Assembly: GCA_004794655.1 (NCBI GenBank)
Contig: SMMW01000125.1
Location: 1,139,501-1,203,500, forward strand
DNA length: 64,000 nucleotides
Origin: Marisa cornuarietis
Lineage: Eukaryota > Mollusca > Gastropoda > Architaenioglossa > Ampullariidae
Reading direction: 5' to 3'
Below the pieces are notes generated by a model. That model had not been told where the DNA came from. It worked only from the letters and a program-made list of their open reading frames with translations, and did not search any database. Of the stretch, positions 1-64,000 are shown piece after piece; the first letter of the stretch is position 1; the number at the start of each line of letters is the position of its first letter. The translations under genes and the position numbers were made by a program.

Positions 1-76
1 TCCATGTGTCTGTCGGTCTGTACGCTATATCTCCGACATGTGACTTACAGAAAAATCTCTCATTGAATGTTAACAG

Positions 77-399
77 AGATTGGCGTCGACATAACACGAC
101 CCTGCCTACAGTGGAGAGACGTGCTGGTGTTGTACCGCCGTGACATTAGTGACAACTCGGGTATGGTGAAGTCGCTTAATGAAGCGGGTATCCCAGTGCG
201 GGTGATGAAGGATGATGACATTGAGGATGTGGCAGTTCGCCGCAGTAACGTGGTGTGGGTGACGGATGGAGATCGTGTTCGTGGTCTGGAGAGAAAAATC
301 GTCGTTTGTCTGGATGATAATGATGTTTATGTTGATCTCCGACTGTACTTTTTTTCTCGGTGTGCGTCACAACTTGTGATTGTCTCCCGTGACCAGTAG
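77..399 (+). CDS. Copy 0: last exon of a KH-NERD-SF1 helicase paralogue
   Basis: This is the 3'-terminal coding exon of a gene whose rest lies left of the window. The acceptor TTAACAG ends at 76, the same acceptor as the last exon of copy 1 (41924), and the exon enters in the same phase (two bases of a split GAG codon). It encodes about 107 residues, ending at TAG 397-399. It carries helicase motif V (VVWVT...RGLERKIVV) and motif VI (FFSRCASQLVIVS), which form the second RecA-like domain of UvrD-type SF1 helicases. It is 33 nt shorter than the copy 1 exon: an in-frame loss of 11 codons near its start removes a Thr/Ser-rich stretch. Flanking non-coding sequence on both sides also resembles copy 1, so this is a duplicated gene, not a retrocopy. 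Confidence 0.82.
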
Positions 400-579
400 G
401 CGACTGATCTGCACACCCCACACCTGTTGTAGTTCTCTTAACTCAACACCTCTCTTCAGTTTTTGTTCTATTCCTTTCTCAGTCTATCACGACGTGATCT
501 CCTTAGAACGTCTTAAACATGACATAATTATATTTTCTCACAAGATCCAGTCCGTGTCTTTGTTTACAGAACAACTAGT
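400..579 (+). other. 3' flank of copy 0
   Basis: The first 60 or so bases after the stop (CACACCCCACACCTGTTG and following) resemble the bases after the copy 1 stop at 42280, so this is paralogous 3' UTR. No AATAAA was seen nearby; the first clear one is at about 1673. Confidence 0.5.
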
Positions 580-765
580 GTCAATAACATTTTACACTCC
601 AGGTCTTGGTTACACAACATATTGGATCAACATCAATCTCACACGGCCTACACACTGGGTCTTGTTTACACCATAACTTGTGTCAACATTAACGTCATAC
701 ACACTGGGTCTTGTTTACACAGCAACTGATGTCAACATCAACATCATACGGCCTATACACTGGCT
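580..765. repeat. Degenerate tandem repeat, about 60-bp unit
   Basis: Three imperfect units share ACACTGGGTCTTGTTTACAC followed by an AACTNNTGTCAACATNAAC block. The first unit is the most diverged. No coding potential. Confidence 0.6.
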
Positions 766-1821
766 CTTTCCATGCGGGTCTACTTGCCAAGGCAGACAAA
801 CTTTTGTTCATTTTTTACACGCATAAATGCGTTGTTTCGGATAAAAAATTAATGAATTCGATTGTTGATTCATTTTTCTATCGAGTGATCTTCTTTTTAT
901 GACGTAGTTTTCACGTTTGACAGTAATTTTCTGCGTGTTCACACGGTAACTGTCTTTCTGTTTGGAAAATGGCTAGCAAATTCTCGGTATTGAAATTTCG
1001 ACCGGCAGCTTTGAAAATTTATATTTATTAACCTACAGTAAAGACAACCATCAGTAATACACCGTTTTAAAGAGCATTTTTAAAACATTCATTTTGTGTA
1101 AATTTTAAGATACATAGGTTTTGTGTTCGAGTACTAAAATCAAATGAAAGATTACGACTGTACACGTTTTAGAACTCTTGAACGTCAGTTTCAGAAATTA
1201 ACAAAAAAAACATTTACACAATATGTACAGACATAAAGTATGAAACAAACATATGTTTTATGAGAAGGTTTCAGTAGTTTCCTCCCTTATGTATTTATTC
1301 ATTTACGCTTATGAAAGCGACTAATGTTTCATTGCGCGCGTTGTTTATGGGCTCATTATCATGACATTTTTTTGCTGGGAATACTATAAAAGTGTTTTCA
1401 AGCAAACGCTGTTCCTTTTCTTTACATTTTGATCTTTCAGAATTATTTTAAATTGTTCTTCTACCTTTTTTAGTTATTTCTTTATAATTTTTTGAAAAGT
1501 GCGTCACGAAGTGTCCACAGGCTTCTAGCAACCACGTAAGGAAAGAGCTGGGTCTTCTTTACTCAACCTCATGGTGAGGGTTAGATACTAGAGCTGATGA
1601 CGTCACGTTGTATAACAGTCTTACCGTCTGACAAAATGTTTTTCTGAGTCTAGATCATTCTATGGTCACCTTAATAAAAAGTATCAATGTGTGTAATAGC
1701 TGTGTAAAGGCTGCGTATGTGTGTGAGCGCGCTGGTATACTCGTTAGTGCTAGGTGAGTTTATTGGAAAATGGTATGTGTAGAAATATATGCGTGTTTAC
1801 GTGTGTGTGATTCTGTGTATA

Positions 1822-1823
<2 letters not shown>

Positions 1824-1861
<38 letters not shown>
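1824..1861. repeat. (GT)n microsatellite
   Basis: Uninterrupted GT run of about 19 units. It creates false Cys/Val open frames. Confidence 0.97.
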
Positions 1862-3465
1862 CCTGAATTATTGTGACAATTGTAGACAGAAGACAAGTTC
1901 GTGTAGGTATATGCTTACAAAGAGGATTACGTGTTTGTGTTTTCACTTCTATTAGCGTGTGTGCCTGTGCATGTTTTCACATTTTCATTAGAGACATGTA
2001 TATGTGGTGGTTAATTGTTTATAAACTTTATTATGTCTGCTCTGCGTGTGCTTATGCGCACATATGGATGCATGAGACTATGCATGTTTGGTGATTAATA
2101 TTTGGTTAGAAATCTTGGTTATTGTAAAGATGTATCAGTTGAATTTGAATCGTTAGGATTTCAGGAATTGGGGGAAAGAAGACGAGTGAAGGAGATATCG
2201 TCTACAGCAAGTTGTGCCTGTCGAGTCAGCACCCGTTGTTCAGGAGTAACGGAGGGTATTGTTCTCAAAGTGCTATATGCACCTCGTCCACACCCGCTAT
2301 TCGGAGTATTGGAGTTATACAGTCGGTAGTCTGCGAGTTCGCACCGCCAGGTGTACATATGTGAGTGAGTGTGTTCTGTACCGGACTTTGAAAGTAAGTG
2401 CGTTTTGGTCATTTTGTTTAAATCAGAATACTGAATCGGTACTACCCGTTATGGTTCTCTCATGAGAAACTGTATGGTTTGAAAATTTGAAGTGAAATGG
2501 ACTTATGGAAGAAACTGTTGTCTCTTGAAGTTGGATGATTGGAGGGTGGAAAGTTACAAGTGTTATTACTATGGTATTTATGATTGATTGTTGGCAGAAG
2601 TATATTGATTAGAGTAACTCATATGATTGAAAGGGTTTACCTAGCCTGTAGTTAGTTGATATACATGGTGATTTGTAATTTGGGAAATTATTTGATATTG
2701 GGGAAATTACTTGAGATTTGTGTGATTTTTTAAAATTTGTGAAATTTGCTGTCCCCTCTCCAAAAAGACAAACAAAACTCCCTACAATAGAGAATTTCAA
2801 GCCCATGTAGAGGTCCAAGTGATTTGTTGCGTGAAAGAACACTTGTGGAACGCAGTGTGGGTCGGTGTGTCTTGTATGTGACCTTGCTGTTGTGTTGCGT
2901 GTCCCCAGCAGTAATAGACACATTACATTTAAAATATTAAATACAATAGTGCTAAAATACCATTTCCGTAAGAAAAGCAAGCCACGTAGCCATCACTGTC
3001 AAATTAGTGTACAGTGTGGAAAGCTATGGGGAGGTTTCTACAAAGTACAACCGTCAAAGCCACAGTAAACAAATTAAAAAAATAACCCTACTCTTTGGTG
3101 TCATCTTTTCATACAATCTTTCTCTCCCTTTTCTCCTCGTTTTTTTAAAGCTTTGTTGAAGCTGGATATCATGATTTATTTACTCTGGCAGTTTAAATGG
3201 TAGTTTTACAGAATACCTGTTAGTGACAGAAACTGTCAAGTTAAATATTTTTTATCTTAATATTCTTATGCAATATAATTTTGAACTAAAGGGGAAATTA
3301 TGTATAAGATAATCGATAGAAGAAAAGATTGGGTAGTCGTCGAGTAAGTGCCTCACCAAATGATCTAAGTAATCTGTGGGTCTTACTATATTTAAAAGAA
3401 ACAGATTTACAAAACAGTGCTGTCTCACTTAGGGAATGTTATATGATGATTAGTTATATAATGAA

Positions 3466-3650
3466 TTACAAAGCTATAGAATGCATTCTACAATATTAAG
3501 TCGAATTATACATATACAGAATGCATTCTTTAATTATAAAATGAATTGTATAACTTTAGAATGCATTTTATTATCAAATAAATTGTATGGCCAAGGAATA
3601 ATTCTATAATTATAAAATGAATTGTAAAGCTACAAAGAACAGTTATAAAA
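3466..3650. repeat. AT-rich degenerate repeats with GAATGCATTC palindromes
   Basis: Imperfect units share ATAAAATGAATTGTA and the palindrome GAATGCATTC or its derivative. It looks like a degenerate satellite or part of a decayed MITE. Confidence 0.5.
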
Positions 3651-4126
3651 AATTCCTTCGTGGTGCCCAATAGAGCAGGGGTACAATCTGGACAAAAAGT
3701 CTTATGACGAGTTCTGCTACCCCTCCATTCCTAGACAGAGTTAAGTGAGAATGTCTTCAGGCATGGCAAGTAAAGAATCCGGAAATAATATATGGATATT
3801 GTTGTTGGCCGACTAATACAACCGTACGATGAAATAATGTTAACGAACGCAATACAATACAAAACAACTTTCTGGTACGATGTAATCTTGTTGCTTCCAC
3901 CCCCTGCATTTTCATATCGTGGGGCAAAACCAGCTTTTAGTGTTTGAGGGCGTAGAAGGAAGAAACAACCCTGGGTTATTGTAAGAATATTTTTTTTAGT
4001 AAGAACAGTTTTCCAAGTAAAAATATCAGTAACATCAATTTATTTTAAAATTGTGCACACATTTTACTATTAATAATTTTATTGTTTTGTTAGCTTGCGA
4101 AATTGAATCAGCCTGATGTTATATAT

Positions 4127-4216
4127 ATGTTTGTTAAGTAAGAGTTCAAAAACGACTAATTCAGTGAGTACATGTTTGTTAAATAAGAGTTCAAAAACGA
4201 ATAATTTAGTCAGTAC
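4127..4216. repeat. 45-bp tandem duplication
   Basis: Two adjacent 45-bp units, each starting ATGTTTGTTAA and ending AGTAC, with four to five differences between them. Confidence 0.85.
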
Positions 4217-5333
4217 ATCACTGTACAAGCCACCTTTTTCGTTTCTTTGTATGTTTATATTTCATGTCATACTTTAGGTATCATGTAACGTCTGATGTAT
4301 TATGTAATAGTAGCCTTGGCAGACAACTTCATGAAGATGATTAATGATTAATAAAGATGTTTTGTATTGTAAGGGTTTGTTTTCATCGTAATAAATATGG
4401 CGTTTGTCCATGCTGGGCAACGTTTTTACCTAACAGGTATTTAAAAGCTGTTAAAGTGTCGTCAATGTCTGTCTGTTAAAAAACGTTCGTCTATCTGTCC
4501 GGTATAAAAAGAATTGACTTTCTATTATCTGTACTGGCAATAAAGAATATACGTTTAAAGAACGTGCTTATACATTTTTAAGAATGCCAACTCTTTAATA
4601 TGCATGCAACAATATGACTGTTTTAAGAAGTGATTTATCACTCTTTTATACATGTTTGAGGGTGTGCACAATGCTTTTAATAATAACTAAATGTAACTTT
4701 GGCTGCTAGACATAGATTGGACACATATATAAGATAATGGTATTACATGTTTGTAACTATTTTAACCTAGGTTGAGCTACGATATTTGTATGAAAACGTA
4801 CTTTTTTACGATCTCCATAAAGAGCAGACTTCATCTCATCTCTCTGCTTTGTGGGCAAGTTCTTCTGAAGATTTCATTCCGTTTTTCTCACGGTCTTCGA
4901 GATCGTCGACAGCGTGGATTTCATAACTCTTCAGCTACGTCATCCTCTCATTAATTGCAGACACGACGTGATCTTTCTCATCCAGAGAAAACTAAGCCGC
5001 TTGTTTCAAGCCATTTCATTTTTCTTTCACCGACGACGGCTTCTGTAGCAGACGAAACTCTTTCTCGTAACAGGCGACGCTCTTCCGTTCTCTTACGCAA
5101 TAGACGCTTGACGTCACCGACTCTCAACGTCATGTTAGTCTGGCGTCACACACACCGTCATTGCTCGACCCCACCTCTCCCTCCACAAGCACGCTCCCCA
5201 CACTAATAAAACAAGCAGGAAAAACAAACTAAAAGGACAAAAAAAAGTGTGCTATCCGCAATACTGGCGAAATAATTAACAGAAGGTATCATACAAGAAG
5301 AACGAGGAAAACATTCGTTTGTGCTGGTGACAG

Positions 5334-5334
<1 letters not shown>

Positions 5335-5396
<62 letters not shown>
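5335..5396. repeat. (AAT)n microsatellite
   Basis: About 20 AAT units. The poly-Ile and poly-Tyr frames on the opposite strand are artefacts of this repeat. Confidence 0.97.
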
Positions 5397-5398
<2 letters not shown>

Positions 5399-5519
5399 GT
5401 GATCAAATGATGTTTGAACGAAGATATTCCAATTGTCTATGACTCTAAATTGCAACATTTTCAAAACAAGCCCAGGCTTTAGATTCGATGAGTTGAGAAC
5501 GTAAGCCTTGACCTCTCGC

Positions 5520-5830
5520 CTACTTTCTTTCTCCTGTCTACGTCATCCGCCTGCCGATCAGTCTGCTAGTCTTCATTACTAAACTTGAATGGGGGCGTAG
5601 AAATAGTACCATACGTGAACCACGTGCACTAAAATACCAATCGTCAGGGGACAGAGCATCTAAAATCGTGTAAAGTGTTGTGAGGCAAGTGATGATGAAG
5701 ATAACCAGTATGATACAATGGTGCCGTTGTCCACTGGTCTGAGAGTTTGGAAGTGCCTCTACAGCCGACTGATATAGAGAGACTTTGTCATCATCAACAG
5801 GATGTAAGTGGAGGCTGGAGTGTTGAGGAC
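5520..5830 (+). promoter_or_regulatory. Relic promoter unit A, left half
   Basis: This matches promoter unit B at about 13360-13675 nearly base for base over long runs, for example AATCGTGTAAAGTGTTG and GAAGATAACCAGT.TGATACAATGG. It contains a CACGTG E-box at about 5616, as unit B does at about 13453. The homology stops exactly at 5830, where a Ty3/gypsy LTR begins, and resumes at 11431. Unit A therefore predates the insertion and is the upstream region of a further gene copy whose coding part is gone. Confidence 0.7.
5826..5830. repeat. Target-site duplication AGGAC (left copy)
   Basis: AGGAC directly precedes the left LTR and recurs at 11426-11430 directly after the right LTR. A 5-bp duplication is normal for Ty3/gypsy integration. 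Confidence 0.9.
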
Positions 5831-6642
5831 TGTCAAGAACGCACGGACAGTGTGGACAGGTCACACACAACACACACTGACCTCACAGCCTTCTTCACGT
5901 GTCCTTTCACACAACAAAATACAAAGACCTGCACATGGGCTCGAACGTTTCTATTAATCGGGTGAACGTAAATATATACTTTACTAAATAACAACAGAAA
6001 ACTTCAGCACAAATATTCTACACTGAGTTTGCACCGAAACAAATATATCTAAGCAGTTTATATTAAAGTCCTTCAAGTTCTCTCTTCTTCTGTTGTTGGG
6101 GGGGGGGAAGGGGTCGACACGGCAAACAGTTCCACTCTTTCAGTCTTGCTCTCTGGCGTTGATCATACGGACAGCCTACATTCACCAAATAACTCCGACA
6201 GTCTAACGGCAGACAAATGATCAAATCAATAAAAATTCCACAGTAGGTAAATCCACACAGTTCTACGATCTTCTCAAGAGATCACACAGCAGTTGAGAAA
6301 ATTAATAAATCGAGGAACCACACAGTTAATATTTCTCCACACAGTTACTCTTTCTCCATACAGTTAATATTTCTTTACACCGTTAATATGTATCCACACA
6401 GTTACTATTTATCCACACAGTTGCTATTTCTTCACACAGTTAATATTAATCCACACAGTACTATTAATTCCAACCTCTGTACCAAATTCCTCTTTCTCCC
6501 AGACTCTCACGTCTGCTTCCTCTTCCAATTTCTAAACAACGCCCCCTATACACATTCAAACCAGGGGTGATAATCGCTATTCAATCAAGGGCGACAACCT
6601 CGTTACTTCGACGTTCAGGGGTGGTAACACATGTTCATAACA
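5831..6642 (-). repeat. LTR, 3' LTR of the Ty3 element
   Basis: 812 bp, starting TGTCAAGAAC and ending TTCATAACA on the + strand. By eye about five differences separate it from the right LTR, including one G-run length change. Confidence 0.93.
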
Positions 6643-6655
6643 TTCCTCCCCTCCT
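6643..6655 (-). other. Polypurine tract of the Ty3 element
   Basis: On the minus strand AGGAGGGGAGGAA lies directly against the 3' LTR, the expected site for plus-strand DNA priming. Confidence 0.85.
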
Positions 6656-6730
6656 ACAAAAAAAATGTTCACATTTTCGCCTAACTACAATATAACTGTT
6701 ACGTTCTAACGAAAAGATTATCTGACAGCC

Positions 6731-7132
6731 CTATGGAATTTCTTGATCCATTTCAGCCCTTGATAAGGCATCGGCTAATTTATTAGTGGTCCCCTTAATC
6801 GGCTGAATATCAAACTTAAATTCCTGGAGGGCTAAAGCCCATCGCATCACTCTGGCATTCTTATAAGGATTAGATGTGAGGAAAGATAGGGGCTTGTGAT
6901 CAGTATGTAGGGTAAACTGTCTCCCATACAAATATCTAGACAGCTTCAGAACAGACCATACTATGGCCAAACACTCTCTTTCTACTGTGCTGTATCTCTT
7001 CTCTCTATCCAGTAATTTTCTACTCACATATATGACGGGTAAGAAACTGTTCTCAATGTTGTAGGTGAAGAGGGCTGATGGAACTTCTGCACGTCGAGGG
7101 TATTGTTTTAGCATGTTTATGTAGTAGGTCAT
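6731..7132 (-). pseudogene. Partial Ty3 RNase H domain
   Basis: The minus-strand frame has the Ty3/gypsy RNase H signatures VIYVSRKLL, YSTVERECLAIVW, LHTDHKPLSFL and LADALSR. The N-terminal part of the domain is replaced: the reading breaks at about 7130 where the coiled-coil insert joins in another frame. After DALSR the frame stops within about 30 bp of the polypurine tract, so no integrase follows. It is a fragment of pol. Confidence 0.88.
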
Positions 7133-7243
7133 CTGGTTTAATCATTTCCTTGAATATATCGATTACTTGTTCACTTTTTTGGCACTTCTTTATAGATTTA
7201 GACAACTCTTCTGCTGTGGTATCCAGTTCACGACGATAGGCGA

Positions 7244-9394
7244 TCAAAGTGTGTTTAAAGTTTTTTTTTTTACAAGAGCAGATGGTGTTGCTGTTTTTCT
7301 TTTCTTGCGAACTCTCGTGATTTTCATCCTTTTGTTCTTGCCTACCAGTTCGAAGCTCAGCAGTAGGTATTGTAACTCCTTGAAGAGTGTTACATTGGAG
7401 TCCTCTACAAATACCGGTTCTTTCTTGGCTGTCCCCAGCCCTGTTATGGGTTCTGTGAAACTCTTCTGATGGATTTCACGATCTTTTGACAAGATGCCAA
7501 TGAGTATCTTCTTCTCTGCTATGTCTTCTACTAACTGGCGTTTCAATCCCAGATATTCCTTTTGAGTTTCTCTCCTATCACCAAGTCTTTGTTCGAGTTC
7601 TCTCATTTGCTTTGTCAAACATTCCACGGCTCGGTTAGCCTCCACACTGTTTAATTTCTCGACTTCCAGAGATCCTTCCAGGTCTCTAACACGAAGCTTT
7701 AAGCTTTCTGAGTTGAATTTCGTTTCCAGATGAGCTGTTCTTTCTGCCTCGGTGTTTCCTTCCAGAGAATTCAATCTTGTGATAGTATTATCAAGATCTT
7801 TCCTGAGTCTTTCCTCTCGTTCCTTGAAGGTTCTGATATCTGCTGAGGCTTTCAGTAGGTCATCACACTGATGCTTACGTCTCAACTCCAATTCATGAAT
7901 CTTTTCTTTCAACTCACCAATGGTCGACTTCTGTTGTTGGCACAGTACAGCCAATCGATCTCTTTTCTTTTGGTTAACATCCATCTCGGCCTTGAGTTGA
8001 GCAATTTCTTTGTCCCTGATCTCTAACGGCAGTCTACACTCACGACCTTCTGCATCTTCTTTTATGTTCTCTAGTGAGGAATCGCTTTGCTGTAATTCCA
8101 TTCGGTTGTTCTTCTTTATATTCCATTGAACTGGTGGTAGAGTTAGGGGTTGAGGTCCCTGCATCTGGCGTTGGAATTGCGCGCGTGTGGTAACCGCTGC
8201 TGTTGGTTCTGACTCTTTCTCTTGTACATCAAATACCACCCGTTTTGTACCTCTCGTGTTTCCAATGATTAGATCGACAACTGGATTTTCGATGACACAA
8301 CATTTCAGGTCTCCATTGAAGAAAGGTGTCTCTACTGGAACACGTGCTAGAGGGAAGGTTTCAACCTTTCCACCAAAGGTAATACAAGATTGTTTCCTGT
8401 TCAGTCGGTCTTGAGGTTGAACCAAGGAGGCTCGTATACCGGAGATGGTTGCACCTGAGTCGCGTAGCACCTTAACTTGCTGTCCCCTAATCCGTCCTGG
8501 ATACAGATGTATCTTACCCAGCTCCTTCTCATCGGTGATTGAACACATAATAGCAACATTGGCTGGGGTTGGGTTGCTCTCATTTTTCCAATTTCCATTT
8601 GTGTTATCTTGGGGTCTATAGCTTGGACAAACCTTGGCTATATGTCCAAGTCCTCCACAGTTGAAGCAACGTCGTGGTGGTTTCCAACGATCAGGATGAC
8701 AAGGGCTGTTTCGATCATATATGGTCGTTGGTGCTTCCTTCGGAACTGTTCTTATTGGTGGGGAGTGGGGTGGAGTCCCCCATGATTCATTCCTTCTGTA
8801 GGGAGGAGTATTTCGTTGTCTTGAAGATCGAGGAGAAGTAAATTGGTGTCTGTCCTGCTTTGGGCGAGCTGGCGGTGAAGAAGGAGGAGTGGCTTGTCCC
8901 ACATTTGCGAACATGATAGTTTCTGTTCGTCTTGCCGGAGATTTCTGGGGGTGTGCTTGGCGATAACGTTCAGCACTGTCAATCATTTCATTAGCGTTCT
9001 GAAAATCTCTTTCTCTCAGAAATACGGCTAAATCTCTAGATACACTTTGCAGTATTTGTTCTCTGACTAGCAGATCATGCAATCCTTCATAAGTTTTTTG
9101 GACTTTGGATAAGTCGATCCACCTGTTGAACAATCCGATTAGTCTGGCTTGAAAAGAATGCATTGACTCTTGAGATTGGGGTTTCACCGATCTAAATTTT
9201 TCTCTGTAACCTTCGGCGGTGCACTGAAACTTGAGTAATAGTTCTCTTTTGAGCACATCATAATCCACGGGGCCCTGTACACATAGGTTATCATATAGCT
9301 GGAGGGCTTCTCCGTGAAAAGAAGTGGCGATTTGTAATGGCCAGATATCTCTGGTCCATTTAAGGGACTGCGCCTGAGCCTCAAATCGATTCAA
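7244..9394 (-). CDS. Gag-protease polyprotein fused to a long coiled coil (Ty3 element)
   Basis: A 716-residue open frame on the minus strand. Residues about 1-150 are a retrotransposon gag capsid-like region (SMHSFQARLIGLFNRW). A basic Pro/Arg/Ser region follows, then a zinc knuckle CFNCGGLGHIAKVC at about 240-257 and an aspartic protease motif LRDSGAT at about 310. From about residue 425 to the end it is charged heptad sequence (KEIAQLKAEMD, KIHELELRRK, MRELEQRLG), unlike reverse transcriptase. That part looks like a captured host coiled-coil protein; no family was recognised. The coiled coil continues in another frame at about 7130-7247, past a poly-T tract at 7260-7271. The gag N-terminus lies upstream (9732-9851) in broken frames. 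Confidence 0.8.
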   Translation of the reverse strand: MNRFEAQAQSLKWTRDIWPLQIATSFHGEALQLYDNLCVQGPVDYDVLKRELLLKFQCTAEGYREKFRSVKPQSQESMHSFQARLIGLFNRWIDLSKVQKTYEGLHDLLVREQILQSVSRDLAVFLRERDFQNANEMIDSAERYRQAHPQKSPARRTETIMFANVGQATPPSSPPARPKQDRHQFTSPRSSRQRNTPPYRRNESWGTPPHSPPIRTVPKEAPTTIYDRNSPCHPDRWKPPRRCFNCGGLGHIAKVCPSYRPQDNTNGNWKNESNPTPANVAIMCSITDEKELGKIHLYPGRIRGQQVKVLRDSGATISGIRASLVQPQDRLNRKQSCITFGGKVETFPLARVPVETPFFNGDLKCCVIENPVVDLIIGNTRGTKRVVFDVQEKESEPTAAVTTRAQFQRQMQGPQPLTLPPVQWNIKKNNRMELQQSDSSLENIKEDAEGRECRLPLEIRDKEIAQLKAEMDVNQKKRDRLAVLCQQQKSTIGELKEKIHELELRRKHQCDDLLKASADIRTFKEREERLRKDLDNTITRLNSLEGNTEAERTAHLETKFNSESLKLRVRDLEGSLEVEKLNSVEANRAVECLTKQMRELEQRLGDRRETQKEYLGLKRQLVEDIAEKKILIGILSKDREIHQKSFTEPITGLGTAKKEPVFVEDSNVTLFKELQYLLLSFELVGKNKRMKITRVRKKRKTATPSALVKKKTLNTL
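8453..8472 (-). other. Aspartic protease active-site motif
   Basis: Minus-strand codons for KVLRDSGAT, the D-S-G-A form of the retroelement protease active site. Confidence 0.8.
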
Positions 9395-9639
9395 AAATGC
9401 GTTGATATCGTCTTCGTCCTCTTTGAAGGCGGGGAGTTTATGTGTGAGTCCTTTTGGGGTTTGGTTCCCATTACTCCTCGTCGCGCTGGAATCGGTCTCT
9501 CTCTAAACGTAGTTTCTCTAATTCGAACTGACGCTCGGCCTCTCTTTCTCTTGCGGCCCTTTCAGCTTCTTTTTCTTTAGCTATCCTGTCAGCTTCTTTT
9601 TCTTTAATCCTGTCAGCTTCTGCTTCTCTTCTCTTTGTC

Positions 9640-9731
9640 TAATCTTTCTGCTTCTTTCTCTCTGGCTAATCTTTCTGCTTCTTTCTCTCTGGCTAATCTT
9701 TCTGCTTCTTTCTCTCTGGCTAATCTTTCTG
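9640..9731 (-). repeat. 27-bp minisatellite in gag coding REKEAERLA repeats
   Basis: Three to four 27-bp units, TCTTTCTGCTTCTTTCTCTC plus TGGCTAA on the + strand, encode repeated AERLAREKE on the minus strand, a helical charged repeat between the gag N-terminus and the capsid region. Confidence 0.85.
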
Positions 9732-9851
9732 CTAATATCTGTCCTGCCTTTCAATGCACTGAAATACATACTTTGTAAGGGCTTCTTCTTTCAATCCCAA
9801 CAGTTGTCCTTCTTTCATAAAGTCGGCTACCTCCCTAACGGATTCAGCCAT
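9732..9851 (-). pseudogene. Gag N-terminus of the Ty3 element
   Basis: ATG at 9851 (minus strand) opens about 39 residues beginning MAESVREVADFMKEGQ, a start common in invertebrate Ty3-type gag proteins. A TAG at 9732-9734 and further stops and frame changes in 9395-9640 break the link to the main open frame. Confidence 0.7.
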
Positions 9852-10596
9852 GGTTAACACCTATCCAACACAATTACTCTAGTGTGTTTACAAAAAGGGA
9901 GCACCCTACTATCTAAGCTTCTAATAAGGCAGAAAATACAACCAGAATTGCAATAAGTCTAAGCTACTGGCATGTCAACATCAATCAGGCAAAAAAAATT
10001 ATCTTCAAGGAATGCAACTGGGTTACAAAATAACATCAATAGCAGTCTTAACTTGTTCAAAACTAGTCACTCAGATTTCTAGATCTATTAACAATCCTAA
10101 AGTACCGTACGAGTACATCAAAATAATCCAAGGGCGACAACTTATTCAAACATCCAATGACTTCACATAAATTAATAAGTGAACACGCAAGGCCCAGAAT
10201 TATTTTTTTTTTATAAAAATAAAACAAGACAGATAACTACAGGATAGAGAACATCCACTCTCACTTTCGGTTTCTGCATACACTTTCACACAGAATAGTG
10301 AGCTTGGAAAATAAAGACGAGAGGCAAAGTAGAAACAGAGGCTAATTCCTTACTACGGGTAGAACTTTACACACCCGTAGACCCGTGAAGCTGGAGACGG
10401 GGAAACTGCACCACGCCCAACATGTAACACTTAAACACTGAGCAAATATAAATAAGTACAGCCGCTTTGCAAAATTCTCAAAGATAAATAATTAACTGCC
10501 AACCTTCTACCACTAAGTCCCAGGGGAATCACAAACACTGAATCGAAGACACACTTTCACCCGACTCTGTACCAAACGAAACAAACCAACGACAGG
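9852..10596 (-). other. Ty3 element leader region
   Basis: Untranslated sequence between the primer site and the gag start on the minus strand. No open frame of note; it would hold the packaging signal. Confidence 0.5.
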
Positions 10597-10613
10597 TCAC
10601 GTCGGGGTCACCA
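10597..10613 (-). other. Primer-binding site, tRNA-Trp
   Basis: The + strand reads TCACGTCGGGGTCACCA, the 3' end of animal tRNA-Trp including CCA, so the minus strand is complementary to it. One base separates it from the LTR at 10615, as expected for a primer site. Confidence 0.85.
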
Positions 10614-10614
10614 A

Positions 10615-11425
10615 TGTCAGGAACGCACGGACAGTGTGGACAGGTGACACACAACACACACTGACCTCACAGCCTTCTTCACGTGTCCTTTCACACAACA
10701 AAATACAAAGACCTGCACATGGGCTCGAACGTTTCTATTAATCGGGTGAACGTAAATCTATACTTTACTAAATAACAACAGAAAACTTCAGCACAAATAT
10801 TCTACACTGAGTTTGCACCGAAACAAATATATCTAAGCAGTTTATATTAAAGTCCTTCAAGTTCTCTCTTCTTCTGTTGTTGGGGGGGGGGAAGGGTCGA
10901 CACGGCAAACAGTTCCCCTCTTTCAGTCTTGCTCTCTGGCGTTGATCATACGGACAGCCTACATTCACCAAATAACTCCGACAGTCTAACGGCAGACAAA
11001 TGATCAAATCAATAAAAATTCCACAGTAGGTAAATCCACACAGTTCTACGATCTTCTCAAGAGATCACACAGCAGTTGAGAAAATTAATAAATCGAGGAA
11101 CCACACAGTTAATATTTCTCCACACAGTTACTCTTTCTCCATACAGTTAATATTTCTTTACACCGTTAATATGTATCCACACAGTTACTATTTATCCACA
11201 CAGTTGCTATTTCTTCACACAGTTAATATTAATCCACACAGTACTATTAATTCCAACCTCTGTACCAAATTCCTCTTTCTCCCAGACTCTCACGTCTGCT
11301 TCCTCTTCCAATTTCTAAACAACGCCCCCTATACACATTCAAACCAGGGGTGATAATCGCTATTCAATCAAGGGCGACAACCTCGTTACTTCGACGTTCA
11401 GGGGTGGTAACACATGTTCATAACA
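10615..11425 (-). repeat. LTR, 5' LTR of the Ty3 element
   Basis: 811 bp, TGTCAGGAAC to TTCATAACA on the + strand, followed directly by the AGGAC target duplication at 11426-11430. Confidence 0.93.
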
Positions 11426-11430
11426 AGGAC

Positions 11431-11955
11431 CCAACAGTCAGAAGAAGATCTGAAGTGGCACTGACACAGGTTCGTCTTTTCACTGTCTGTAGCTTTCTGA
11501 ACGTAGTCAGTGTCATGTGACTGAAAATAAACCGGTTTTACTTGGAAAGCGCACCATTATTTTATACGTCTGGGTTTCTGTCTCTGTGTTCGTTTCCCTC
11601 TGTGTATTTATGTATCTCTTTCCGTTACATGAAACCTTAATTTGTCACATTTTAAACGACACATTAGTTCTTATGTTGCAATCGGCTAATTCAGCCGCTT
11701 GACTAAGTTCGGATGCTGTCACGCAGAATGTTTTAAAGAGAAACTCGGTGCACATCATGCTGACATATTCTTTAAATGACACTCACCTCTTTTATTAGTA
11801 AGACCCTAAAATACAGTGACACATTCTCTATATGACTTCTTGTGATTACCTTAAAATACAGTGACACTTTTTACACTTGACGCCCTGCACTGATCATACG
11901 ACTTGCGTCTGTGTAACATGAATATCGCTGTAGACGAGATTGTCGCATCATGTGA
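11431..11955 (+). promoter_or_regulatory. Relic promoter unit A, right half
   Basis: It continues the homology to unit B that the LTR element interrupts: GAAGATCTGAAGTG.CACTGACAC matches about 13674, and CAGTGACAC, TGTGTAACATGAAT and the CCGCTTGACTAAGTT block all match unit B. Homology fades at about 11955, before the 5' UTR exon and the GTAAGT donor found in units B and C. No first exon remains. Confidence 0.68.
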
Positions 11956-13122
11956 TCTTAGTCACGTGGCTGATGCAGGACCGGCGCAAGGGTGTGCTAC
12001 ATCCTAGGCGAAAAAAAAACAACAAAAACTGCACCCCCTCTCCCCCCAGAAGTGAACTATTTACCAACAAAATTATTGGAATAAGACAACGGAAAGGCAA
12101 CAATTACAGTCACGATCGGTATGAGTGTTGCAAGAGTGGACACCTTTCTGTTTGAATGTGCTGCCATATTACAAGAGAACTTACAATTCGCAACGACTTC
12201 TCATAAAGTCGACAGTGTTCTTAACAGGACAAACGTGGAAAAATTGTTTAAGAATAGTTTTTTTTTTAAATAGAACAGAATATGAACATTTACTCCATAT
12301 TTGTACTGCTAGGAAGGGCATAAGCTACATAAGGAAGAGTGAAGTTATCAATGCCGACACGTTATCAACCCTGCTGAAGTGCGCATGTCAGCCACCAATC
12401 CCTAGGCTATAGGAGCATTTGGGCAAACAGGGAAGTAAATGATGTTTTCGAACACCGACAACAAAGAGGATACTGACAGGTAGGAAACAGGCAAAGGTCC
12501 CGCTTCTTACAGACACACATGAGTTGATGTTCTTAACAGCTAAATATTTTATATTGTGTACAGGTACATGCAGGTTTATTCTTCTTTTTCTTTTAGTTTT
12601 GCTTCTGTCACTGGTCGTGAGGTGTAGCCATCACCAACGAGGAAGTTGGCTGACGTTCACTGACTAAATAGGAAAACTATTACAGTGGCCGTCACAGCTC
12701 TCATTACTGGAGTTCATTGACCACGCTGGACAATTCTTCCAGCGACTTTCAGCTGTCTGATTACCTGTAGCGAACACCTGTAAAGAATACCTCAGCGAAA
12801 GTTATCGAATCTTTTGTCACTCCATGTTATCTGCCGTTCCCCTTTGTCATTGTTTCCCTCTCTTACATCAGTACAGTGTAAATACGATGTGAGTGTCACA
12901 CTATCCGTGGAGACGGGCTCGATTCCCGGCTTACACAACTTATTTTGATTATGTTTGATAACCAGACTAACCGCACTAAAAGCGAGTGTTTAGCTGATGA
13001 CGAGTCCGCCATGATGGTCACAGAATAGTGAGCTCTGCTCCTCGTGATAGCTCCTCACTGCTAGTGTTTACCTGAGTGGTTTACATGAAGCTGGAGAGTG
13101 TGAGGCGGGACTCATAGGGACA
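11956..13122. other. Unassigned stretch between units A and B
   Basis: It has a GTCACGTGGC E-box at 11961. A repeat-like segment at about 11980-12060 (CCGGCGCAAGGGTGTG followed by an A run) resembles interspersed repeats. Weak protein-like pieces in two frames at 12110-12410 (for example SHKVDSVLNRTNVEKLF) match no family I know and contain frame breaks. Confidence 0.4.
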
Positions 13123-13303
13123 TTAGAGAGTTTGAGATTCACGACGCGTAGGGAGACGTGTGCGACAACGAGAACGGCGCGCCTCTAAGCCTACCCGTTG
13201 TGAAAAAAGCGATTGGTTAGCTTTTGAGGATGTGATGATGTAGGGCGCAAATTCCCGTGACGCTACAGGTTGCCGCGCCAGCGCTGAATCTCAAACCCTC
13301 TAA
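13123..13303. mobile_element. Small MITE with 19-bp terminal inverted repeats
   Basis: TTAGAGAGTTTGAGATTCA at 13123 is mirrored by TGAATCTCAAACCCTCTAA ending at 13303, one mismatch in 19 bp. The 181-bp interior is GC-rich and non-coding. The ends are compatible with a TA target duplication, which suggests the Tc1/mariner group, but assignment is uncertain. Confidence 0.7.
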
Positions 13304-14259
13304 CACTGTGTTGATCACGTGACGTCATGAGACATCACTGAAATCTTTCTCTTTCTGTCTACCCGTCTGTTTCTTCGACTTTTCGGTGTCAGTCAGTTTT
13401 CATTACTAAACATTTATATGGGCGAATAAAGAGAGACTATTGTAAGTACACCACGTGACTTTATGCTTGTAGCCAGTACGAGTCGTCAGAGGACAGGACA
13501 GACGAAATCGTGTAAAGTGTTGCGAGGCGAGTGACGATGAAGATAACCAGTCTGATACAATGGTGCCGTTGTCCACAGGTCTGAGAGCTTAGAAGTACCT
13601 GGACCCTACAGCTGACTGATGGACAACTAGGCTTCGTCAACAGGATGTGAGGGACGGCTGGAGTGTTGAGTGTGAAGATCTGAAGTGACACTGACACGGG
13701 GTCATGTCAGTGACGAGAAAGTCTCTCCACTGTCTGTTGCTTTCAGAACAATCGTAGTCAGTGTTGTCGGACTAAAAATAAGCCTCTTATACTTGGTAAA
13801 CGCAGAATTTTGGTTATAAAAATCTGCGTTTCTGTCTCTGTGTGTATGTTCATACTACTTTTCTGTGTTTAAATATCTCTTTATTCTCACAGTGTAAACG
13901 ACACATCTTTAGTTTTTTTTATCAGCCGCTTGACTAAGTTTGGATGCTGTCACGCGGGTGTTTTAAGGAGAAATTCTTCATTTGTGTATCATCTTCAAAC
14001 TACAATAATAGTCACCTCTTGTACTAGTGATACCCTAAAATACAGTGACACGTTCCACACTTGTGCCCCTGGCCTGGTCATACATCTCGTGTCTGTGTAA
14101 CATGAATCTCGCGTTAGACAATGTCGCGCCGTGTGATGCCGGCTTTACGAGTCGCCGCTTGCTGTGATGACGACGTGCGATGTTGGCTGAGGCTGCAGTC
14201 AGTCTGGTGCCACAGAATGATGCCGTTTCTTCTGACCTCAGCTCTCTGAATGCTGTCAG
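13304..14259 (+). promoter_or_regulatory. Promoter unit B and 5' UTR exon of copy 1
   Basis: Upstream region of copy 1, paralogous to unit A and, in its 3' part, to unit C at 52200-52510. It starts with an overlapping E-box and CRE-like site (TCACGTGAC at 13315 and TGACGTCA at 13320) and has CACGTG at about 13453. The last 100 or so bases are a probable non-coding first exon ending ...GCTGTCAG at 14259, followed by the donor GTAAGTGTCAGC. Unit C ends the same way at 52510, which supports this donor. No TATA box was seen with confidence. Exon 0 would splice over a transposon-filled intron to exon 1 at 26327. Confidence 0.6.
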
Positions 14260-14769
14260 GTAAGTGTCAGCTACGGACAGATTGTCGCTATACGATAAAT
14301 ATCATATTACAGTAAAGGGGTTCGTGTTTCACTTAAAATTTGTGATATGTACATTCGGATAAGTCACGTGGGTTGTTTTGTACAAGTTTACGTGAAATGT
14401 CACCAGCACTGAGGAGAAATTTGGCATTATTTGATATTTGATACTGATAACTAAATACTTGATAGACAGTCTGTTGCTGTTACTGTTACTTATAGGATAA
14501 ATTTGGTCTCTGTCTAAAAACTTATCGTATTTTAAGCCTGACATTCGCTGAATGTAAAAATGTATTAGCTTACTTTTGACATTTGATATAATTGTCTTCA
14601 AGCCTAAATCGGGAGGGAAAAGATGGATGAAGCAAAAGCTAGACTAGATGAACGACATGCAATCTACAATCTTGAAATAGGAAATAAAGCGACTTGGCTG
14701 CTACGAGAAAACTCTTTATACTCTTTCTCCTTATAGTAAATGTCAAGAGACAATGGCTATGGTCATACA
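14260..14769 (+). other. Start of the 5' UTR intron of copy 1
   Basis: Non-coding, AT-rich and without a recognised element. The last part may hold a decayed piece of the RTE LINE. Confidence 0.45.
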
Positions 14770-16937
14770 AGCGACTCTCAAACACTCCCTGAATTCGCTT
14801 TGATTTGGAGAAGCTGCAAGACCCAAAGGTTGCAGAAGTCTTCAAGGCCACGGTTGGCGGAAAATTTGGCGCACTGAACCTGGTGGACTGTAATGTAGAC
14901 ACCCTCTCTGGAAACATCAAAGAGGTGCTACTGTCGACAGCCCAAGAGGTTCTAGGGCGACATAGAAACAAGAAACAGCCATGGGTCACGAACGACATAC
15001 TAGACCTCTGTGACCAAAGGAGGGCCTTGAAGAGAGAAAAGAAAAGCAAACCAGAAGCAGCAACCAAATACAAAGAAGTGAATTGTACCATTAAGAAAGG
15101 GATGAAGGCAGCTAGGGAGAGCTGGATCGAGAAGCAGTGCCAGGACATAGAGGTTGGAATGGCACGAGGTGACAGCAAAAAGGCCTACCAACTTCTAAAG
15201 ACCCTCACTAAGACAGACCAGCAAAAGATCTCAGTCATCGAAGACAGCAATGGTCACCTTCTCACAGAAGGCAATGCTGTACTCAACCGATGGACAGAAT
15301 ACTGCAAGGACCTGTACAATTACCAGCTGAAGACCGACGCCAACATTCTCCAAAACAACCAGACTAGAGACAGTGAACCTGCAGACATACTAGTCCTACG
15401 GGAAGAGGTCGAAAGAGCTGTACAAAGTCTGAAGGGAGGAAAGTCACCAGGCGTTGATAATGTACCAGCTGAGCTGCTCAAGCAGGGTGGGGAAGCAACT
15501 ACAAAAGCCCTAACTGTTCTGTGCCAAAGAGTCTGGGAGCGCAAGGAATGGCCCAGAGAATGGACGCAGTCACTAATCATTCCCCTCCCAAAGAAAGGAA
15601 ACAGCAAACAGTGTCAGAACTACAGAACAATAAGCCTTATCAGTCACCCAAGCAAAGTCATGCTGAAGGTCATACAGAACCGCATCAGAACCACAGCAGA
15701 AGAGCTGCTAGCAGAAGAACAGGCTGGCTTCAGACCACGTAGAAGCACAGTTGAGCAGATCTTCAACTGTCGTCTTCTTATAGAAAAGCATCTGCAGCAT
15801 CAGCGGGACCTTTACCACAACTTCATTGACTTTAAGAAGGCATTTGACAGAGTCTGGCACGAGGGGCTATGGCATGTGATGCGGAAATTCAACATTGAAG
15901 AAGGGCTTGTCCAAGTCGTTGAAGCGTTGTATAACAGCTCAACGAGTACAGTTTTGCTTAACAACCAAATAGGAGCTTACTTTCGTACCACAGTAGGGGT
16001 ACGTCAAGGATGTCCCCTATCACCCGTGTTGTTTAATATATTCTTGGAGAACATCATGCTTGAAGCTCTTCATGACCACCATACCTCCATTTCAATCGGT
16101 GGAAGACCAATCTGCAACCTACGCTTTGCAGATGATATAGATCTGTTAGCAGGTACAAACAAGGAACTGCAAGACCTCACCAACAGACTGACAGACAGCT
16201 CAAACGCATATGGAATGGAGACCACCACAGAAAAGAGCAAAGTTATGATCAATGGCAACGGCAAAGCAGAGATCTATATGAACGGGGTACAGCTCGAAGA
16301 GGTAAGCAGCTTCAAGTACTTGGGAGCCACTCTCTCCAAGGACGGCAGCTCCACGCAAGATATCCGCATCAGGATCGCAACAGCAACAGCAGCAATGGCT
16401 AGGCTAGATAGGATCTGGCATAGCCACAAGATAAGGTTCACTACCAAGTACAGGCTATACAAATCCCTGGTAGTGCCGATCCTGCTCTACGGATGCGACA
16501 CGTGGACTCTACTCGCCGAAACAGAAAGGAGAATCCAGGCATTCGAGCACAAGTGTCTGAGGAGGCTGCTCCGGATCTCATACAAAGAACACAAAACCAA
16601 CGACTTTGTAAGAAACAAGATTGCCACACTGGTAGGACACCAGGAACCTCTACTATCAACAGTCAAGCGACGTAAGCTGGTCTTCTTTGGCCATGTAACC
16701 CGGCACGACACCTTGTCGAAGACTATCCTTCAAGGCACCTTGGAGGGTGGCCGACGCCGCGGTGGTCAGAGAAAGAACTGGCTTACGAACGTCAAAGACT
16801 GGACTGGTCATCCTGTACAGGACCTGCTGACTATTGCCCAAAATATGCAAGAGTGGCGGGCCCTATCAGCTGCCGCGTCTATCCATGTGCTCCCCCCAAC
16901 GCCAGGTGCCAGGCAAGGGACGACTGACTGACTGACT
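14770..16937 (+). mobile_element. RTE-like LINE, 5'-truncated
   Basis: Encodes reverse transcriptase and the C-terminal region of an RTE/L1-like non-LTR retrotransposon. The first recognisable residues are IRFDLEKLQDP, from the linker after the endonuclease, so the endonuclease is lost. The 3' end is a short tandem tail (CTGA)n at 16922-16937, typical of RTE elements, not poly(A). A second copy of this 3' end lies at 60338-60450 on the minus strand. Confidence 0.85.
14805..16931 (+). CDS. RTE-like reverse transcriptase ORF
   Basis: A 708-residue open frame without breaks. Reverse transcriptase blocks appear in order: linker KSPGVDNVPAELLK (~214), FIDFKKAFDRVW (~342), GVRQGCPLSPVLF (~398), LRFADDIDLL (~440) with the catalytic ADD, and FKYLG (~504). 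The C-terminal region has PILLYGCDTW, RRLLRISYKEH and the GHVTRHD / RRRGGQRKNW signature of RTE-type proteins. An in-frame TGA lies just upstream and the true N-terminus (endonuclease) is missing. With the enzyme core intact but no endonuclease, it is probably inactive. Confidence 0.85.
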   Translation: MEKLQDPKVAEVFKATVGGKFGALNLVDCNVDTLSGNIKEVLLSTAQEVLGRHRNKKQPWVTNDILDLCDQRRALKREKKSKPEAATKYKEVNCTIKKGMKAARESWIEKQCQDIEVGMARGDSKKAYQLLKTLTKTDQQKISVIEDSNGHLLTEGNAVLNRWTEYCKDLYNYQLKTDANILQNNQTRDSEPADILVLREEVERAVQSLKGGKSPGVDNVPAELLKQGGEATTKALTVLCQRVWERKEWPREWTQSLIIPLPKKGNSKQCQNYRTISLISHPSKVMLKVIQNRIRTTAEELLAEEQAGFRPRRSTVEQIFNCRLLIEKHLQHQRDLYHNFIDFKKAFDRVWHEGLWHVMRKFNIEEGLVQVVEALYNSSTSTVLLNNQIGAYFRTTVGVRQGCPLSPVLFNIFLENIMLEALHDHHTSISIGGRPICNLRFADDIDLLAGTNKELQDLTNRLTDSSNAYGMETTTEKSKVMINGNGKAEIYMNGVQLEEVSSFKYLGATLSKDGSSTQDIRIRIATATAAMARLDRIWHSHKIRFTTKYRLYKSLVVPILLYGCDTWTLLAETERRIQAFEHKCLRRLLRISYKEHKTNDFVRNKIATLVGHQEPLLSTVKRRKLVFFGHVTRHDTLSKTILQGTLEGGRRRGGQRKNWLTNVKDWTGHPVQDLLTIAQNMQEWRALSAAASIHVLPPTPGARQGTTD

Positions 16938-16994
16938 GTCATACTTGTTTATTTTTAGTGAGTCACATTGAGGCGGCAGTCGACTTCATGCTCT
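16938..16994. repeat. 57-bp direct repeat, left copy
   Basis: It matches 26306-26362 with five mismatches in 57 bp. The right copy contains the splice acceptor and 5' UTR start of copy 1 exon 1 (TTTCAG|TGAGTC). The two copies flank a LINE-led stack, so they look like an old, long target-site duplication. Confidence 0.75.
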
Positions 16995-17205
16995 TCACTC
17001 TTTCTCCTCATAACTCTGCTCACGGCAAAGTTCGGTCGCGTTTTTCAGGGGTTTACAAATAACTGGTGAAATTGCCAAGTGTGTTGTGCACATGCGGGGA
17101 CTTTTGACTGGATTTCAGTGCCGGCTGTTTCCACTACATGTAGTGCTATTGTGGGAGTATTTTCTGGGATCGGAGATTGTCATTTCTTGCAAATATTTAT
17201 ATGAC

Positions 17206-18072
17206 ATGGAAGGTACTGAAGTACAACTCATCAAGGAAACTGGCGGCGACATGAGTGTCACAAGCCCAAGCTCAAGCAACAGTACGGCTGGTAAGGAATT
17301 TACTATCGGTGAGTTTATGCAAGTGATGCTAGGAGTCCAAAAGGACGTGTTATTCATTAAACAAGACAATACTATAATAAGACACGAGATTCACAGGCTG
17401 GTAGAAGAAAACGAATCCCTCAAACAAAAGGATATATGTTTGGTAAAACGCCTTGATGACTTGCAAAAACAAGTAGAGACACTGGACAGAGACTCAACCT
17501 CAGCTATGGAAATAATGGACAGGCAAATGGACAGACAAGAGCAGCGATCACGTAGAAACAATTTACGTTTCTTCAATGTTGCCGAGACCGGGAAAGACAG
17601 TTAAACGGCTTGTGCTGAACAGATTCTAGATTTACTAAAGCATGTTTTCCCGGAAAGAGACTGGTGCAGGAAGGACATTGAACGATGTCACCGCATAGGG
17701 AGCAAACCTCCTAAAGGTGGTCAGAATGCCCGCCCGGTGATCGTAAAATGTTTACACTGGTCTGACAAGATGGCCATTCTGACCGCAGGCAGAGACAAAC
17801 TATGGGAGCTTGGTGTCAAGGTGTCAGGTGGTTTAACAAAACGTCAAACAGAAACCATTAGAGATCTTAGAAAACAGGGCAAGAGGGCATACTTCAAAGC
17901 AGGACGACTTTACACAGACGAAATTGGAAGCTCACATAGAGGCGGCTTCCCACATAATAAATATGACAGACTTGTAAATATATATTTGCCCTACAGTGTA
18001 GTAGATTACTTTTTAAGTTCAAGAGAGTTAGCTATTAATATGTCCCTTGTTATGGCAGAACGTTTGGAGTAA
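17206..18072 (+). pseudogene. LINE ORF1 protein with one nonsense codon
   Basis: ATG at 17206 starts MEGTEVQLIKE. Residues about 40-120 form a coiled coil (VEENESLKQKD, VKRLDDLQKQVETL), followed by RRNNLRFFNV and an RRM-like/transposase-22-type domain (CHRIGSK, RPVIVKCLHWSDK). This is the usual layout of LINE ORF1 nucleic-acid chaperones. A single TAA at 17602-17604 interrupts an otherwise continuous frame ending at 18072. Confidence 0.78.
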
Positions 18073-18095
18073 AAACATCTCCCCCTGGAACTCAC

Positions 18096-19467
18096 TTTAA
18101 AGGTCAACTCGCTCGCTGAGCAAACATCGCTGGAAACAGAGCACAAAGTATCACAAAAACATATTCCGGTGGTATTTTATGACAAAGAGGTATGAGAGGT
18201 TTTATATTAATATTTTTCTCTTAAACACACCTGGATTTGTCGAGAAAACAGGAAGTGACGAAACAAACGTATTTCTAAAATAGCTTCGTTTGCACAGGCT
18301 GAAGTCGATGAGAAAAGATGCAATCCTCGGTAAAAGAAAACTGACCAGGACACATTGTGCTGTTGCTGAATGTTCTCTTCTACACTCAGATGGAGTTTGT
18401 ACTAATGATGGAAATCCTAAAGATAATGGCAGCAAACGCCAGTGGATTCACTTTGTTCAAACGTACCATGCAAACTTGGTCCCCACACTGTACTCAAGAA
18501 TTTGCTCAAAACGTTTCAAAATCGATTGTTATCCAGTCACTTATACAGTACAAGCAAGTCTTTGACTTTCAGTAAACCGAAGAAATCTTATTCCTACAGC
18601 AGTGCTTACTATACAACAGCACGAGATGTTAAAACCAACTACGACTGCTGGTAGATCAAGCACCAGATATACAGCATCGACAGTTTCTACACCGTCTGGT
18701 CTACAAGTAACATCGTGTGACAGTCACAAACATATCATCAGTTGTATCTTTATCCAGCATAATGCTCAAAACAACTGACAGTGTGAGGGCACCATTGATG
18801 TGTTTGATCGAAACAGCTACAAAAAAGGAAAAAAAGAATTGAGGGTGATAAACATATTATAAGGAGCTTAAACGGGAACACGTGCTATGGAGTATCAGTA
18901 AGTAAATAGAAAATTTTGCATGCAGCTAAATGACGAAGAAATAAGTTTTTACATCAATAAACATGTTTCAAACTTTCATTATATTTTTAATTGTAAAAAC
19001 ATCCTTATCAGCAGTCAGTTGTAACTATTGTTGCCCATTAAAATTTGATCTGATTGACTTACCAGTCTGTTGATTGAATTCAGTTTGGACCATTTAATTA
19101 TTTTTAACTTAATTCGAAGCTTCTAAATAAAGTTCCAATGTGTAGGGCTGTATTCCAAATTCAGCTGTTTCCTTTTTGTGGGCGAACAAAATCGCTTCTT
19201 GAACATGACAACCTGAGTTATTTTTCTTCATTTGACTTGAAGACATCCACACTCGCTGTTACAAATACTTCGATCGCGTAAGAGAACTTCCAGTACAGGA
19301 GAGTATTTTTTCCCGCCTTCCTAGTTGCAGGTGAGAATGCCGATGTTTGAAGGCTTATATCTTTAAAATTAATGATTATTATGTACTCATATTTTGAGAA
19401 TTATTATTTTAAAATGACCTTAACCTGATCATAAAGAAATAATGTTGCGAGCGAGTTGACCTTTAAA
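18096..19467 (+). mobile_element. P-like (THAP) DNA transposon, internally deleted, with perfect 21-bp TIRs
   Basis: The ends 18096-18116 (TTTAAAGGTCAACTCGCTCG and one more C) and 19447-19467 are perfect inverted copies of each other over 21 bp. Inside is a degenerate THAP zinc-finger coding region, the usual N-terminal DNA-binding domain of P-element transposases; the catalytic part is absent. No 8-bp target duplication is evident. A second, more diverged copy lies at 53345-54090 in an intron of copy 2; both share internal blocks such as CAAAGTATCACAAAAACATA and CAGGAAGTGACGAAA. Confidence 0.72.
18290..18565 (+). pseudogene. Degenerate THAP domain of a P-like transposase
   Basis: The pattern is CAVAEC ... 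HSDG ... KRQWIHFVQ ... LYSRICSKRFKIDCYP, which follows the THAP C2CH fold (C-x4-C, W in the middle, C-x2-H near the end). The last His is replaced by Arg, and the frame ends soon after. It cannot encode a working transposase. Confidence 0.65.
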
Positions 19468-22030
19468 CCATGTAGAGACGCAGAGTGATACCGAGAATAA
19501 AGCTACAGTCGACAGAGTAGTATGTAATAATGACAAAAAACCCCACCTATTTCTAGAAGCTTTGCAAACTGAAAGTTTTGGAAAGACAATGGCAGAAGCG
19601 ATTAGCGCTATCGTAACATCTGTTGATGAAGCAGTTGATCGACTGACAGCCGCGCTTCTCCTTGCCTCAGAGTGTATGAAGCGAAAGGTATTTAAAGGAT
19701 ACAACAACAACCGATGGTTTGACTAGAAGAGCCGCTTGAAAATGTTTCAGGAAATTTCGTCGTTCAGGAGAAGAACACGACAGGAAAATATACCTAGAGA
19801 ATAGGAAAAAGTACAGGAGTATGAGAAGAGGTAAGCGTAAGCAATTTAAGCAGAAAGTGATATCCTCTTTAATGTTGAATTTACCCAATTCTCAGGAATT
19901 CTGGCGTGAGGTTAAAACCGCTGTCAATAAATCGCCCCCTGAACCCGCTATCGATAAAGAGCATTGGTTATAACATTTTCAAGGAATCATGAAAGGTGAT
20001 CCATCGTCTTACCCAACCTATGGAGATATTCCTCATGTTAACACAGACGATGTGACTGGTGTAGAATCTCTTGATAGGTCAATATCGGTGGAAGAGATTC
20101 AGGGCGCAGTAAAACACCTGAAATGAGGTCAAGCAGCAGGCCCAGATGGCATATTAGCGGAGATGCTCAAAGGTGCTATAGAAGCTATATCATTATTCCT
20201 TGTCCTACTTTTCAACAGAATATTTGACACCGCCCAGTACCCTGAGGCATGGAGAGGTGCTATTGTTATACCACTGCATACCAGTGGTGATTTTGATAAT
20301 CCGGACATTTACAGGGGTATATCACTTCTTAGCATTTTAGGTAAAGTATTTTCCCATATTTTAAACAAAAAACTTACAGATTGTGCTGAGGACAACAAGA
20401 AGATTGTAAAAGAGAAAATTGTCTTCCGATCAGGACCCTGTACCATTCATAATATTTTTGTTCTTTATTCAGTTGTACAGAAGTACCTGTTGAAATAGTC
20501 TGGAAAGATGTACGTTTGTTTTGTTGACTTTAAGGAAGCTTTTGATACTATAAATCGAATGTTATGTGGAACGTTCTCCGAACTACAGGAGTCAGTTGTA
20601 AAATGCTGATGATGTTACAAGGCATGTACAAAAATGTTGTCTTGCATAAGATTTAGAGATACTCTTACGGATTGGATTGACTGTCCAGTAGGAGTCAGAC
20701 AAGGGTGTAACCTTTCACCCATATTGTTCTCCTTCGTCATTAATGAACTTGCGATAGAAATATGTAATAATGGTGTACATGGTATACAGCTTATCCTGAA
20801 TGTGGTACAACTGTTAATGTTATTATTTGCTGATGATGTTGCACTTATGTAAAATTCAAGTAGAGGTCTTCAAAAGCAAATTAATATACTAAAACAATTT
20901 GCAGATAACTTTGATATGTTAGTTAACCTACGGAAAACAAAAGTTATGGTATTCAGGAAGGGTGGTTTTCTGGGTGCTAAAGAATCTTGGCACTACGGTA
21001 ACCAGAAACTAAATGTCGTTAATTCTTATAAATATTTGGGTTTTTACTTTACCACAAAACTTTCCCTTACTAGTGTAATAACTGACTTAGCAACTAAAGC
21101 AAAGATAAGGACTTTCCAGGTCTTGCGAAGCCTGTGGAAACTGAGTGACAGTATTCCTAGAGAGTTTTTTTTTAAATATATGATATGCAGATTGCTCCTA
21201 TTTTATTGTATGGATCTGAAATGTGGGGCTACCAGGTTTTTGATGTGCTAGAAAAATTCCACTTATTTGCTTGCAAAATATTATTAGGTGTGGGGTTGAA
21301 CACGCCAAATAAAATAATGTATGGTGATCTGGGTAGATTTCCAATGTGTATACTATATAAAGTAATATAATATTGGCTTAGGCTATGTCAGAAGATAGAT
21401 TACCATGTAAAAGCTACAATATGTTGTTACATATGCAAGAATTAGGAAAGTGCAACTGGGCTGACCACGTGAAAGAATTGTTGTGTGCAAATGGCTTTGG
21501 ACTTGTGTGGTTACAGCAGGTTTTAGGAACTGTTAATATATTTATACGCACATTCCGACAACGACTGAAAGACTGTTTTGCCCAGAACTGGCACTCTGAT
21601 CTGGAGAACAGTTCACGCTTAGAACTGTATGCATCATATAAAAGTTATCTCCAGCTCGAACGATATATTGACCTCTACCAAATGAAATGTTTTAAAGTAG
21701 CTTATATCCACTTTAGATTTGGAATATGTGATGTAACAACAATATAAGTTACAATACAGAAGTGATGTGGCCCTACGAGACGTGGCATGTTCCCCGTGTA
21801 GATTAGAAATAGAGGATGAAAAACATGTGCTTTTTTCTGTAAAGTGTATTCCCAAATCAGAAAACAAGTCCAAGCACTGCAGGGTGTGGACCCTACAAAC
21901 CCAAACAGTGTGTCACGGGTCATGGGAGACAACTCTGATGAAGTCATTAGGCAGATTTCACGTTTTCTATTTAGTTTTTAAATTGCGTGATTTTGTTTTT
22001 AAACAGAATGTACAGAAAAAATATTGATTG
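19468..22030 (+). pseudogene. Degenerate LINE reverse transcriptase
   Basis: Pieces in order: linker/RT start GQAAGPDGILAEMLK (~20130), PEAWRGAIVIPLH, FVDFKEAFDT (~20520), GVRQGCNLSPILF (~20690), LLFADDVALM (~20822), VNSYKYLGF (~21020), ILLYGSEMWG (~21193), and a C-terminal Cys-rich end (CSPCRLEIEDEKHVLF). At least three stop codons (including those after KYLLK at about 20496 and after DDVALM at about 20850) and frame changes break it. It continues the ORF1 element at 17206. Confidence 0.78.
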
Positions 22031-22110
22031 TCATACAAGAATGATGTTTGTGTGGGTACATGACAATGGTATTTAGACCACTGTATTTATCTATTGAGAT
22101 ACTATATGTT

Positions 22111-22122
22111 TTCAAAATCAAT
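22111..22122. repeat. 12-bp target-site duplication TTCAAAATCAAT (left)
   Basis: A perfect match to 26176-26187, directly flanking the I-clade LINE. The right copy abuts the element's 5' end. Confidence 0.92.
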
Positions 22123-22143
22123 TTTTTTTTGTCGTTCGCCTGG

Positions 22144-22632
22144 TTACACCTGGAGGCCAGCTCTTGAGATGAAACTGGTGGTTTTTCGTAGAGTCTCCGC
22201 TGGCCCGTACAGTTTGTTAAGCAGAGTCTCCGACTGTGGCCAAATCTCTTCCCCTAAGGGACGGAGGTTCCCACAGTCCTGTAGGATATGTTCTGCAGTC
22301 TGGTCTGCTTCTCCACATGGGCATCTCGGGGACGGTACGAGGTGTAGCTTCTTGTGTAGATGTTGAAGCAGTCTGTTGTGCCCGGTCCTGAGGCGGAAAA
22401 TAACGACCTGGTCCGGTCTGGACAGCTGATGGTAACTGTCTCGTGGTTGGTGTGGCCTGTACATAGATTTGATGATGGTTTTTATCTCTGACATGTTGAC
22501 TGCATTGTCTTCTTGCTCGTCCTCTGCACCCAACTTAGCCATCCTGTCAGCCTCCTCATTCCCATCTATTCCGCAGTGTGATGGGATCCATTGTAGGGCT
22601 GTTCTGAGGCACTTGGTGTTTAGCAGTGCATC
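22144..22632 (-). pseudogene. C-terminal RNase H end and zinc segment of the I-like LINE
   Basis: The same frame continues after the TAG: LQWIPSHCGIDGNEEADRMA is the last RNase H block with the catalytic His/Asp region, followed by VVIFRLRTGHNRL and a C-x-C...H...C segment (CPCGEADQTAEHILQDC), and stops near the 3' end. One base change would separate this from an intact ORF; the nonsense codon makes it non-functional as it stands. Confidence 0.82.
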
Positions 22633-25600
22633 CTACAGGTCTGGCAGTTTGTTGTTGTTGATTGCCTGCAGCACAGACAGAGCATCGGTCAGGAATACAA
22701 CCTGGCTGTCGTGGTCTGCTTTGCTGCTGATGGTATTTGCTGCATGGACCAGGGCTTCTATTTCTGCTCTATAGTTTGTACAGTGGAGGCCAGTTGGTAT
22801 TGCTGCTGCCTGCCGCTGTCCATTTGGGAACTGGATGTAGACACCAGCCCCTCCTCTTTGGGTAGCATCTGTGGCTGACCCATCTGTGTAGGCCCTTATC
22901 CATGATTCCTGGGGGTACCTTTCTTCTAGCATGGCTAGTGTCAGGGCTCTCTTGCTCACGTTGTTATGCTCTTCCTTTGTTGCGAGGTGAGGAACTGTGG
23001 TGCAGATGGTGATGTTCCCTGTTCTGTCTTTCCAGAACGGAGGATCGAGGGAGGGAGTCGGTACCAGGACCTGCGCGGGAAGCTTTGTTTGGTGTTTTCT
23101 GTGTAATGCCTGTGTCACTCGTACAAAATTAGATCTTTTCAGTCTTCCCGAGGACAGTAGTTTCTGTCTGGCACTCATCAGGTGGTCTTCACTGTGCCTG
23201 TACTTGGTGGCCTGCACGAGTGCTTTGCATTCTCTTCTCTTGTTTAGTGGGGAAATGCCTGTTATCTGCTCCATCATATCTATTGGTGTAGATCTCATGG
23301 CGCCTGTTATGATTCTCAGTGCTTGGTTCTGTACCTTGTCCAAAGTCTGATGGTGTGACTTGGCTGCTGTCATCCACGTGCTTGATCCGTATTCTAGATG
23401 TGGTCTTACAGTGCCTTGGTACACGGTCTTCAGGATCTGTTCGTTAGCGCCCCAGTGTGTTCCTGCCAGCTTTCTCATGATGTTCAGCTTTCTTCTAGCT
23501 TTTGTTTCTGCGTCCAGGATGTGTTGCTTCCATGTCAATCTTTTGTCAAAAGTGACTCCCAGGTACGTCTGCTGGTCTTCAAGTGTCAGCGTAGCGTCTC
23601 CCAACTTTAGTCTGCCAGCTTGTGCTTTGGTGGAGAGAGAGAAAAGTGTGGCTGTTGTCTTGTCTCGGTTGATGGTGACACACCAGTTGTCTGCCCAGGC
23701 TGCCACTTTGTCTAGTGCAAGCTGCATCCTGTGGGTTGCTGTTGTTGCATACTCTTCTGAGCACCATATGACCAGGTCGTCTGCATACAGTGCTGCCTGG
23801 ACTCCCTTTGGGAGCTCTGGTACCAGGTCGTTGATGAAGAGTATAAACAAGGTCGGCGAGAGTACTCCCCCCTGTGGTACTCCATGCCGTAGCAGCACCT
23901 TACGGCCACAGTGTCCATCTACAAGCACCCTGGCTTTTCGGTTGTGTAGGTAGGACTTAATCCACCGGTACATGTTGCCGCTGATGCTGCTTCGCTGGAG
24001 CTTGACCAGGAGTCCATCCTTCCATACCTTGTCGAAAGCCTTCTGCATATCAATAAAGACCGCTAGGGTGACCTTCTGGGCTTGGAAGGCATCTTCAATG
24101 GCCTGCGCTAGGTGCGTTGTTTGATCTTCTGTGCTTCTGTATCTTCTGAAGCTTGCTTGCTCTGGGATGATGATACTTTCAGATTCCAGGTACCACTGCA
24201 GGCGCTGATTGATGATGCGCTCTATGGTCTTGCAGACGCAGCTTGTCAGGCTGATGGGGCGGTAGCTCAAGATTCGCGACTTGTTCTTCCCTTTTTTCAG
24301 AACAGGGATCATCCTGGCTTCCTTCCAGCTTTCTCTCCAGCTAAGGTTGAAAATGTCCAGTAATTTGGTGAGGGCTGTGCTGCCAAGGTGTTGCAGCATC
24401 TCATTCGTTATGTTGTCTGGACCTGGAGATTTTTTCTTCTTCAACTGTTTGATGGCGTTCTTCAGTTCTTGAATGGTAATATCTTGCTGCATCGATTCAT
24501 GAACATCCCCTTTTGTTGTTCTTTCTTTCTCTTCTTTTTTGGCTTCTTTTTTCAGATGCAGTGGGATGGTGATGCTGCTCTCCTTTGCATATGCTTGCGC
24601 AAATATATTTGCTGCTGTCTTATCTGTCAATATCTGTCCATCTTCTTCAAGGGTGATCTTCTGTCCCTTGTTGCCCTCGTCATTTAGTGCCTTAGTCAGC
24701 CTCCACAGTTTGATGGTATCTCTCTCCATATTCAGCCCTGCTGTCTTTTCTCTCCAGCTTCTTCTCTTGCACTCTATGTTTATTCTTAGCAGTTTGGCTT
24801 TTGTTTCTTGCAGCTTGATGTTATTTTCTTGACTGGGGCTGGTTTCTGCTTCTTCTCTGGCTTTTGTCAGGTCGTCATGGGCTCTCTGTAGTTCTGCTGT
24901 CCAGTACGGAGTGTAGTCCTTTCGCACCCCTCTTGGGATAGTTTCTTTAGCTGCCTTGATGATACTGGCGTTGAAATCTTTGACGACCTTGTTGATGTTT
25001 GGTCCTTCCACCTTGATATCTTCTGTAAGCTCATTTGTTCGTATTCTGAACAGCCCCCACTGTGCCTTCTTATGATTCCATCGGGCATGCTGCGGGGGTT
25101 CAGGTGTCGTACTTCCTTTGATGGTGAGGAGTACTGGGCGATGGTCACTTCCTCCCAGCTGGTCTAAGACTTTTCTGCTCAAATTTTTGTGGATGTCGTC
25201 TGTGCAGAGCGCCAGGTCTGGTTTTGTTGTTGTATGCCAGCGGCGCGAAAAGAAGGTTGGTGGATCTGTGGGGTCGTTGACAAGGATTAGATGGTTCTCG
25301 TCTTGCCAAGCTTCAATATCTTCTCCTCGCTTATCAAGGGTGTTGTATCCCCAACTTTGGGACTGGCTGTTAAAGTCTCCAGCGATGAGAAAGCCGCTGT
25401 CTAGAACCTGGATAGTGTCAAGGGATAGCATCTTGTCACTGGGGCAGTAATAGTTGATAACATGGAGGACGTTGTTTGTGGTGGAGACCTTAACTTCTAT
25501 GTATTCTGCCTCATCCATGTATCTTTTGGTCTCGCTAGCATTCATGTTGTTTCTGACTAGGGTCAACACTCCGCCTTTCTTTCTCCCCTGGCGATCACTC

Positions 25601-26025
25601 CTGAAAGTCTGGTATCCTCTGATCTTGAAGGGCTTTTCTTTTTGTAGGTGAGTTTCTTGTATACAGCAGATGTTAATGCTGTTCTGGTGCAAGAACTGTT
25701 CTAGTTCTGTCTTCTTATTGGTAACCCCTTCTGCATTCCAATGCATGATATTAATGTTGGGGTTGTCTTTGGCTTTGGTGGTACGCTGGCCAGTCGCTTT
25801 CCTTCCTCGTCCCCTGGCTTCACGAGACGGGTTGAAGGGACCTCCAGTAGCTGAGGGTGGGCTCCTTTGAGGCACGGAGCCCGGCACTGCACCTGCCTGG
25901 CGGGTCTTCACAGGGCGAGCACCATTTCTGTCAATTCTGTCTCCAAGTGTCATATAGGCAGTGTTGCGTGGTGGAGTGGTTGTTTCAGAGTGCGCCTTGT
26001 GGCCCACCACCTCCGACTTCAGCAC
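22633..26025 (-). CDS. LINE polyprotein: endonuclease, reverse transcriptase and start of RNase H
   Basis: 1,130 residues. The AP endonuclease domain (about 90-320) shows MHWNAEG, CIQETHL, GDFNSQ and GSDHRPV. Reverse transcriptase (about 550-810) shows KSPGPDNITNEML, SYRPISLTS, FIDMQKAFDKVW, GVPQGGVLSPTLF and ALYADDLVIW. RNase H begins at about 1070 with YTDGSA, YRAEIEAL and FLTDALSVLQA. The frame ends at a TAG (22633-22635) right after KLPDL, where intact relatives continue into the last RNase H block. It opens at a GTG directly after a stop, so the true start is unclear; the first ATG in frame is at the MTLGDRID segment. Confidence 0.87.
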   Translation of the reverse strand: MLKSEVVGHKAHSETTTPPRNTAYMTLGDRIDRNGARPVKTRQAGAVPGSVPQRSPPSATGGPFNPSREARGRGRKATGQRTTKAKDNPNINIMHWNAEGVTNKKTELEQFLHQNSINICCIQETHLQKEKPFKIRGYQTFRSDRQGRKKGGVLTLVRNNMNASETKRYMDEAEYIEVKVSTTNNVLHVINYYCPSDKMLSLDTIQVLDSGFLIAGDFNSQSQSWGYNTLDKRGEDIEAWQDENHLILVNDPTDPPTFFSRRWHTTTKPDLALCTDDIHKNLSRKVLDQLGGSDHRPVLLTIKGSTTPEPPQHARWNHKKAQWGLFRIRTNELTEDIKVEGPNINKVVKDFNASIIKAAKETIPRGVRKDYTPYWTAELQRAHDDLTKAREEAETSPSQENNIKLQETKAKLLRINIECKRRSWREKTAGLNMERDTIKLWRLTKALNDEGNKGQKITLEEDGQILTDKTAANIFAQAYAKESSITIPLHLKKEAKKEEKERTTKGDVHESMQQDITIQELKNAIKQLKKKKSPGPDNITNEMLQHLGSTALTKLLDIFNLSWRESWKEARMIPVLKKGKNKSRILSYRPISLTSCVCKTIERIINQRLQWYLESESIIIPEQASFRRYRSTEDQTTHLAQAIEDAFQAQKVTLAVFIDMQKAFDKVWKDGLLVKLQRSSISGNMYRWIKSYLHNRKARVLVDGHCGRKVLLRHGVPQGGVLSPTLFILFINDLVPELPKGVQAALYADDLVIWCSEEYATTATHRMQLALDKVAAWADNWCVTINRDKTTATLFSLSTKAQAGRLKLGDATLTLEDQQTYLGVTFDKRLTWKQHILDAETKARRKLNIMRKLAGTHWGANEQILKTVYQGTVRPHLEYGSSTWMTAAKSHHQTLDKVQNQALRIITGAMRSTPIDMMEQITGISPLNKRRECKALVQATKYRHSEDHLMSARQKLLSSGRLKRSNFVRVTQALHRKHQTKLPAQVLVPTPSLDPPFWKDRTGNITICTTVPHLATKEEHNNVSKRALTLAMLEERYPQESWIRAYTDGSATDATQRGGAGVYIQFPNGQRQAAAIPTGLHCTNYRAEIEALVHAANTISSKADHDSQVVFLTDALSVLQAINNNKLPDL

Positions 26026-26039
26026 TCATGGATCACTCT

Positions 26040-26175
26040 TTGTCTGGTCTCTACCCTTCGACCTGTCCGACATGGGTGACCCTGCTAGGAGCTGACGCTC
26101 CTGTCGGCATAGCTCTTAGGGTCATCGAGACACACAAGCCCCCCGACCGCGACAAGGTGGTGATCCATCGGGGGG
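26040..26175 (-). other. 5' region of the I-like LINE
   Basis: A non-coding or ORF1-derived segment at the LINE 5' end. A similar block occurs alone at 62105-62252 (shared CCGACATGGGTGAC and CAAGCCCCC.GACCGC), in the same orientation, so it is part of a family-wide sequence. Confidence 0.55.
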
Positions 26176-26305
26176 TTCAAAATCAATGACCTGATGTACC
26201 TTTTTAATATTAATGACATACCCCTTGACAGTAAACTAATGGTTTGTCAATAAAATGATCAAATGTCAAATTTCCTCATAATAAAGGTCAAGAAACAATG
26301 GTGGA

Positions 26306-26362
26306 GTCGTACTTGTTTATTTTCAGTGAGTCACATTGAGGCTCCAGTCGACTTCAGGCTCT
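26306..26362. repeat. 57-bp direct repeat, right copy
   Basis: Pairs with 16938-16994. It includes the pyrimidine tract and AG acceptor (TTTATTTTCAG at 26326) of copy 1 exon 1. Confidence 0.75.
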
Positions 26363-26452
26363 AGAACAGACTTCAAGTGGAATGCGCAGTGCCAGAAAAG
26401 AGAGAAGACCATCGTCAGCATGTCTGGAAACCCCTCACCTGCTCAACAAAGG
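26327..26452 (+). CDS. Copy 1 exon 1 (5' UTR and first 11 codons)
   Basis: Acceptor TTTATTTTCAG ends at 26326 and donor GTGAGC starts at 26453. The ATG at 26420 opens MSGNPSPAQQR, ending in phase 0. Copy 2 has the same 33-nt coding start (MSGYLSSAPQQ) before a GTGAGA donor, which fixes the start codon. An upstream ATG at 26382 is in another frame. Confidence 0.75.
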
Positions 26453-27039
26453 GTGAGCCACCGAAACTGTAGTTAATGTGTACTTAACGGCACACGTGAC
26501 ATAAATATATGATTCGTCACACACTAGCCATGGTTTTTATTTTAATCTTATTTAATAACTTCATATTTTATCTGTGTGGTGTCGTGACACTAAAGGCGGG
26601 GCCCGGGTGTCTTGGACGTGGTGGAGTCAGTCAAAGGGGAGTCAACCCTGTGGAGGTTTATCTGCACTTTGTCAAAGACACACAAGCTGCTCTTCTCGCT
26701 GGGTCAGGTCAGCCATTTTCCTTTCTTCTGACGTCACTTCCTTTATAGTTTTTACTGCTGCTGTTTGTATTTCTCCTTGTCCTCGTTGCTTTTATTTTTA
26801 CAAATCAGTTTCCTTATGTTTTACAATAACGTTCAGGGCGGTTTTACAATAACGTTCAGGGCGGTTTTACAGCAAACTATTCTTATCAGTGGAGTCATGT
26901 AACTCTAATGTTAGTCTCACATTTGCAGTCACACACTCGTATCTCTCACACTTAGTGAAATATGTTTTACCGTAATTACCTTCTTGATCTTGTTCTACTT
27001 CTTTCTCTTTCTCTTATACACGCACGAGCACCAAAAAAA

Positions 27040-27110
<71 letters not shown>

Positions 27111-29540
27111 GCTTAAACGTGCACGATGTACAGACGAAGCAACACACCCGCACACGCAAACACAACGAGAACTAGAGAGAAAAGGTGAAATAGTGTATTT
27201 TATTGCAGTATGATTTGTATAAAGCCTACAATCACGTTTCCTGAGAAGTTAACAACTGTTGCTGCAGATATGGAAATACCCTCTTGATCTTGTTCCACCT
27301 TTTCTCTTTCTGATATACACACATCTACACAAACAAACAAATAAAAACCCTCTTCCTACATACATTGACGCTTAAACATGCACGATGTACACACGAAACG
27401 ACACAGCCACACACGCAAACACAACGCGAACTAGAGAGAAATGATGAAATAGTGTATTTTTTTGCAGTGTGATATTTAAGATTAAATACCAGTTGTATTT
27501 CTGCTCTACGAAAAAAAAAAAACTAAAGAAAGTATCAACTTTGTCACTGGTCGACGAAACTGGCTATGTTCTGTAATTGTCAACCGATTGGTCACAGTAA
27601 ACATCCCAAATACAGAAATATGAATCTTAAGTTTTACATTCCTTCTGTGTTCAGGAAGTCGTAGCCCTATTCAAGACATCAAACAGAAGTCAGGAGCCGA
27701 TGTACAGTTGGACCCAAACCCGTCACCCGTACAAGACACGAAGACTGTCATCATCCACGGCTCACGTCTCCAGATCGAGACGGCAGTCAAGCTCATCAAC
27801 CAGGAGACCGGGGACCAGGTTTGCAGAAATATCCAGTAAACGACTTCTGAAGTGGATGATCGTAATCAAGTCATCATCTTCTTTTATTATAACCTTTAAA
27901 CGGAGAATAAAGCTAACATTTTGTACAGTTACACTTGACGTTAAGATCAATTTTGTTTTATTTATTGTACAATATTTGATAATAGTTAACCATATCAGAA
28001 AAGATTTGAACTTTTGAAAGATAACTATTGTGTGAATGACTCTTAAACAGGAAAGTATTTCAAGACAAGCCCAGAAATTCTGGCTACAGTGGGCTGAGGC
28101 CGCGTTCCCTGATCTCGACTCTCACGCCTACTTCCTGCCTCCTGTCTACATCAACCGCGTGCCGATGACCAGACAGTCAGCTGCTGGTCAGGAGGCTTTT
28201 ATCGTTGAATTATTACTTGGACAGAGTCGTCAGGCCAGCCAGCCAGCCATCCAGCCATCCATTGCTGTATCCGCAGGCGCTCAAGCTTTCATGCCTCAGC
28301 CTCCTTGTGTTCAGGACAGTGACATCAGAGATGATGCGGCCATGCAACATATTTTCTTATGTCTACATGAATTATTTAAACAAAAACAAGAAGTCTTGTT
28401 TGCAATGACTCAGCTTCTGTTCGGCCAGTACCTGGGGGAACCTTGTTATGCCGCTGCAGCTGCACAGCTCCCCCTACCCGCCAGCCTTCCACCCGTCCTA
28501 CCGCGAAACTGGAAGCGGGGAGACTTTGATGTCCTTCTTATTCACCGACATTTCGGTTTAGTCGTCTGTGAGGTCAAAGCTTTTGGTGATAACGTAAAAC
28601 AACTGAAAATGTCACAGCAGGACACAGATAATAACATCAGAAAGAAGATGAAACAGGCTGTGTCGCAGCTGGACAAGGCGGAGGCCATGTTGTCTCACCT
28701 GGTGTCTGACATCTCTCCCGGTCTGCGTATCACTAAGACAATCGCCTTCCCGAACGTTGCAGCAAGTCCCCTTCAACAGGCAATTTGCGGCGACACTCAG
28801 CTAACTCAGGTGACAGCTCCATTCTGTCCTTTTTACGTACTTTCATATGAACACAACTGAGTCGCTTTTAGGTATCAATTGTCAAATGATACATTTTTTA
28901 TTTTGTTTCTTTTTCTTAACGCGTATACGATATTTCATGGTTGTGATCACGGCTTTTTTAGAATGTAAACTCTAGACGTATGTTTTAGATAAACGATTAA
29001 TTTCATTGAATGTAGTTCAGTCTTTCCGTGTTTGACCGGCAATTACCGTACGATGCCACCGTGTAAATTAGCTTAATGCTAATTTGTTTCAGTTTACTAT
29101 CAGAAATCTGTCTCCTGAAAACATCGAGATGTTTAGATCATTTCTTTTAAAGGTTAAGGGGATTTTTTTACAGGACCTGTGTCGATGTCTGGGAATACCA
29201 GATCCCGCCGACATCGCTGGTGTGTGTCTGTGCTCTGATCAGTTGTCTGACCCCAAGACCCCGTGGGACGTCAGTAGTCACGTGCTGAGGGAACTCGGAC
29301 ACTGGTGGCAGCGACGTGTGGCTGGGACTGGACCCGACTCTCAAAACATGACTTCACACGTGTACAAGAGTCTGGTAGCCAGGTGAGTCTTTAACTTAAG
29401 AGCCAAAGCAAAAATAGAGATTTTTAAAGAGCGGACACTTGGAGCTTGGCCTTGACAACTTTATATGTTTATTCTAGACTGTTTTTATGTCACATTCTAT
29501 TACAGCAACACAAATAAAAGTAGAAAAAAATCCCCCAAAT

Positions 29541-29594
<54 letters not shown>

Positions 29595-32500
29595 CTCTCT
29601 CTCTCATATATACATACAATCTTCTTTCCTCTATTCTTCTACATTTGCTTCCACACAAAACGCAAAGTGAGCTGCCACCTTCAATGTTCATTAACAGGTT
29701 CTCATAGACGTTATATGGTAAGTCAAAGAAAGTGATGTTCATATCTTTAATCCTAGCCCATTATATTTTCTGGAGCTGTGTCACAGTAACCCCATGAGCA
29801 TCATCATAAACTGGCTTTGATATGTGTCAGTGCGAGTACTGTTATGTGCTCTCACAAAAATCTAAGTATTTATTTGAAATGCTATTGCTTTTCGTGAACT
29901 AGCATTGACAAATGTTTAAAATGCATTAAGCCATGAGCTACTGTATAGTGTCAGCCTCATAAGACTGATAGTAAGAGAGGGAGGGACCGCCTCTTTAGGT
30001 GTCCCCCTCTCTATGAATCTCGTTGGTCACAGCACTTGGTAAAATATAAAAATTGTCAACAATGAGCCACATTTATTCTCAAAAAAATTCAGCAGTTGAT
30101 TATATAAAAATCTCTTGCTAGTCACAAACACTATTTTTATATGTGTTTGTAAATTAAAGGAACAGTCTGTCAAAGACGTAAATTCTTTTTACAACTGTAA
30201 TTTGTCTAATGACAAATGTTGGGTAATCTGCTCTAGGTTTAAATCAAATAAAAGAGCTGTTAGATATAAATAAGCAAAAACATTCTGCTGAATTAAAATT
30301 GTCCAAGCAGTCCTTCACACACCAACAAAAAAGTACTAACAACTATATTGATGTCTCTCAAACCCTGTAAACCTAACTTTCCACTTCACTCTAGTAAACA
30401 AGTTGTCTGCACTCTCTTTGACACCATAATTGTTCAATGGAAAATGCAAAAATTCAAATTTGCATTTATGAGTTTGGCACTCATGAAGGCGATTAAAAAC
30501 AGGCAGATTAAGGTGATTGCTTTAATGTATGCACATTATAGACCCATTGACAGCTTCTTTAAATTATTTTTCTTTTTACACCACAACTTTGTAGAATCAT
30601 GTTCTTTTATAATCAATTTGTTGTTGTTCTTGCATATCATCTTCTTTTCGAGTGTTCACGCGTGTCCATGTGAACCACAAGTGTTTTTAGTCTTCTGTTA
30701 TTATTTTTTTTAGTATAATCAAGAGACCTGGAATAGCTAGATAGTCAGAAATTGAAGGGTACCACTTCAAACGAAGTAATAAGAATATTTAGCATAACAA
30801 TTTGCTAATTCAGCTGCGAGGGATTGGGTAATTTGCAAAAACGGAGACGGATTACATTAGACAAATAGTTAATATACTTTTAAAAGATATAATTTGATCC
30901 TAAACAAGAAAGGCATATCAGATCAAAATGGGGCTACCATAACACTTTGCCTACTACAAGACTGCCTTTAGAGGTGTGGAGACTTTATTTAAAAATATTT
31001 TGGAGTTAAAATTAAGAAAATTTGTAAAGAATAAAATAGGAATTAAATTATGGTAATAATCTATTTTATGAGCGACTACCTTTTATTAGTTAACATTTAT
31101 GGATCCAATAAAAATAATCCAGAATTTTAGGCTGAATTAGATAATTCAAGATACACAGACTAGTGAAATTATAATAGAAAGAGATTGGAATTTAGTTTGG
31201 GTTCTTAACATAGACTCGCATACTTAACATCTTTTGGCCAAACACCATCACCAATGAAGAACTCCACCGAAGAACTGAAACCGAGTCCATCACCACTCAG
31301 GTTCAACGAAGGCGTTGGCGATGGATTGGACATGTGCTCCGCCAGCAGACAGCAGACCTCTCCAGAATCGCCCTACGATGGACTCCAGACGGCCGAAGAA
31401 AACGAGGCCGCCCAAAGGAAACCTGGAGAAGAACAGTGGAAAGGGAGATGAAAGGAAAGGGATGGACATGGGGTCGCCTGGAGCGGGTCTCAGCCGATCG
31501 ACATCAGTGGCGGGCTCTGGTTGAGGCCTTATGTGCAAATAGCACGAAGAGGATTGATTGATTTGATTGATCTTAACATAGACTAATACAATTACAAACA
31601 GATATATTTTTTGCCTTCAATCCCTGATTCAGAAATACTTGACAAAACAAGGTGGACAATTTTACACTCTTTTCATCGATTTTTCGAAAGCATTGACAGA
31701 TCCAAAGCATTCTACATCCTGTTAAAAAGGGGTATCCATGGAAGAATGTTTCAAACATTGTTTCAATAGTATTTCTAAAACTATGAAAGCTACTATTAAG
31801 ATTGAATCTCGAATAACTAACTATTTTGAGTGTATGGCCGATGTAAAGCAAGGCTTTGTGTTCAGTCCTCTGTTGTTTTGTATCTTTCTATCTAAGCTTT
31901 GGTCAGACATTATTATATGGAGCAAGTGGTATAGATGTCGTGGCAGATCCATTTGGTACCTTACTTTTGATGTATGCTGATGACATTGCCATTGTTGCTG
32001 ATTCCTCTGTTGACGTTCAACGCAAAATTTAGTATCTAGAAACTATTTGTAACAAATAGAGACTTACAGTTAATATGGATAGAACAAAAATATTAGTCTT
32101 TTAAAAATGGTGGCTTTATTAATAATTGCGACTATGTTGGAAAGAAGAGCACTGTAGAACATAGCTATAATTATTTAGGTGTTATATTCACATCTACACT
32201 AAAGTGGGCTAATATACTGATAATTTATCTGGAAAAGCATTAAAAGACTTTGCAGAAATTAGGAAGCTGTATTTTAGGCTAAAAAACCTTTCAACAGACA
32301 TTATCTTTAGAATATTTGATACAAAAATAAAACCTATCCTTCTGTATGGATCTGAAATTTGGGGATGGAAACAATGCAATGATAAGGAAAAAGTTCAAAT
32401 AAAATTTTGTAAATTAATTTTAAATGTTGGTAAGGAAGTTAAAAATGATATACCCTTGGGTGAATGTGGAAGACTTCCTCTTGTATCAGACTCGTTTATA

Positions 32501-35500
32501 AGAATAATCCTATACTGGTGCAAATTACTAACGTTACCTGAACACAGGTACCCAAAACAATGTTACAATATGTTATGTTGACAGGATAAGGAAGGCAGAT
32601 CTTACTGTGTAGCCATGGCTTTGGGTATGTATGGGAACTGCAGACAATTGGCAATTTTCCCTTATTCATTACCACGGTAAAAAATGATTCAAGGATTGTT
32701 TTCGTCAAAAATGGCAGGATTCAGTGTCTACTTCTGATTATTGTGACTATCATCCAGACCTAACCAGAGCAACATACATAAACCAGGTATTACGACGTGA
32801 ACACAGACGTGTCCTGTGTCTTTTAAGAAGCATCTGTTTACCACTTAATGGTATCATTCGTTGTCACCAAACCAGCGGCAATTCTGAGTGTGAGCAGTGT
32901 GATAGCCGAAGTATGGAAGATCTGCATCATTTTTTGCTATTATATTTTACTAAATATACAGTGCTACGTAATAGATATATTCCACTCTTTTATTATAAAT
33001 TTCTCTTTCCCTCTTAAGGTTCACCTTTTGTGTAAGAACCTTAAGGGAAATATAGCTATTAATGTTGCCATACACATAACAAAATGTCTGGAAATGGGAG
33101 CACCATGACAGTCTACATATAATCATCCATTCATTGTATTGTTTACTACTTTATTTACTATTAATTTGAAGTCTCAAACACAATGGAGTGTTGATCGTGT
33201 ACAACCACCCACTGTTAACATGCACGTAAACAGTATTATGTGTTGTTGACATGGGTCATATGGCCTCCAAAAACTGAATAAAATTATTATTATTATTAAA
33301 TTCCATATGAATCTGCTGTTTAAATCTCAAGATACATTTGGGGATTACTCCACCGTGTAAAAGATTTACCGAATCTGAGTTTTAGGCCATGGTAGATAAA
33401 GACATCATGGTGTGGAAGCATATCGGGATTAACATTTTCACAGAAAGTTTCAACCAGTAAAGTGGAACTCATTAATGTGCTCCCATACATCGGAGTCATA
33501 TGTGTGGGAAATACTCCTATGTTGTACAATAAAATTTGAAGTTCTGCTATTTTGCTTTCCCTGGTGTCTGCTGTCTCTGTAGCATTACAGTCAACGTCTA
33601 TCCAAAAGTCACTGGTGGTACAGGAAGCATTGCAATGGGTTGAGCAGTCCCATCAATGTTTATTGCCACAATGAACCGGTCTTTTCTTACGAGGTGAATT
33701 ACTCTGGATTTTCCTATTCTAGTGTTAGTTTCTTGCTAGCACTAGCAGCCCCTAAGGGGCTCATTAGTTTCCAGCTTCTTGGAATGTGTGACTGGACTGC
33801 TGCTCTTCTATGTGAGGTACTGCCACTAGATAGCATGGCGCGTGCTGTCAACTGGCTGCTTGGGCAGGAGCTGTCTCCACCACGGGTTTCACGTGCGAGG
33901 TTTCTGGGTCACTACTGACAGCAACGACCGGTGCATCGATGCATGTAGATGTGCCCTGCACACTGTCTGCCAATGAAAGTGAGTTTTGTAAAATAGATTA
34001 TGTTTGGCTGATCGCCGAAACTATCTCACTCCCAGCGACATAATCTACATGGACACAGGCAGACTTGTTGAGAGATGGATCACAAGGTGTAGTGACATCA
34101 AAAGCGATGGGACCTATTATCACCGGTGTTTATAAAGTCTTTGTCGAGCGCAGCACCGAGATCAGTCCCTTCACCTTCGCTAGCATCATCTGCACTTGAA
34201 CACTAGCTACTGTCTGGTTCCAATGCTTGTAACTGGAGGCATTGACTAATCGCTGGATACTCCTCCTAGTCTAATGGTAAGAAAGGCTTTAGGTTTAAGT
34301 GCAAGAAAAATTCTATGTATATCCGGTGAAAACGAGTTTAACCTCCTCCCTCCATACATACATACATACAGTCATGTAAAGTATGTTCTTTTGACACTTC
34401 GTCTGCAAAACGGATGAAATCCCAATGAGTGAACAATTCATCGGAATGGTATAAACGCGCTGTTTGAGCTTCAGATGAAAGATTTCCGTCTTCGACGTAG
34501 CTGATGGGTAAACTGCCCCCCAGACTATCTTTGCTATTTTCATCTAATAACGATTGAACGACTCTAAAACGTAATATTCCCATTCCTAGAATAGACCTCA
34601 AATCAAGTCTGAAATACTCAGGAAGCATGTTGTGGAATAGCCTCCCTCTCCAACTTAAGCTCCCTCTCCTTTTTTGATTGAGTGACGTCCCTTCGCCTAG
34701 CAGGCTTGAGGGGATCAGCTCTCAGTCGTTTTTGTTATATTCATCGATCTACGTGAGTTTTTTAGTGTCTCCCATTATTTTTGTGACGTTCGTTCCACCA
34801 TTTACCTCTGTTCTGGTTTGCTTTTTAATGCTTGTGTCGCGTCTTCTTAATTCGCCATGTCTTTTCTGGATTCAACTGTCACGTCTGATGAGGGACCCAA
34901 GATGGCGGATGACTCATTCCTTATGGTCTCTGACCTTATGAGAGCGCTGTGCTGGGACCTTCCCGGCTGTAGTTCTCACAGAGTTCATGTTCGTCTCACT
35001 CACACACGAAGTAAGCTACTGTCTGTGCCATTAACTGCGCTTAATCCTACTGTTGCAACTGCCATCAGAAGTGTTGGTATCGGCTATCATCTCCCACGTG
35101 TTCGCCCGCATCGTGCGGGTCGTCGCAAACAGAGACAGATCTGTGTCATTAGTGCCAGAGTGAGCAGCCAGAATCCTTTTGAGGAAGAGGTGAAGAAAAC
35201 TGTGAATTTTGGCAATCTAATTTCAGTGCCGATTAGTCATGTCAACAGTCGGCATTCGTTCAATGATAGGAAGCGCTCCTCTCCGCTACATCTCCGCATT
35301 GCGCTGTTTAATGGCCGGTCTGTGTCATCCAACCAGCAGGCACAGAGGAGAACTGAGGTCGTGGAGTTCATCAATGACAATGATCTGGACATCATGTTAC
35401 TGACTGAAACGTGGCTCAGAGCTTGTGGTGATGAGAGTGTCTGTGTTGATCTGACTCCAGTTAATTACAGTATACGCTCATTTCCCCGTGTCAGTCGAGG

Positions 35501-38500
35501 AGGAGGGATTGCTGTCATCTTTAAAACATCTCTCCTGAGTCACCTTGCGTTTGTTAATGATCTCCCTTTTATACACTCGTCATTTGAATTTGTTAATGTA
35601 AGACTCTCACTATCAGACAGAGAAGTTCACCTTATGTGTTTATATAGACCACCACCAAATACAACAAACAACTTGACAGATAATATGTTTCTATCGGAAT
35701 TTCATGCTCTGCTTGACCACTGCAATACGCTCAGTGGCATACCTGTGGTAGTGGGTGACTTTAATGTTCATTTTGATGAGGAAAACCATCAATATACCAA
35801 GAAGATAACAGATCTGCTGGATGTCTTCCAGTTCACCCAGTCGGTCACTGAGCCAACACACGTGAAACAACATATCCTGGATTGGGTGGTGCACAGACCT
35901 GTTGATCAAGTGATACGTACAGTTACAGTCTCCAATGTGCTCTCTTCAGACCATTACTGTGTGCGGTTTGATCTGTCAGCCAGCCACCCACCGCTCACAC
36001 CAGTGTTTCGCACTCTTCGTCGTCTTCGTGACATCGACATGTCTATGTTTCGTGAAGACCTGAGAACCGAACTTGCTCTCTGCCCCTCAACTTCTGCTGA
36101 AAGGCTCTTGGCTGTTCTCCGCTCCGTGCTGGAAGTCCATGCTCCTGCTGTGTGTACCCAAGTTCACCCCAGGAAACATGCGCCATGGTACCCCAAAATT
36201 CGTGTTGAGCTGCGGAGAGCTAAGGCGGAGCGGCGACGAGCTGAGAGGTTGTGGCGTAGGTCTGGGCTGACCGTCCACAAACAGCTGCTAAATGCTGCCA
36301 AGCGTTCAGTCATTCACCTTGTTCACTCAGCCAAAACTGCATTCATTCGTGCTCACATCGGCACTTGCTCGTCGAGTCGAAGCCTGTTTAAGACCTGCAA
36401 CCATCTGCTGGGCCGTAATAACAGGCCGCAACTGCCTGCAGTCATTGCACCTGCTTCACTCCCTGAGGCCTTCAGCAAGTTTTTTGTCCGGAAGATTCTT
36501 GACATTCGGCTTAAACTTGATCAGCTGCCTGTGCACAACCCCGCTAGCCACATTGACCATCTGGCAAGGCCACAGTGCTCTTTTTCTTCCTTTCAGCCGA
36601 TCTCGGAAAGCGAGCTTAAGACCATGATACTCCAGTCAAAACCCACAACCTGTCCACTGGACCCAGTTCCCACCCCTCTACTGGTAGACTGTCTTGACGT
36701 CCTACTTCCTGCCCTAACAGAAATTGTAAACGACAGCTTGACTTCTGGAATTTTCCCTTCCACCTTTAAAACAGCCTTAGTGAAGCCGCTGTTAAAAAAG
36801 CCTACCCTCGACATCAATGTATTAGACAATTACCGTCCAGTCTCAAACTTACCATTTCTGTCTAAAATCCTTGAGAAAATAGTTCTCAAGCAACTTCTAT
36901 CCCATCTGAACTCTGAAAACTTGATTTCTCCATCACAGTCTGCTTATCGCCCTTTTCACAGCACTGAGACTGCTCTGCTAAAAGTGACAAACGACATTTT
37001 GTCTGCTCTCGATAGAGGTGACATCTCATTTCTCACCATGTTAGACCTGTCTGCTGCCTTTGATACCATAGATCACACTACTCTCATTCACAGACTCAGT
37101 ACTCTCTATGGCATCTCAGGCTCCCCACTCAGCTGGTTTCAGTCATATCTCTCAGATAGGACTCAGTCAGTTATAATGGATGGCTGCGTGTCTGCACCTG
37201 TGTCTATTCACTCAGGGGTCCCACAAGGCTCTGTATTTGGTCCCATCCTCTTCATCTTATACTTGAAGCCACTTACCACTCTAATTCAATCTCACTCTAT
37301 ATCCCATCAATCATATGCTGACGACACCCAGCTATATACCAGTTGTTCTCCTTCTCAGGCTCACACTACTATCCAGAGCATCCAAGATTGTATCTCGGAT
37401 ATTAGGCTATGGATGACCCACAACAAGTTAAAGCTGAATGACGGAAAAACAGAAGCTTTACTTTTTTCAAAGAGGAGAACCAGATTTCACCCTTCACTGC
37501 CTGTTTCTGTTCGGGTAGGCAATGCCGATGTTCCTTTTGTAACTTCGGCACGTAATTTAGGTTACATAATGTCTGCTGACATGTCTCTTGATTAACATGT
37601 CTCTCACACTTGTCGATTTGCATACTATGAGCTCCGGAAGATCAGCTCCATTCGCCATACTCTGTCCGTCCCAATCACCAAACTTCTTATCTGCTCATTT
37701 ATTCTGTCTAAATTAGACTACTGCAACTCTCTTCTTGCAGGCTGTCCTCAATACCTCCTTGATAAGCTTCAGAAGGTCCAGAACTCAGATGCTCGTCTCG
37801 TTTTTCGGACTCGCAAACATGATCATGTCTCACCACTTCTTCGCTCTCTTCATTGGCTGCCAGTTAAAGCTAGAATCGACTACAAGCTCTCAACTTTCTG
37901 CTATGGTTTCTTCGCTGGTCACTCCCCAGCTAATTTAATGAAATCTTGTCTGTAAAAACTCCTGCCCGAAACCTTCGCTCCTCATCTGACTCCCGCATTT
38001 TATCCCTCCCTCTCACAAAGACAGTCACATATGGACAACGGATGTTCTCCCTTTGTGCTGCTCAGCAGTGGAACTCTCTACCACATCACATTCGCCACTC
38101 AGCCTCTAAGGCCGCTTTCAAACGCTCTCTTAAAACATATCTTTTTACAAAATACTATTCCTGACTTGTACCCCATCTCTATGTTGTCCAGTGTCCCTAT
38201 GTGTACCTCACTGTCTACTGGTTGTTATGTTTTCGTTCTATCAAATTGTACTGCGCAGAGAGTGCGATCTATCTTATTCGTGATTCTGCGCAATATAAGT
38301 TCGCATTATTATTATTATTAAGCAGTTGAACTCCCTAAGCTGGTTTCGACACGAGTTACCAGTTACTACATTTACTAGATATAGGAAAATCTGATAAGCC
38401 TAAAAAATTACTTAACAATAAATAATAGAGATACTTCCCTACTCCAGGACCTTTGTATATATATATATATAACCACTGATTTTGTACATTTTCACCTTCA

Positions 38501-41500
38501 CTCTCTTTGATATTGTGTTTATTACCACTTGTTCTGCTGTACTTAGTTAATTACTTAGCTTACTTCCCCCTTTAAGGGTGAGGGATAAGAAAGTATGTCT
38601 TGCTTATTTTACCCCTCGTAAATAAATAATTGAATTCAATTGAACTCTGCATTATGAGATTGTCTACCATCACCTGGTGCAGAGAGAACAGAAATTCCGA
38701 GGACTGGGGTAGTCTCCCTGCCCTCTCCCATCATAAATTACAGACAAGCCGTTTCTTTGTAGTCCTGACTCATTCTGCAAGAATGAAGTACGAGGATCTT
38801 ATAAAGCAGGTTTTGTATGCCTGAAAACCCAGGCAACTTGATGTGGTCTAGTGCGAGTGTTGTAGCCAATCTGGCGAATCTCTTACAACGATTTTATTAT
38901 AGAAGTTATCTGAAATAACGTAAACATCTTGACTCCAGCTCCCAAATGAAGCTCTTGTCGCTGCTGGTCATACAGGAGATAATTTACTATATTCTTTCTC
39001 TCCCTGTCTCATATCTCAAAGAGAGTAATGTCCCTTCGCTTAACCGGCTGGAGGGGACTAGCTCTCTTTGTTTGTTGTTGTCTTCTATGACCTGTGGTGA
39101 GTTTTGTCCCCATTATTTGACACGTGCTTCTTCGTCTTTCTGTTTCAATGATTTGCTTGTCTGCGGCCATTTGTTCCAACAACGGCCTTCTGCATTCCAA
39201 TCGAAAGGTAGCCTGGTCGTGACGGTTTCTTACGCCATTCATCGCATGATTTTGTTTGACTAGAGATCTTTGGATCTACAGTTTGATCTACAACTACAGA
39301 CTGCATTTGCTGCGCGGTCATGTATATCCCAGCTTATCTACGATGATGTGTTCTATGGACAAGAACTATTTGTATTAACTAAGCAGTTACAACATGAGTT
39401 TATTCTCTCACATTACTGTAGCTTCGTCCATCGCCATGAACTGTAGACAGTCATACCTGCTGTCGGCTCTGGTTCTCGCCGTGACCTACTACCTGCCTTT
39501 TTCATAACAGGACTGCCAGAACTAGCGGTCACACAGATCCTGTGGATTATACTACATGCTCTGAAATACTTGCATAGCGGAGGTAACATACACAGGGGCG
39601 TGTCTCACTGGCATCCACAACTCTCTCCACAATCGTTACGACTGGCGCCAGTGAACAGACTATGACTACCCCAAAATGCTGTTGATTGCCTCCTGTGGTT
39701 CAATCCAGAAATTCTTGAACAGAATCTGGCTTTTATGGTGATTGTAAAACTAACCTGATGATCGTACTACAAGAATTCGGCGATGTTTCAATGATTCTAA
39801 AACTAACCCATGCAACTGTGAGCACATCCATGTCATTGGTGGGTGGCCTCATAAGAAAATAATAGCGACGTGTTCAATGTGTAATTTATTTAATGATCAG
39901 CCTGAAAAATAGGAAAACACTTGTCCTCGTACGTCCTCCATTCCAGAACTGACGACTGTAGGCCGCTAGCAGTTATCATGTATGTGTGGTGTTCTTTGTG
40001 TAAAACACTTTGAGTTCATCTTAATGGTGGAGAAAGGTGCTATAGAAATCATCATTATTATTATTATTACATCTCAAGATGACGATTTTTTAACATTATG
40101 ACGTCACAGACTTGACATCATTTAGTGTTTGTGTAACTAATTGTCGTCTGCTTCACTTTATGGCAGACCTTTGATATCATAAACATCAATTTCAGACGAC
40201 GTTCACGTTTGGCTTTTCTTGTGGTACTAAAGACTCAATTTTATATTTGTCTACAATTCAAAGGTTTGAGATTTCTTCACTGCAATAATTCCATTTAGTT
40301 ATTAAAACCAATGGCAAGCTAAAGATTCGTTTTTCAATTATGATTTTAAGAGAAAGTAAAACTCTTTTGTATTGAGTTTTACAGTAAAATAGAAGAATAG
40401 TTTTCTTTAAATAAGAAAAAAGAGAACATAACACGAGGAGACTATGCTGACAATCATTAATATACAAAACACACTCTGTACTTAAAAAATCTTTTCAAGT
40501 GTAATTTGAGAAACAATCTTCATTAAACCTTATTGATTTCGTTATTTTCATTGTACTAGATTCTGTGGTCCGGCGACAACAGTGAGTGTGCCATCTACAT
40601 GTCCTCCACGTGTGAGTGTCAAGACCCTGGGTCAGGCCGTGTGGTGTACAGGAGAGTGCTATACTGCTGTAATAACACTCTTCCCGGAGCAACTTCACCT
40701 GCTCAACAAGGCGCCTCCCAGACTCTTTGTCACCGGACCGCCCGGCACAGGTAAAACCATGGTGCTGCTGATGACGGGTATAAAATGGCTGCGATGTGGT
40801 CACCACGTCTACATTGTGAGTACTTGGGATGAGAGTCGTGCAGCGTGCATCATGTTGTACCACCTGTTGCTGCAGACAGTAAACACACAACAGTCAGCAG
40901 GTGTATCACCCGGTCAGCCTCACCTCTTGCAGTTTAATATTGATGACGATGAAGACAGGGAAAAGGCCGTCAACGACTTGTCACAGGCGGCGAGCGGAGG
41001 GACGTTGTACGTCATCGCTGATGAAGTGATGTGAGTTGTACAGCGTGTGATGTGATGATAGACACACAGGTAGATGGCGCTTGCTTGTATATCATAATCA
41101 CCACCAGGTGTGTAACAGGTGATAATTCCTCAATCGTTGTCACACCTGATGCAGGTAGAAGTAGATTTGTTGTTACATCGACTGTTACACAGATTGTGTA
41201 GCAACACGTGTCATTATTGTGACGTCATTTACACAGTTGATTGATTATGTCACCCAATACACACAAACATAATCTCACACATATTAGTGACAGTACACAG
41301 TGTAACATGTGTATATCAGCCTCTGTAACACTCATGTCTGTGACAGGCCACGACAATTCAAGACTTTCTGTGAAAATCTGCTGACACAAGTTCCTCGTCT
41401 CCATCTTTGGGCAGCAAGTTGTAACAATAGAATCACACCTGCCGGCTGGCAAGGGGAATATTTCACCAGACCCCTCCGCTCTCCGCCGGCCGTCGTCAGG

Positions 41501-42279
41501 GAAGTCGAGCAAAACAGTTATATCACTGATGCTTATTCGGTCCTGCCGTACACTGAGCGTGGTGTGCCCGACCACACAGACGGCCCGCCAGTCAGACGAC
41601 TGTATCACCGAGGTCAGGGTCACTCAGGTGACAGGCCAGTTGACTGTGTCACGTGCGGTCGTGAGGTGGCCAGCTTCCTACACAGTCTCCGTGTTGGTGT
41701 TACGGGTAGGTATTGTGTAGTGTAACGACTGTTGACAGGTGATCAGTTAACGGTGTGGTAGTAACAAGCAGGTGAGAAACTGTCTTGTGTAGAAGACAGT
41801 GTGTTAGTCACGTGTTACGTTATCAAGTCATGACTTCACTGTTTATATCCATGTGTTTGCCAGTGTGTACGCAGTCTGCAACATATGTGACTTACACAAG
41901 AAACTAACTTGGAATGTTAACAGAGAATGTCACGACAACCTCAACCATTGTCACCTCCACTAGCGGCGGCACAACATCCCCCTGCCTGCAGTGGAAAGAC
42001 GTGCTGATGATGTATTGGGATGTCGTTAGTGACGACTCGGTTATGGTGGAGGCGCTTAAAGAAGCGGGTATTCCAGTGCAGTTGATGAAGGATGATGACA
42101 CTGAGGACGTGGCTATGGCCCGCAGTGACGTGGTGTGGGTGATGTGTGGACGTTTTGCTCGTGGTCTTGAGAGAAAAGTCGTAGTCTGTCTGGATGTTGA
42201 TGATTTTGAAGATGTTGTACGACTTCACGTCATGTCCCGGTGTACGTCACAACTTGTGGTTATCTCCCATGATGTCTAG
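26420..42279 (+). CDS. Copy 1: complete KH-NERD-SF1 helicase gene (8 coding exons, 847 aa)
   Basis: Coding exons: 26420-26452, 26596-26707, 27655-27818, 28051-28809, 29093-29382, 40560-41030, 41347-41705, 41924-42279; sum 2,544 nt, 847 codons plus TAG. All introns are GT-AG and every phase (0,1,0,0,2,2,1) agrees. Domains: GR-rich stretch (~12-30), KH domain (~32-103, signature KSGADV), NERD-type nuclease (~230-330, D263 and E277-V-K279), SF1 helicase (~500-847) with Walker A GPPGTGKT (K518), Walker B IADE (D607, E608), RSP motif IV, motif V RGLERK (809-814) and motif VI SRCTSQLVVI. Nuclease and ATPase residues are all present. NERD-helicase fusions are known in bacteria; adding KH suggests RNA or RNA-DNA substrates. 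Function is inferred. No signal peptide or membrane segment was seen, so it is likely cytosolic or nuclear. Confidence 0.82.
26596..26707 (+). CDS. Copy 1 exon 2 (GR-rich and KH beta-1)
   Basis: 112 nt, phase 0 to phase 1. It encodes a Gly/Arg-rich stretch (GRGGVSQRG) and VEVYLHFVKDTQAALLAG, the first strand and helix of the KH fold. Copy 2 has VQVYLHAVTDQQAELL in an exon of the same length. Confidence 0.78.
26819..26864. repeat. 23-bp tandem duplication in intron 2
   Basis: Two exact units of TTTTACAATAACGTTCAGGG plus CGG. Confidence 0.9.
26979..27475. repeat. Intronic tandem duplication (~200-240 bp) with (CA)n
   Basis: 26979-27212 and 27279-27472 share TCTTGATCTTGTTC, GACGCTTAAAC.TGCACGATG and GAACTAGAGAGAAA.G.TGAAATAGTG. 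The left unit contains a long (CA)n run (27043-27107). Both lie in intron 2 of copy 1. Confidence 0.82.
27655..27818 (+). CDS. Copy 1 exon 3 (KH domain core)
   Basis: 164 nt, phase 1 in, phase 0 out; acceptor TTCAG at 27654, donor GTTTGC at 27819. It encodes the KH core: SRSPIQDIKQKSGADVQLD, then VIIHGSRLQIETAVKLINQ. KSGAxV followed by V-I-x-G-xxxxI-xxAxxxI is the typical KH pattern. The loop is GSGSRS rather than a canonical GxxG. Copy 2 has the same exon length and pattern. Confidence 0.82.
28051..28809 (+). CDS. Copy 1 exon 4 (NERD-type nuclease domain)
   Basis: 759 nt, phase 0 both sides. It starts with a helix and conserved FWLQW.EAAFPDLDS and YINRVPMTRQS, then a variable Gln/Ser/Pro-rich linker, then GQYLGEPCYAAAAAQLPLP and RGDFDVLLIHRHFGLVVCEVKAFGD. 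The D-x(13)-E-V-K spacing and the hydrophobic strand leading to EVK match nuclease-related (NERD) PD-(D/E)XK domains. A Lys/Gln helical tail follows (KQAVSQLDKAEAMLSHL). Bounded by AAACAG at 28050 and the donor GTGACA at 28810. Confidence 0.85.
29093..29382 (+). CDS. Copy 1 exon 5 (nuclease-helicase linker)
   Basis: 290 nt, acceptor TTTGTTTCAG at 29092, donor GTGAGT at 29383, phase 0 to 2. It encodes FTIRNLSPENIEMFRSFLLK, a Leu/Cys-rich helical segment and WDVSSHVLRELGHWWQRR. No separate domain was recognised; it joins the nuclease to the helicase. Confidence 0.78.
29546..29605. repeat. (CA)n then (CT)n microsatellite
   Basis: CA run to about 29591, followed by CT units to about 29605. Confidence 0.96.
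29606..31228. other. AT-rich intronic stretch, nothing recognised
   Basis: No coding signature, inverted repeats or element ends were seen. Short ORFs here are low-complexity. Confidence 0.5.
31229..31572 (+). mobile_element. RTE-type LINE 3' end
   Basis: One frame reads PNTITNEELHRRT, RWRWIGHVLRQ, GRRKRGRPKETWRR and WRALVEALC, the C-terminus of RTE/craniofacial-development-protein-2-like LINE ORFs. A tail of TTGATTGATTTGATTGAT follows the stop, the tandem type of RTE end. The rest of the LINE is absent (5'-truncated). Confidence 0.8.
31640..33110 (+). pseudogene. Degenerate LINE reverse transcriptase fragment
   Basis: Pieces of the family seen at 19468: FVFSPLLFCIFL, LMYADDIAIVAD (~31971), MDRTKILVF, KPILLYGSEIWGW (~32331), CGRLPLVSDSFIRIILYW, and a Cys/His C-terminal end near 32890. 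Many stops and frame changes. It ends before the AATAAAATTATTATT region at about 33280. Confidence 0.72.
33111..34639. other. Unassigned intronic stretch with weak minus-strand ORFs
   Basis: Minus-strand frames at 33320-33760 (for example IGVFPTHMTPMYGS and MLPHHDVFIYHG) and 34338-34630 (MLPEYFRLDLRS) look protein-like but are broken, and I recognise no family. They may be remnants of a transposon or another pseudogene. Confidence 0.35.
34857..37595 (+). CDS. CR1-like endonuclease-reverse transcriptase ORF
   Basis: 912 residues. Endonuclease (about 150-380): ALFNGRSV, LLTETWL, GDFNVHF and SSDHYCVRF. Reverse transcriptase (about 600-850): NYRPVSNLPFLSKILEK, SAYRPFHSTETALL, LDLSAAFDTIDH, GVPQGSVFGPILF, and SYADDTQLY at 819-827 with catalytic DD. 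Ends at TAA 37593-37595 after SADMSLD, where relatives read on (HVSHTCRFAYYELRKIS), so the stop is a nonsense mutation. Confidence 0.87.
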   Translation: MSFLDSTVTSDEGPKMADDSFLMVSDLMRALCWDLPGCSSHRVHVRLTHTRSKLLSVPLTALNPTVATAIRSVGIGYHLPRVRPHRAGRRKQRQICVISARVSSQNPFEEEVKKTVNFGNLISVPISHVNSRHSFNDRKRSSPLHLRIALFNGRSVSSNQQAQRRTEVVEFINDNDLDIMLLTETWLRACGDESVCVDLTPVNYSIRSFPRVSRGGGIAVIFKTSLLSHLAFVNDLPFIHSSFEFVNVRLSLSDREVHLMCLYRPPPNTTNNLTDNMFLSEFHALLDHCNTLSGIPVVVGDFNVHFDEENHQYTKKITDLLDVFQFTQSVTEPTHVKQHILDWVVHRPVDQVIRTVTVSNVLSSDHYCVRFDLSASHPPLTPVFRTLRRLRDIDMSMFREDLRTELALCPSTSAERLLAVLRSVLEVHAPAVCTQVHPRKHAPWYPKIRVELRRAKAERRRAERLWRRSGLTVHKQLLNAAKRSVIHLVHSAKTAFIRAHIGTCSSSRSLFKTCNHLLGRNNRPQLPAVIAPASLPEAFSKFFVRKILDIRLKLDQLPVHNPASHIDHLARPQCSFSSFQPISESELKTMILQSKPTTCPLDPVPTPLLVDCLDVLLPALTEIVNDSLTSGIFPSTFKTALVKPLLKKPTLDINVLDNYRPVSNLPFLSKILEKIVLKQLLSHLNSENLISPSQSAYRPFHSTETALLKVTNDILSALDRGDISFLTMLDLSAAFDTIDHTTLIHRLSTLYGISGSPLSWFQSYLSDRTQSVIMDGCVSAPVSIHSGVPQGSVFGPILFILYLKPLTTLIQSHSISHQSYADDTQLYTSCSPSQAHTTIQSIQDCISDIRLWMTHNKLKLNDGKTEALLFSKRRTRFHPSLPVSVRVGNADVPFVTSARNLGYIMSADMSLD
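37596..38164 (+). pseudogene. CR1 C-terminal region, broken
   Basis: Same frame after the stop: AYYELRKISSIRH, FILSKLDYCNSLLAGCP, LLRSLHWLPVKARIDYK. A frameshift near 37940 moves the end to another frame (RNLRSSSDSRILSLP, WNSLPHHIRHS, FKRSLKTYLF). Confidence 0.82.
38430..38645 (+). mobile_element. LINE 3' end with AATTGAATTCAATTGAA tail
   Basis: A non-coding block, TTAAGGGTGAGGGATAAGAA to CCCCTCGTAAATAAATAATTG, ending in TTGAA-like units. This looks like the 3' UTR of a mollusc LINE family whose coding part is absent. Confidence 0.45.
39000..39180 (+). mobile_element. CR1 5' region fragment
   Basis: Similar to the CR1 5' region at 34670-34850: both carry GTCCCTTCGC...GGGGA..AGCTCTC and a later GTGAGTTTTG-like segment with CCCATTATTT. 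No ORF. Confidence 0.55.
39342..39744 (+). pseudogene. STRAD-like pseudokinase pseudogene fragment
   Basis: Read in one frame: DDVFYGQELFVLTKQLQHEF, SHYCSFV, a TAG, then AVGSGSRRDLL, ITGLPELAVTQIL and ALKYLHSGGNIHRGVS; a frame change, then DYPKNAV and FNPEILEQNL. The order and spacing fit STE20-related adaptor (STRAD) pseudokinases, where HRD is replaced by HRS-like sequence and WLSPEVLQQNL follows. The stop, frameshift and lack of introns point to a decayed retrocopy. It lies within intron 5 of copy 1. Confidence 0.55.
39890..40075 (+). mobile_element. LINE/SINE 3' end with (ATT)n tail
   Basis: TGTAAAACACTTTGAGT..., GAGAAAGGTGCTATAGAAAT and (ATT)n form a common invertebrate LINE/SINE 3' end. 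No coding sequence. Confidence 0.5.
40560..41030 (+). CDS. Copy 1 exon 6 (helicase motifs I and II)
   Basis: 471 nt; acceptor TTGTACTAG at 40559, donor GTGAGT at 41031. It encodes CTGECYTAVITLFPEQLHLLN (a Q-motif-like region), RLFVTGPPGTGKTMVLLM (Walker A, K518), GHHVYIVSTWDESRA (motif Ia-like), and GGTLYVIADEV (Walker B with D607-E608). This is the first RecA-like domain of an SF1 helicase. Confidence 0.87.
41347..41705 (+). CDS. Copy 1 exon 7 (helicase motifs III and IV)
   Basis: 359 nt; acceptor TGTGACAG at 41346, donor GTAGGT at 41706, phase 2 to 1. The segment LHLWAASCN sits where motif III is expected and FTRPLRSPPAVVREV where the Arg of UvrD motif IV (NYRS) occurs. GREVASFLHSL follows before the next domain. 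No nuclease or zinc motif is added. Confidence 0.8.
41924..42279 (+). CDS. Copy 1 exon 8 (helicase motifs V and VI, C-terminus)
   Basis: 356 nt; acceptor TTAACAG at 41923. A Thr/Ser linker, then CLQWKDVLMMY, VEALKEAGIPVQLM, SDVVWV and RGLERKVVV (motif V-like, K/RGLE), and LHVMSRCTSQLVVIS (motif VI, with SR in place of TRA/SRA). Stop TAG at 42277-42279. Copy 0 at 77-399 is the paralogue, 11 codons shorter. Confidence 0.86.
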
Positions 42280-42384
42280 GCGGCTGAACATCACACCCCC
42301 CACACCTGTCACCTGTTGTCGTCGTGTATCTGTCTCTCTTACATCAACACCTGTCAACTGTTGTGTGATCCTCAAGGAGAGGCA
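42280..42384 (+). other. 3' flank of copy 1
   Basis: Paralogous to the copy 0 flank at 400-460. No clear AATAAA before the RTE fragment at 42385, so the transcript may end inside the transposon. Confidence 0.5.
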
Positions 42385-43275
42385 GGCGACAGTATCTAGA
42401 ACAAGTTGCAGCTGAAGCAGAGGCAGCAGCTGAACGGAAAGACATGAAGGCAACCTATCAGAACTTAAGGAAGCTAAAGTGACCGAAGGCACAACCAGGA
42501 CCTTCGGTTAAAAGAGCACATGGCACCCCCATCACTGAAGAGCGAGCCAAACTGAAGATATGGGGGAACATTTCCAACAGATTCTTAACCAGCAAGATCC
42601 ATCAGTGCTTCCTGAAACCATCGAAGCAGAAGAAGACCTAGATATCAACCATTGCACTACAGGAAATAAAGGAAGCCATTCACAAAAAAGAACGGTAAGG
42701 CGCCAGGAAGGGATGGTGTATGTGCTAAAATGTTGAAAGCAGAAGAGGAAGAGACACCACATATCCTACAAACAATCCTCCAGGAGATCTGGGACATCGA
42801 AGAAATCGCTGCCGAGTGGAGAAAAGGTGTTATAGTCAAGATACCAAAGAAAGGAGACCCTGGTGACTGTAATAACTAGAGAGGCTTTACATTGATATCC
42901 GTCGCCAGAAAAATTTTTAGCCGTATAATTCTCTAGGGCATTACAACAACAGTAGACTCCATACTCCGACAAGAACAAGCTGGCTTCCGAAAAGGACGAT
43001 CATGCATCGACCATATCTTTGTGCTGCGGCAGATCCTGGAACAATCGCAGGAGTGGAACAGCCCCCTGTATATGGCCTTTATTGACTTTGAGAAGGCATT
43101 TGACAGCCTACACCGTGCCTCTCTATGGAAGATTCTACGTCACTATGACCTCCCAAAGAAACTGGTTAACATCATCAAGTTCTTATACGAAAATTTTGAA
43201 TGCCAGGTCATCCACAACAACCAGCTGACTGAACCCTTTAGAGTGGACACAGGCATCAAGTCGGGTGCATCCTAG
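42385..43275 (+). mobile_element. RTE LINE fragment, degenerate
   Basis: Reads LEQVAAEAEAAAERKDMK-like linker, GKAPGRDGVCAKMLKAEEEE, EWRKGVIVKIPKKGDPGDCNN, EQAGFRKGRSCIDHIF and FIDFEKAFDSLHRASLW, then VDTGIKSG; it ends before the FADD block. Several stops and frame changes. It is a different RTE family from the copy at 14770. Confidence 0.82.
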
Positions 43276-43480
43276 ATAGCATTTAAACATTTTATAAATA
43301 TTTTTTAAATGTTGTCATGAAATGTTTGAATAATGTTTGCAGAAAATGTTTTTGGAAATGTTTTTCTTGCCCATCTAAAAATGTTTTAGTAATGTTTACA
43401 TTCAAACTATTTTTAATCTTATTTTCAACCTTTTTAAAATGTTTTATAAACATTTATCTGTAAAACTTTTAATAGGTGTG
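43276..43480. repeat. AT-rich stretch with repeated AAATGTTT/AAACATTT
   Basis: Many direct and inverted copies of AATGTTT. Possibly a decayed MITE; ends are not defined. Confidence 0.4.
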
Positions 43481-44125
43481 TCACAATCTCGGGAAGCGTC
43501 GCTCTCTCTCTTCCAATGACATGCATGGGCCAGACAAACACGAGTTCTTTCGCACAAAAAGAATAAAACGACTTGCCTGTGCTGATCTGCCTACTTTACT
43601 AAAAACTGAAAGGACACAGAATAACAAAATAATTCCCTAAGGACGATCTTAGCCCAATTCTAAATCTACTGTTCTCTCTACGATTGACACTTTTTTCTCT
43701 CTCATTCCTTTTTCCTCCAAACGATTTTTCCCTCTCTTGTCTTTTCTTATTCTACTCCTCTAATAACTCCCTTGTTTCTCTCCCCATTGAATATATATTA
43801 AGTCCAATTAAATTCAGCCCCTTCTCATTTTCTCTAACCGTTCACGTCAAACATCATCCATACGCATTCAGACAAACTGACGTCATTCTTTCACATCACA
43901 AATCTTTTGACATCATTCACACTCACTCTGAAAAACTGACGTCATTCACGCTTCTTCAACCTCACCTAAATCTATGACAAGTTCTTCTGAGCCAACAACA
44001 AAGAGAATTTCCGGGATAAGATCTGAACTCACCTGCTCGCTAGAGGGGGAGCAAGCGCGGTTTTTAACCTTCTACACTATAGTAGCATCTAGCATTCGTG
44101 TGCGGCAACATAAAGTGACTTTAAT
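43481..44125. other. Unassigned pyrimidine-rich stretch
   Basis: No gene or element recognised. A short ORF over 43684-43977 is Ser/Phe/Leu-rich low complexity. Confidence 0.5.
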
Positions 44126-46170
44126 AATAATAATAAGTGAAGATTTTTATAGCGCATATTGACACTCATAGAGAGCATGCTCTTAGCGCTTAAAACGGGG
44201 AAGAGACGTGGACTAAGTCGATACAGAACAAAAGGGGACGAAAGAAAACGACAGTACTGACAAAACAGATAACAAAAGGCATCAAGTAACAGGAACAGAA
44301 AAATATAGTGATTCTGCCGAGAAAGATGGGTAAAGTAGCAAGAGGGAAGGGGGGGGGTTAAAAAGGACGAGCTTTGTGCGGACTGTGTTAGGAGTAATGC
44401 TCAAGGAAGAGGTGCGTTTTCAGTGCAGATTTGAAAGATTCAATTAAAGGAAGGTGAAGGATATGGAAAGGAAGAGAGTTCCATTGCTTTGCAGCACAGT
44501 AGCCAAAAATCCTGTGACCATATGTTGTTGTTATGGTGACAGGAACAGTTAGGATACGGTCGTCAGACGAAGACCGTAGTTGTCTGGCCGGAGAGTAAGG
44601 GATGAGAAGTTCAGAGAAATAGTCAGGACAGGAGCCAGCAAAGAAATTAAAACACAGCACAGACAGTTTGTACTGAATGCGAGAACGGATGGGTAGCCAA
44701 TGTAGAAAACGAAGGAGAGGAGTGGCATGGTCCCGTTTCCTTGCTCTAAGCACCAGACGCGCAGCAGAGTTCTGTACTCTCTGGAGTTTCTGAATGAGGT
44801 AGTCAGGGCAGCCTGCCAGCAAAGAGTTGCAGTAGTCGAGTCGAGAAAGAACAAACGCACAGACAAGAGTGTTGGTAGCGCGTGTAGAGAGAAAGTGACG
44901 GATAGCACTGATCTTACGGAGCTCATAATAGGCAGACCGACAGACATATGCTACATGTTTATCAAGGGTCATGTCTGCGGTGACAATAAATCCCAGATTC
45001 CTAACGGATGACGTGAAGGTGATGTTGCTGTCGCCCACCTTGATGTGATTGGGCAGACTGACGAGTGAAGGTTGATGTCTCCTTCTATGGCACAAGAGGG
45101 CTTCCGTTTTATCATCGTTTAGTTTAAGCTTGTTTTTACCATCCAGCCCTTGACATCGCTGATACAAGCTTCTAGAGAGCTAATAGCAGAGTAAGACTCA
45201 GCCGGCGGAGTGGAACAGTAAAGCTGCGTGTCGTCAGCATAGGATTGATGAGAAACCTGATGAGACCGAATGCATGATGAAAGTGGTTTAGTATACAGGA
45301 TGAACAGAACTGGGCCAAGTACTGAGCCTTGGGGAACACCACAGAAAAGTGAAGCAGGGCGAGATATCTGACCATCAACTAACACAGTCTGGGTCCTATC
45401 AGTGAGATAGGAGTTGAGGGCAGGTCCAGAAATCCCGTAGAGGGTGTGGAGTCTGTGAAGTAGCAGAGAGTGGTCTATAGTGTCAAATGCAGCAGACAGG
45501 TCAAGTAGGGTTAATGGAGAGACATCACCACTGTCAAGAGCAGATAATATGTCTGTTGTTACTTTAATAAGAGTGGTCTCAGTGCTGTGGAAAGGTCTAT
45601 ATGCCGACTGAGCTTGTGGGATAAGATGGTGCTCTTGTATGCCCAGAGCTGTGTCAAAACTATTTTCTCTATGATCTTAGAGAGAAAAGACAAGTTGGAA
45701 ACTGGACGGTAGTTGTTTAGCACATTGACGTCAAGCGTGGATTTCTTTAGAAGTGGCCTCACCACCGCATTTTTTAACAGAGATGGGAAAACACCTGACG
45801 ACAGGCTGACATTTACAATATTTGTGATGGCAGGAAGTAGAGTATCTAGACACTCGAGCAGAAGGCTTGTGGGCATCGGATCTAACTCGCAAGTTGTTGG
45901 TTTAGCTTTTACAATAACCGCTTTCACATCGGTCTCAGAGACTGGTAGGAACTTGGTCATGGAGCATCCTGGGAGGACATCACAGGAGATGCTGTCAAGC
46001 GCCGACACCGAGTCTAAAGATGATCGAATGTCTGATATCTTGCTGGTGAAATAATCACTAAAAACTTGCGGCAGCAGTGAAGCAGGGTAGGCAGTAGGCA
46101 GTGGTAATTTAGAATGGCGCCATCTGTTTAAGGTCTCACTTGATATTCTGACTGTAGTTGTTATCTTCAA
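44126..46170 (-). mobile_element. CR1 LINE, 5'-truncated, minus strand
   Basis: From 46170 down: YFTSKISDIRSSLD, SETDVKAVIVKAKPTTCELDPMP (RT start), NNYRPVSNLSFLSKIIEK, then after a frame change [12 protein letters not shown] and SYADDTQLY, a second frame change near 45150, and a clean C-terminus (CRSAYYELRKISAIRHF, LHWLPIRSRIQYK, FKSALKTHLF) to 44388. The 3' end is GCGCTATAAAAATC... with (ATT)n at about 44126. Same subfamily as 50165 and 56190. Confidence 0.85.
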
Positions 46171-46419
46171 CGTTTTACCGTATTTCTACGAAGGTTCACT
46201 AAGAAAACGCTGATAACAATCTTGTTTTTGAAACGAAAATTATCTTCTCCGAGCGTTAGTAAGGGAAACAATCTAAACAATCAATACGAAGTCCATGATG
46301 TGTAACTGTGTTTTGAGATGAATGATTTTACAACAGTTTTCAAATGTACAAATATATAGTACAAACATAGTTTATTAGAATACACATTAGAGTTTGAATA
46401 TTACTTTCCATTGTTCCAG
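46171..46419. other. Short unassigned gap
   Basis: AT-rich, nothing recognised. Confidence 0.5.
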
Positions 46420-47290
46420 GAGCTCTTCCTCTAAAACTTTCAAGTACACTGCACATGGACTGATCATTAACCATTTTAGTTTCAACAGCAGCCATTCAGT
46501 GACAGGCAGTGTGGCCTTCATTATCTGGTAAACTGACATCGGCAACACACATCAGAAGTGTGTAGACCTGACTCGACTTCTTTGTTTTGATGCTGAGATG
46601 TAGGACTGTGTTTCGTTTCCCTGAGCATCTTTTACATTGATGTTGAAACCAACGCTTGCATTTTCACTGATATCGCCTTTGATTTGTTTATTTGCTGTTT
46701 TCAAGTCTTGTCTTCTTCCTTCACCTTTTTTAACGTACTGTTCGACTGTTTAGTTTGAGCAGCTAAGACTGACTGACTGTGATTTGGTCTTACGTGGTAA
46801 CAGTTCCTCTATTACATAAGAGTTGTGCTTTACATCAAATACAAGACACTGTCACCAGTGGCACTGGGTTTGTCACAATTTGCACCATCGTCAAGAAGAA
46901 ACAGGAGAACTCTTATACAGTGTTCACCTCTGTTGCTGTTAGTCAGCCTGTGAAGGATAGTAAATCCTTTACTGCCTGGTTCATCAACATGTTCTAGTCC
47001 ATCTGTCCTCTGAGCAAGTATCTGCTCTATTATCTCCCAGTTATCATGTCTGGCAGCTAAATGAAAAACCGACTCACCTCTAGGATTGCATGCAGTCACA
47101 TCTGCACCTTGATTAAAGAAGATTAATAAACACAGTGCAATCATCCATTCCATCATCTATTTACTGTGCGGCAATAACACGGAGGACATTAAGATCAAGT
47201 TTGTTGACATCTGCACCAAGCTCTACCAATCGTTTTGCAAAATTCTACTTTTGCTCTTTCACGGCCATGTGTAGTGCCATTCCTATGTTT
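46420..47290 (-). pseudogene. Ankyrin-repeat protein pseudogene fragment
   Basis: On the minus strand, ankyrin units are visible: FAKRLVELGADVNKLDLNV (~47200), FFNQGADVTACNPRGESVFHLAARHD (~47080), KGFTILHRLTNSN, VLLFLLDDGANCDKPSATGDS (~46860), and after a break ADVSLPDNEGHTACH (~46520). Stops between units (at about 47157 and 46830) and the missing middle show decay. The parent gene was not identified; ankyrin repeats bind proteins. Confidence 0.62.
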
Positions 47291-47740
47291 GGACAGTTAA
47301 GTTATTCTTTGTCTTTTTCATCTGATCTGCTCTTTTTACTTCATGGAGTTGCTTTCCACGTCAATAAAAAGTTTATTTTTCTTATCCCAGGCCTCAAACT
47401 TTTCTTTTATCTTCTTTTTAATGTGTTACCTTTACATTAATAGAGTTTACAATCATATTGCGGATGTCTTTATTATTTGATTTGCTAGACAGATCAGTTA
47501 GGAAATATAAATCAAAAGTATTAGGCTTTAAACTTGTGATTAAATTTTTCATAACAGACCTGTGCACCAGACTAAAGTTGCTAAAGAAAGGGAGAGAATC
47601 CTGAAGACCACTGCAATGGTTAAGTCATGTTTACAAGTCTCTTTGTCAGGAATACAGAGAGAAGACTACTGTGCCTGGGAAGTGAAAGAGAAAGTTTGAC
47701 ATTATATAGCAACATAATGGAAGACTACAACATCATCAGA
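47291..47740. other. Unassigned stretch
   Basis: AT-rich, no reliable reading frame; it may be the 5' part of the ankyrin pseudogene locus. Confidence 0.4.
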
Positions 47741-47940
47741 ATATTTGTAGTCACCGACATTCGACAAGTCGCTAAATCTGGTCTGTTGTGAATTATTAGT
47801 CACAAACATACAGACACCCACACACACGTCACGTGACTCCATGTCCTGGTCCCTTGAACTCTGTGTCCGGCTGTAGTGTGATGATGACTAGAACTTCTCT
47901 ACTACTGGCATCACTTCATTGTGTCACATCCGGCTGCTGG
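47741..47940. repeat. Duplicated block, copy 1 of 2, with GTCACGTGAC
   Basis: Similar to 48965-49255 outside the inserted MITE: CATCAGAATAT.TGTA.TC.CC.ACATTC, and GTCACGTGACTCCATG...AACTCTGTGTC.GGCTG.AGTG. It contains the 10-bp palindrome GTCACGTGAC at 47828-47837. Confidence 0.68.
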
Positions 47941-47964
47941 GTCAAGGTCACTAACAAGCTCTAT

Positions 47965-48215
47965 CCTTGTACTATGTGTGTACTGTGTATACTGTGTGTG
48001 TACTGTGTGTACGGTGTTTGTACTGTGTGTAGTGTGTACGGTGTGTACGGTGTTTGTACTGTGTGCACTGAGTGTACGGTGTGTATGGTGTTTGTACTGT
48101 GTGTACTGTGCGTGTACGGTGCGTTTATTGTGTGTACGGTGTGAGTACTTTGTGTGTGTAATGAGTGTGTACTGTGTGTACTGTGTGTGTACTGTGTACT
48201 GTGTGTACTGTTTGC
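47965..48215. repeat. GTGTACT-type minisatellite
   Basis: Irregular 6-9-bp units of TGTGTACTG and TGTGTACGG over about 250 bp. Cys/Val-rich ORFs here are artefacts. Confidence 0.92.
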
Positions 48216-48964
48216 TCTGTAAATGACGCTTGGGTACTTGTGTCCGTTAGATGATTCATATTATTTTCCTCCACCCACCCAACCACACCGTTGACTGTAT
48301 GTACACAGTGTACAATATCCTAACACTGTACAGTCTACAACACTTATATGCAGCCTCTCCAATGTAGGCATGAAGACAGAGGAAGGTTTCAGTCTAAGCA
48401 TCATAAGGCACAAAGACAGAGAGAGGATGATGTTGGTCAAGGGATGTTGACTGTACATCTCCTGCGCTTCATCAGACCTCGTTGCTACCATGGTAGGGAA
48501 AAGGTCTCGCAGTTTATCTCTGATAAAAAAGCGTTTCTTTGGTCAGTAAACTTTGTCTACTGCCAGTAATTAAACCAGAATCCAGGGGAGATAACTACAG
48601 GAATCGTGCAGAGAGAAAAGTGACGACAACAGCGACATCATAAGGATACTTGTTTATATCCAACATATCACCTAGTCGATAATGCGACATATTTCATCGC
48701 CTTTACATGACATAAAATAGGCAATCGTTTTGTGCCACAGTTATATTTACAAAGATATATATATATATATAGAAACAACAGCGTAACGTAAAGGAGACGT
48801 AAACTTGTGACAGTTAATTCTGATGTTGATGACACGCGCTAACCGTTGGGCCAGCGGACCACAGAGATAAAGACCGAAGAAAACTGTAGTAGTTTTTGCG
48901 TTTTGTGCTAGAGCTGCGAACGAAATATAATGTTTAACGTTTTATATCTCTATATATATAACAG
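48216..48964. other. Unassigned stretch
   Basis: No gene recognised; short (AT)n runs at about 48757 and 48949. Confidence 0.5.
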
Positions 48965-49007
48965 GCTAAAGTAACATCAGAATATCTGTATTCGCCAACA
49001 TTCAACA

Positions 49008-49159
49008 CAGTGGCGTAGGAACCGGGGGGGGCAAGGGGGGCAGCCCCCCCCCAAAAAAAAGATGCTGAAAAAAAGAAGGCAAGAATGTGAACGTTATTCA
49101 TTGTCAGGATGGAGCTTGCCCCCCCACCCCCCAAAGCCGAGCATCTTCCTACGCCACTG
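49008..49159. mobile_element. 152-bp MITE with CAGTGGCGTAGGAA inverted ends
   Basis: CAGTGGCGTAGGAA at 49008 is mirrored by TTCCTACGCCACTG ending at 49159 (perfect over 14 bp). The interior has G and C runs and no ORF. The CAGTGGCGTA start is common in hAT-type elements; no clear 8-bp duplication was found. It splits the duplicated block also seen at 47741. Confidence 0.75.
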
Positions 49160-49203
49160 ACACACTGACAAGACAGAGATACACGAGAAAGACTCTCACA
49201 CCT

Positions 49204-49900
49204 GTCACGTGACTCCATGGCTGAGTCCGTTAAACTCTGTGTCTGGCTGCAGTGAGTTGCTCACTAGAATCACTTGTCTGTACGCTGCACGTGCCCTCAT
49301 CCTACAGACTTGTGGGATAAAACGAGACTTTGTCTACATGACGAGTGGTTAGGAAACTTCAACAGACACTAGCATGGGGGTCACGTGACTACTGTCAACT
49401 CTGCCCAGTAAGCACTCGTCCTCACAAATGTCATTTGACTAGTTTCGTAAGTAGCGTCTGCTGCATCAAGTAGTAGCGACCCGCCCCCCGCCCCCCACAC
49501 ACCTCCTCATCCCCTTCATCCCCCGTTTTACTCTCAAACTCAACCCCAACAACAGCGCAGGTTGTTGAACATAATACACAGGGTACTCAGCTGCTTGCTG
49601 CTGACATCACATTGGGAGCAATTGACTGTGAGTGATCAGTGTGTCCGGCATGAAGCCAGATGAACAGTGTATAGAGACCAGTGAAGGCGGCCAATGGTGA
49701 CATTGTCGCAAGTTTTGAGAGCTGGAAGTACTTTGACGTAAGCTGAGCGGGACACAACGAGGTCTTGTCAGCATCATGAAGAGAGCTGGAGTGGTGGGGA
49801 CACTACAGTCGGATAAACAACTTCAGACATTAGCATAAGATCACGTGACTAATGTTCAACTCGGTCAGTCTAGTGTCTGTAGTCTAGAAACAGTTGTCCA
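49204..49900. promoter_or_regulatory. Cluster of GTCACGTGAC palindromes upstream of copy 2
   Basis: GTCACGTGAC at 49204-49213 and 49380-49389, and ATCACGTGAC at 49840-49849, plus 47828 upstream. The surrounding 49330-49450 and 49810-49900 are weakly similar. GTCACGTGAC is the palindromic E-box bound by USF and MiT/TFE (CLEAR) factors in animals. Whether these control copy 2, whose promoter starts about 2.3 kb further on, is inference. Confidence 0.4.
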
Positions 49901-49989
49901 AGGACAGTGTGGTGATCACTTAAGCGACAATATTTGGTAAACTGACTTCAGGTGTTGTACAAATCAGTTCTCGTATCTCTCACTGTGTA

Positions 49990-49991
<2 letters not shown>

Positions 49992-50035
<44 letters not shown>

Positions 50036-50060
50036 CGTGTACGTGCGTGCGTGCGTGTTA
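49992..50060. repeat. (GT)n microsatellite with GTGC tail
   Basis: GT units to about 50030, then GTGCGTGC-type units. Confidence 0.95.
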
Positions 50061-50164
50061 ATCTAAATTTTAATTTGCCTTAATGCACACTCGTCGTGTC
50101 TTTTGTCTTATTCGCTTAAATCAAAAGCAGCCCCTCGATTGGGTTAGGAGGCTCGCAGATTAGA

Positions 50165-50536
50165 ATACTTTTAATAATAAATAATAATAACGGGTGGTTT
50201 TTATAGCGTATTTTTACAGTTGTAAGAGCGCTTGAGACAAGAACAAGATATGGACAACATACGAACGAACGGAAGAATGAACAACAGTACTAATGACAAA
50301 TAAAAGACAAACATACAAAACGGAAAATGGAATCAGGTAATCAGAACTAAGAGGGCCGTGAATCAACAGAGGAAGACGACCGAGGAAATAGCAATAAACA
50401 GATAGAAGGGAAAGGCTTTAGACAGAATAGCATTCTGTGGAGTGTAGTTAGGAGTATTGCTCAAGGAAGAGGTGTTTTTTCAGTGCACATTTAAAAGATG
50501 TAATGGTGAGTAAGGGACGTGTATGGAAGGGGAGAG
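50165..50536 (-). mobile_element. CR1 LINE 3' fragment, part 1
   Basis: Minus-strand end of a CR1 copy: (ATT)n tail and GCTATAAAAACC at about 50170-50200, and the C-terminus SFKCALKKHLFLEQYS near 50450. The match to the 44126 copy stops at 50536, where a solo LTR begins, and resumes at 51932. Confidence 0.78.
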
Positions 50537-51931
50537 TGTCATGAGATAACTGTAATGGGTAGGTAACAATCGGCCACTTAGTGTCTAGGGCAGCTTGTTG
50601 ACAATCCTGAGGCCCTTTGGCAAGAAAGAGGGGGCGGACGTCTAGTGTAGGGGTATTTGTTTTGAGCAGATCGCAGAAATGGCGTGCAGGGGCAGACGGC
50701 TCTAAGTGGTTTCGGCAGCCATGCGCGACTGGCCGGCTGGCCAAACGTCAACAAAGGCTAGAGGAGAGAGACACCTCGAGGGCGCGCACCTGTTTACCCG
50801 ACCACATAAGTAGAACATGGGGGAGGGAGGCTTAGACACCTATCCGGCGCCACCCGTAGGCGTGGCCAATGGTCAGAGAGGCAGATTTCTCCTTGTCGTT
50901 GGTGGCTGTACTTGTGCTGGTTGGATGATGTGAGTGTATGTATCTGTGAGAATGTAGAGATAAAAGTAGAGAGACAAGAACACACTTCACTTACTTTCGG
51001 CAATACGTCAGAGTGGACAGAGCAACTGGTCAGCAGCCGAAGCGACTTCAGCTTCCTAACGCCAGCTACCCTTCTGCCTCGAGACCGAGTCTTAAGCCAC
51101 GAGGGCAAGACTCGGGAGGAAAGAAGTTGGGTTAGAGAACCTTGAGAGAAGTAGGCGAGTCAGTGACGATGGACTGTCAGGACTGCCTGCTGTCGCAGTG
51201 AAAATCAAAGGGCTACGTAAGTGTGGGCTCGCACTACCTGTGAGAGGTAGACGTTCAACGTTAAGGCCGCTAGAAGTCGTCAGTTCTCAAGGACTGTTGG
51301 TGGTGTTCGTTTGGCGGCTGTACGAGGCATTACAGTTGTCGAAGAAACCACGTGTGTGCCCAGAAGTGTGGCAAAGCTCAAATCTGTGTCACCGGGAGAG
51401 CAGTCGTTGCTCTCTGACGTGGTTGGCAGTTTGAGGGAGAAAGACGACGGACCATCAGAAAATACTTAGAGGGAAATCGTCAGTGTGTCGTGACAGTCAG
51501 CAGAAGTATTGGACTCACAACAACCAGCTGTAACAGAGCTAAGTTGGTGCGCTTGCGAGTGTGTATGGTAGTTGTAAAAGAGGCAACAGCACTGTAACAT
51601 CAGAAGTGTGCTTTAGCACGGATAGTATTGGGACCCCCCTAGACGAGTCCATTTGCTTGTATTCATTGTTTGCAATGCATTTGTATGAATAAATCTTTTC
51701 TTATTGTTATACGTTAAAATCACACGTCGTTGAGTATTGTGTCGGGGGAAGAGCAGGGGTGGGGGCTCGCGAGCCAAGTAGTGAAACTGAATGAGCGACG
51801 TGTGATTATCGTGTGTTTCCCCTGCAGCTTATGTTGGCGTGGGCGGCTAGTGTTGAGTAACTAATGCCCACGTGCCCGTTACCCGGGGCCAGTATTCACG
51901 TTCTGGCTGAGAGACCAGGAATACTGTCACA
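50537..51931. mobile_element. Solo LTR, 1,395 bp
   Basis: It starts TGTCATGAG and ends ACTGTCACA (TG...CA), flanked by GAGAG (50532-50536) and GAGAA (51932-51936), a 5-bp target duplication with one change. Removing it restores an uninterrupted CR1 sequence (GGAAGGGGAGAG|AGTTCCATTG). An AATAAA lies at about 51689, which fits a + strand LTR with polyadenylation signal. No second LTR or internal region is present, so this is a recombination remnant. The family is unknown and unlike the Ty3 LTR at 5831. Confidence 0.72.
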
Positions 51932-52165
51932 GAGAAAGTTCCATTGTTTTGTAACTGCAAATTCTGTGACTATATTATGTTGTTGTACAGGTGTCAGGAA
52001 TAGTGAGGAGATGGTTGTCAGATGATTAGCGTAGTTGTATGGTTGGAATGTAGGGCAAGAAAAGTTCAGGGAAAAAGTCAGTACAAGAGGCTGCAAAGAA
52101 ATGAAAAGACAGAGCAGACAGTTTGTACTGAATGTCAGGATGGATATTTCAAGAGGAGTTCAGTC
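51932..52165 (-). mobile_element. CR1 LINE 3' fragment, part 2
   Basis: Continues part 1: on the minus strand TKQWNFLCDSI and the SLNFSCPTFQPYNY segment match the CR1 C-terminus (AKQWNSLPFHI; SLNFSSLTLRPDNY) in shifted frames. 5' end truncated. Confidence 0.72.
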
Positions 52166-52199
52166 CCCACATGTCTATTTCCATGACAACACGTTGACC

Positions 52200-52510
52200 T
52201 ATTCTCTATATGACAATAATCTCGTGTACTTGTGATGTGACAAAATATACTGACACATTCTACACTTGGACCTTGTGTCGCACCGTGTGATGCCTGCCTT
52301 ACTGCTGGCCACCTTCCTTCCTGCTGCGGTGACGGCGGGCGATGGTGGCTGAGGCTGAAGTCGTCTGTCGCTCACATCACTTGACTCAGGGATGGAATCA
52401 GACCTCGCAGTCCTCGTATTTCTGCGAGTTTCGTGTTAAACACAGTCTTTCATTCTTCGTCTTCAGCCTTCAGGTCCCTGTCAACATGTTCTAATACTTT
52501 ACACACTCAG
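52200..52510 (+). promoter_or_regulatory. Promoter unit C and 5' UTR exon of copy 2
   Basis: Paralogous to the 3' part of unit B (14030-14259): ACTGACACATTCTACACTTG, CACCGTGTGATGCC, GCGATGGTGGCTGAGGCTG. It ends ...ACACTCAG at 52510 with donor GTAAGTGTCAGCC, matching copy 1's GTAAGTGTCAGC. Its upstream half is replaced by the CR1 fragment, so it lacks the part of unit B with the E-box/CRE site. Confidence 0.62.
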
Positions 52511-53171
52511 GTAAGTGTCAGCCAAAGACAGAATGACGGTGAAGGATCAGTGTCAAGTTGCAAAAAGAAATTCATCTTTAGCTTAAAGTTAGTGATATAC
52601 AATTTAGTTAATGATGTATAGTTTAGTCAGTGATTTACAGTCTAGTTAATGATGCATAATTTTGGGCAAGTGGGGAAAGCCGAAGTTAGCTCTGCGTTCG
52701 TTGCCATTCGCGTTTCTCTCGTTCCGTCTCTAATAAATTTTCATTCTTAAAGAAGTCAATAAATTTAATAAATGAGTGACCTAAGAACAAAACAAGTGAT
52801 GCTAAATGGCTATGTATTATTTTCTGACAATAATAATTGTTTCCTTATTCTGACTGTAAATGCTAAACAAAGGCAACGACGTGTCTCAACTCTAATGTGA
52901 CATCACTGAATGACTACAGTTGTCTGCACTCTACTGTCAATGAATAACTGCATGCTTTTCACTAAGCATGTACTACTCTGTGGGTTTCCAGTTCATAATG
53001 TTACCTTAGCTGTACTCAGCTTATAGTGTTCTGCGGTTATCCTGTCCATAGTGTTTATCAGTTCCACTCAGCGAGTATCAGTCTGTGAGTTTCTTGTCCT
53101 AAGGAAGAGCGCAGACTACAGACGCTACCTTCGACAGAATGGGTCCTATACAGGGGAGACCACTGTCAACA

Positions 53172-53204
53172 ATGTCTGGTTATCTGTCGTCTGCTCCCCA
53201 ACAG
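53172..53204 (+). CDS. Copy 2 exon 1 (coding part)
   Basis: ATG TCT GGT... encodes MSGYLSSAPQQ, 33 nt as in copy 1, directly before donor GTGAGA (53205). The exon's 5' UTR probably starts at the TTTCCAG acceptor near 52990. Confidence 0.68.
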
Positions 53205-54147
53205 GTGAGACAAGGACAGGTGCGATCAGTCTCATCCCTGACTTACTAGGCTAAGTATGGCAGGGGGTGCTTTAGTAAGAACACAGCGAAAGAGAGCTTT
53301 AAGTCCAAACTTCTATCAACAATTAAATTTTGTCTACAACGACATCACGAACGCTAAGTGAAAATCACTCGAATAAGAGAACAAAGTATCACAAAAACAT
53401 AAACCGGTGGTATTTTATGAGGCATGAGAAATTTTATAATAATATTTTTCTTTTAAGCAGGAAGTGACGAAAGGGTATTTCTAAAAATAGCGCCGTCTGC
53501 ATGAGCTGAACTCGAAAAAATATGCCATTTTGGGAAAAAGAAAACTGACCAGGTCACAATGTGTTGTTACTGAATGTTCTCTTCGACACTCAGATGGAGT
53601 TAGCTTGTACTCATGAAGGAAATCCTAAAGATAATGGCAGCAAACGCCAGTGGATTAACTTTGTTCAGAGATGTGTATATAATATCTGTGTATATATGTG
53701 TATATACTTGTATATATGTGTATACATATATTTATATATATGTGTGTATATTTGTGTATATAAATATCTCTGCTTTGTTTCATTTTCTGTCCCCCACCCC
53801 CCAAACAAAAAATCGCTTCTTGAACGCGACAATCTGAGCGATGTTTACTCATTTGACTCTAAGACTTTCAAAGATTTGCAGAACTGAACCACAATCACTG
53901 TTACAAATACTACCTGATCGCAAGAGAACTCTTCAGTATAGTATATTTCTCCTGCTTTCCTAGTGGCAGGTGAAAATGCCGATGTTTGCATGATTTCGTC
54001 TTAACATTTATGCATATCTGAGTACAGATGTTATGGGAATTATTATTTTAAAATGAACTTAACCCGATCATAAAGAAAGCATGTTGCACTCAGCTTCCTT
54101 TAATCAACTGAAGCTGTAAATATGTTACACATCGCACAGTTAGTGCC

Positions 54148-54190
<43 letters not shown>

Positions 54191-55950
54191 TGTTAAAAGT
54201 AAGGCTCTTTTCTTTTGGTTTAGTATAATACTGGCGGACATATTTTCAATACTCCAGTATCATCTCGGTGATGTAGATGGTGTTCAGTTTCATGATGTTC
54301 TCCTCTCACTGTAATAACTATCACAGACACAGCTCCCTAAGGGAAGAGGTGGAAGACAAAGTTCTAGAGGTCGAGGCCGGGTGCAAGTTTACCTACACGC
54401 CGTGACTGATCAACAGGCTGAGTTACTTACAGATACAGGTGAGTGGAGTTTTTAAAGACGCTTAAATTTTTAGGGGTAGTAGATGGCAGTATGAAAAAAA
54501 GTAAACAAGAGTGAAGTAAACTGCATTCAAATGTAAGCATCACAATTTGTAAATGCACGCAAAATGGCGGAGAACAGATAGAGAAATAATAATGATAATG
54601 ATGAGTTTGATCATCACGTGTACAGGGATAGTGATGTGTAGCTGATTTACGAAGATTTTTAAGAAGACTTACCAATAGCGTCATCAGCCATTACAGTTGC
54701 TCGTAACGATAAATACTAAATGTAAAAGCAGTTGTTTGTTAATTGTTTCGACAAATATATATGCACATTGATAATCACAAATAAATATATTTTAAGCGAA
54801 CACGCGTCCCCTTGAAGAGGTGAAGAAGATGTCAGGCGCTGAGGTAGAGTTTGACTTCAACCCCTCACCTGTACCAGGTATGAAGGTTCTCAACATCCGC
54901 GGTGTTCCTTCTCAGATCAACGCAGCGGTTAGTCTCGTCAGTCAGAAGACTGGTTCAAAGGTTTGTTTGTTTGTGTGCTTGTTTGTTTGTTTAAAAATAC
55001 AAGTTGATTAGAAGATAGGCACATTCCATAGTAGATAATAAAATTTCGAGACTGACCCCTCTCTAATTCTACACAAGTAATGTTTGAACACAAATAATCT
55101 ACACAGAACCAAATCTCTTTAAGGATGATAGGCCATGTATATTTTAATTGCCAAAATGGTTTTGACACAGGAAACATTATCAGACCAAGCCCAGACATTC
55201 TGGCTACAGTGGGTTGAGGCCGCGTTCCCTGATCTCGACTCTCGCGCCTACTTCCTGCCTCCTGTCTACATCAACCGCGTGCCGATGACCAGACAGTCGA
55301 CTGCAGGTCAGGATGTTCTCGTCCTACAGTCAGGTCAGTCAGGTCAGTTAGGACAGTCAACACAGACTGGTCATCCTGGTCAGTCAGGTCAGTCAGGTCA
55401 GTCGGCGAATATTCCATCCACTGCTGCTTCCATCCCTCAGCCACCTCGCGTTCAGGACAGCGACATCAGAGACGATGCAGCCATGCAAAGGGTGCTCTTG
55501 TGTCTCCAAACACTGTGTAAAGACAAGAAAGAAGTGATGGTTGGACTGACTCAGCTTCAGTTCGGCCAGTATCTGGGAGAACCTTGTTACACTGCTGCAG
55601 CTGCACAGCTCCCCCTACCGGCCAACCTTCCTTCTGCTCTGCCACGAAACTGGCAACAGGGCGACTTTGATGTGCTTCTCATTCATCGACATTTCGGTTT
55701 AGTCACCTGCGAAGTGAAGGCATTTGGCGACAACACTCAGGCACTCAATATGTCTAAAGACGATAAAGACAAAATCATTAGAAAGAAGCTGAAAGAGGCC
55801 ATGTCACAGCTGAACAAGGCGGAGGCCATGTTGTCTCACCTGGTGTCCGACATCGCTAAGGGTCTGCCAGTCACTAAGACCATCGCCTTCCCCAACCTTA
55901 CGACTGACGAAGTTCAACAAGCAATCTCCTGCGACACTCAACTCACTCAG
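53172..55950 (+). CDS. Copy 2: KH-NERD gene, first four coding exons
   Basis: Exons 53172-53204, 54327-54438, 54797-54960 and 55171-55950 keep an open frame in the same phases as copy 1 and encode 362 residues plus a split codon: GR-rich start, KH domain and NERD nuclease with GDFDV and CEVKAFGD. Exons 1-3 have the same lengths as in copy 1; exon 4 is 21 nt longer because of a Gly-Gln-Ser repeat. No exon homologous to 5-8 was found up to 64000. Either the remaining exons lie beyond a transposon-filled intron longer than 8 kb, or the copy is truncated after the nuclease. Confidence 0.75.
53345..54090 (+). mobile_element. P-like (THAP) element remnant, second copy
   Basis: Shares with 18130-19445: ACAAAGTATCACAAAAACATA, CAGGAAGTGACGAAA, the THAP-coding segment (PKDNGSKRQWINFVQ) and the 3' block CTTCTTGAACGCGACAATCTGAG...GATCATAAAGAAA. 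The inverted ends are no longer recognisable. A (TATATG)n tract at 53672-53765 replaces part of the interior. It lies in intron 1 of copy 2. Confidence 0.68.
54148..54190. repeat. (ATC)n microsatellite
   Basis: About 14 TCA units. Confidence 0.96.
54327..54438 (+). CDS. Copy 2 exon 2 (RGG-like and KH beta-1)
   Basis: 112 nt if the acceptor is TATCACAG at 54326; a second acceptor (ACACAG at 54332) gives the same phase. It encodes KGRGGRQSSRGRGRVQVYLH, a short RGG-type stretch leading into the KH strand. Donor GTGAGT at 54439. More Arg-rich than copy 1. Confidence 0.72.
54797..54960 (+). CDS. Copy 2 exon 3 (KH domain core)
   Basis: 164 nt, acceptor TTTTAAG at 54796, donor GTTTGT at 54961. TRPLEEVKKMSGAEVEFD and VLNIRGVPSQINAAVSLVSQ form the KH core. 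The entry codon is split as in copy 1. Confidence 0.8.
55171..55950 (+). CDS. Copy 2 exon 4 (NERD-type nuclease domain)
   Basis: 780 nt, acceptor TTTTGACACAG at 55170, donor GTTTCA at 55951, phase 0. The flanks of the variable linker are nearly identical to copy 1 (FWLQW.EAAFPDLDS; PPVYINRVPMTRQS; VQDSDIRDDAAMQ). The linker itself is a Gly-Gln-Ser repeat (about 55320-55415). The catalytic segment GDFDVLLIHRHFGLVTCEVK is intact. Confidence 0.85.
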
Positions 55951-56189
55951 GTTTCACTTCTCTTCTCTCCACTTTACACACATAAATACGTCCTTCATCA
56001 AATCATCTAACTTTTATCTATAAAAAGTGAAATTAGTTTACTAACAGTATATGACTATTGAATGGTATCTTCTAAATATGCTGATGTTTTAAAAGGTTGT
56101 TATGTCTAGCGAAATGCCGGGAGGATGGGTGGGGTCGGGACTTCTCGAGCTGGAAAGTGATGGGTTATCTGTGCCCACTCCTCTTGAAC

Positions 56190-58110
56190 CTCGTCTCGTC
56201 CAGTCCGTGTCGCAACCAACTCACAAAAGGGATCACATCTTGGACTGGGTCATACATCGACCTGATGACCACTTAGTTCAGTCAGTTAAGGTTTCTAACG
56301 ATTTCTCATTTGACACTACTGTGTACTGATCGAATGACCATCATCGGTGCCAGTTTTTAGACCCACTCGATCTTAACGAAATGTAGATAGACTGGCATTC
56401 GCACAGCAGAACCACTGCCTACTGTCTACCCTGTTTCACGGCTGCCGCAAGTGTTTAGCGATTATTTCACCAGAAAGATATCGGAGAGTTGATCATCTTT
56501 AGACTCGGTGTCGGCGCTTGACAACATCTCCTGTGATGTCCTCCTAGGGTGCTTCATGACCAAATTTCTCCTAGTCTCTGAGGCCGATGTGAAAGGGATT
56601 ATTCTAAAAGCTAAACCAACAACTTGCGAGTGAGATCCAATGTCCACAAGCTTTCTGCTTGATTGTCTTGATATTTTACTTCCTTCCATCACAAATATTG
56701 TAAATGTCAGCTTGTCGTCAAATGTTTTCCCATCTTTGTTCAAAAATGCGCTGGTGAGGCCACTTCTTTAGAAATCCAAGCTTTATGTCAGTGTGCTGAA
56801 CAACTACCGCCCAGTCTCCAGCTTGTCTTTTCTCTCTAACATCATAGAGAAAATAGTTCTGACACAGCTCTGGACATACTTATAAAACCACCATCTTCTC
56901 CCACAAGCTCAGTCGGCATATAGACCCTTTCACAGCACCGAGACCACTCTTATTAAAATAACAACAGACATATTATCTGCTCTTAACTCTATTGGACCTG
57001 TCTGCTGCATTCGACACAATAGACCACTCTCTGCTCCTTCATAGACTCCACAACCTCTACTGAATTTCTGGACCTGCCCTCTCATGGTTCAGCTCCTATC
57101 TCACTGATAGGACCCAGACTGTGGTAATTGATGGTCAAACATCTCACCCTGCTCCACTTCTCTGTGGTGTTCCCCAAGGCTCAGTACTTGGCTCAGTTCT
57201 CTTCATCCTGTATACTGCCACTTTCATCATGCATTCGGTCTCATCAGGTTTCTCATCAATCCTATGCTGACGACACGCAGCTTTACTGTTCTACTCCACC
57301 GGCTGAGTCTCACTCTGCTATTAGCTCTATAGAAGCTTGTATCAGCGATGTCAAGGGCTGGATGGTAAAAACAAGCTTAAACTAAACGATGATAAAACGG
57401 AAGCCCTCTTGTGCCATAGAAGGAGACATCAACCTTCACTCGTCAGTCTGCCCAATCACATCAAGGTGGGCGACAGCAACATCACCTTCACGTCATCTGT
57501 TAGGAATCTGGGATTTATTGTCACTGATGACACTCGATAGACATGTAGCATCTGTCTGTCGGTCTGCCTATTATGAGCTCCGTAAGATCAGTGCCATCCG
57601 TCACTTTCTCTCTACACGCACTACCAACACTCTTGTCTGTGTGTTTGTTCTTTCTCGACTTGACTACTGCAACTCCTTGCTGGCAGGCTGCCCCTCATCC
57701 CTCATTCAGAGACTCCAGAGAGTACAGAACTCCGCTGCGCGTCTGGTGCTTAGAGCAAGGAAACGGGACCATGTCACTCCTCTCCTTCGTTTTCTACACT
57801 GGCTACCCATCCGTTCTCGCATTCAGTACAAACTGTCTGTGCTGTGTTTTAATTTCTTTGCAGGCTCCTGTCCTGACTATTTCTCTGAACTTCTCATCCC
57901 TTACTCTCCGGCCAGACAACTCCGCTCTTCGTCGGATGACCGTATCCTAACTGTTCCTGTCACCAGAACAACATATGGTCACAGGAATTTTGGTTACTGT
58001 GCTGCAAAACAATGGAACTCTCTCCCTTTCCATATCCGCCACCTTCCTACAATTGAATCCTTCAAATCTGCACCGAAAACGCACCTCTTCCTTGAGCATT
58101 ACTCCTAACA
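56190..58110 (+). mobile_element. CR1 LINE, degenerate, internally deleted
   Basis: A short endonuclease piece (QPTHKRDHILDWVIHRP) joins directly to the RT region (56460 on; NNYRPVSSLSFLSNIIEK-like, then [12 protein letters not shown] at about 57260), with stops and frame changes, and an almost clean C-terminus (AYYELRKISAIRHFLSTR, LHWLPIRSRIQYK, HLFLEHYS) ending at 58108. Same subfamily as 44126. It lies 240 bp after copy 2 exon 4, in its presumed intron 4. Confidence 0.83.
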
Positions 58111-58829
58111 CAGTCCACACAATGGTCGTCCTTCTTACCTTCCTTCCGCTCTTGCTACTTGTCTACCCATCTTTCTCTGCAAAAGGTATTACTAGAGACT
58201 GTCTTATATAAGCTCAGCTTTGTCATAGAGTTCACTTGGTGTCGGCAGTCATTTAGGCAGAGGTAAACCACTCACGATGGCTCTGCGGCGGCAGACTGGC
58301 AGTGGTGTCACACAAGACACATTGTAGTAGACAACTGTAGACACATTGCTCCTATTCACTTATAGATAGACATCTGTAAGTAAGCCTTGGTGCATGATTG
58401 TCACTGCTGTCTCCAACTGCAGCCTCATATTAAGTGCTCACAACAATTAACAGCAGCACCAGTGACGTAGATAATCTCATCCACAGCTACGTGCGGCTGC
58501 CCGCTGTTACTTCAGACGTCAGAACTCGAACATTTTATTGACTTAGGGCCATTTCAGCCATTGTCACTCAAAGTGAGCATATAGGGTTAATCCTCTCATA
58601 CATACAATCACCTATCCATTCATGCTCATCCCGTCGTACACATGCACTGTACAGTAGTCCTCTCACACACCCACTCATCTTAACACCTCTTCATTTATAC
58701 TCTCTCATCCCTACCCTACATAGACACATAGTATGTACACATACATTATGGCAACTTTCAGATGTCAATATTATGAAACAAAAAGGGCATTTTTCAAGCA
58801 GGGCAGCATCCATATACAGAGGGTATCAA
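58111..58829. other. Unassigned stretch between LINE fragments
   Basis: Probably 3' UTR of the flanking LINEs. No gene recognised. Confidence 0.45.
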
Positions 58830-60030
58830 TCAGACTTCACATATATCAACTTCGCTTATCTCCCTTCTTCTCCTTAAACATTTATGAATATACCATGCCA
58901 GTTGTCGTATTCTTCCTGCTTTCTCGGATGATAGTATCTGCACAAGATATTGTTTTTGATTGTGTTGTGAGACTTGCTGGAGATATTTGGGTCGAAGGTC
59001 TACATATCTGGGATATTGAAAAAGGACATGGGTTTCATCCTCTATATAATTTGTACAGAAAGGGCATTTGTTTGTGTTTTCTGTCCTTTGTTGTATAAAA
59101 CGATTTTTATGGGTATTTATCTCGCTCACACCTAGCCGAAAGCGTACTAAAACATCCCTGAAAATTTTAATGTTGACATAGTCAAAGTACAGCTCTGGCA
59201 CGAGAGTGGATTTGTGCGATCTGTATAACTGATACTGTTCACTATTCCTCATGTTTGCCACCCACGTTTGCTGGGTGACATCTATCACTCTACGTTTGAA
59301 AGTAGCGAGAAACATTTTATCGTCTCCTACTCCTTGGTTTACCCATACCAGATCAAAACCCATAGCTCCTAGGGCTACTCTCACTTTTGTTACCCAGTTT
59401 GTTTTGCCTTGTTCATCAAGATTAAATAGTAATTGGTATGCTTGTTTGGGTATGCGGTTCATGGGCTTTTTTGTCACTCGGAGCCAGAATTTAATAGTTC
59501 TCAGATAGCAACTGACGATGAGCGGATACCTTCGCCATATATCATCTCTGATGGAGTAAGTATGGGGACAGTCAAAAACTTCTTGCATGCGTAAAGGTGT
59601 ACCTTTTCGACAGGACTATTATCATGGAGAAGTCCCCATACTTCGGATGCATATAGAAGGGTTGGTTGTACTACTGCGTCGAAGAGTTTAAAAAAAGTCT
59701 GTCTACTCATGTTGTCAATGTTTTTAAGGCTCTAACTATGTCAAACGTAGCATTTTTCCCTCTTACCGCTAACTGCTTAGCCCCTTGGAACGAGCTCATG
59801 GTTGTTGTAAAAGTAAAGCCTAGGTACACGTAGCTGTTAACTACTTCTAGGGCTGTTTCTCCTATGGACCACTTTTCCCGTCTTCCCAAGAAACCCCCCT
59901 TCCATTACCTTAGTTTTGCTACAGTTAATTTCTAGTCCTAGCTTCTGGCATGTCTTAGCGAGGCAGTTTAGCTGGTTTTGAAGACCAGCTGGTGTGCTTG
60001 ATAAGAGTACCAGGTCGTCTGCAAACATCA
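58830..60030 (-). pseudogene. LINE reverse transcriptase C-terminal fragment
   Basis: From 60028 down: MFADDLVLLSS, LGLEINCSKTKVM, VNSYVYLGFTF, PTLLYASEVWG, and a 252-residue frame (58830-59588) with WLRVTKKP, WVTKVRVALGAMGFDLVW and a Cys-rich CPFCTNYIEDETHVLF end. Same family as 19468 and 31640, with frame changes at about 59890 and 59700. The upstream RT core is lost. Confidence 0.78.
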
Positions 60031-60337
60031 GAATGAACAGTTCAACTAGACCGGGGCAAAGCTGAATACTTTAGACGTCAGAGAGTTGTAGTGTGATGTC
60101 ACCAGGCACATGAAAAAAGTTATAATTATTTTCATGTAAACAGTTGCTTTTGAATGGGTATGCTCCTGCTGCTGCTCTTGAAAAATTTAAGTTTAACTTG
60201 CAGTTGGAAGATCCAGTTAACTAGATTACCATCAGTGGTGATCGTGCTTTGTGTCCAGATCTCAGCTGGGTGTGCAGGTAAGATAGATCTACTTTCTAAA
60301 TCTTTAAATTTTACAAATTGTCATTGCTACTGTTTTC

Positions 60338-60450
60338 AGTCAGTCAGTCGTCCCTTGCCTGGCACCTGGCGTTGGGAGATCACATTGATAGACGCGGCAG
60401 CTGACAGGGGCCGCCACTCTTGCCTATTGTGGGCGATAGTCAGCAGGGGC
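60338..60450 (-). mobile_element. RTE LINE 3' end fragment
   Basis: The minus strand reads TIAHNRQEWRPLSAAASINV..., matching the last residues of the ORF at 14805 (TIAQNMQEWRALSAAASIHV), and ends with the same (CTGA)n tail at 60338-60348. It is cut off where the Harbinger-like end begins. Confidence 0.82.
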
Positions 60451-60630
60451 CAGTTGCGTTGCTCGGGCGTAGCTGGGCCCCTGTTAGTCCGGACTAAACC
60501 CCCTAGTACCAGACTAACTAGTCCCTTCATTTACGCCGGTTGCACTGCTCTGGACTAAGCTAGCGACTAGCGACGTCTGAACTAGTCGCTACGGACTAGT
60601 GGGTTTACAAAAACCTTCACTGGATTCGAC
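60446..60630. repeat. Palindrome-rich Harbinger terminus
   Basis: GGGGCCAG and CTGGGCCCC are inverted over 36 bp; TTAGTCCGGACTAA is a perfect 14-bp palindrome; CTAGCGACTAGCGACG...CTAGTCGCTACGGACTAG adds further inverted segments. Confidence 0.55.
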
Positions 60631-60674
60631 CACGAAACGAATTTTTTACACGGGAGATCACTCTAATCTCGAAA

Positions 60675-61209
60675 ATGGCAGACGCAAAAGTGCGAGAAAG
60701 CCAAAAGGACAAAATCGGAAATATTTGCATTAATAGAGACAGTCGTTGCAATCAGGCGTTGCTGCTGTCAAAATTTCGAACGATGGACTGCAACAGAAAG
60801 AAGCAGAAGGAGTAGAAAGATGTGGTGAGGACGCTGTGTGCCCAATCGTCGGCAGAACGATCAATGGATGAGGTAAATAAACTGTTTTGTTTTCCCTGTA
60901 AACAACCACAAAAGTAATGGATAAAAATTATGTTTGGTTTTTTTTTTCTTTTTTTTTGGTTTCTGATCATCACTGATTGCAATTTTTTATTCTCAGGTAA
61001 TGAAATGGAAGAACCTCTCTTCTCGAGCAAAAAAAAAAAAAAAAAAAGATTCCCATAATAATGTAAAGCATCCCTGCACAGGAGGAGATCCACAACATCA
61101 GACTGTAGAGTGGACTGATGCAATCATGAATATGTTTGGGTTCCATAATCCAGTTGGCATTGAACAGGGAGTTGAAAATGGAGATACATCTCATTGTTTT
61201 CATGTGGAG
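60675..61209 (+). pseudogene. Harbinger Myb/SANT-like accessory protein, one nonsense codon
   Basis: Exon 1 60675-60872 (ATG, MADAKVRESQKDK), donor GTAAAT; exon 2 60997-61209, acceptor TTCTCAG, donor GTAAGT. The segment ERSMDEVMKWKNLSSRAKKK spans the junction and matches the third helix and basic tail of trihelix/Myb-like Harbinger accessory proteins, followed by TGGDPQH as in relatives (TGGGPPP). A TAG at 60813-60815 stands where a Trp codon is expected. Confidence 0.6.
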
Positions 61210-62104
61210 GTAAGTTCAAATGTCCCTCTCTGTTACCATATCAGCTACTAAAAAGTATTTACACGCTCTGATAAAACGTTGCTGTTTAAATATAAGGACT
61301 GATCATTCCTGTCCGTTTTTAGCTAGTATTGTGCTTCATGGAAGTTTTTTAAAACAATTTTAATATTTAAGTTTTAAATATTTTTATATTATTGTAATTA
61401 GTTGAATAGCTCAATGAGTATTAGATCATGTCACTATTAGCCAGCATTCATTAATTGGTTGGTGCATAGTATGCAGCATGTATGTTATGCTGCATAGTAC
61501 CCATGTTCAAACATTAAAATGCTCATATTTTGAGAAAATAAAACATGAAAGGTGCTAGAATTCAAAATCCTTCTCTTGAAAAAGTTGGAAAAGGAGTTGA
61601 AAGACATATGATGTATCTATTTATGTATATATAATCAATGTTGTGGTTTTTTGGAATCATTAAAAGTGAATTTTGCTGTACACTTTGTGTTGGTTTTCAT
61701 TCTGGTCAGCTGCAAGGCAAGGATGTCAGGAATATAATGTTACTGCTTTCTCTCTCTCTCTCCCTCCCACCTATTGAAATTGCCTCAGGGCTATTCAATA
61801 AAAGTTCAAGTGCTCTCTCTCTCTTTGCTTTATTCAGGTGATAATGAAAATTATTCAGTTGAAAAGGTGAATCCAGGGACAAGTATATAATTGTAATTAA
61901 TATACATCTGTTTTTTTTTGTTTATTATATATTATAAAAATGACAGTAAATGTTTTTCAGTATGCAATCTTGTGAAGTACATTTCCCAACTCAGCCGTTT
62001 CCCACCGTTTGTTGGGATGTCTCTAGTTTCAGTTTCCGTAATTATATGTTTATATATGAATGAATTGTTAGTCGATTGCCAAAGCCCTATAACCTGGAGG
62101 ACCA

Positions 62105-62252
62105 CTGGACCACTCTTAGTCTGATCTCTACCTCTTGATCTTTCCGACATGGGTGACTTTGCCAGGAGCTAGTGCTCCCGTTGGTATAGTTGTAAGGGTC
62201 TTTGAGACATGCAAGCCCCCTGACCGCAGCAAAGTGGTGTCCAACAGAGGGA
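62105..62252 (-). mobile_element. I-type LINE 5' region fragment
   Basis: Similar to 26040-26175: TCCGACATGGGTGAC, CTCCCGTTGG.ATAG, CATGCAAGCCCCCTGACCGC. Only this block remains. Confidence 0.6.
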
Positions 62253-62258
62253 AAAAAA

Positions 62259-62360
62259 TGTGCACACCAAGACCTACAGTATACATATATGCACACCAAA
62301 ATGTACAATAGATACATATGCGCACCAAACACTTCAATATCTACATGTGCACAGCAAACC
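62259..62360. repeat. 29-30-bp tandem repeat, about 3.5 units
   Basis: Units begin TGCACACCAA or TGCGCACCAA and end ATACATA(T) or CTACATG. Confidence 0.8.
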
Positions 62361-63818
62361 TAAAGAATATTCTTACGGAGCCACACATATTTAAAACAAA
62401 GACAAAACTATTTTTACTGAAAAAAGCTCTTTTACTGTAAAAAATAACTATATGTATAAACAAATCTTTGAATTTTCCAGTTAATAACATACAAATTTAA
62501 ATCCCTTTCTAGAAGCTGACTTTCATGACATGCATACCCATTTCCCAGTTGATACCCTCTTAAGGTCTGCAGTGTTGAACCACTGACAGGAACAGTGTCC
62601 GCTTTCACAAAGAATCATATGACTTCAATCTTTTGATCCATGATGAGAGGCCTTCAGTGCTACAACATTCCATAATCAGGGTCAACACACACTCAATTGG
62701 CAATAATAGGTGAGTGCTGTGGTCATACAACACAATATAATCACAAAATGAAGTTCCAGTAAGGAACATTTAAACCTGTACCTGAGGAAAAATAATGTGC
62801 CGTGCTTAACTCTCGCTGTTGGTGGATGTTAGCCATCCAAGGTTTTCAGCCCTTTTATTTCTATCTTTCAAAGTGATGGGACATTTAACCTCCACACAGC
62901 CCTTCCCACAGCACTCACAATTACCGTACATCATGACTGGCACCAAATACAGGGTAATCAGTATTTTAAACCAGTCCTGTGTTAAATATTTGAAACCCTT
63001 TGTGAACCTTCACCTGGACATCTTTATACAAAAGCTTGACTCTTGTTACAGTTTTCTGACCCCACTATGTTGTTTCTTAGTAAAAAGCAACTGGCGTACA
63101 ATTTTATTTCAATTACTGACAAGGCTGGCTGGTCTACAGATATAGGACAAACACTGTGCATGTTTAAGGCTATTATTCTTCCAGCCGTCATCTTAAACCA
63201 CTAGAAGGATTTGTGTTGGTCACAAGTTTTTGCCTCTAACAGCTTTGCTTAATCTGATGAAACAGACACATCAATATTGCTGCAATCATCATGAATAAAA
63301 TCTTCATCCTTATTAATTAATGACTGATCAAATAACAATGATAGGTCTGGTGGCAAACCTACCATTGTTTCTTTTCATTTAAAATTACTTGAATATTTAG
63401 TAATGGACAAAATTACAGAGCTAGAATGTTGTTGGTGTAATTTAGAAAAAAAAACTCATCCTGTTCTTGTTTTGTCAGAGAGTTCACTGTAACTACAAGG
63501 TGGTTGTTGTGATCAAATGTCATGTTTCATGTGCAATGGGAAAACTGGACTGATCATCTGCAATTATAATCTATTGGTTTCAGTGGAGTACTCGGACTTA
63601 CAGAGGATATACATAATGTGCTAATATTCACACAACAACTGTCGACATTTGCAGCACCAGTCTCAAAGTGTAGAAAGTTTTTGTTTAAACGTTAGTGGGA
63701 AAGTACTCTGGGATCATTCTCATACCACATCTGTGTAATCTGTAACAGCCTTTTCTTAATTATAACTTTGAAATTCTGCATAAAAATAAATTGTACCTCA
63801 CCATCAAATATGAAAGCT

Positions 63819-64000
63819 CTAAGAGAAGGATCTGCGAACAAGGGAATCTTGCTCTGTTCTAGCACTTAAGGCTGGTTGATCTCCATAAAGTTTAACATCA
63901 GGATTATCATCATGCTCATTATCCTCAGGGTCTGGGAGCTTGAAGTACACAGCCATGTTGTGCATTATTATAATAATTATGCATGTCATGATGATGACCA
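63819..64000 (-). CDS. HARBI1-like transposase, C-terminal end (partial)
   Basis: Open on the minus strand from the window edge to TAG at 63819-63821. It reads MTCIIIIIMHNMAVYF, then an acidic ProGluAsp/Asn stretch (PDPEDNEHDDNPD), SARTEQDSLVRRSF and stop. HNxA after a hydrophobic strand, an acidic loop and an ALRxxLVxxxF-type end are the C-terminus of PIF/Harbinger DDE transposases. The catalytic triad lies beyond the window. Confidence 0.62.
   Translation of the reverse strand, partial: VIIMTCIIIIIMHNMAVYFKLPDPEDNEHDDNPDVKLYGDQPALSARTEQDSLVRRSFS

Follow-up and report, generated by a model that had tools for sequence, protein, structure and literature searches.

Gene structure and genomic copies

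The window (the whole 64,000-nucleotide stretch analyzed, positions 1139501–1203500 of contig SMMW01000125.1 of the apple snail Marisa cornuarietis) holds a tandem array of an upstream copy, a main gene, and a downstream copy, all on the forward strand. The main gene consists of eight exons with GT..AG borders. Exon 1 (26420..26452) supplies the start codon and encodes MSGNPSPAQQR, and the homolog P0024 and others start alike. Exon 2 (26596..26707) encodes a Gly/Arg-rich linker and then the first strand of a KH domain, the remainder of which is in exon 3 (27655..27818), with GSGS and one extra residue where the GxxG loop is expected. Exon 4 (28051..28809) encodes a conserved N-terminal segment and a NERD-type PD-(D/E)XK domain (D263, E277, and K279), and exon 5 (29174..29382) a linker leading to the motor. 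The motor itself is spread over exon 6 (40560..41030; Q-motif glutamine, Walker A, and Walker B [ADE]), exon 7 (41347..41705; motif III region, motif IV arginine, and a zinc-type motif, H-x4-H-x7-C-x2-C), and exon 8 (41924..42279; motif V [GLE], motif VI [SRCTSQ], and the stop codon).

As first modeled, the exons gave 848 codons (847 amino acids and a stop). The in-phase join of eight exons described in the first-pass annotation stands, but the length of 847 residues does not. The original exon 5 acceptor at 29093 was rejected: the alignments of P0001, P0010, P0025, P0033, and P0036 to the window start at 29171, without a gap from exon 4, and positions 29093–29131 are covered by none of the 13 homolog queries aligned to the window. 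In the homologs, exon 4 is directly followed by DLCRCLG, and position 29174 offers an alternative AG acceptor in the same phase as 29093. We therefore start exon 5 at 29174, which yields a protein of 820 amino acids.

A protein search retrieved 93 homologs at E ≤ 1 (the top one reported as E = 0). Together with the same exon order in genomic copies and purifying selection on exon 4, this places the gene far beyond chance, and sequence comparison thus confirms it as a real member of an expanded family.

The upstream copy is represented in the window by its last exon (77..399), its NERD and Walker exons preceding the window on the same contig. Homolog alignment locates the KH exon (exon 3; 54797..54960) and the NERD exon (exon 4; 55171..55950) of the downstream copy. 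By contig position, NERD exons lie at 1127451 (upstream copy), 1167551 (main gene), 1194671 (downstream copy), and 1231357. Three LINE pieces bearing reverse transcriptase are also present in the window, one of them within intron 5.

Across the 534,278,870-base genome, exon 4 has at least 165 matches, nearly all open (a lower bound, as 150 of 421 candidates were scored); a stop codon occurs in nine of those listed. Exon 6, with Walker A, has at least 150 matches, one with a stop (likewise a lower bound, with 150 of 399 candidates scored). Among the best 30 NERD exons, a set biased toward the query, all 30 keep the D-E-K residues and 29 are free of stops, and within 1.5 kb of them lie a KH exon in 20 cases and exon 5 in 21. 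In 18 genomic regions selected for exons 4 and 6 lying close together, all exons found are in identical order, and the KH exon is present in 15; four of the regions yielded no exon 8, and one yielded no exon 5. What had been described as a single gene exists as such, but it belongs to a caenogastropod family with very many members.

Exon 4 is under purifying selection, with a dN/dS of 0.31 between the two copies in the window and of 0.33 (0.27–0.40) over 18 copies, at a pS of 0.336. In the 18-copy comparison, dN/dS is 0.51 (0.31–0.74) for exon 3 and 0.65 (0.48–0.86) for exon 8. The values for exon 5 (pS 0.120; dN/dS 0.72 [0.44–1.13]), exon 6 (pS 0.075; dN/dS 0.79 [0.50–1.17]), and exon 7 (pS 0.096) would fit homogenization of the motor exons 5–7, with weaker constraint or diversification. 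Positive selection in exon 7 is not established (dN/dS 1.15; bootstrap 0.80–1.68).

Domain assignments

The first-pass annotation had assigned the protein a KH RNA-binding domain, a NERD-type nuclease, and an SF1 helicase. The KH domain is borne out: in the 847-amino-acid version, KH_1 (PF00013) scores 25.9 bits against a Pfam cutoff of 21.5, the match spanning only profile positions 22–66 of 66. A KH fold is present in the predicted model of the relative P0036, and a comparison with sequences of solved structures matched the KH region to FUBP1 (E 0.0029). Pfam detects KH in 12 of the 51 aligned family members. The window KH has no normal GxxG loop: it reads AGSGSRSP there and exceeds the loop of P0036 by one residue. 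KH is matched in 24 proteins of the family (the window protein counted), with some matches beginning beyond the loop, and GxxG is found only in P0036 and P0033. Because the loop is abnormal, the RNA binding earlier ascribed to this domain is doubtful in the window copy.

For the nuclease, NERD (PF08378) matches the 847-amino-acid version at 19.5 bits (E 0.0014; Pfam cutoff 22.1). It is matched at E ≤ 0.1 in 27 of 51 relatives (best 1.7e-4), and four exons elsewhere in the M. cornuarietis genome pass the cutoff. The PD-(D/E)XK active site (D263, E277, and K279) is intact, and its residues are conserved across the aligned proteins (D in 49/51, E in 48/51, and K in 48/49). The predicted model of exon 4 resembles PD-(D/E)XK nucleases, with the AddAB nuclease among its VIA rows. 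With these residues, a Pfam score near the cutoff, and the fold model, the earlier nuclease call holds.

Profile matches to the motor are weak: the best Pfam P-loop family reaches E 0.0089, and the SLFN-g3 helicase (PF09848) scores 11.1 bits (E 0.24), under its cutoff of 24, although PF09848 is matched at E ≤ 0.1 by 25 of the 51 members. Beyond KH, the solved structures yielded generic P-loop hits or hits expected by chance (SLFN5 at 0.079), and an NCBIfam scan of five family members returned nothing useful. Motifs Q, I, II, IV, V, and VI are all present in the window protein, which over its whole length keeps 14 of 14 key residues. Across the 51 aligned proteins, the Walker A lysine is kept in 51/51, the Walker B D in 51/51 and E in 50/51, the motif IV arginine in 51/51, the motif V glycine in 48/48, and the motif VI arginine in 46/49. 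A relative's predicted model has two RecA lobes, nearest to Schlafen and UvrD. Motifs I, II, V, and VI and the two-lobe model uphold the assignment as an SF1-type motor. The H-x4-H-x7-C-x2-C residues between motifs IV and V, overlooked in the first-pass annotation, are conserved like active sites (49/49, 49/50, 51/51, and 50/50) and form a putative zinc-binding motif.

The architecture of KH, NERD, and SF1-type motor in one protein is nearly certain, and that it amounts to a NERD-type nuclease joined to a nucleic-acid motor is probable.

Variable ends and loss of the nuclease triad in membrane-anchored members

Other family members carry different ends: V-set/I-set immunoglobulin domains and a membrane segment in place of KH (P0025 and others), PH (P0093), or ZU5 downstream of the nuclease–motor cassette (P0067 and P0095). 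We tallied the nuclease triad in 154 proteins, with the nuclease columns readable in 144. It is kept in none of the 13 proteins whose cassette follows a membrane segment versus 119 of the 131 others (Fisher test, 5e-12; this figure is descriptive only, because paralogs are not independent). The 13 membrane proteins include 11 Pomacea loci, all on one 24,344,826-base contig. Their triads read GEK, DEL, DKK, NNK, DKF, DVV, or DVK, with E lost in 10 of 13; the triad is also broken in 12 of the 131 non-membrane proteins. Within the membrane class, P0025, P0028, and P0030 retain their motor residues, P0127, P0148, and P0151 have lost some of them, and the remaining seven gene models stop before the motor.

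Taxonomic distribution

All named homologs from three protein searches belong to caenogastropods (Pomacea, Littorina, Babylonia, Nucella, and Batillaria). Pomacea canaliculata alone has at least 70 LOC numbers (68 on nine contigs and two more), all annotated as uncharacterized. P0068, P0069, P0081, and P0149 are matches on short contigs, beyond the named set. Among 7,992 candidates scored in each case, a profile search at E ≤ 0.01 found no named homolog outside caenogastropods, and neither did a Walker A-masked profile search at E ≤ 1, whose weakest match was 3.2e-49; the candidates in both were sequences sharing short words, so that distant kin may escape. No prokaryotic homolog appeared at E ≤ 1 among the capped candidates of the search that gave the 93 homologs or of the masked one.

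A literature search by title or abstract start, with subscription papers mostly outside its reach, found no paper describing a KH/NERD/SF1-motor architecture. PMC9178244 has no word starting with nerd, helicase, or nuclease, and none of the seven LOC numbers named in passages of PMC8533556 is among the loci tallied here. This very large family of sea and apple snails is apparently undescribed.

Comparison with known systems

By analogy, the closest working parallels to the window protein may be the Schlafens and the bacterial NERD-helicases. For the relative's full model, Foldseek ranks highest the group III Schlafens SLFN11 (E 5.0e-10) and SLFN14 (E 7.3e-10), which likewise have a nuclease and an SF1-type motor in a single chain. 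However, the TM-score is low (0.29) and the whole-chain rmsd large, the snail nuclease is of the NERD/PD-(D/E)XK type whereas that of Schlafens is the Schlafen core, and the snail family adds KH, immunoglobulin, PH, or ZU5 modules. The Schlafen core (AlbA_2) had no match in a Pfam scan of the window protein at E ≤ 10, in which filters remove most weak matches, and KH and NERD occupy its N-terminal place. Because no Schlafen core was found, we do not class the protein as a Schlafen.

The bacterial defense proteins RTasNERD-Hel and Nhi (PADLOC names) also combine NERD or another nuclease with a helicase in one chain. RTasNERD-Hel matches only the P-loop stretch of P0080 (residues 341–458; E 1.3e-4), and the Nhi matches are weak (0.015–0.036). 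Compared with UvrD-type SF1 helicases, the snail motif III reads differently, the zinc-type motif is inserted, and identity is ~13%. NLRs and other expanded animal immune repertoires show large lineage-specific copy numbers, a conserved ATPase center, and exchangeable ends, as does the snail family; unlike NLRs, the snail proteins have two RecA-like lobes and a nuclease, and no sequence kinship is shown.

Proposed function and alternative explanations

Expansion, exchangeable ends, and kept active sites would fit a family that senses or destroys nucleic acids. We infer a ligand, ATP use, cleavage, a role in defense, and a receptor–effector partnership, arranged as follows. Recognition of a ligand or partner would fall to the exchangeable end (KH here; an immunoglobulin ectodomain with its anchor, PH, or ZU5 in relatives). 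The two-lobe ATPase would next grip a nucleic acid strand, or change state with ATP, and the PD-(D/E)XK site would then cleave nucleic acid that is foreign or aberrant or, in line with proposals for NERD in some bacterial systems, that of the cell itself. PMC12839542 views NERD in BREX PglW as a possible backup, suicidal nuclease. Membrane-anchored members with a broken nuclease would be receptors or regulators.

The best explanation of the whole, a soluble KH protein with a NERD nuclease and a Schlafen/UvrD-like SF1 motor acting in defense, has in our estimate an even chance of being right, and a defense-type role is just as evenly balanced. More tentatively, and with the balance somewhat against it, the family may be an undescribed caenogastropod innate immune repertoire that has two arms and counts more than 100 NERD-nuclease/SF1-motor proteins per genome. 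Soluble executioners would make up one arm, their nucleases live and their sensors exchangeable (KH in the window gene). In the other, immunoglobulin membrane receptors would carry the nuclease–motor as a cytoplasmic tail, its nuclease off; the common motor would link the arms by letting receptors recruit or restrain executioners. If true, one of the larger ampullariid gene families is still unnamed because its domain scores fall near or under annotation cutoffs. It would join a kind of nuclease known chiefly from bacterial defense to a Schlafen-like motor and animal sensor modules, show a route from nuclease to dead receptor tail, and offer a testable case of animals building nucleic-acid-directed immunity through gene expansion.

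The same chemistry could act on element RNA or cDNA if the family restrains nearby LINE elements rather than microbes. The three reverse transcriptase pieces in the window, including that inside intron 5, agree with such transposon control, but since LINE pieces are common in such genomes their proximity says little, and immunoglobulin ectodomains with membrane anchors suit extracellular ligands better; we regard this explanation as unlikely. Still less probable is that these are DNA or RNA repair or processing enzymes that pair a PD-(D/E)XK nuclease with an SF1 motor, as AddAB or Dna2 do, and that multiplied with no part in immunity. Foldseek does list Dna2 as similar to the full model, and the VIA rows for exon 4 include the AddAB nuclease, yet well over 100 copies, variable ends, and membrane-anchored members that have lost the nuclease triad would be unusual for repair enzymes.

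The P-loop half could also be a STAND/NLR-like switch rather than a helicase, in which ATP drives oligomerization and NERD is the effector, as weak matches at E ≤ 0.1 to nSTAND_NTPase5 (28/51 members) and AAA_16 (44/51) and the match of P0127 to nSTAND3 (2.2e-5) might suggest. We consider this improbable, and the predicted structure weakens STAND/NLR as the main fold: the model's RecA-like lobes, two in number, match UvrD and SLFN11, and the second lobe keeps the motif IV arginine and the GLE and SRC residues.

Synonymous divergence and repeats in the KH-NERD-motor gene

Across the 30 copies of exon 4 compared (the best NERD exons of the same genome), synonymous divergence falls to 0.098 at window positions 28096–28155, which encode residues 16–35 of the exon, against 0.22–0.58 in its remaining stretches. 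This local reduction may reflect either gene conversion or constraint acting at the DNA level.

Stretches with reverse transcriptase matches lie within and beside the gene. A long open frame on the reverse strand (22636–26025) is a LINE-type element that matches RNase H as well as endonuclease and reverse transcriptase, and a forward-strand LINE-type open frame within intron 5 (34851–37592) has endonuclease and reverse transcriptase matches. A short way 3′ of exon 8, the last exon, lies a forward-strand reverse transcriptase fragment (42937–43272). Intronic CA repeats occur at 27041–27108 and 29548–29592.

Terminal regions of homologous proteins

In P0095, a homolog that carries a ZU5 domain after the nuclease-motor cassette, the sequence past ZU5, from residue ~1480 on, appears death domain-like by eye; Pfam found no death domain in this end at E ≤ 0.01. 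In the Littorina saxatilis homolog P0104, a short VDIVKQLSPDALTRDKL-like repeat forms a long tandem array N-terminal to the cassette. This array matches the effector-associated domain model EAD2 at 1.7e-8, and EAD2 is also the precomputed Pfam label of two further L. saxatilis homologs, P0140 and P0147.
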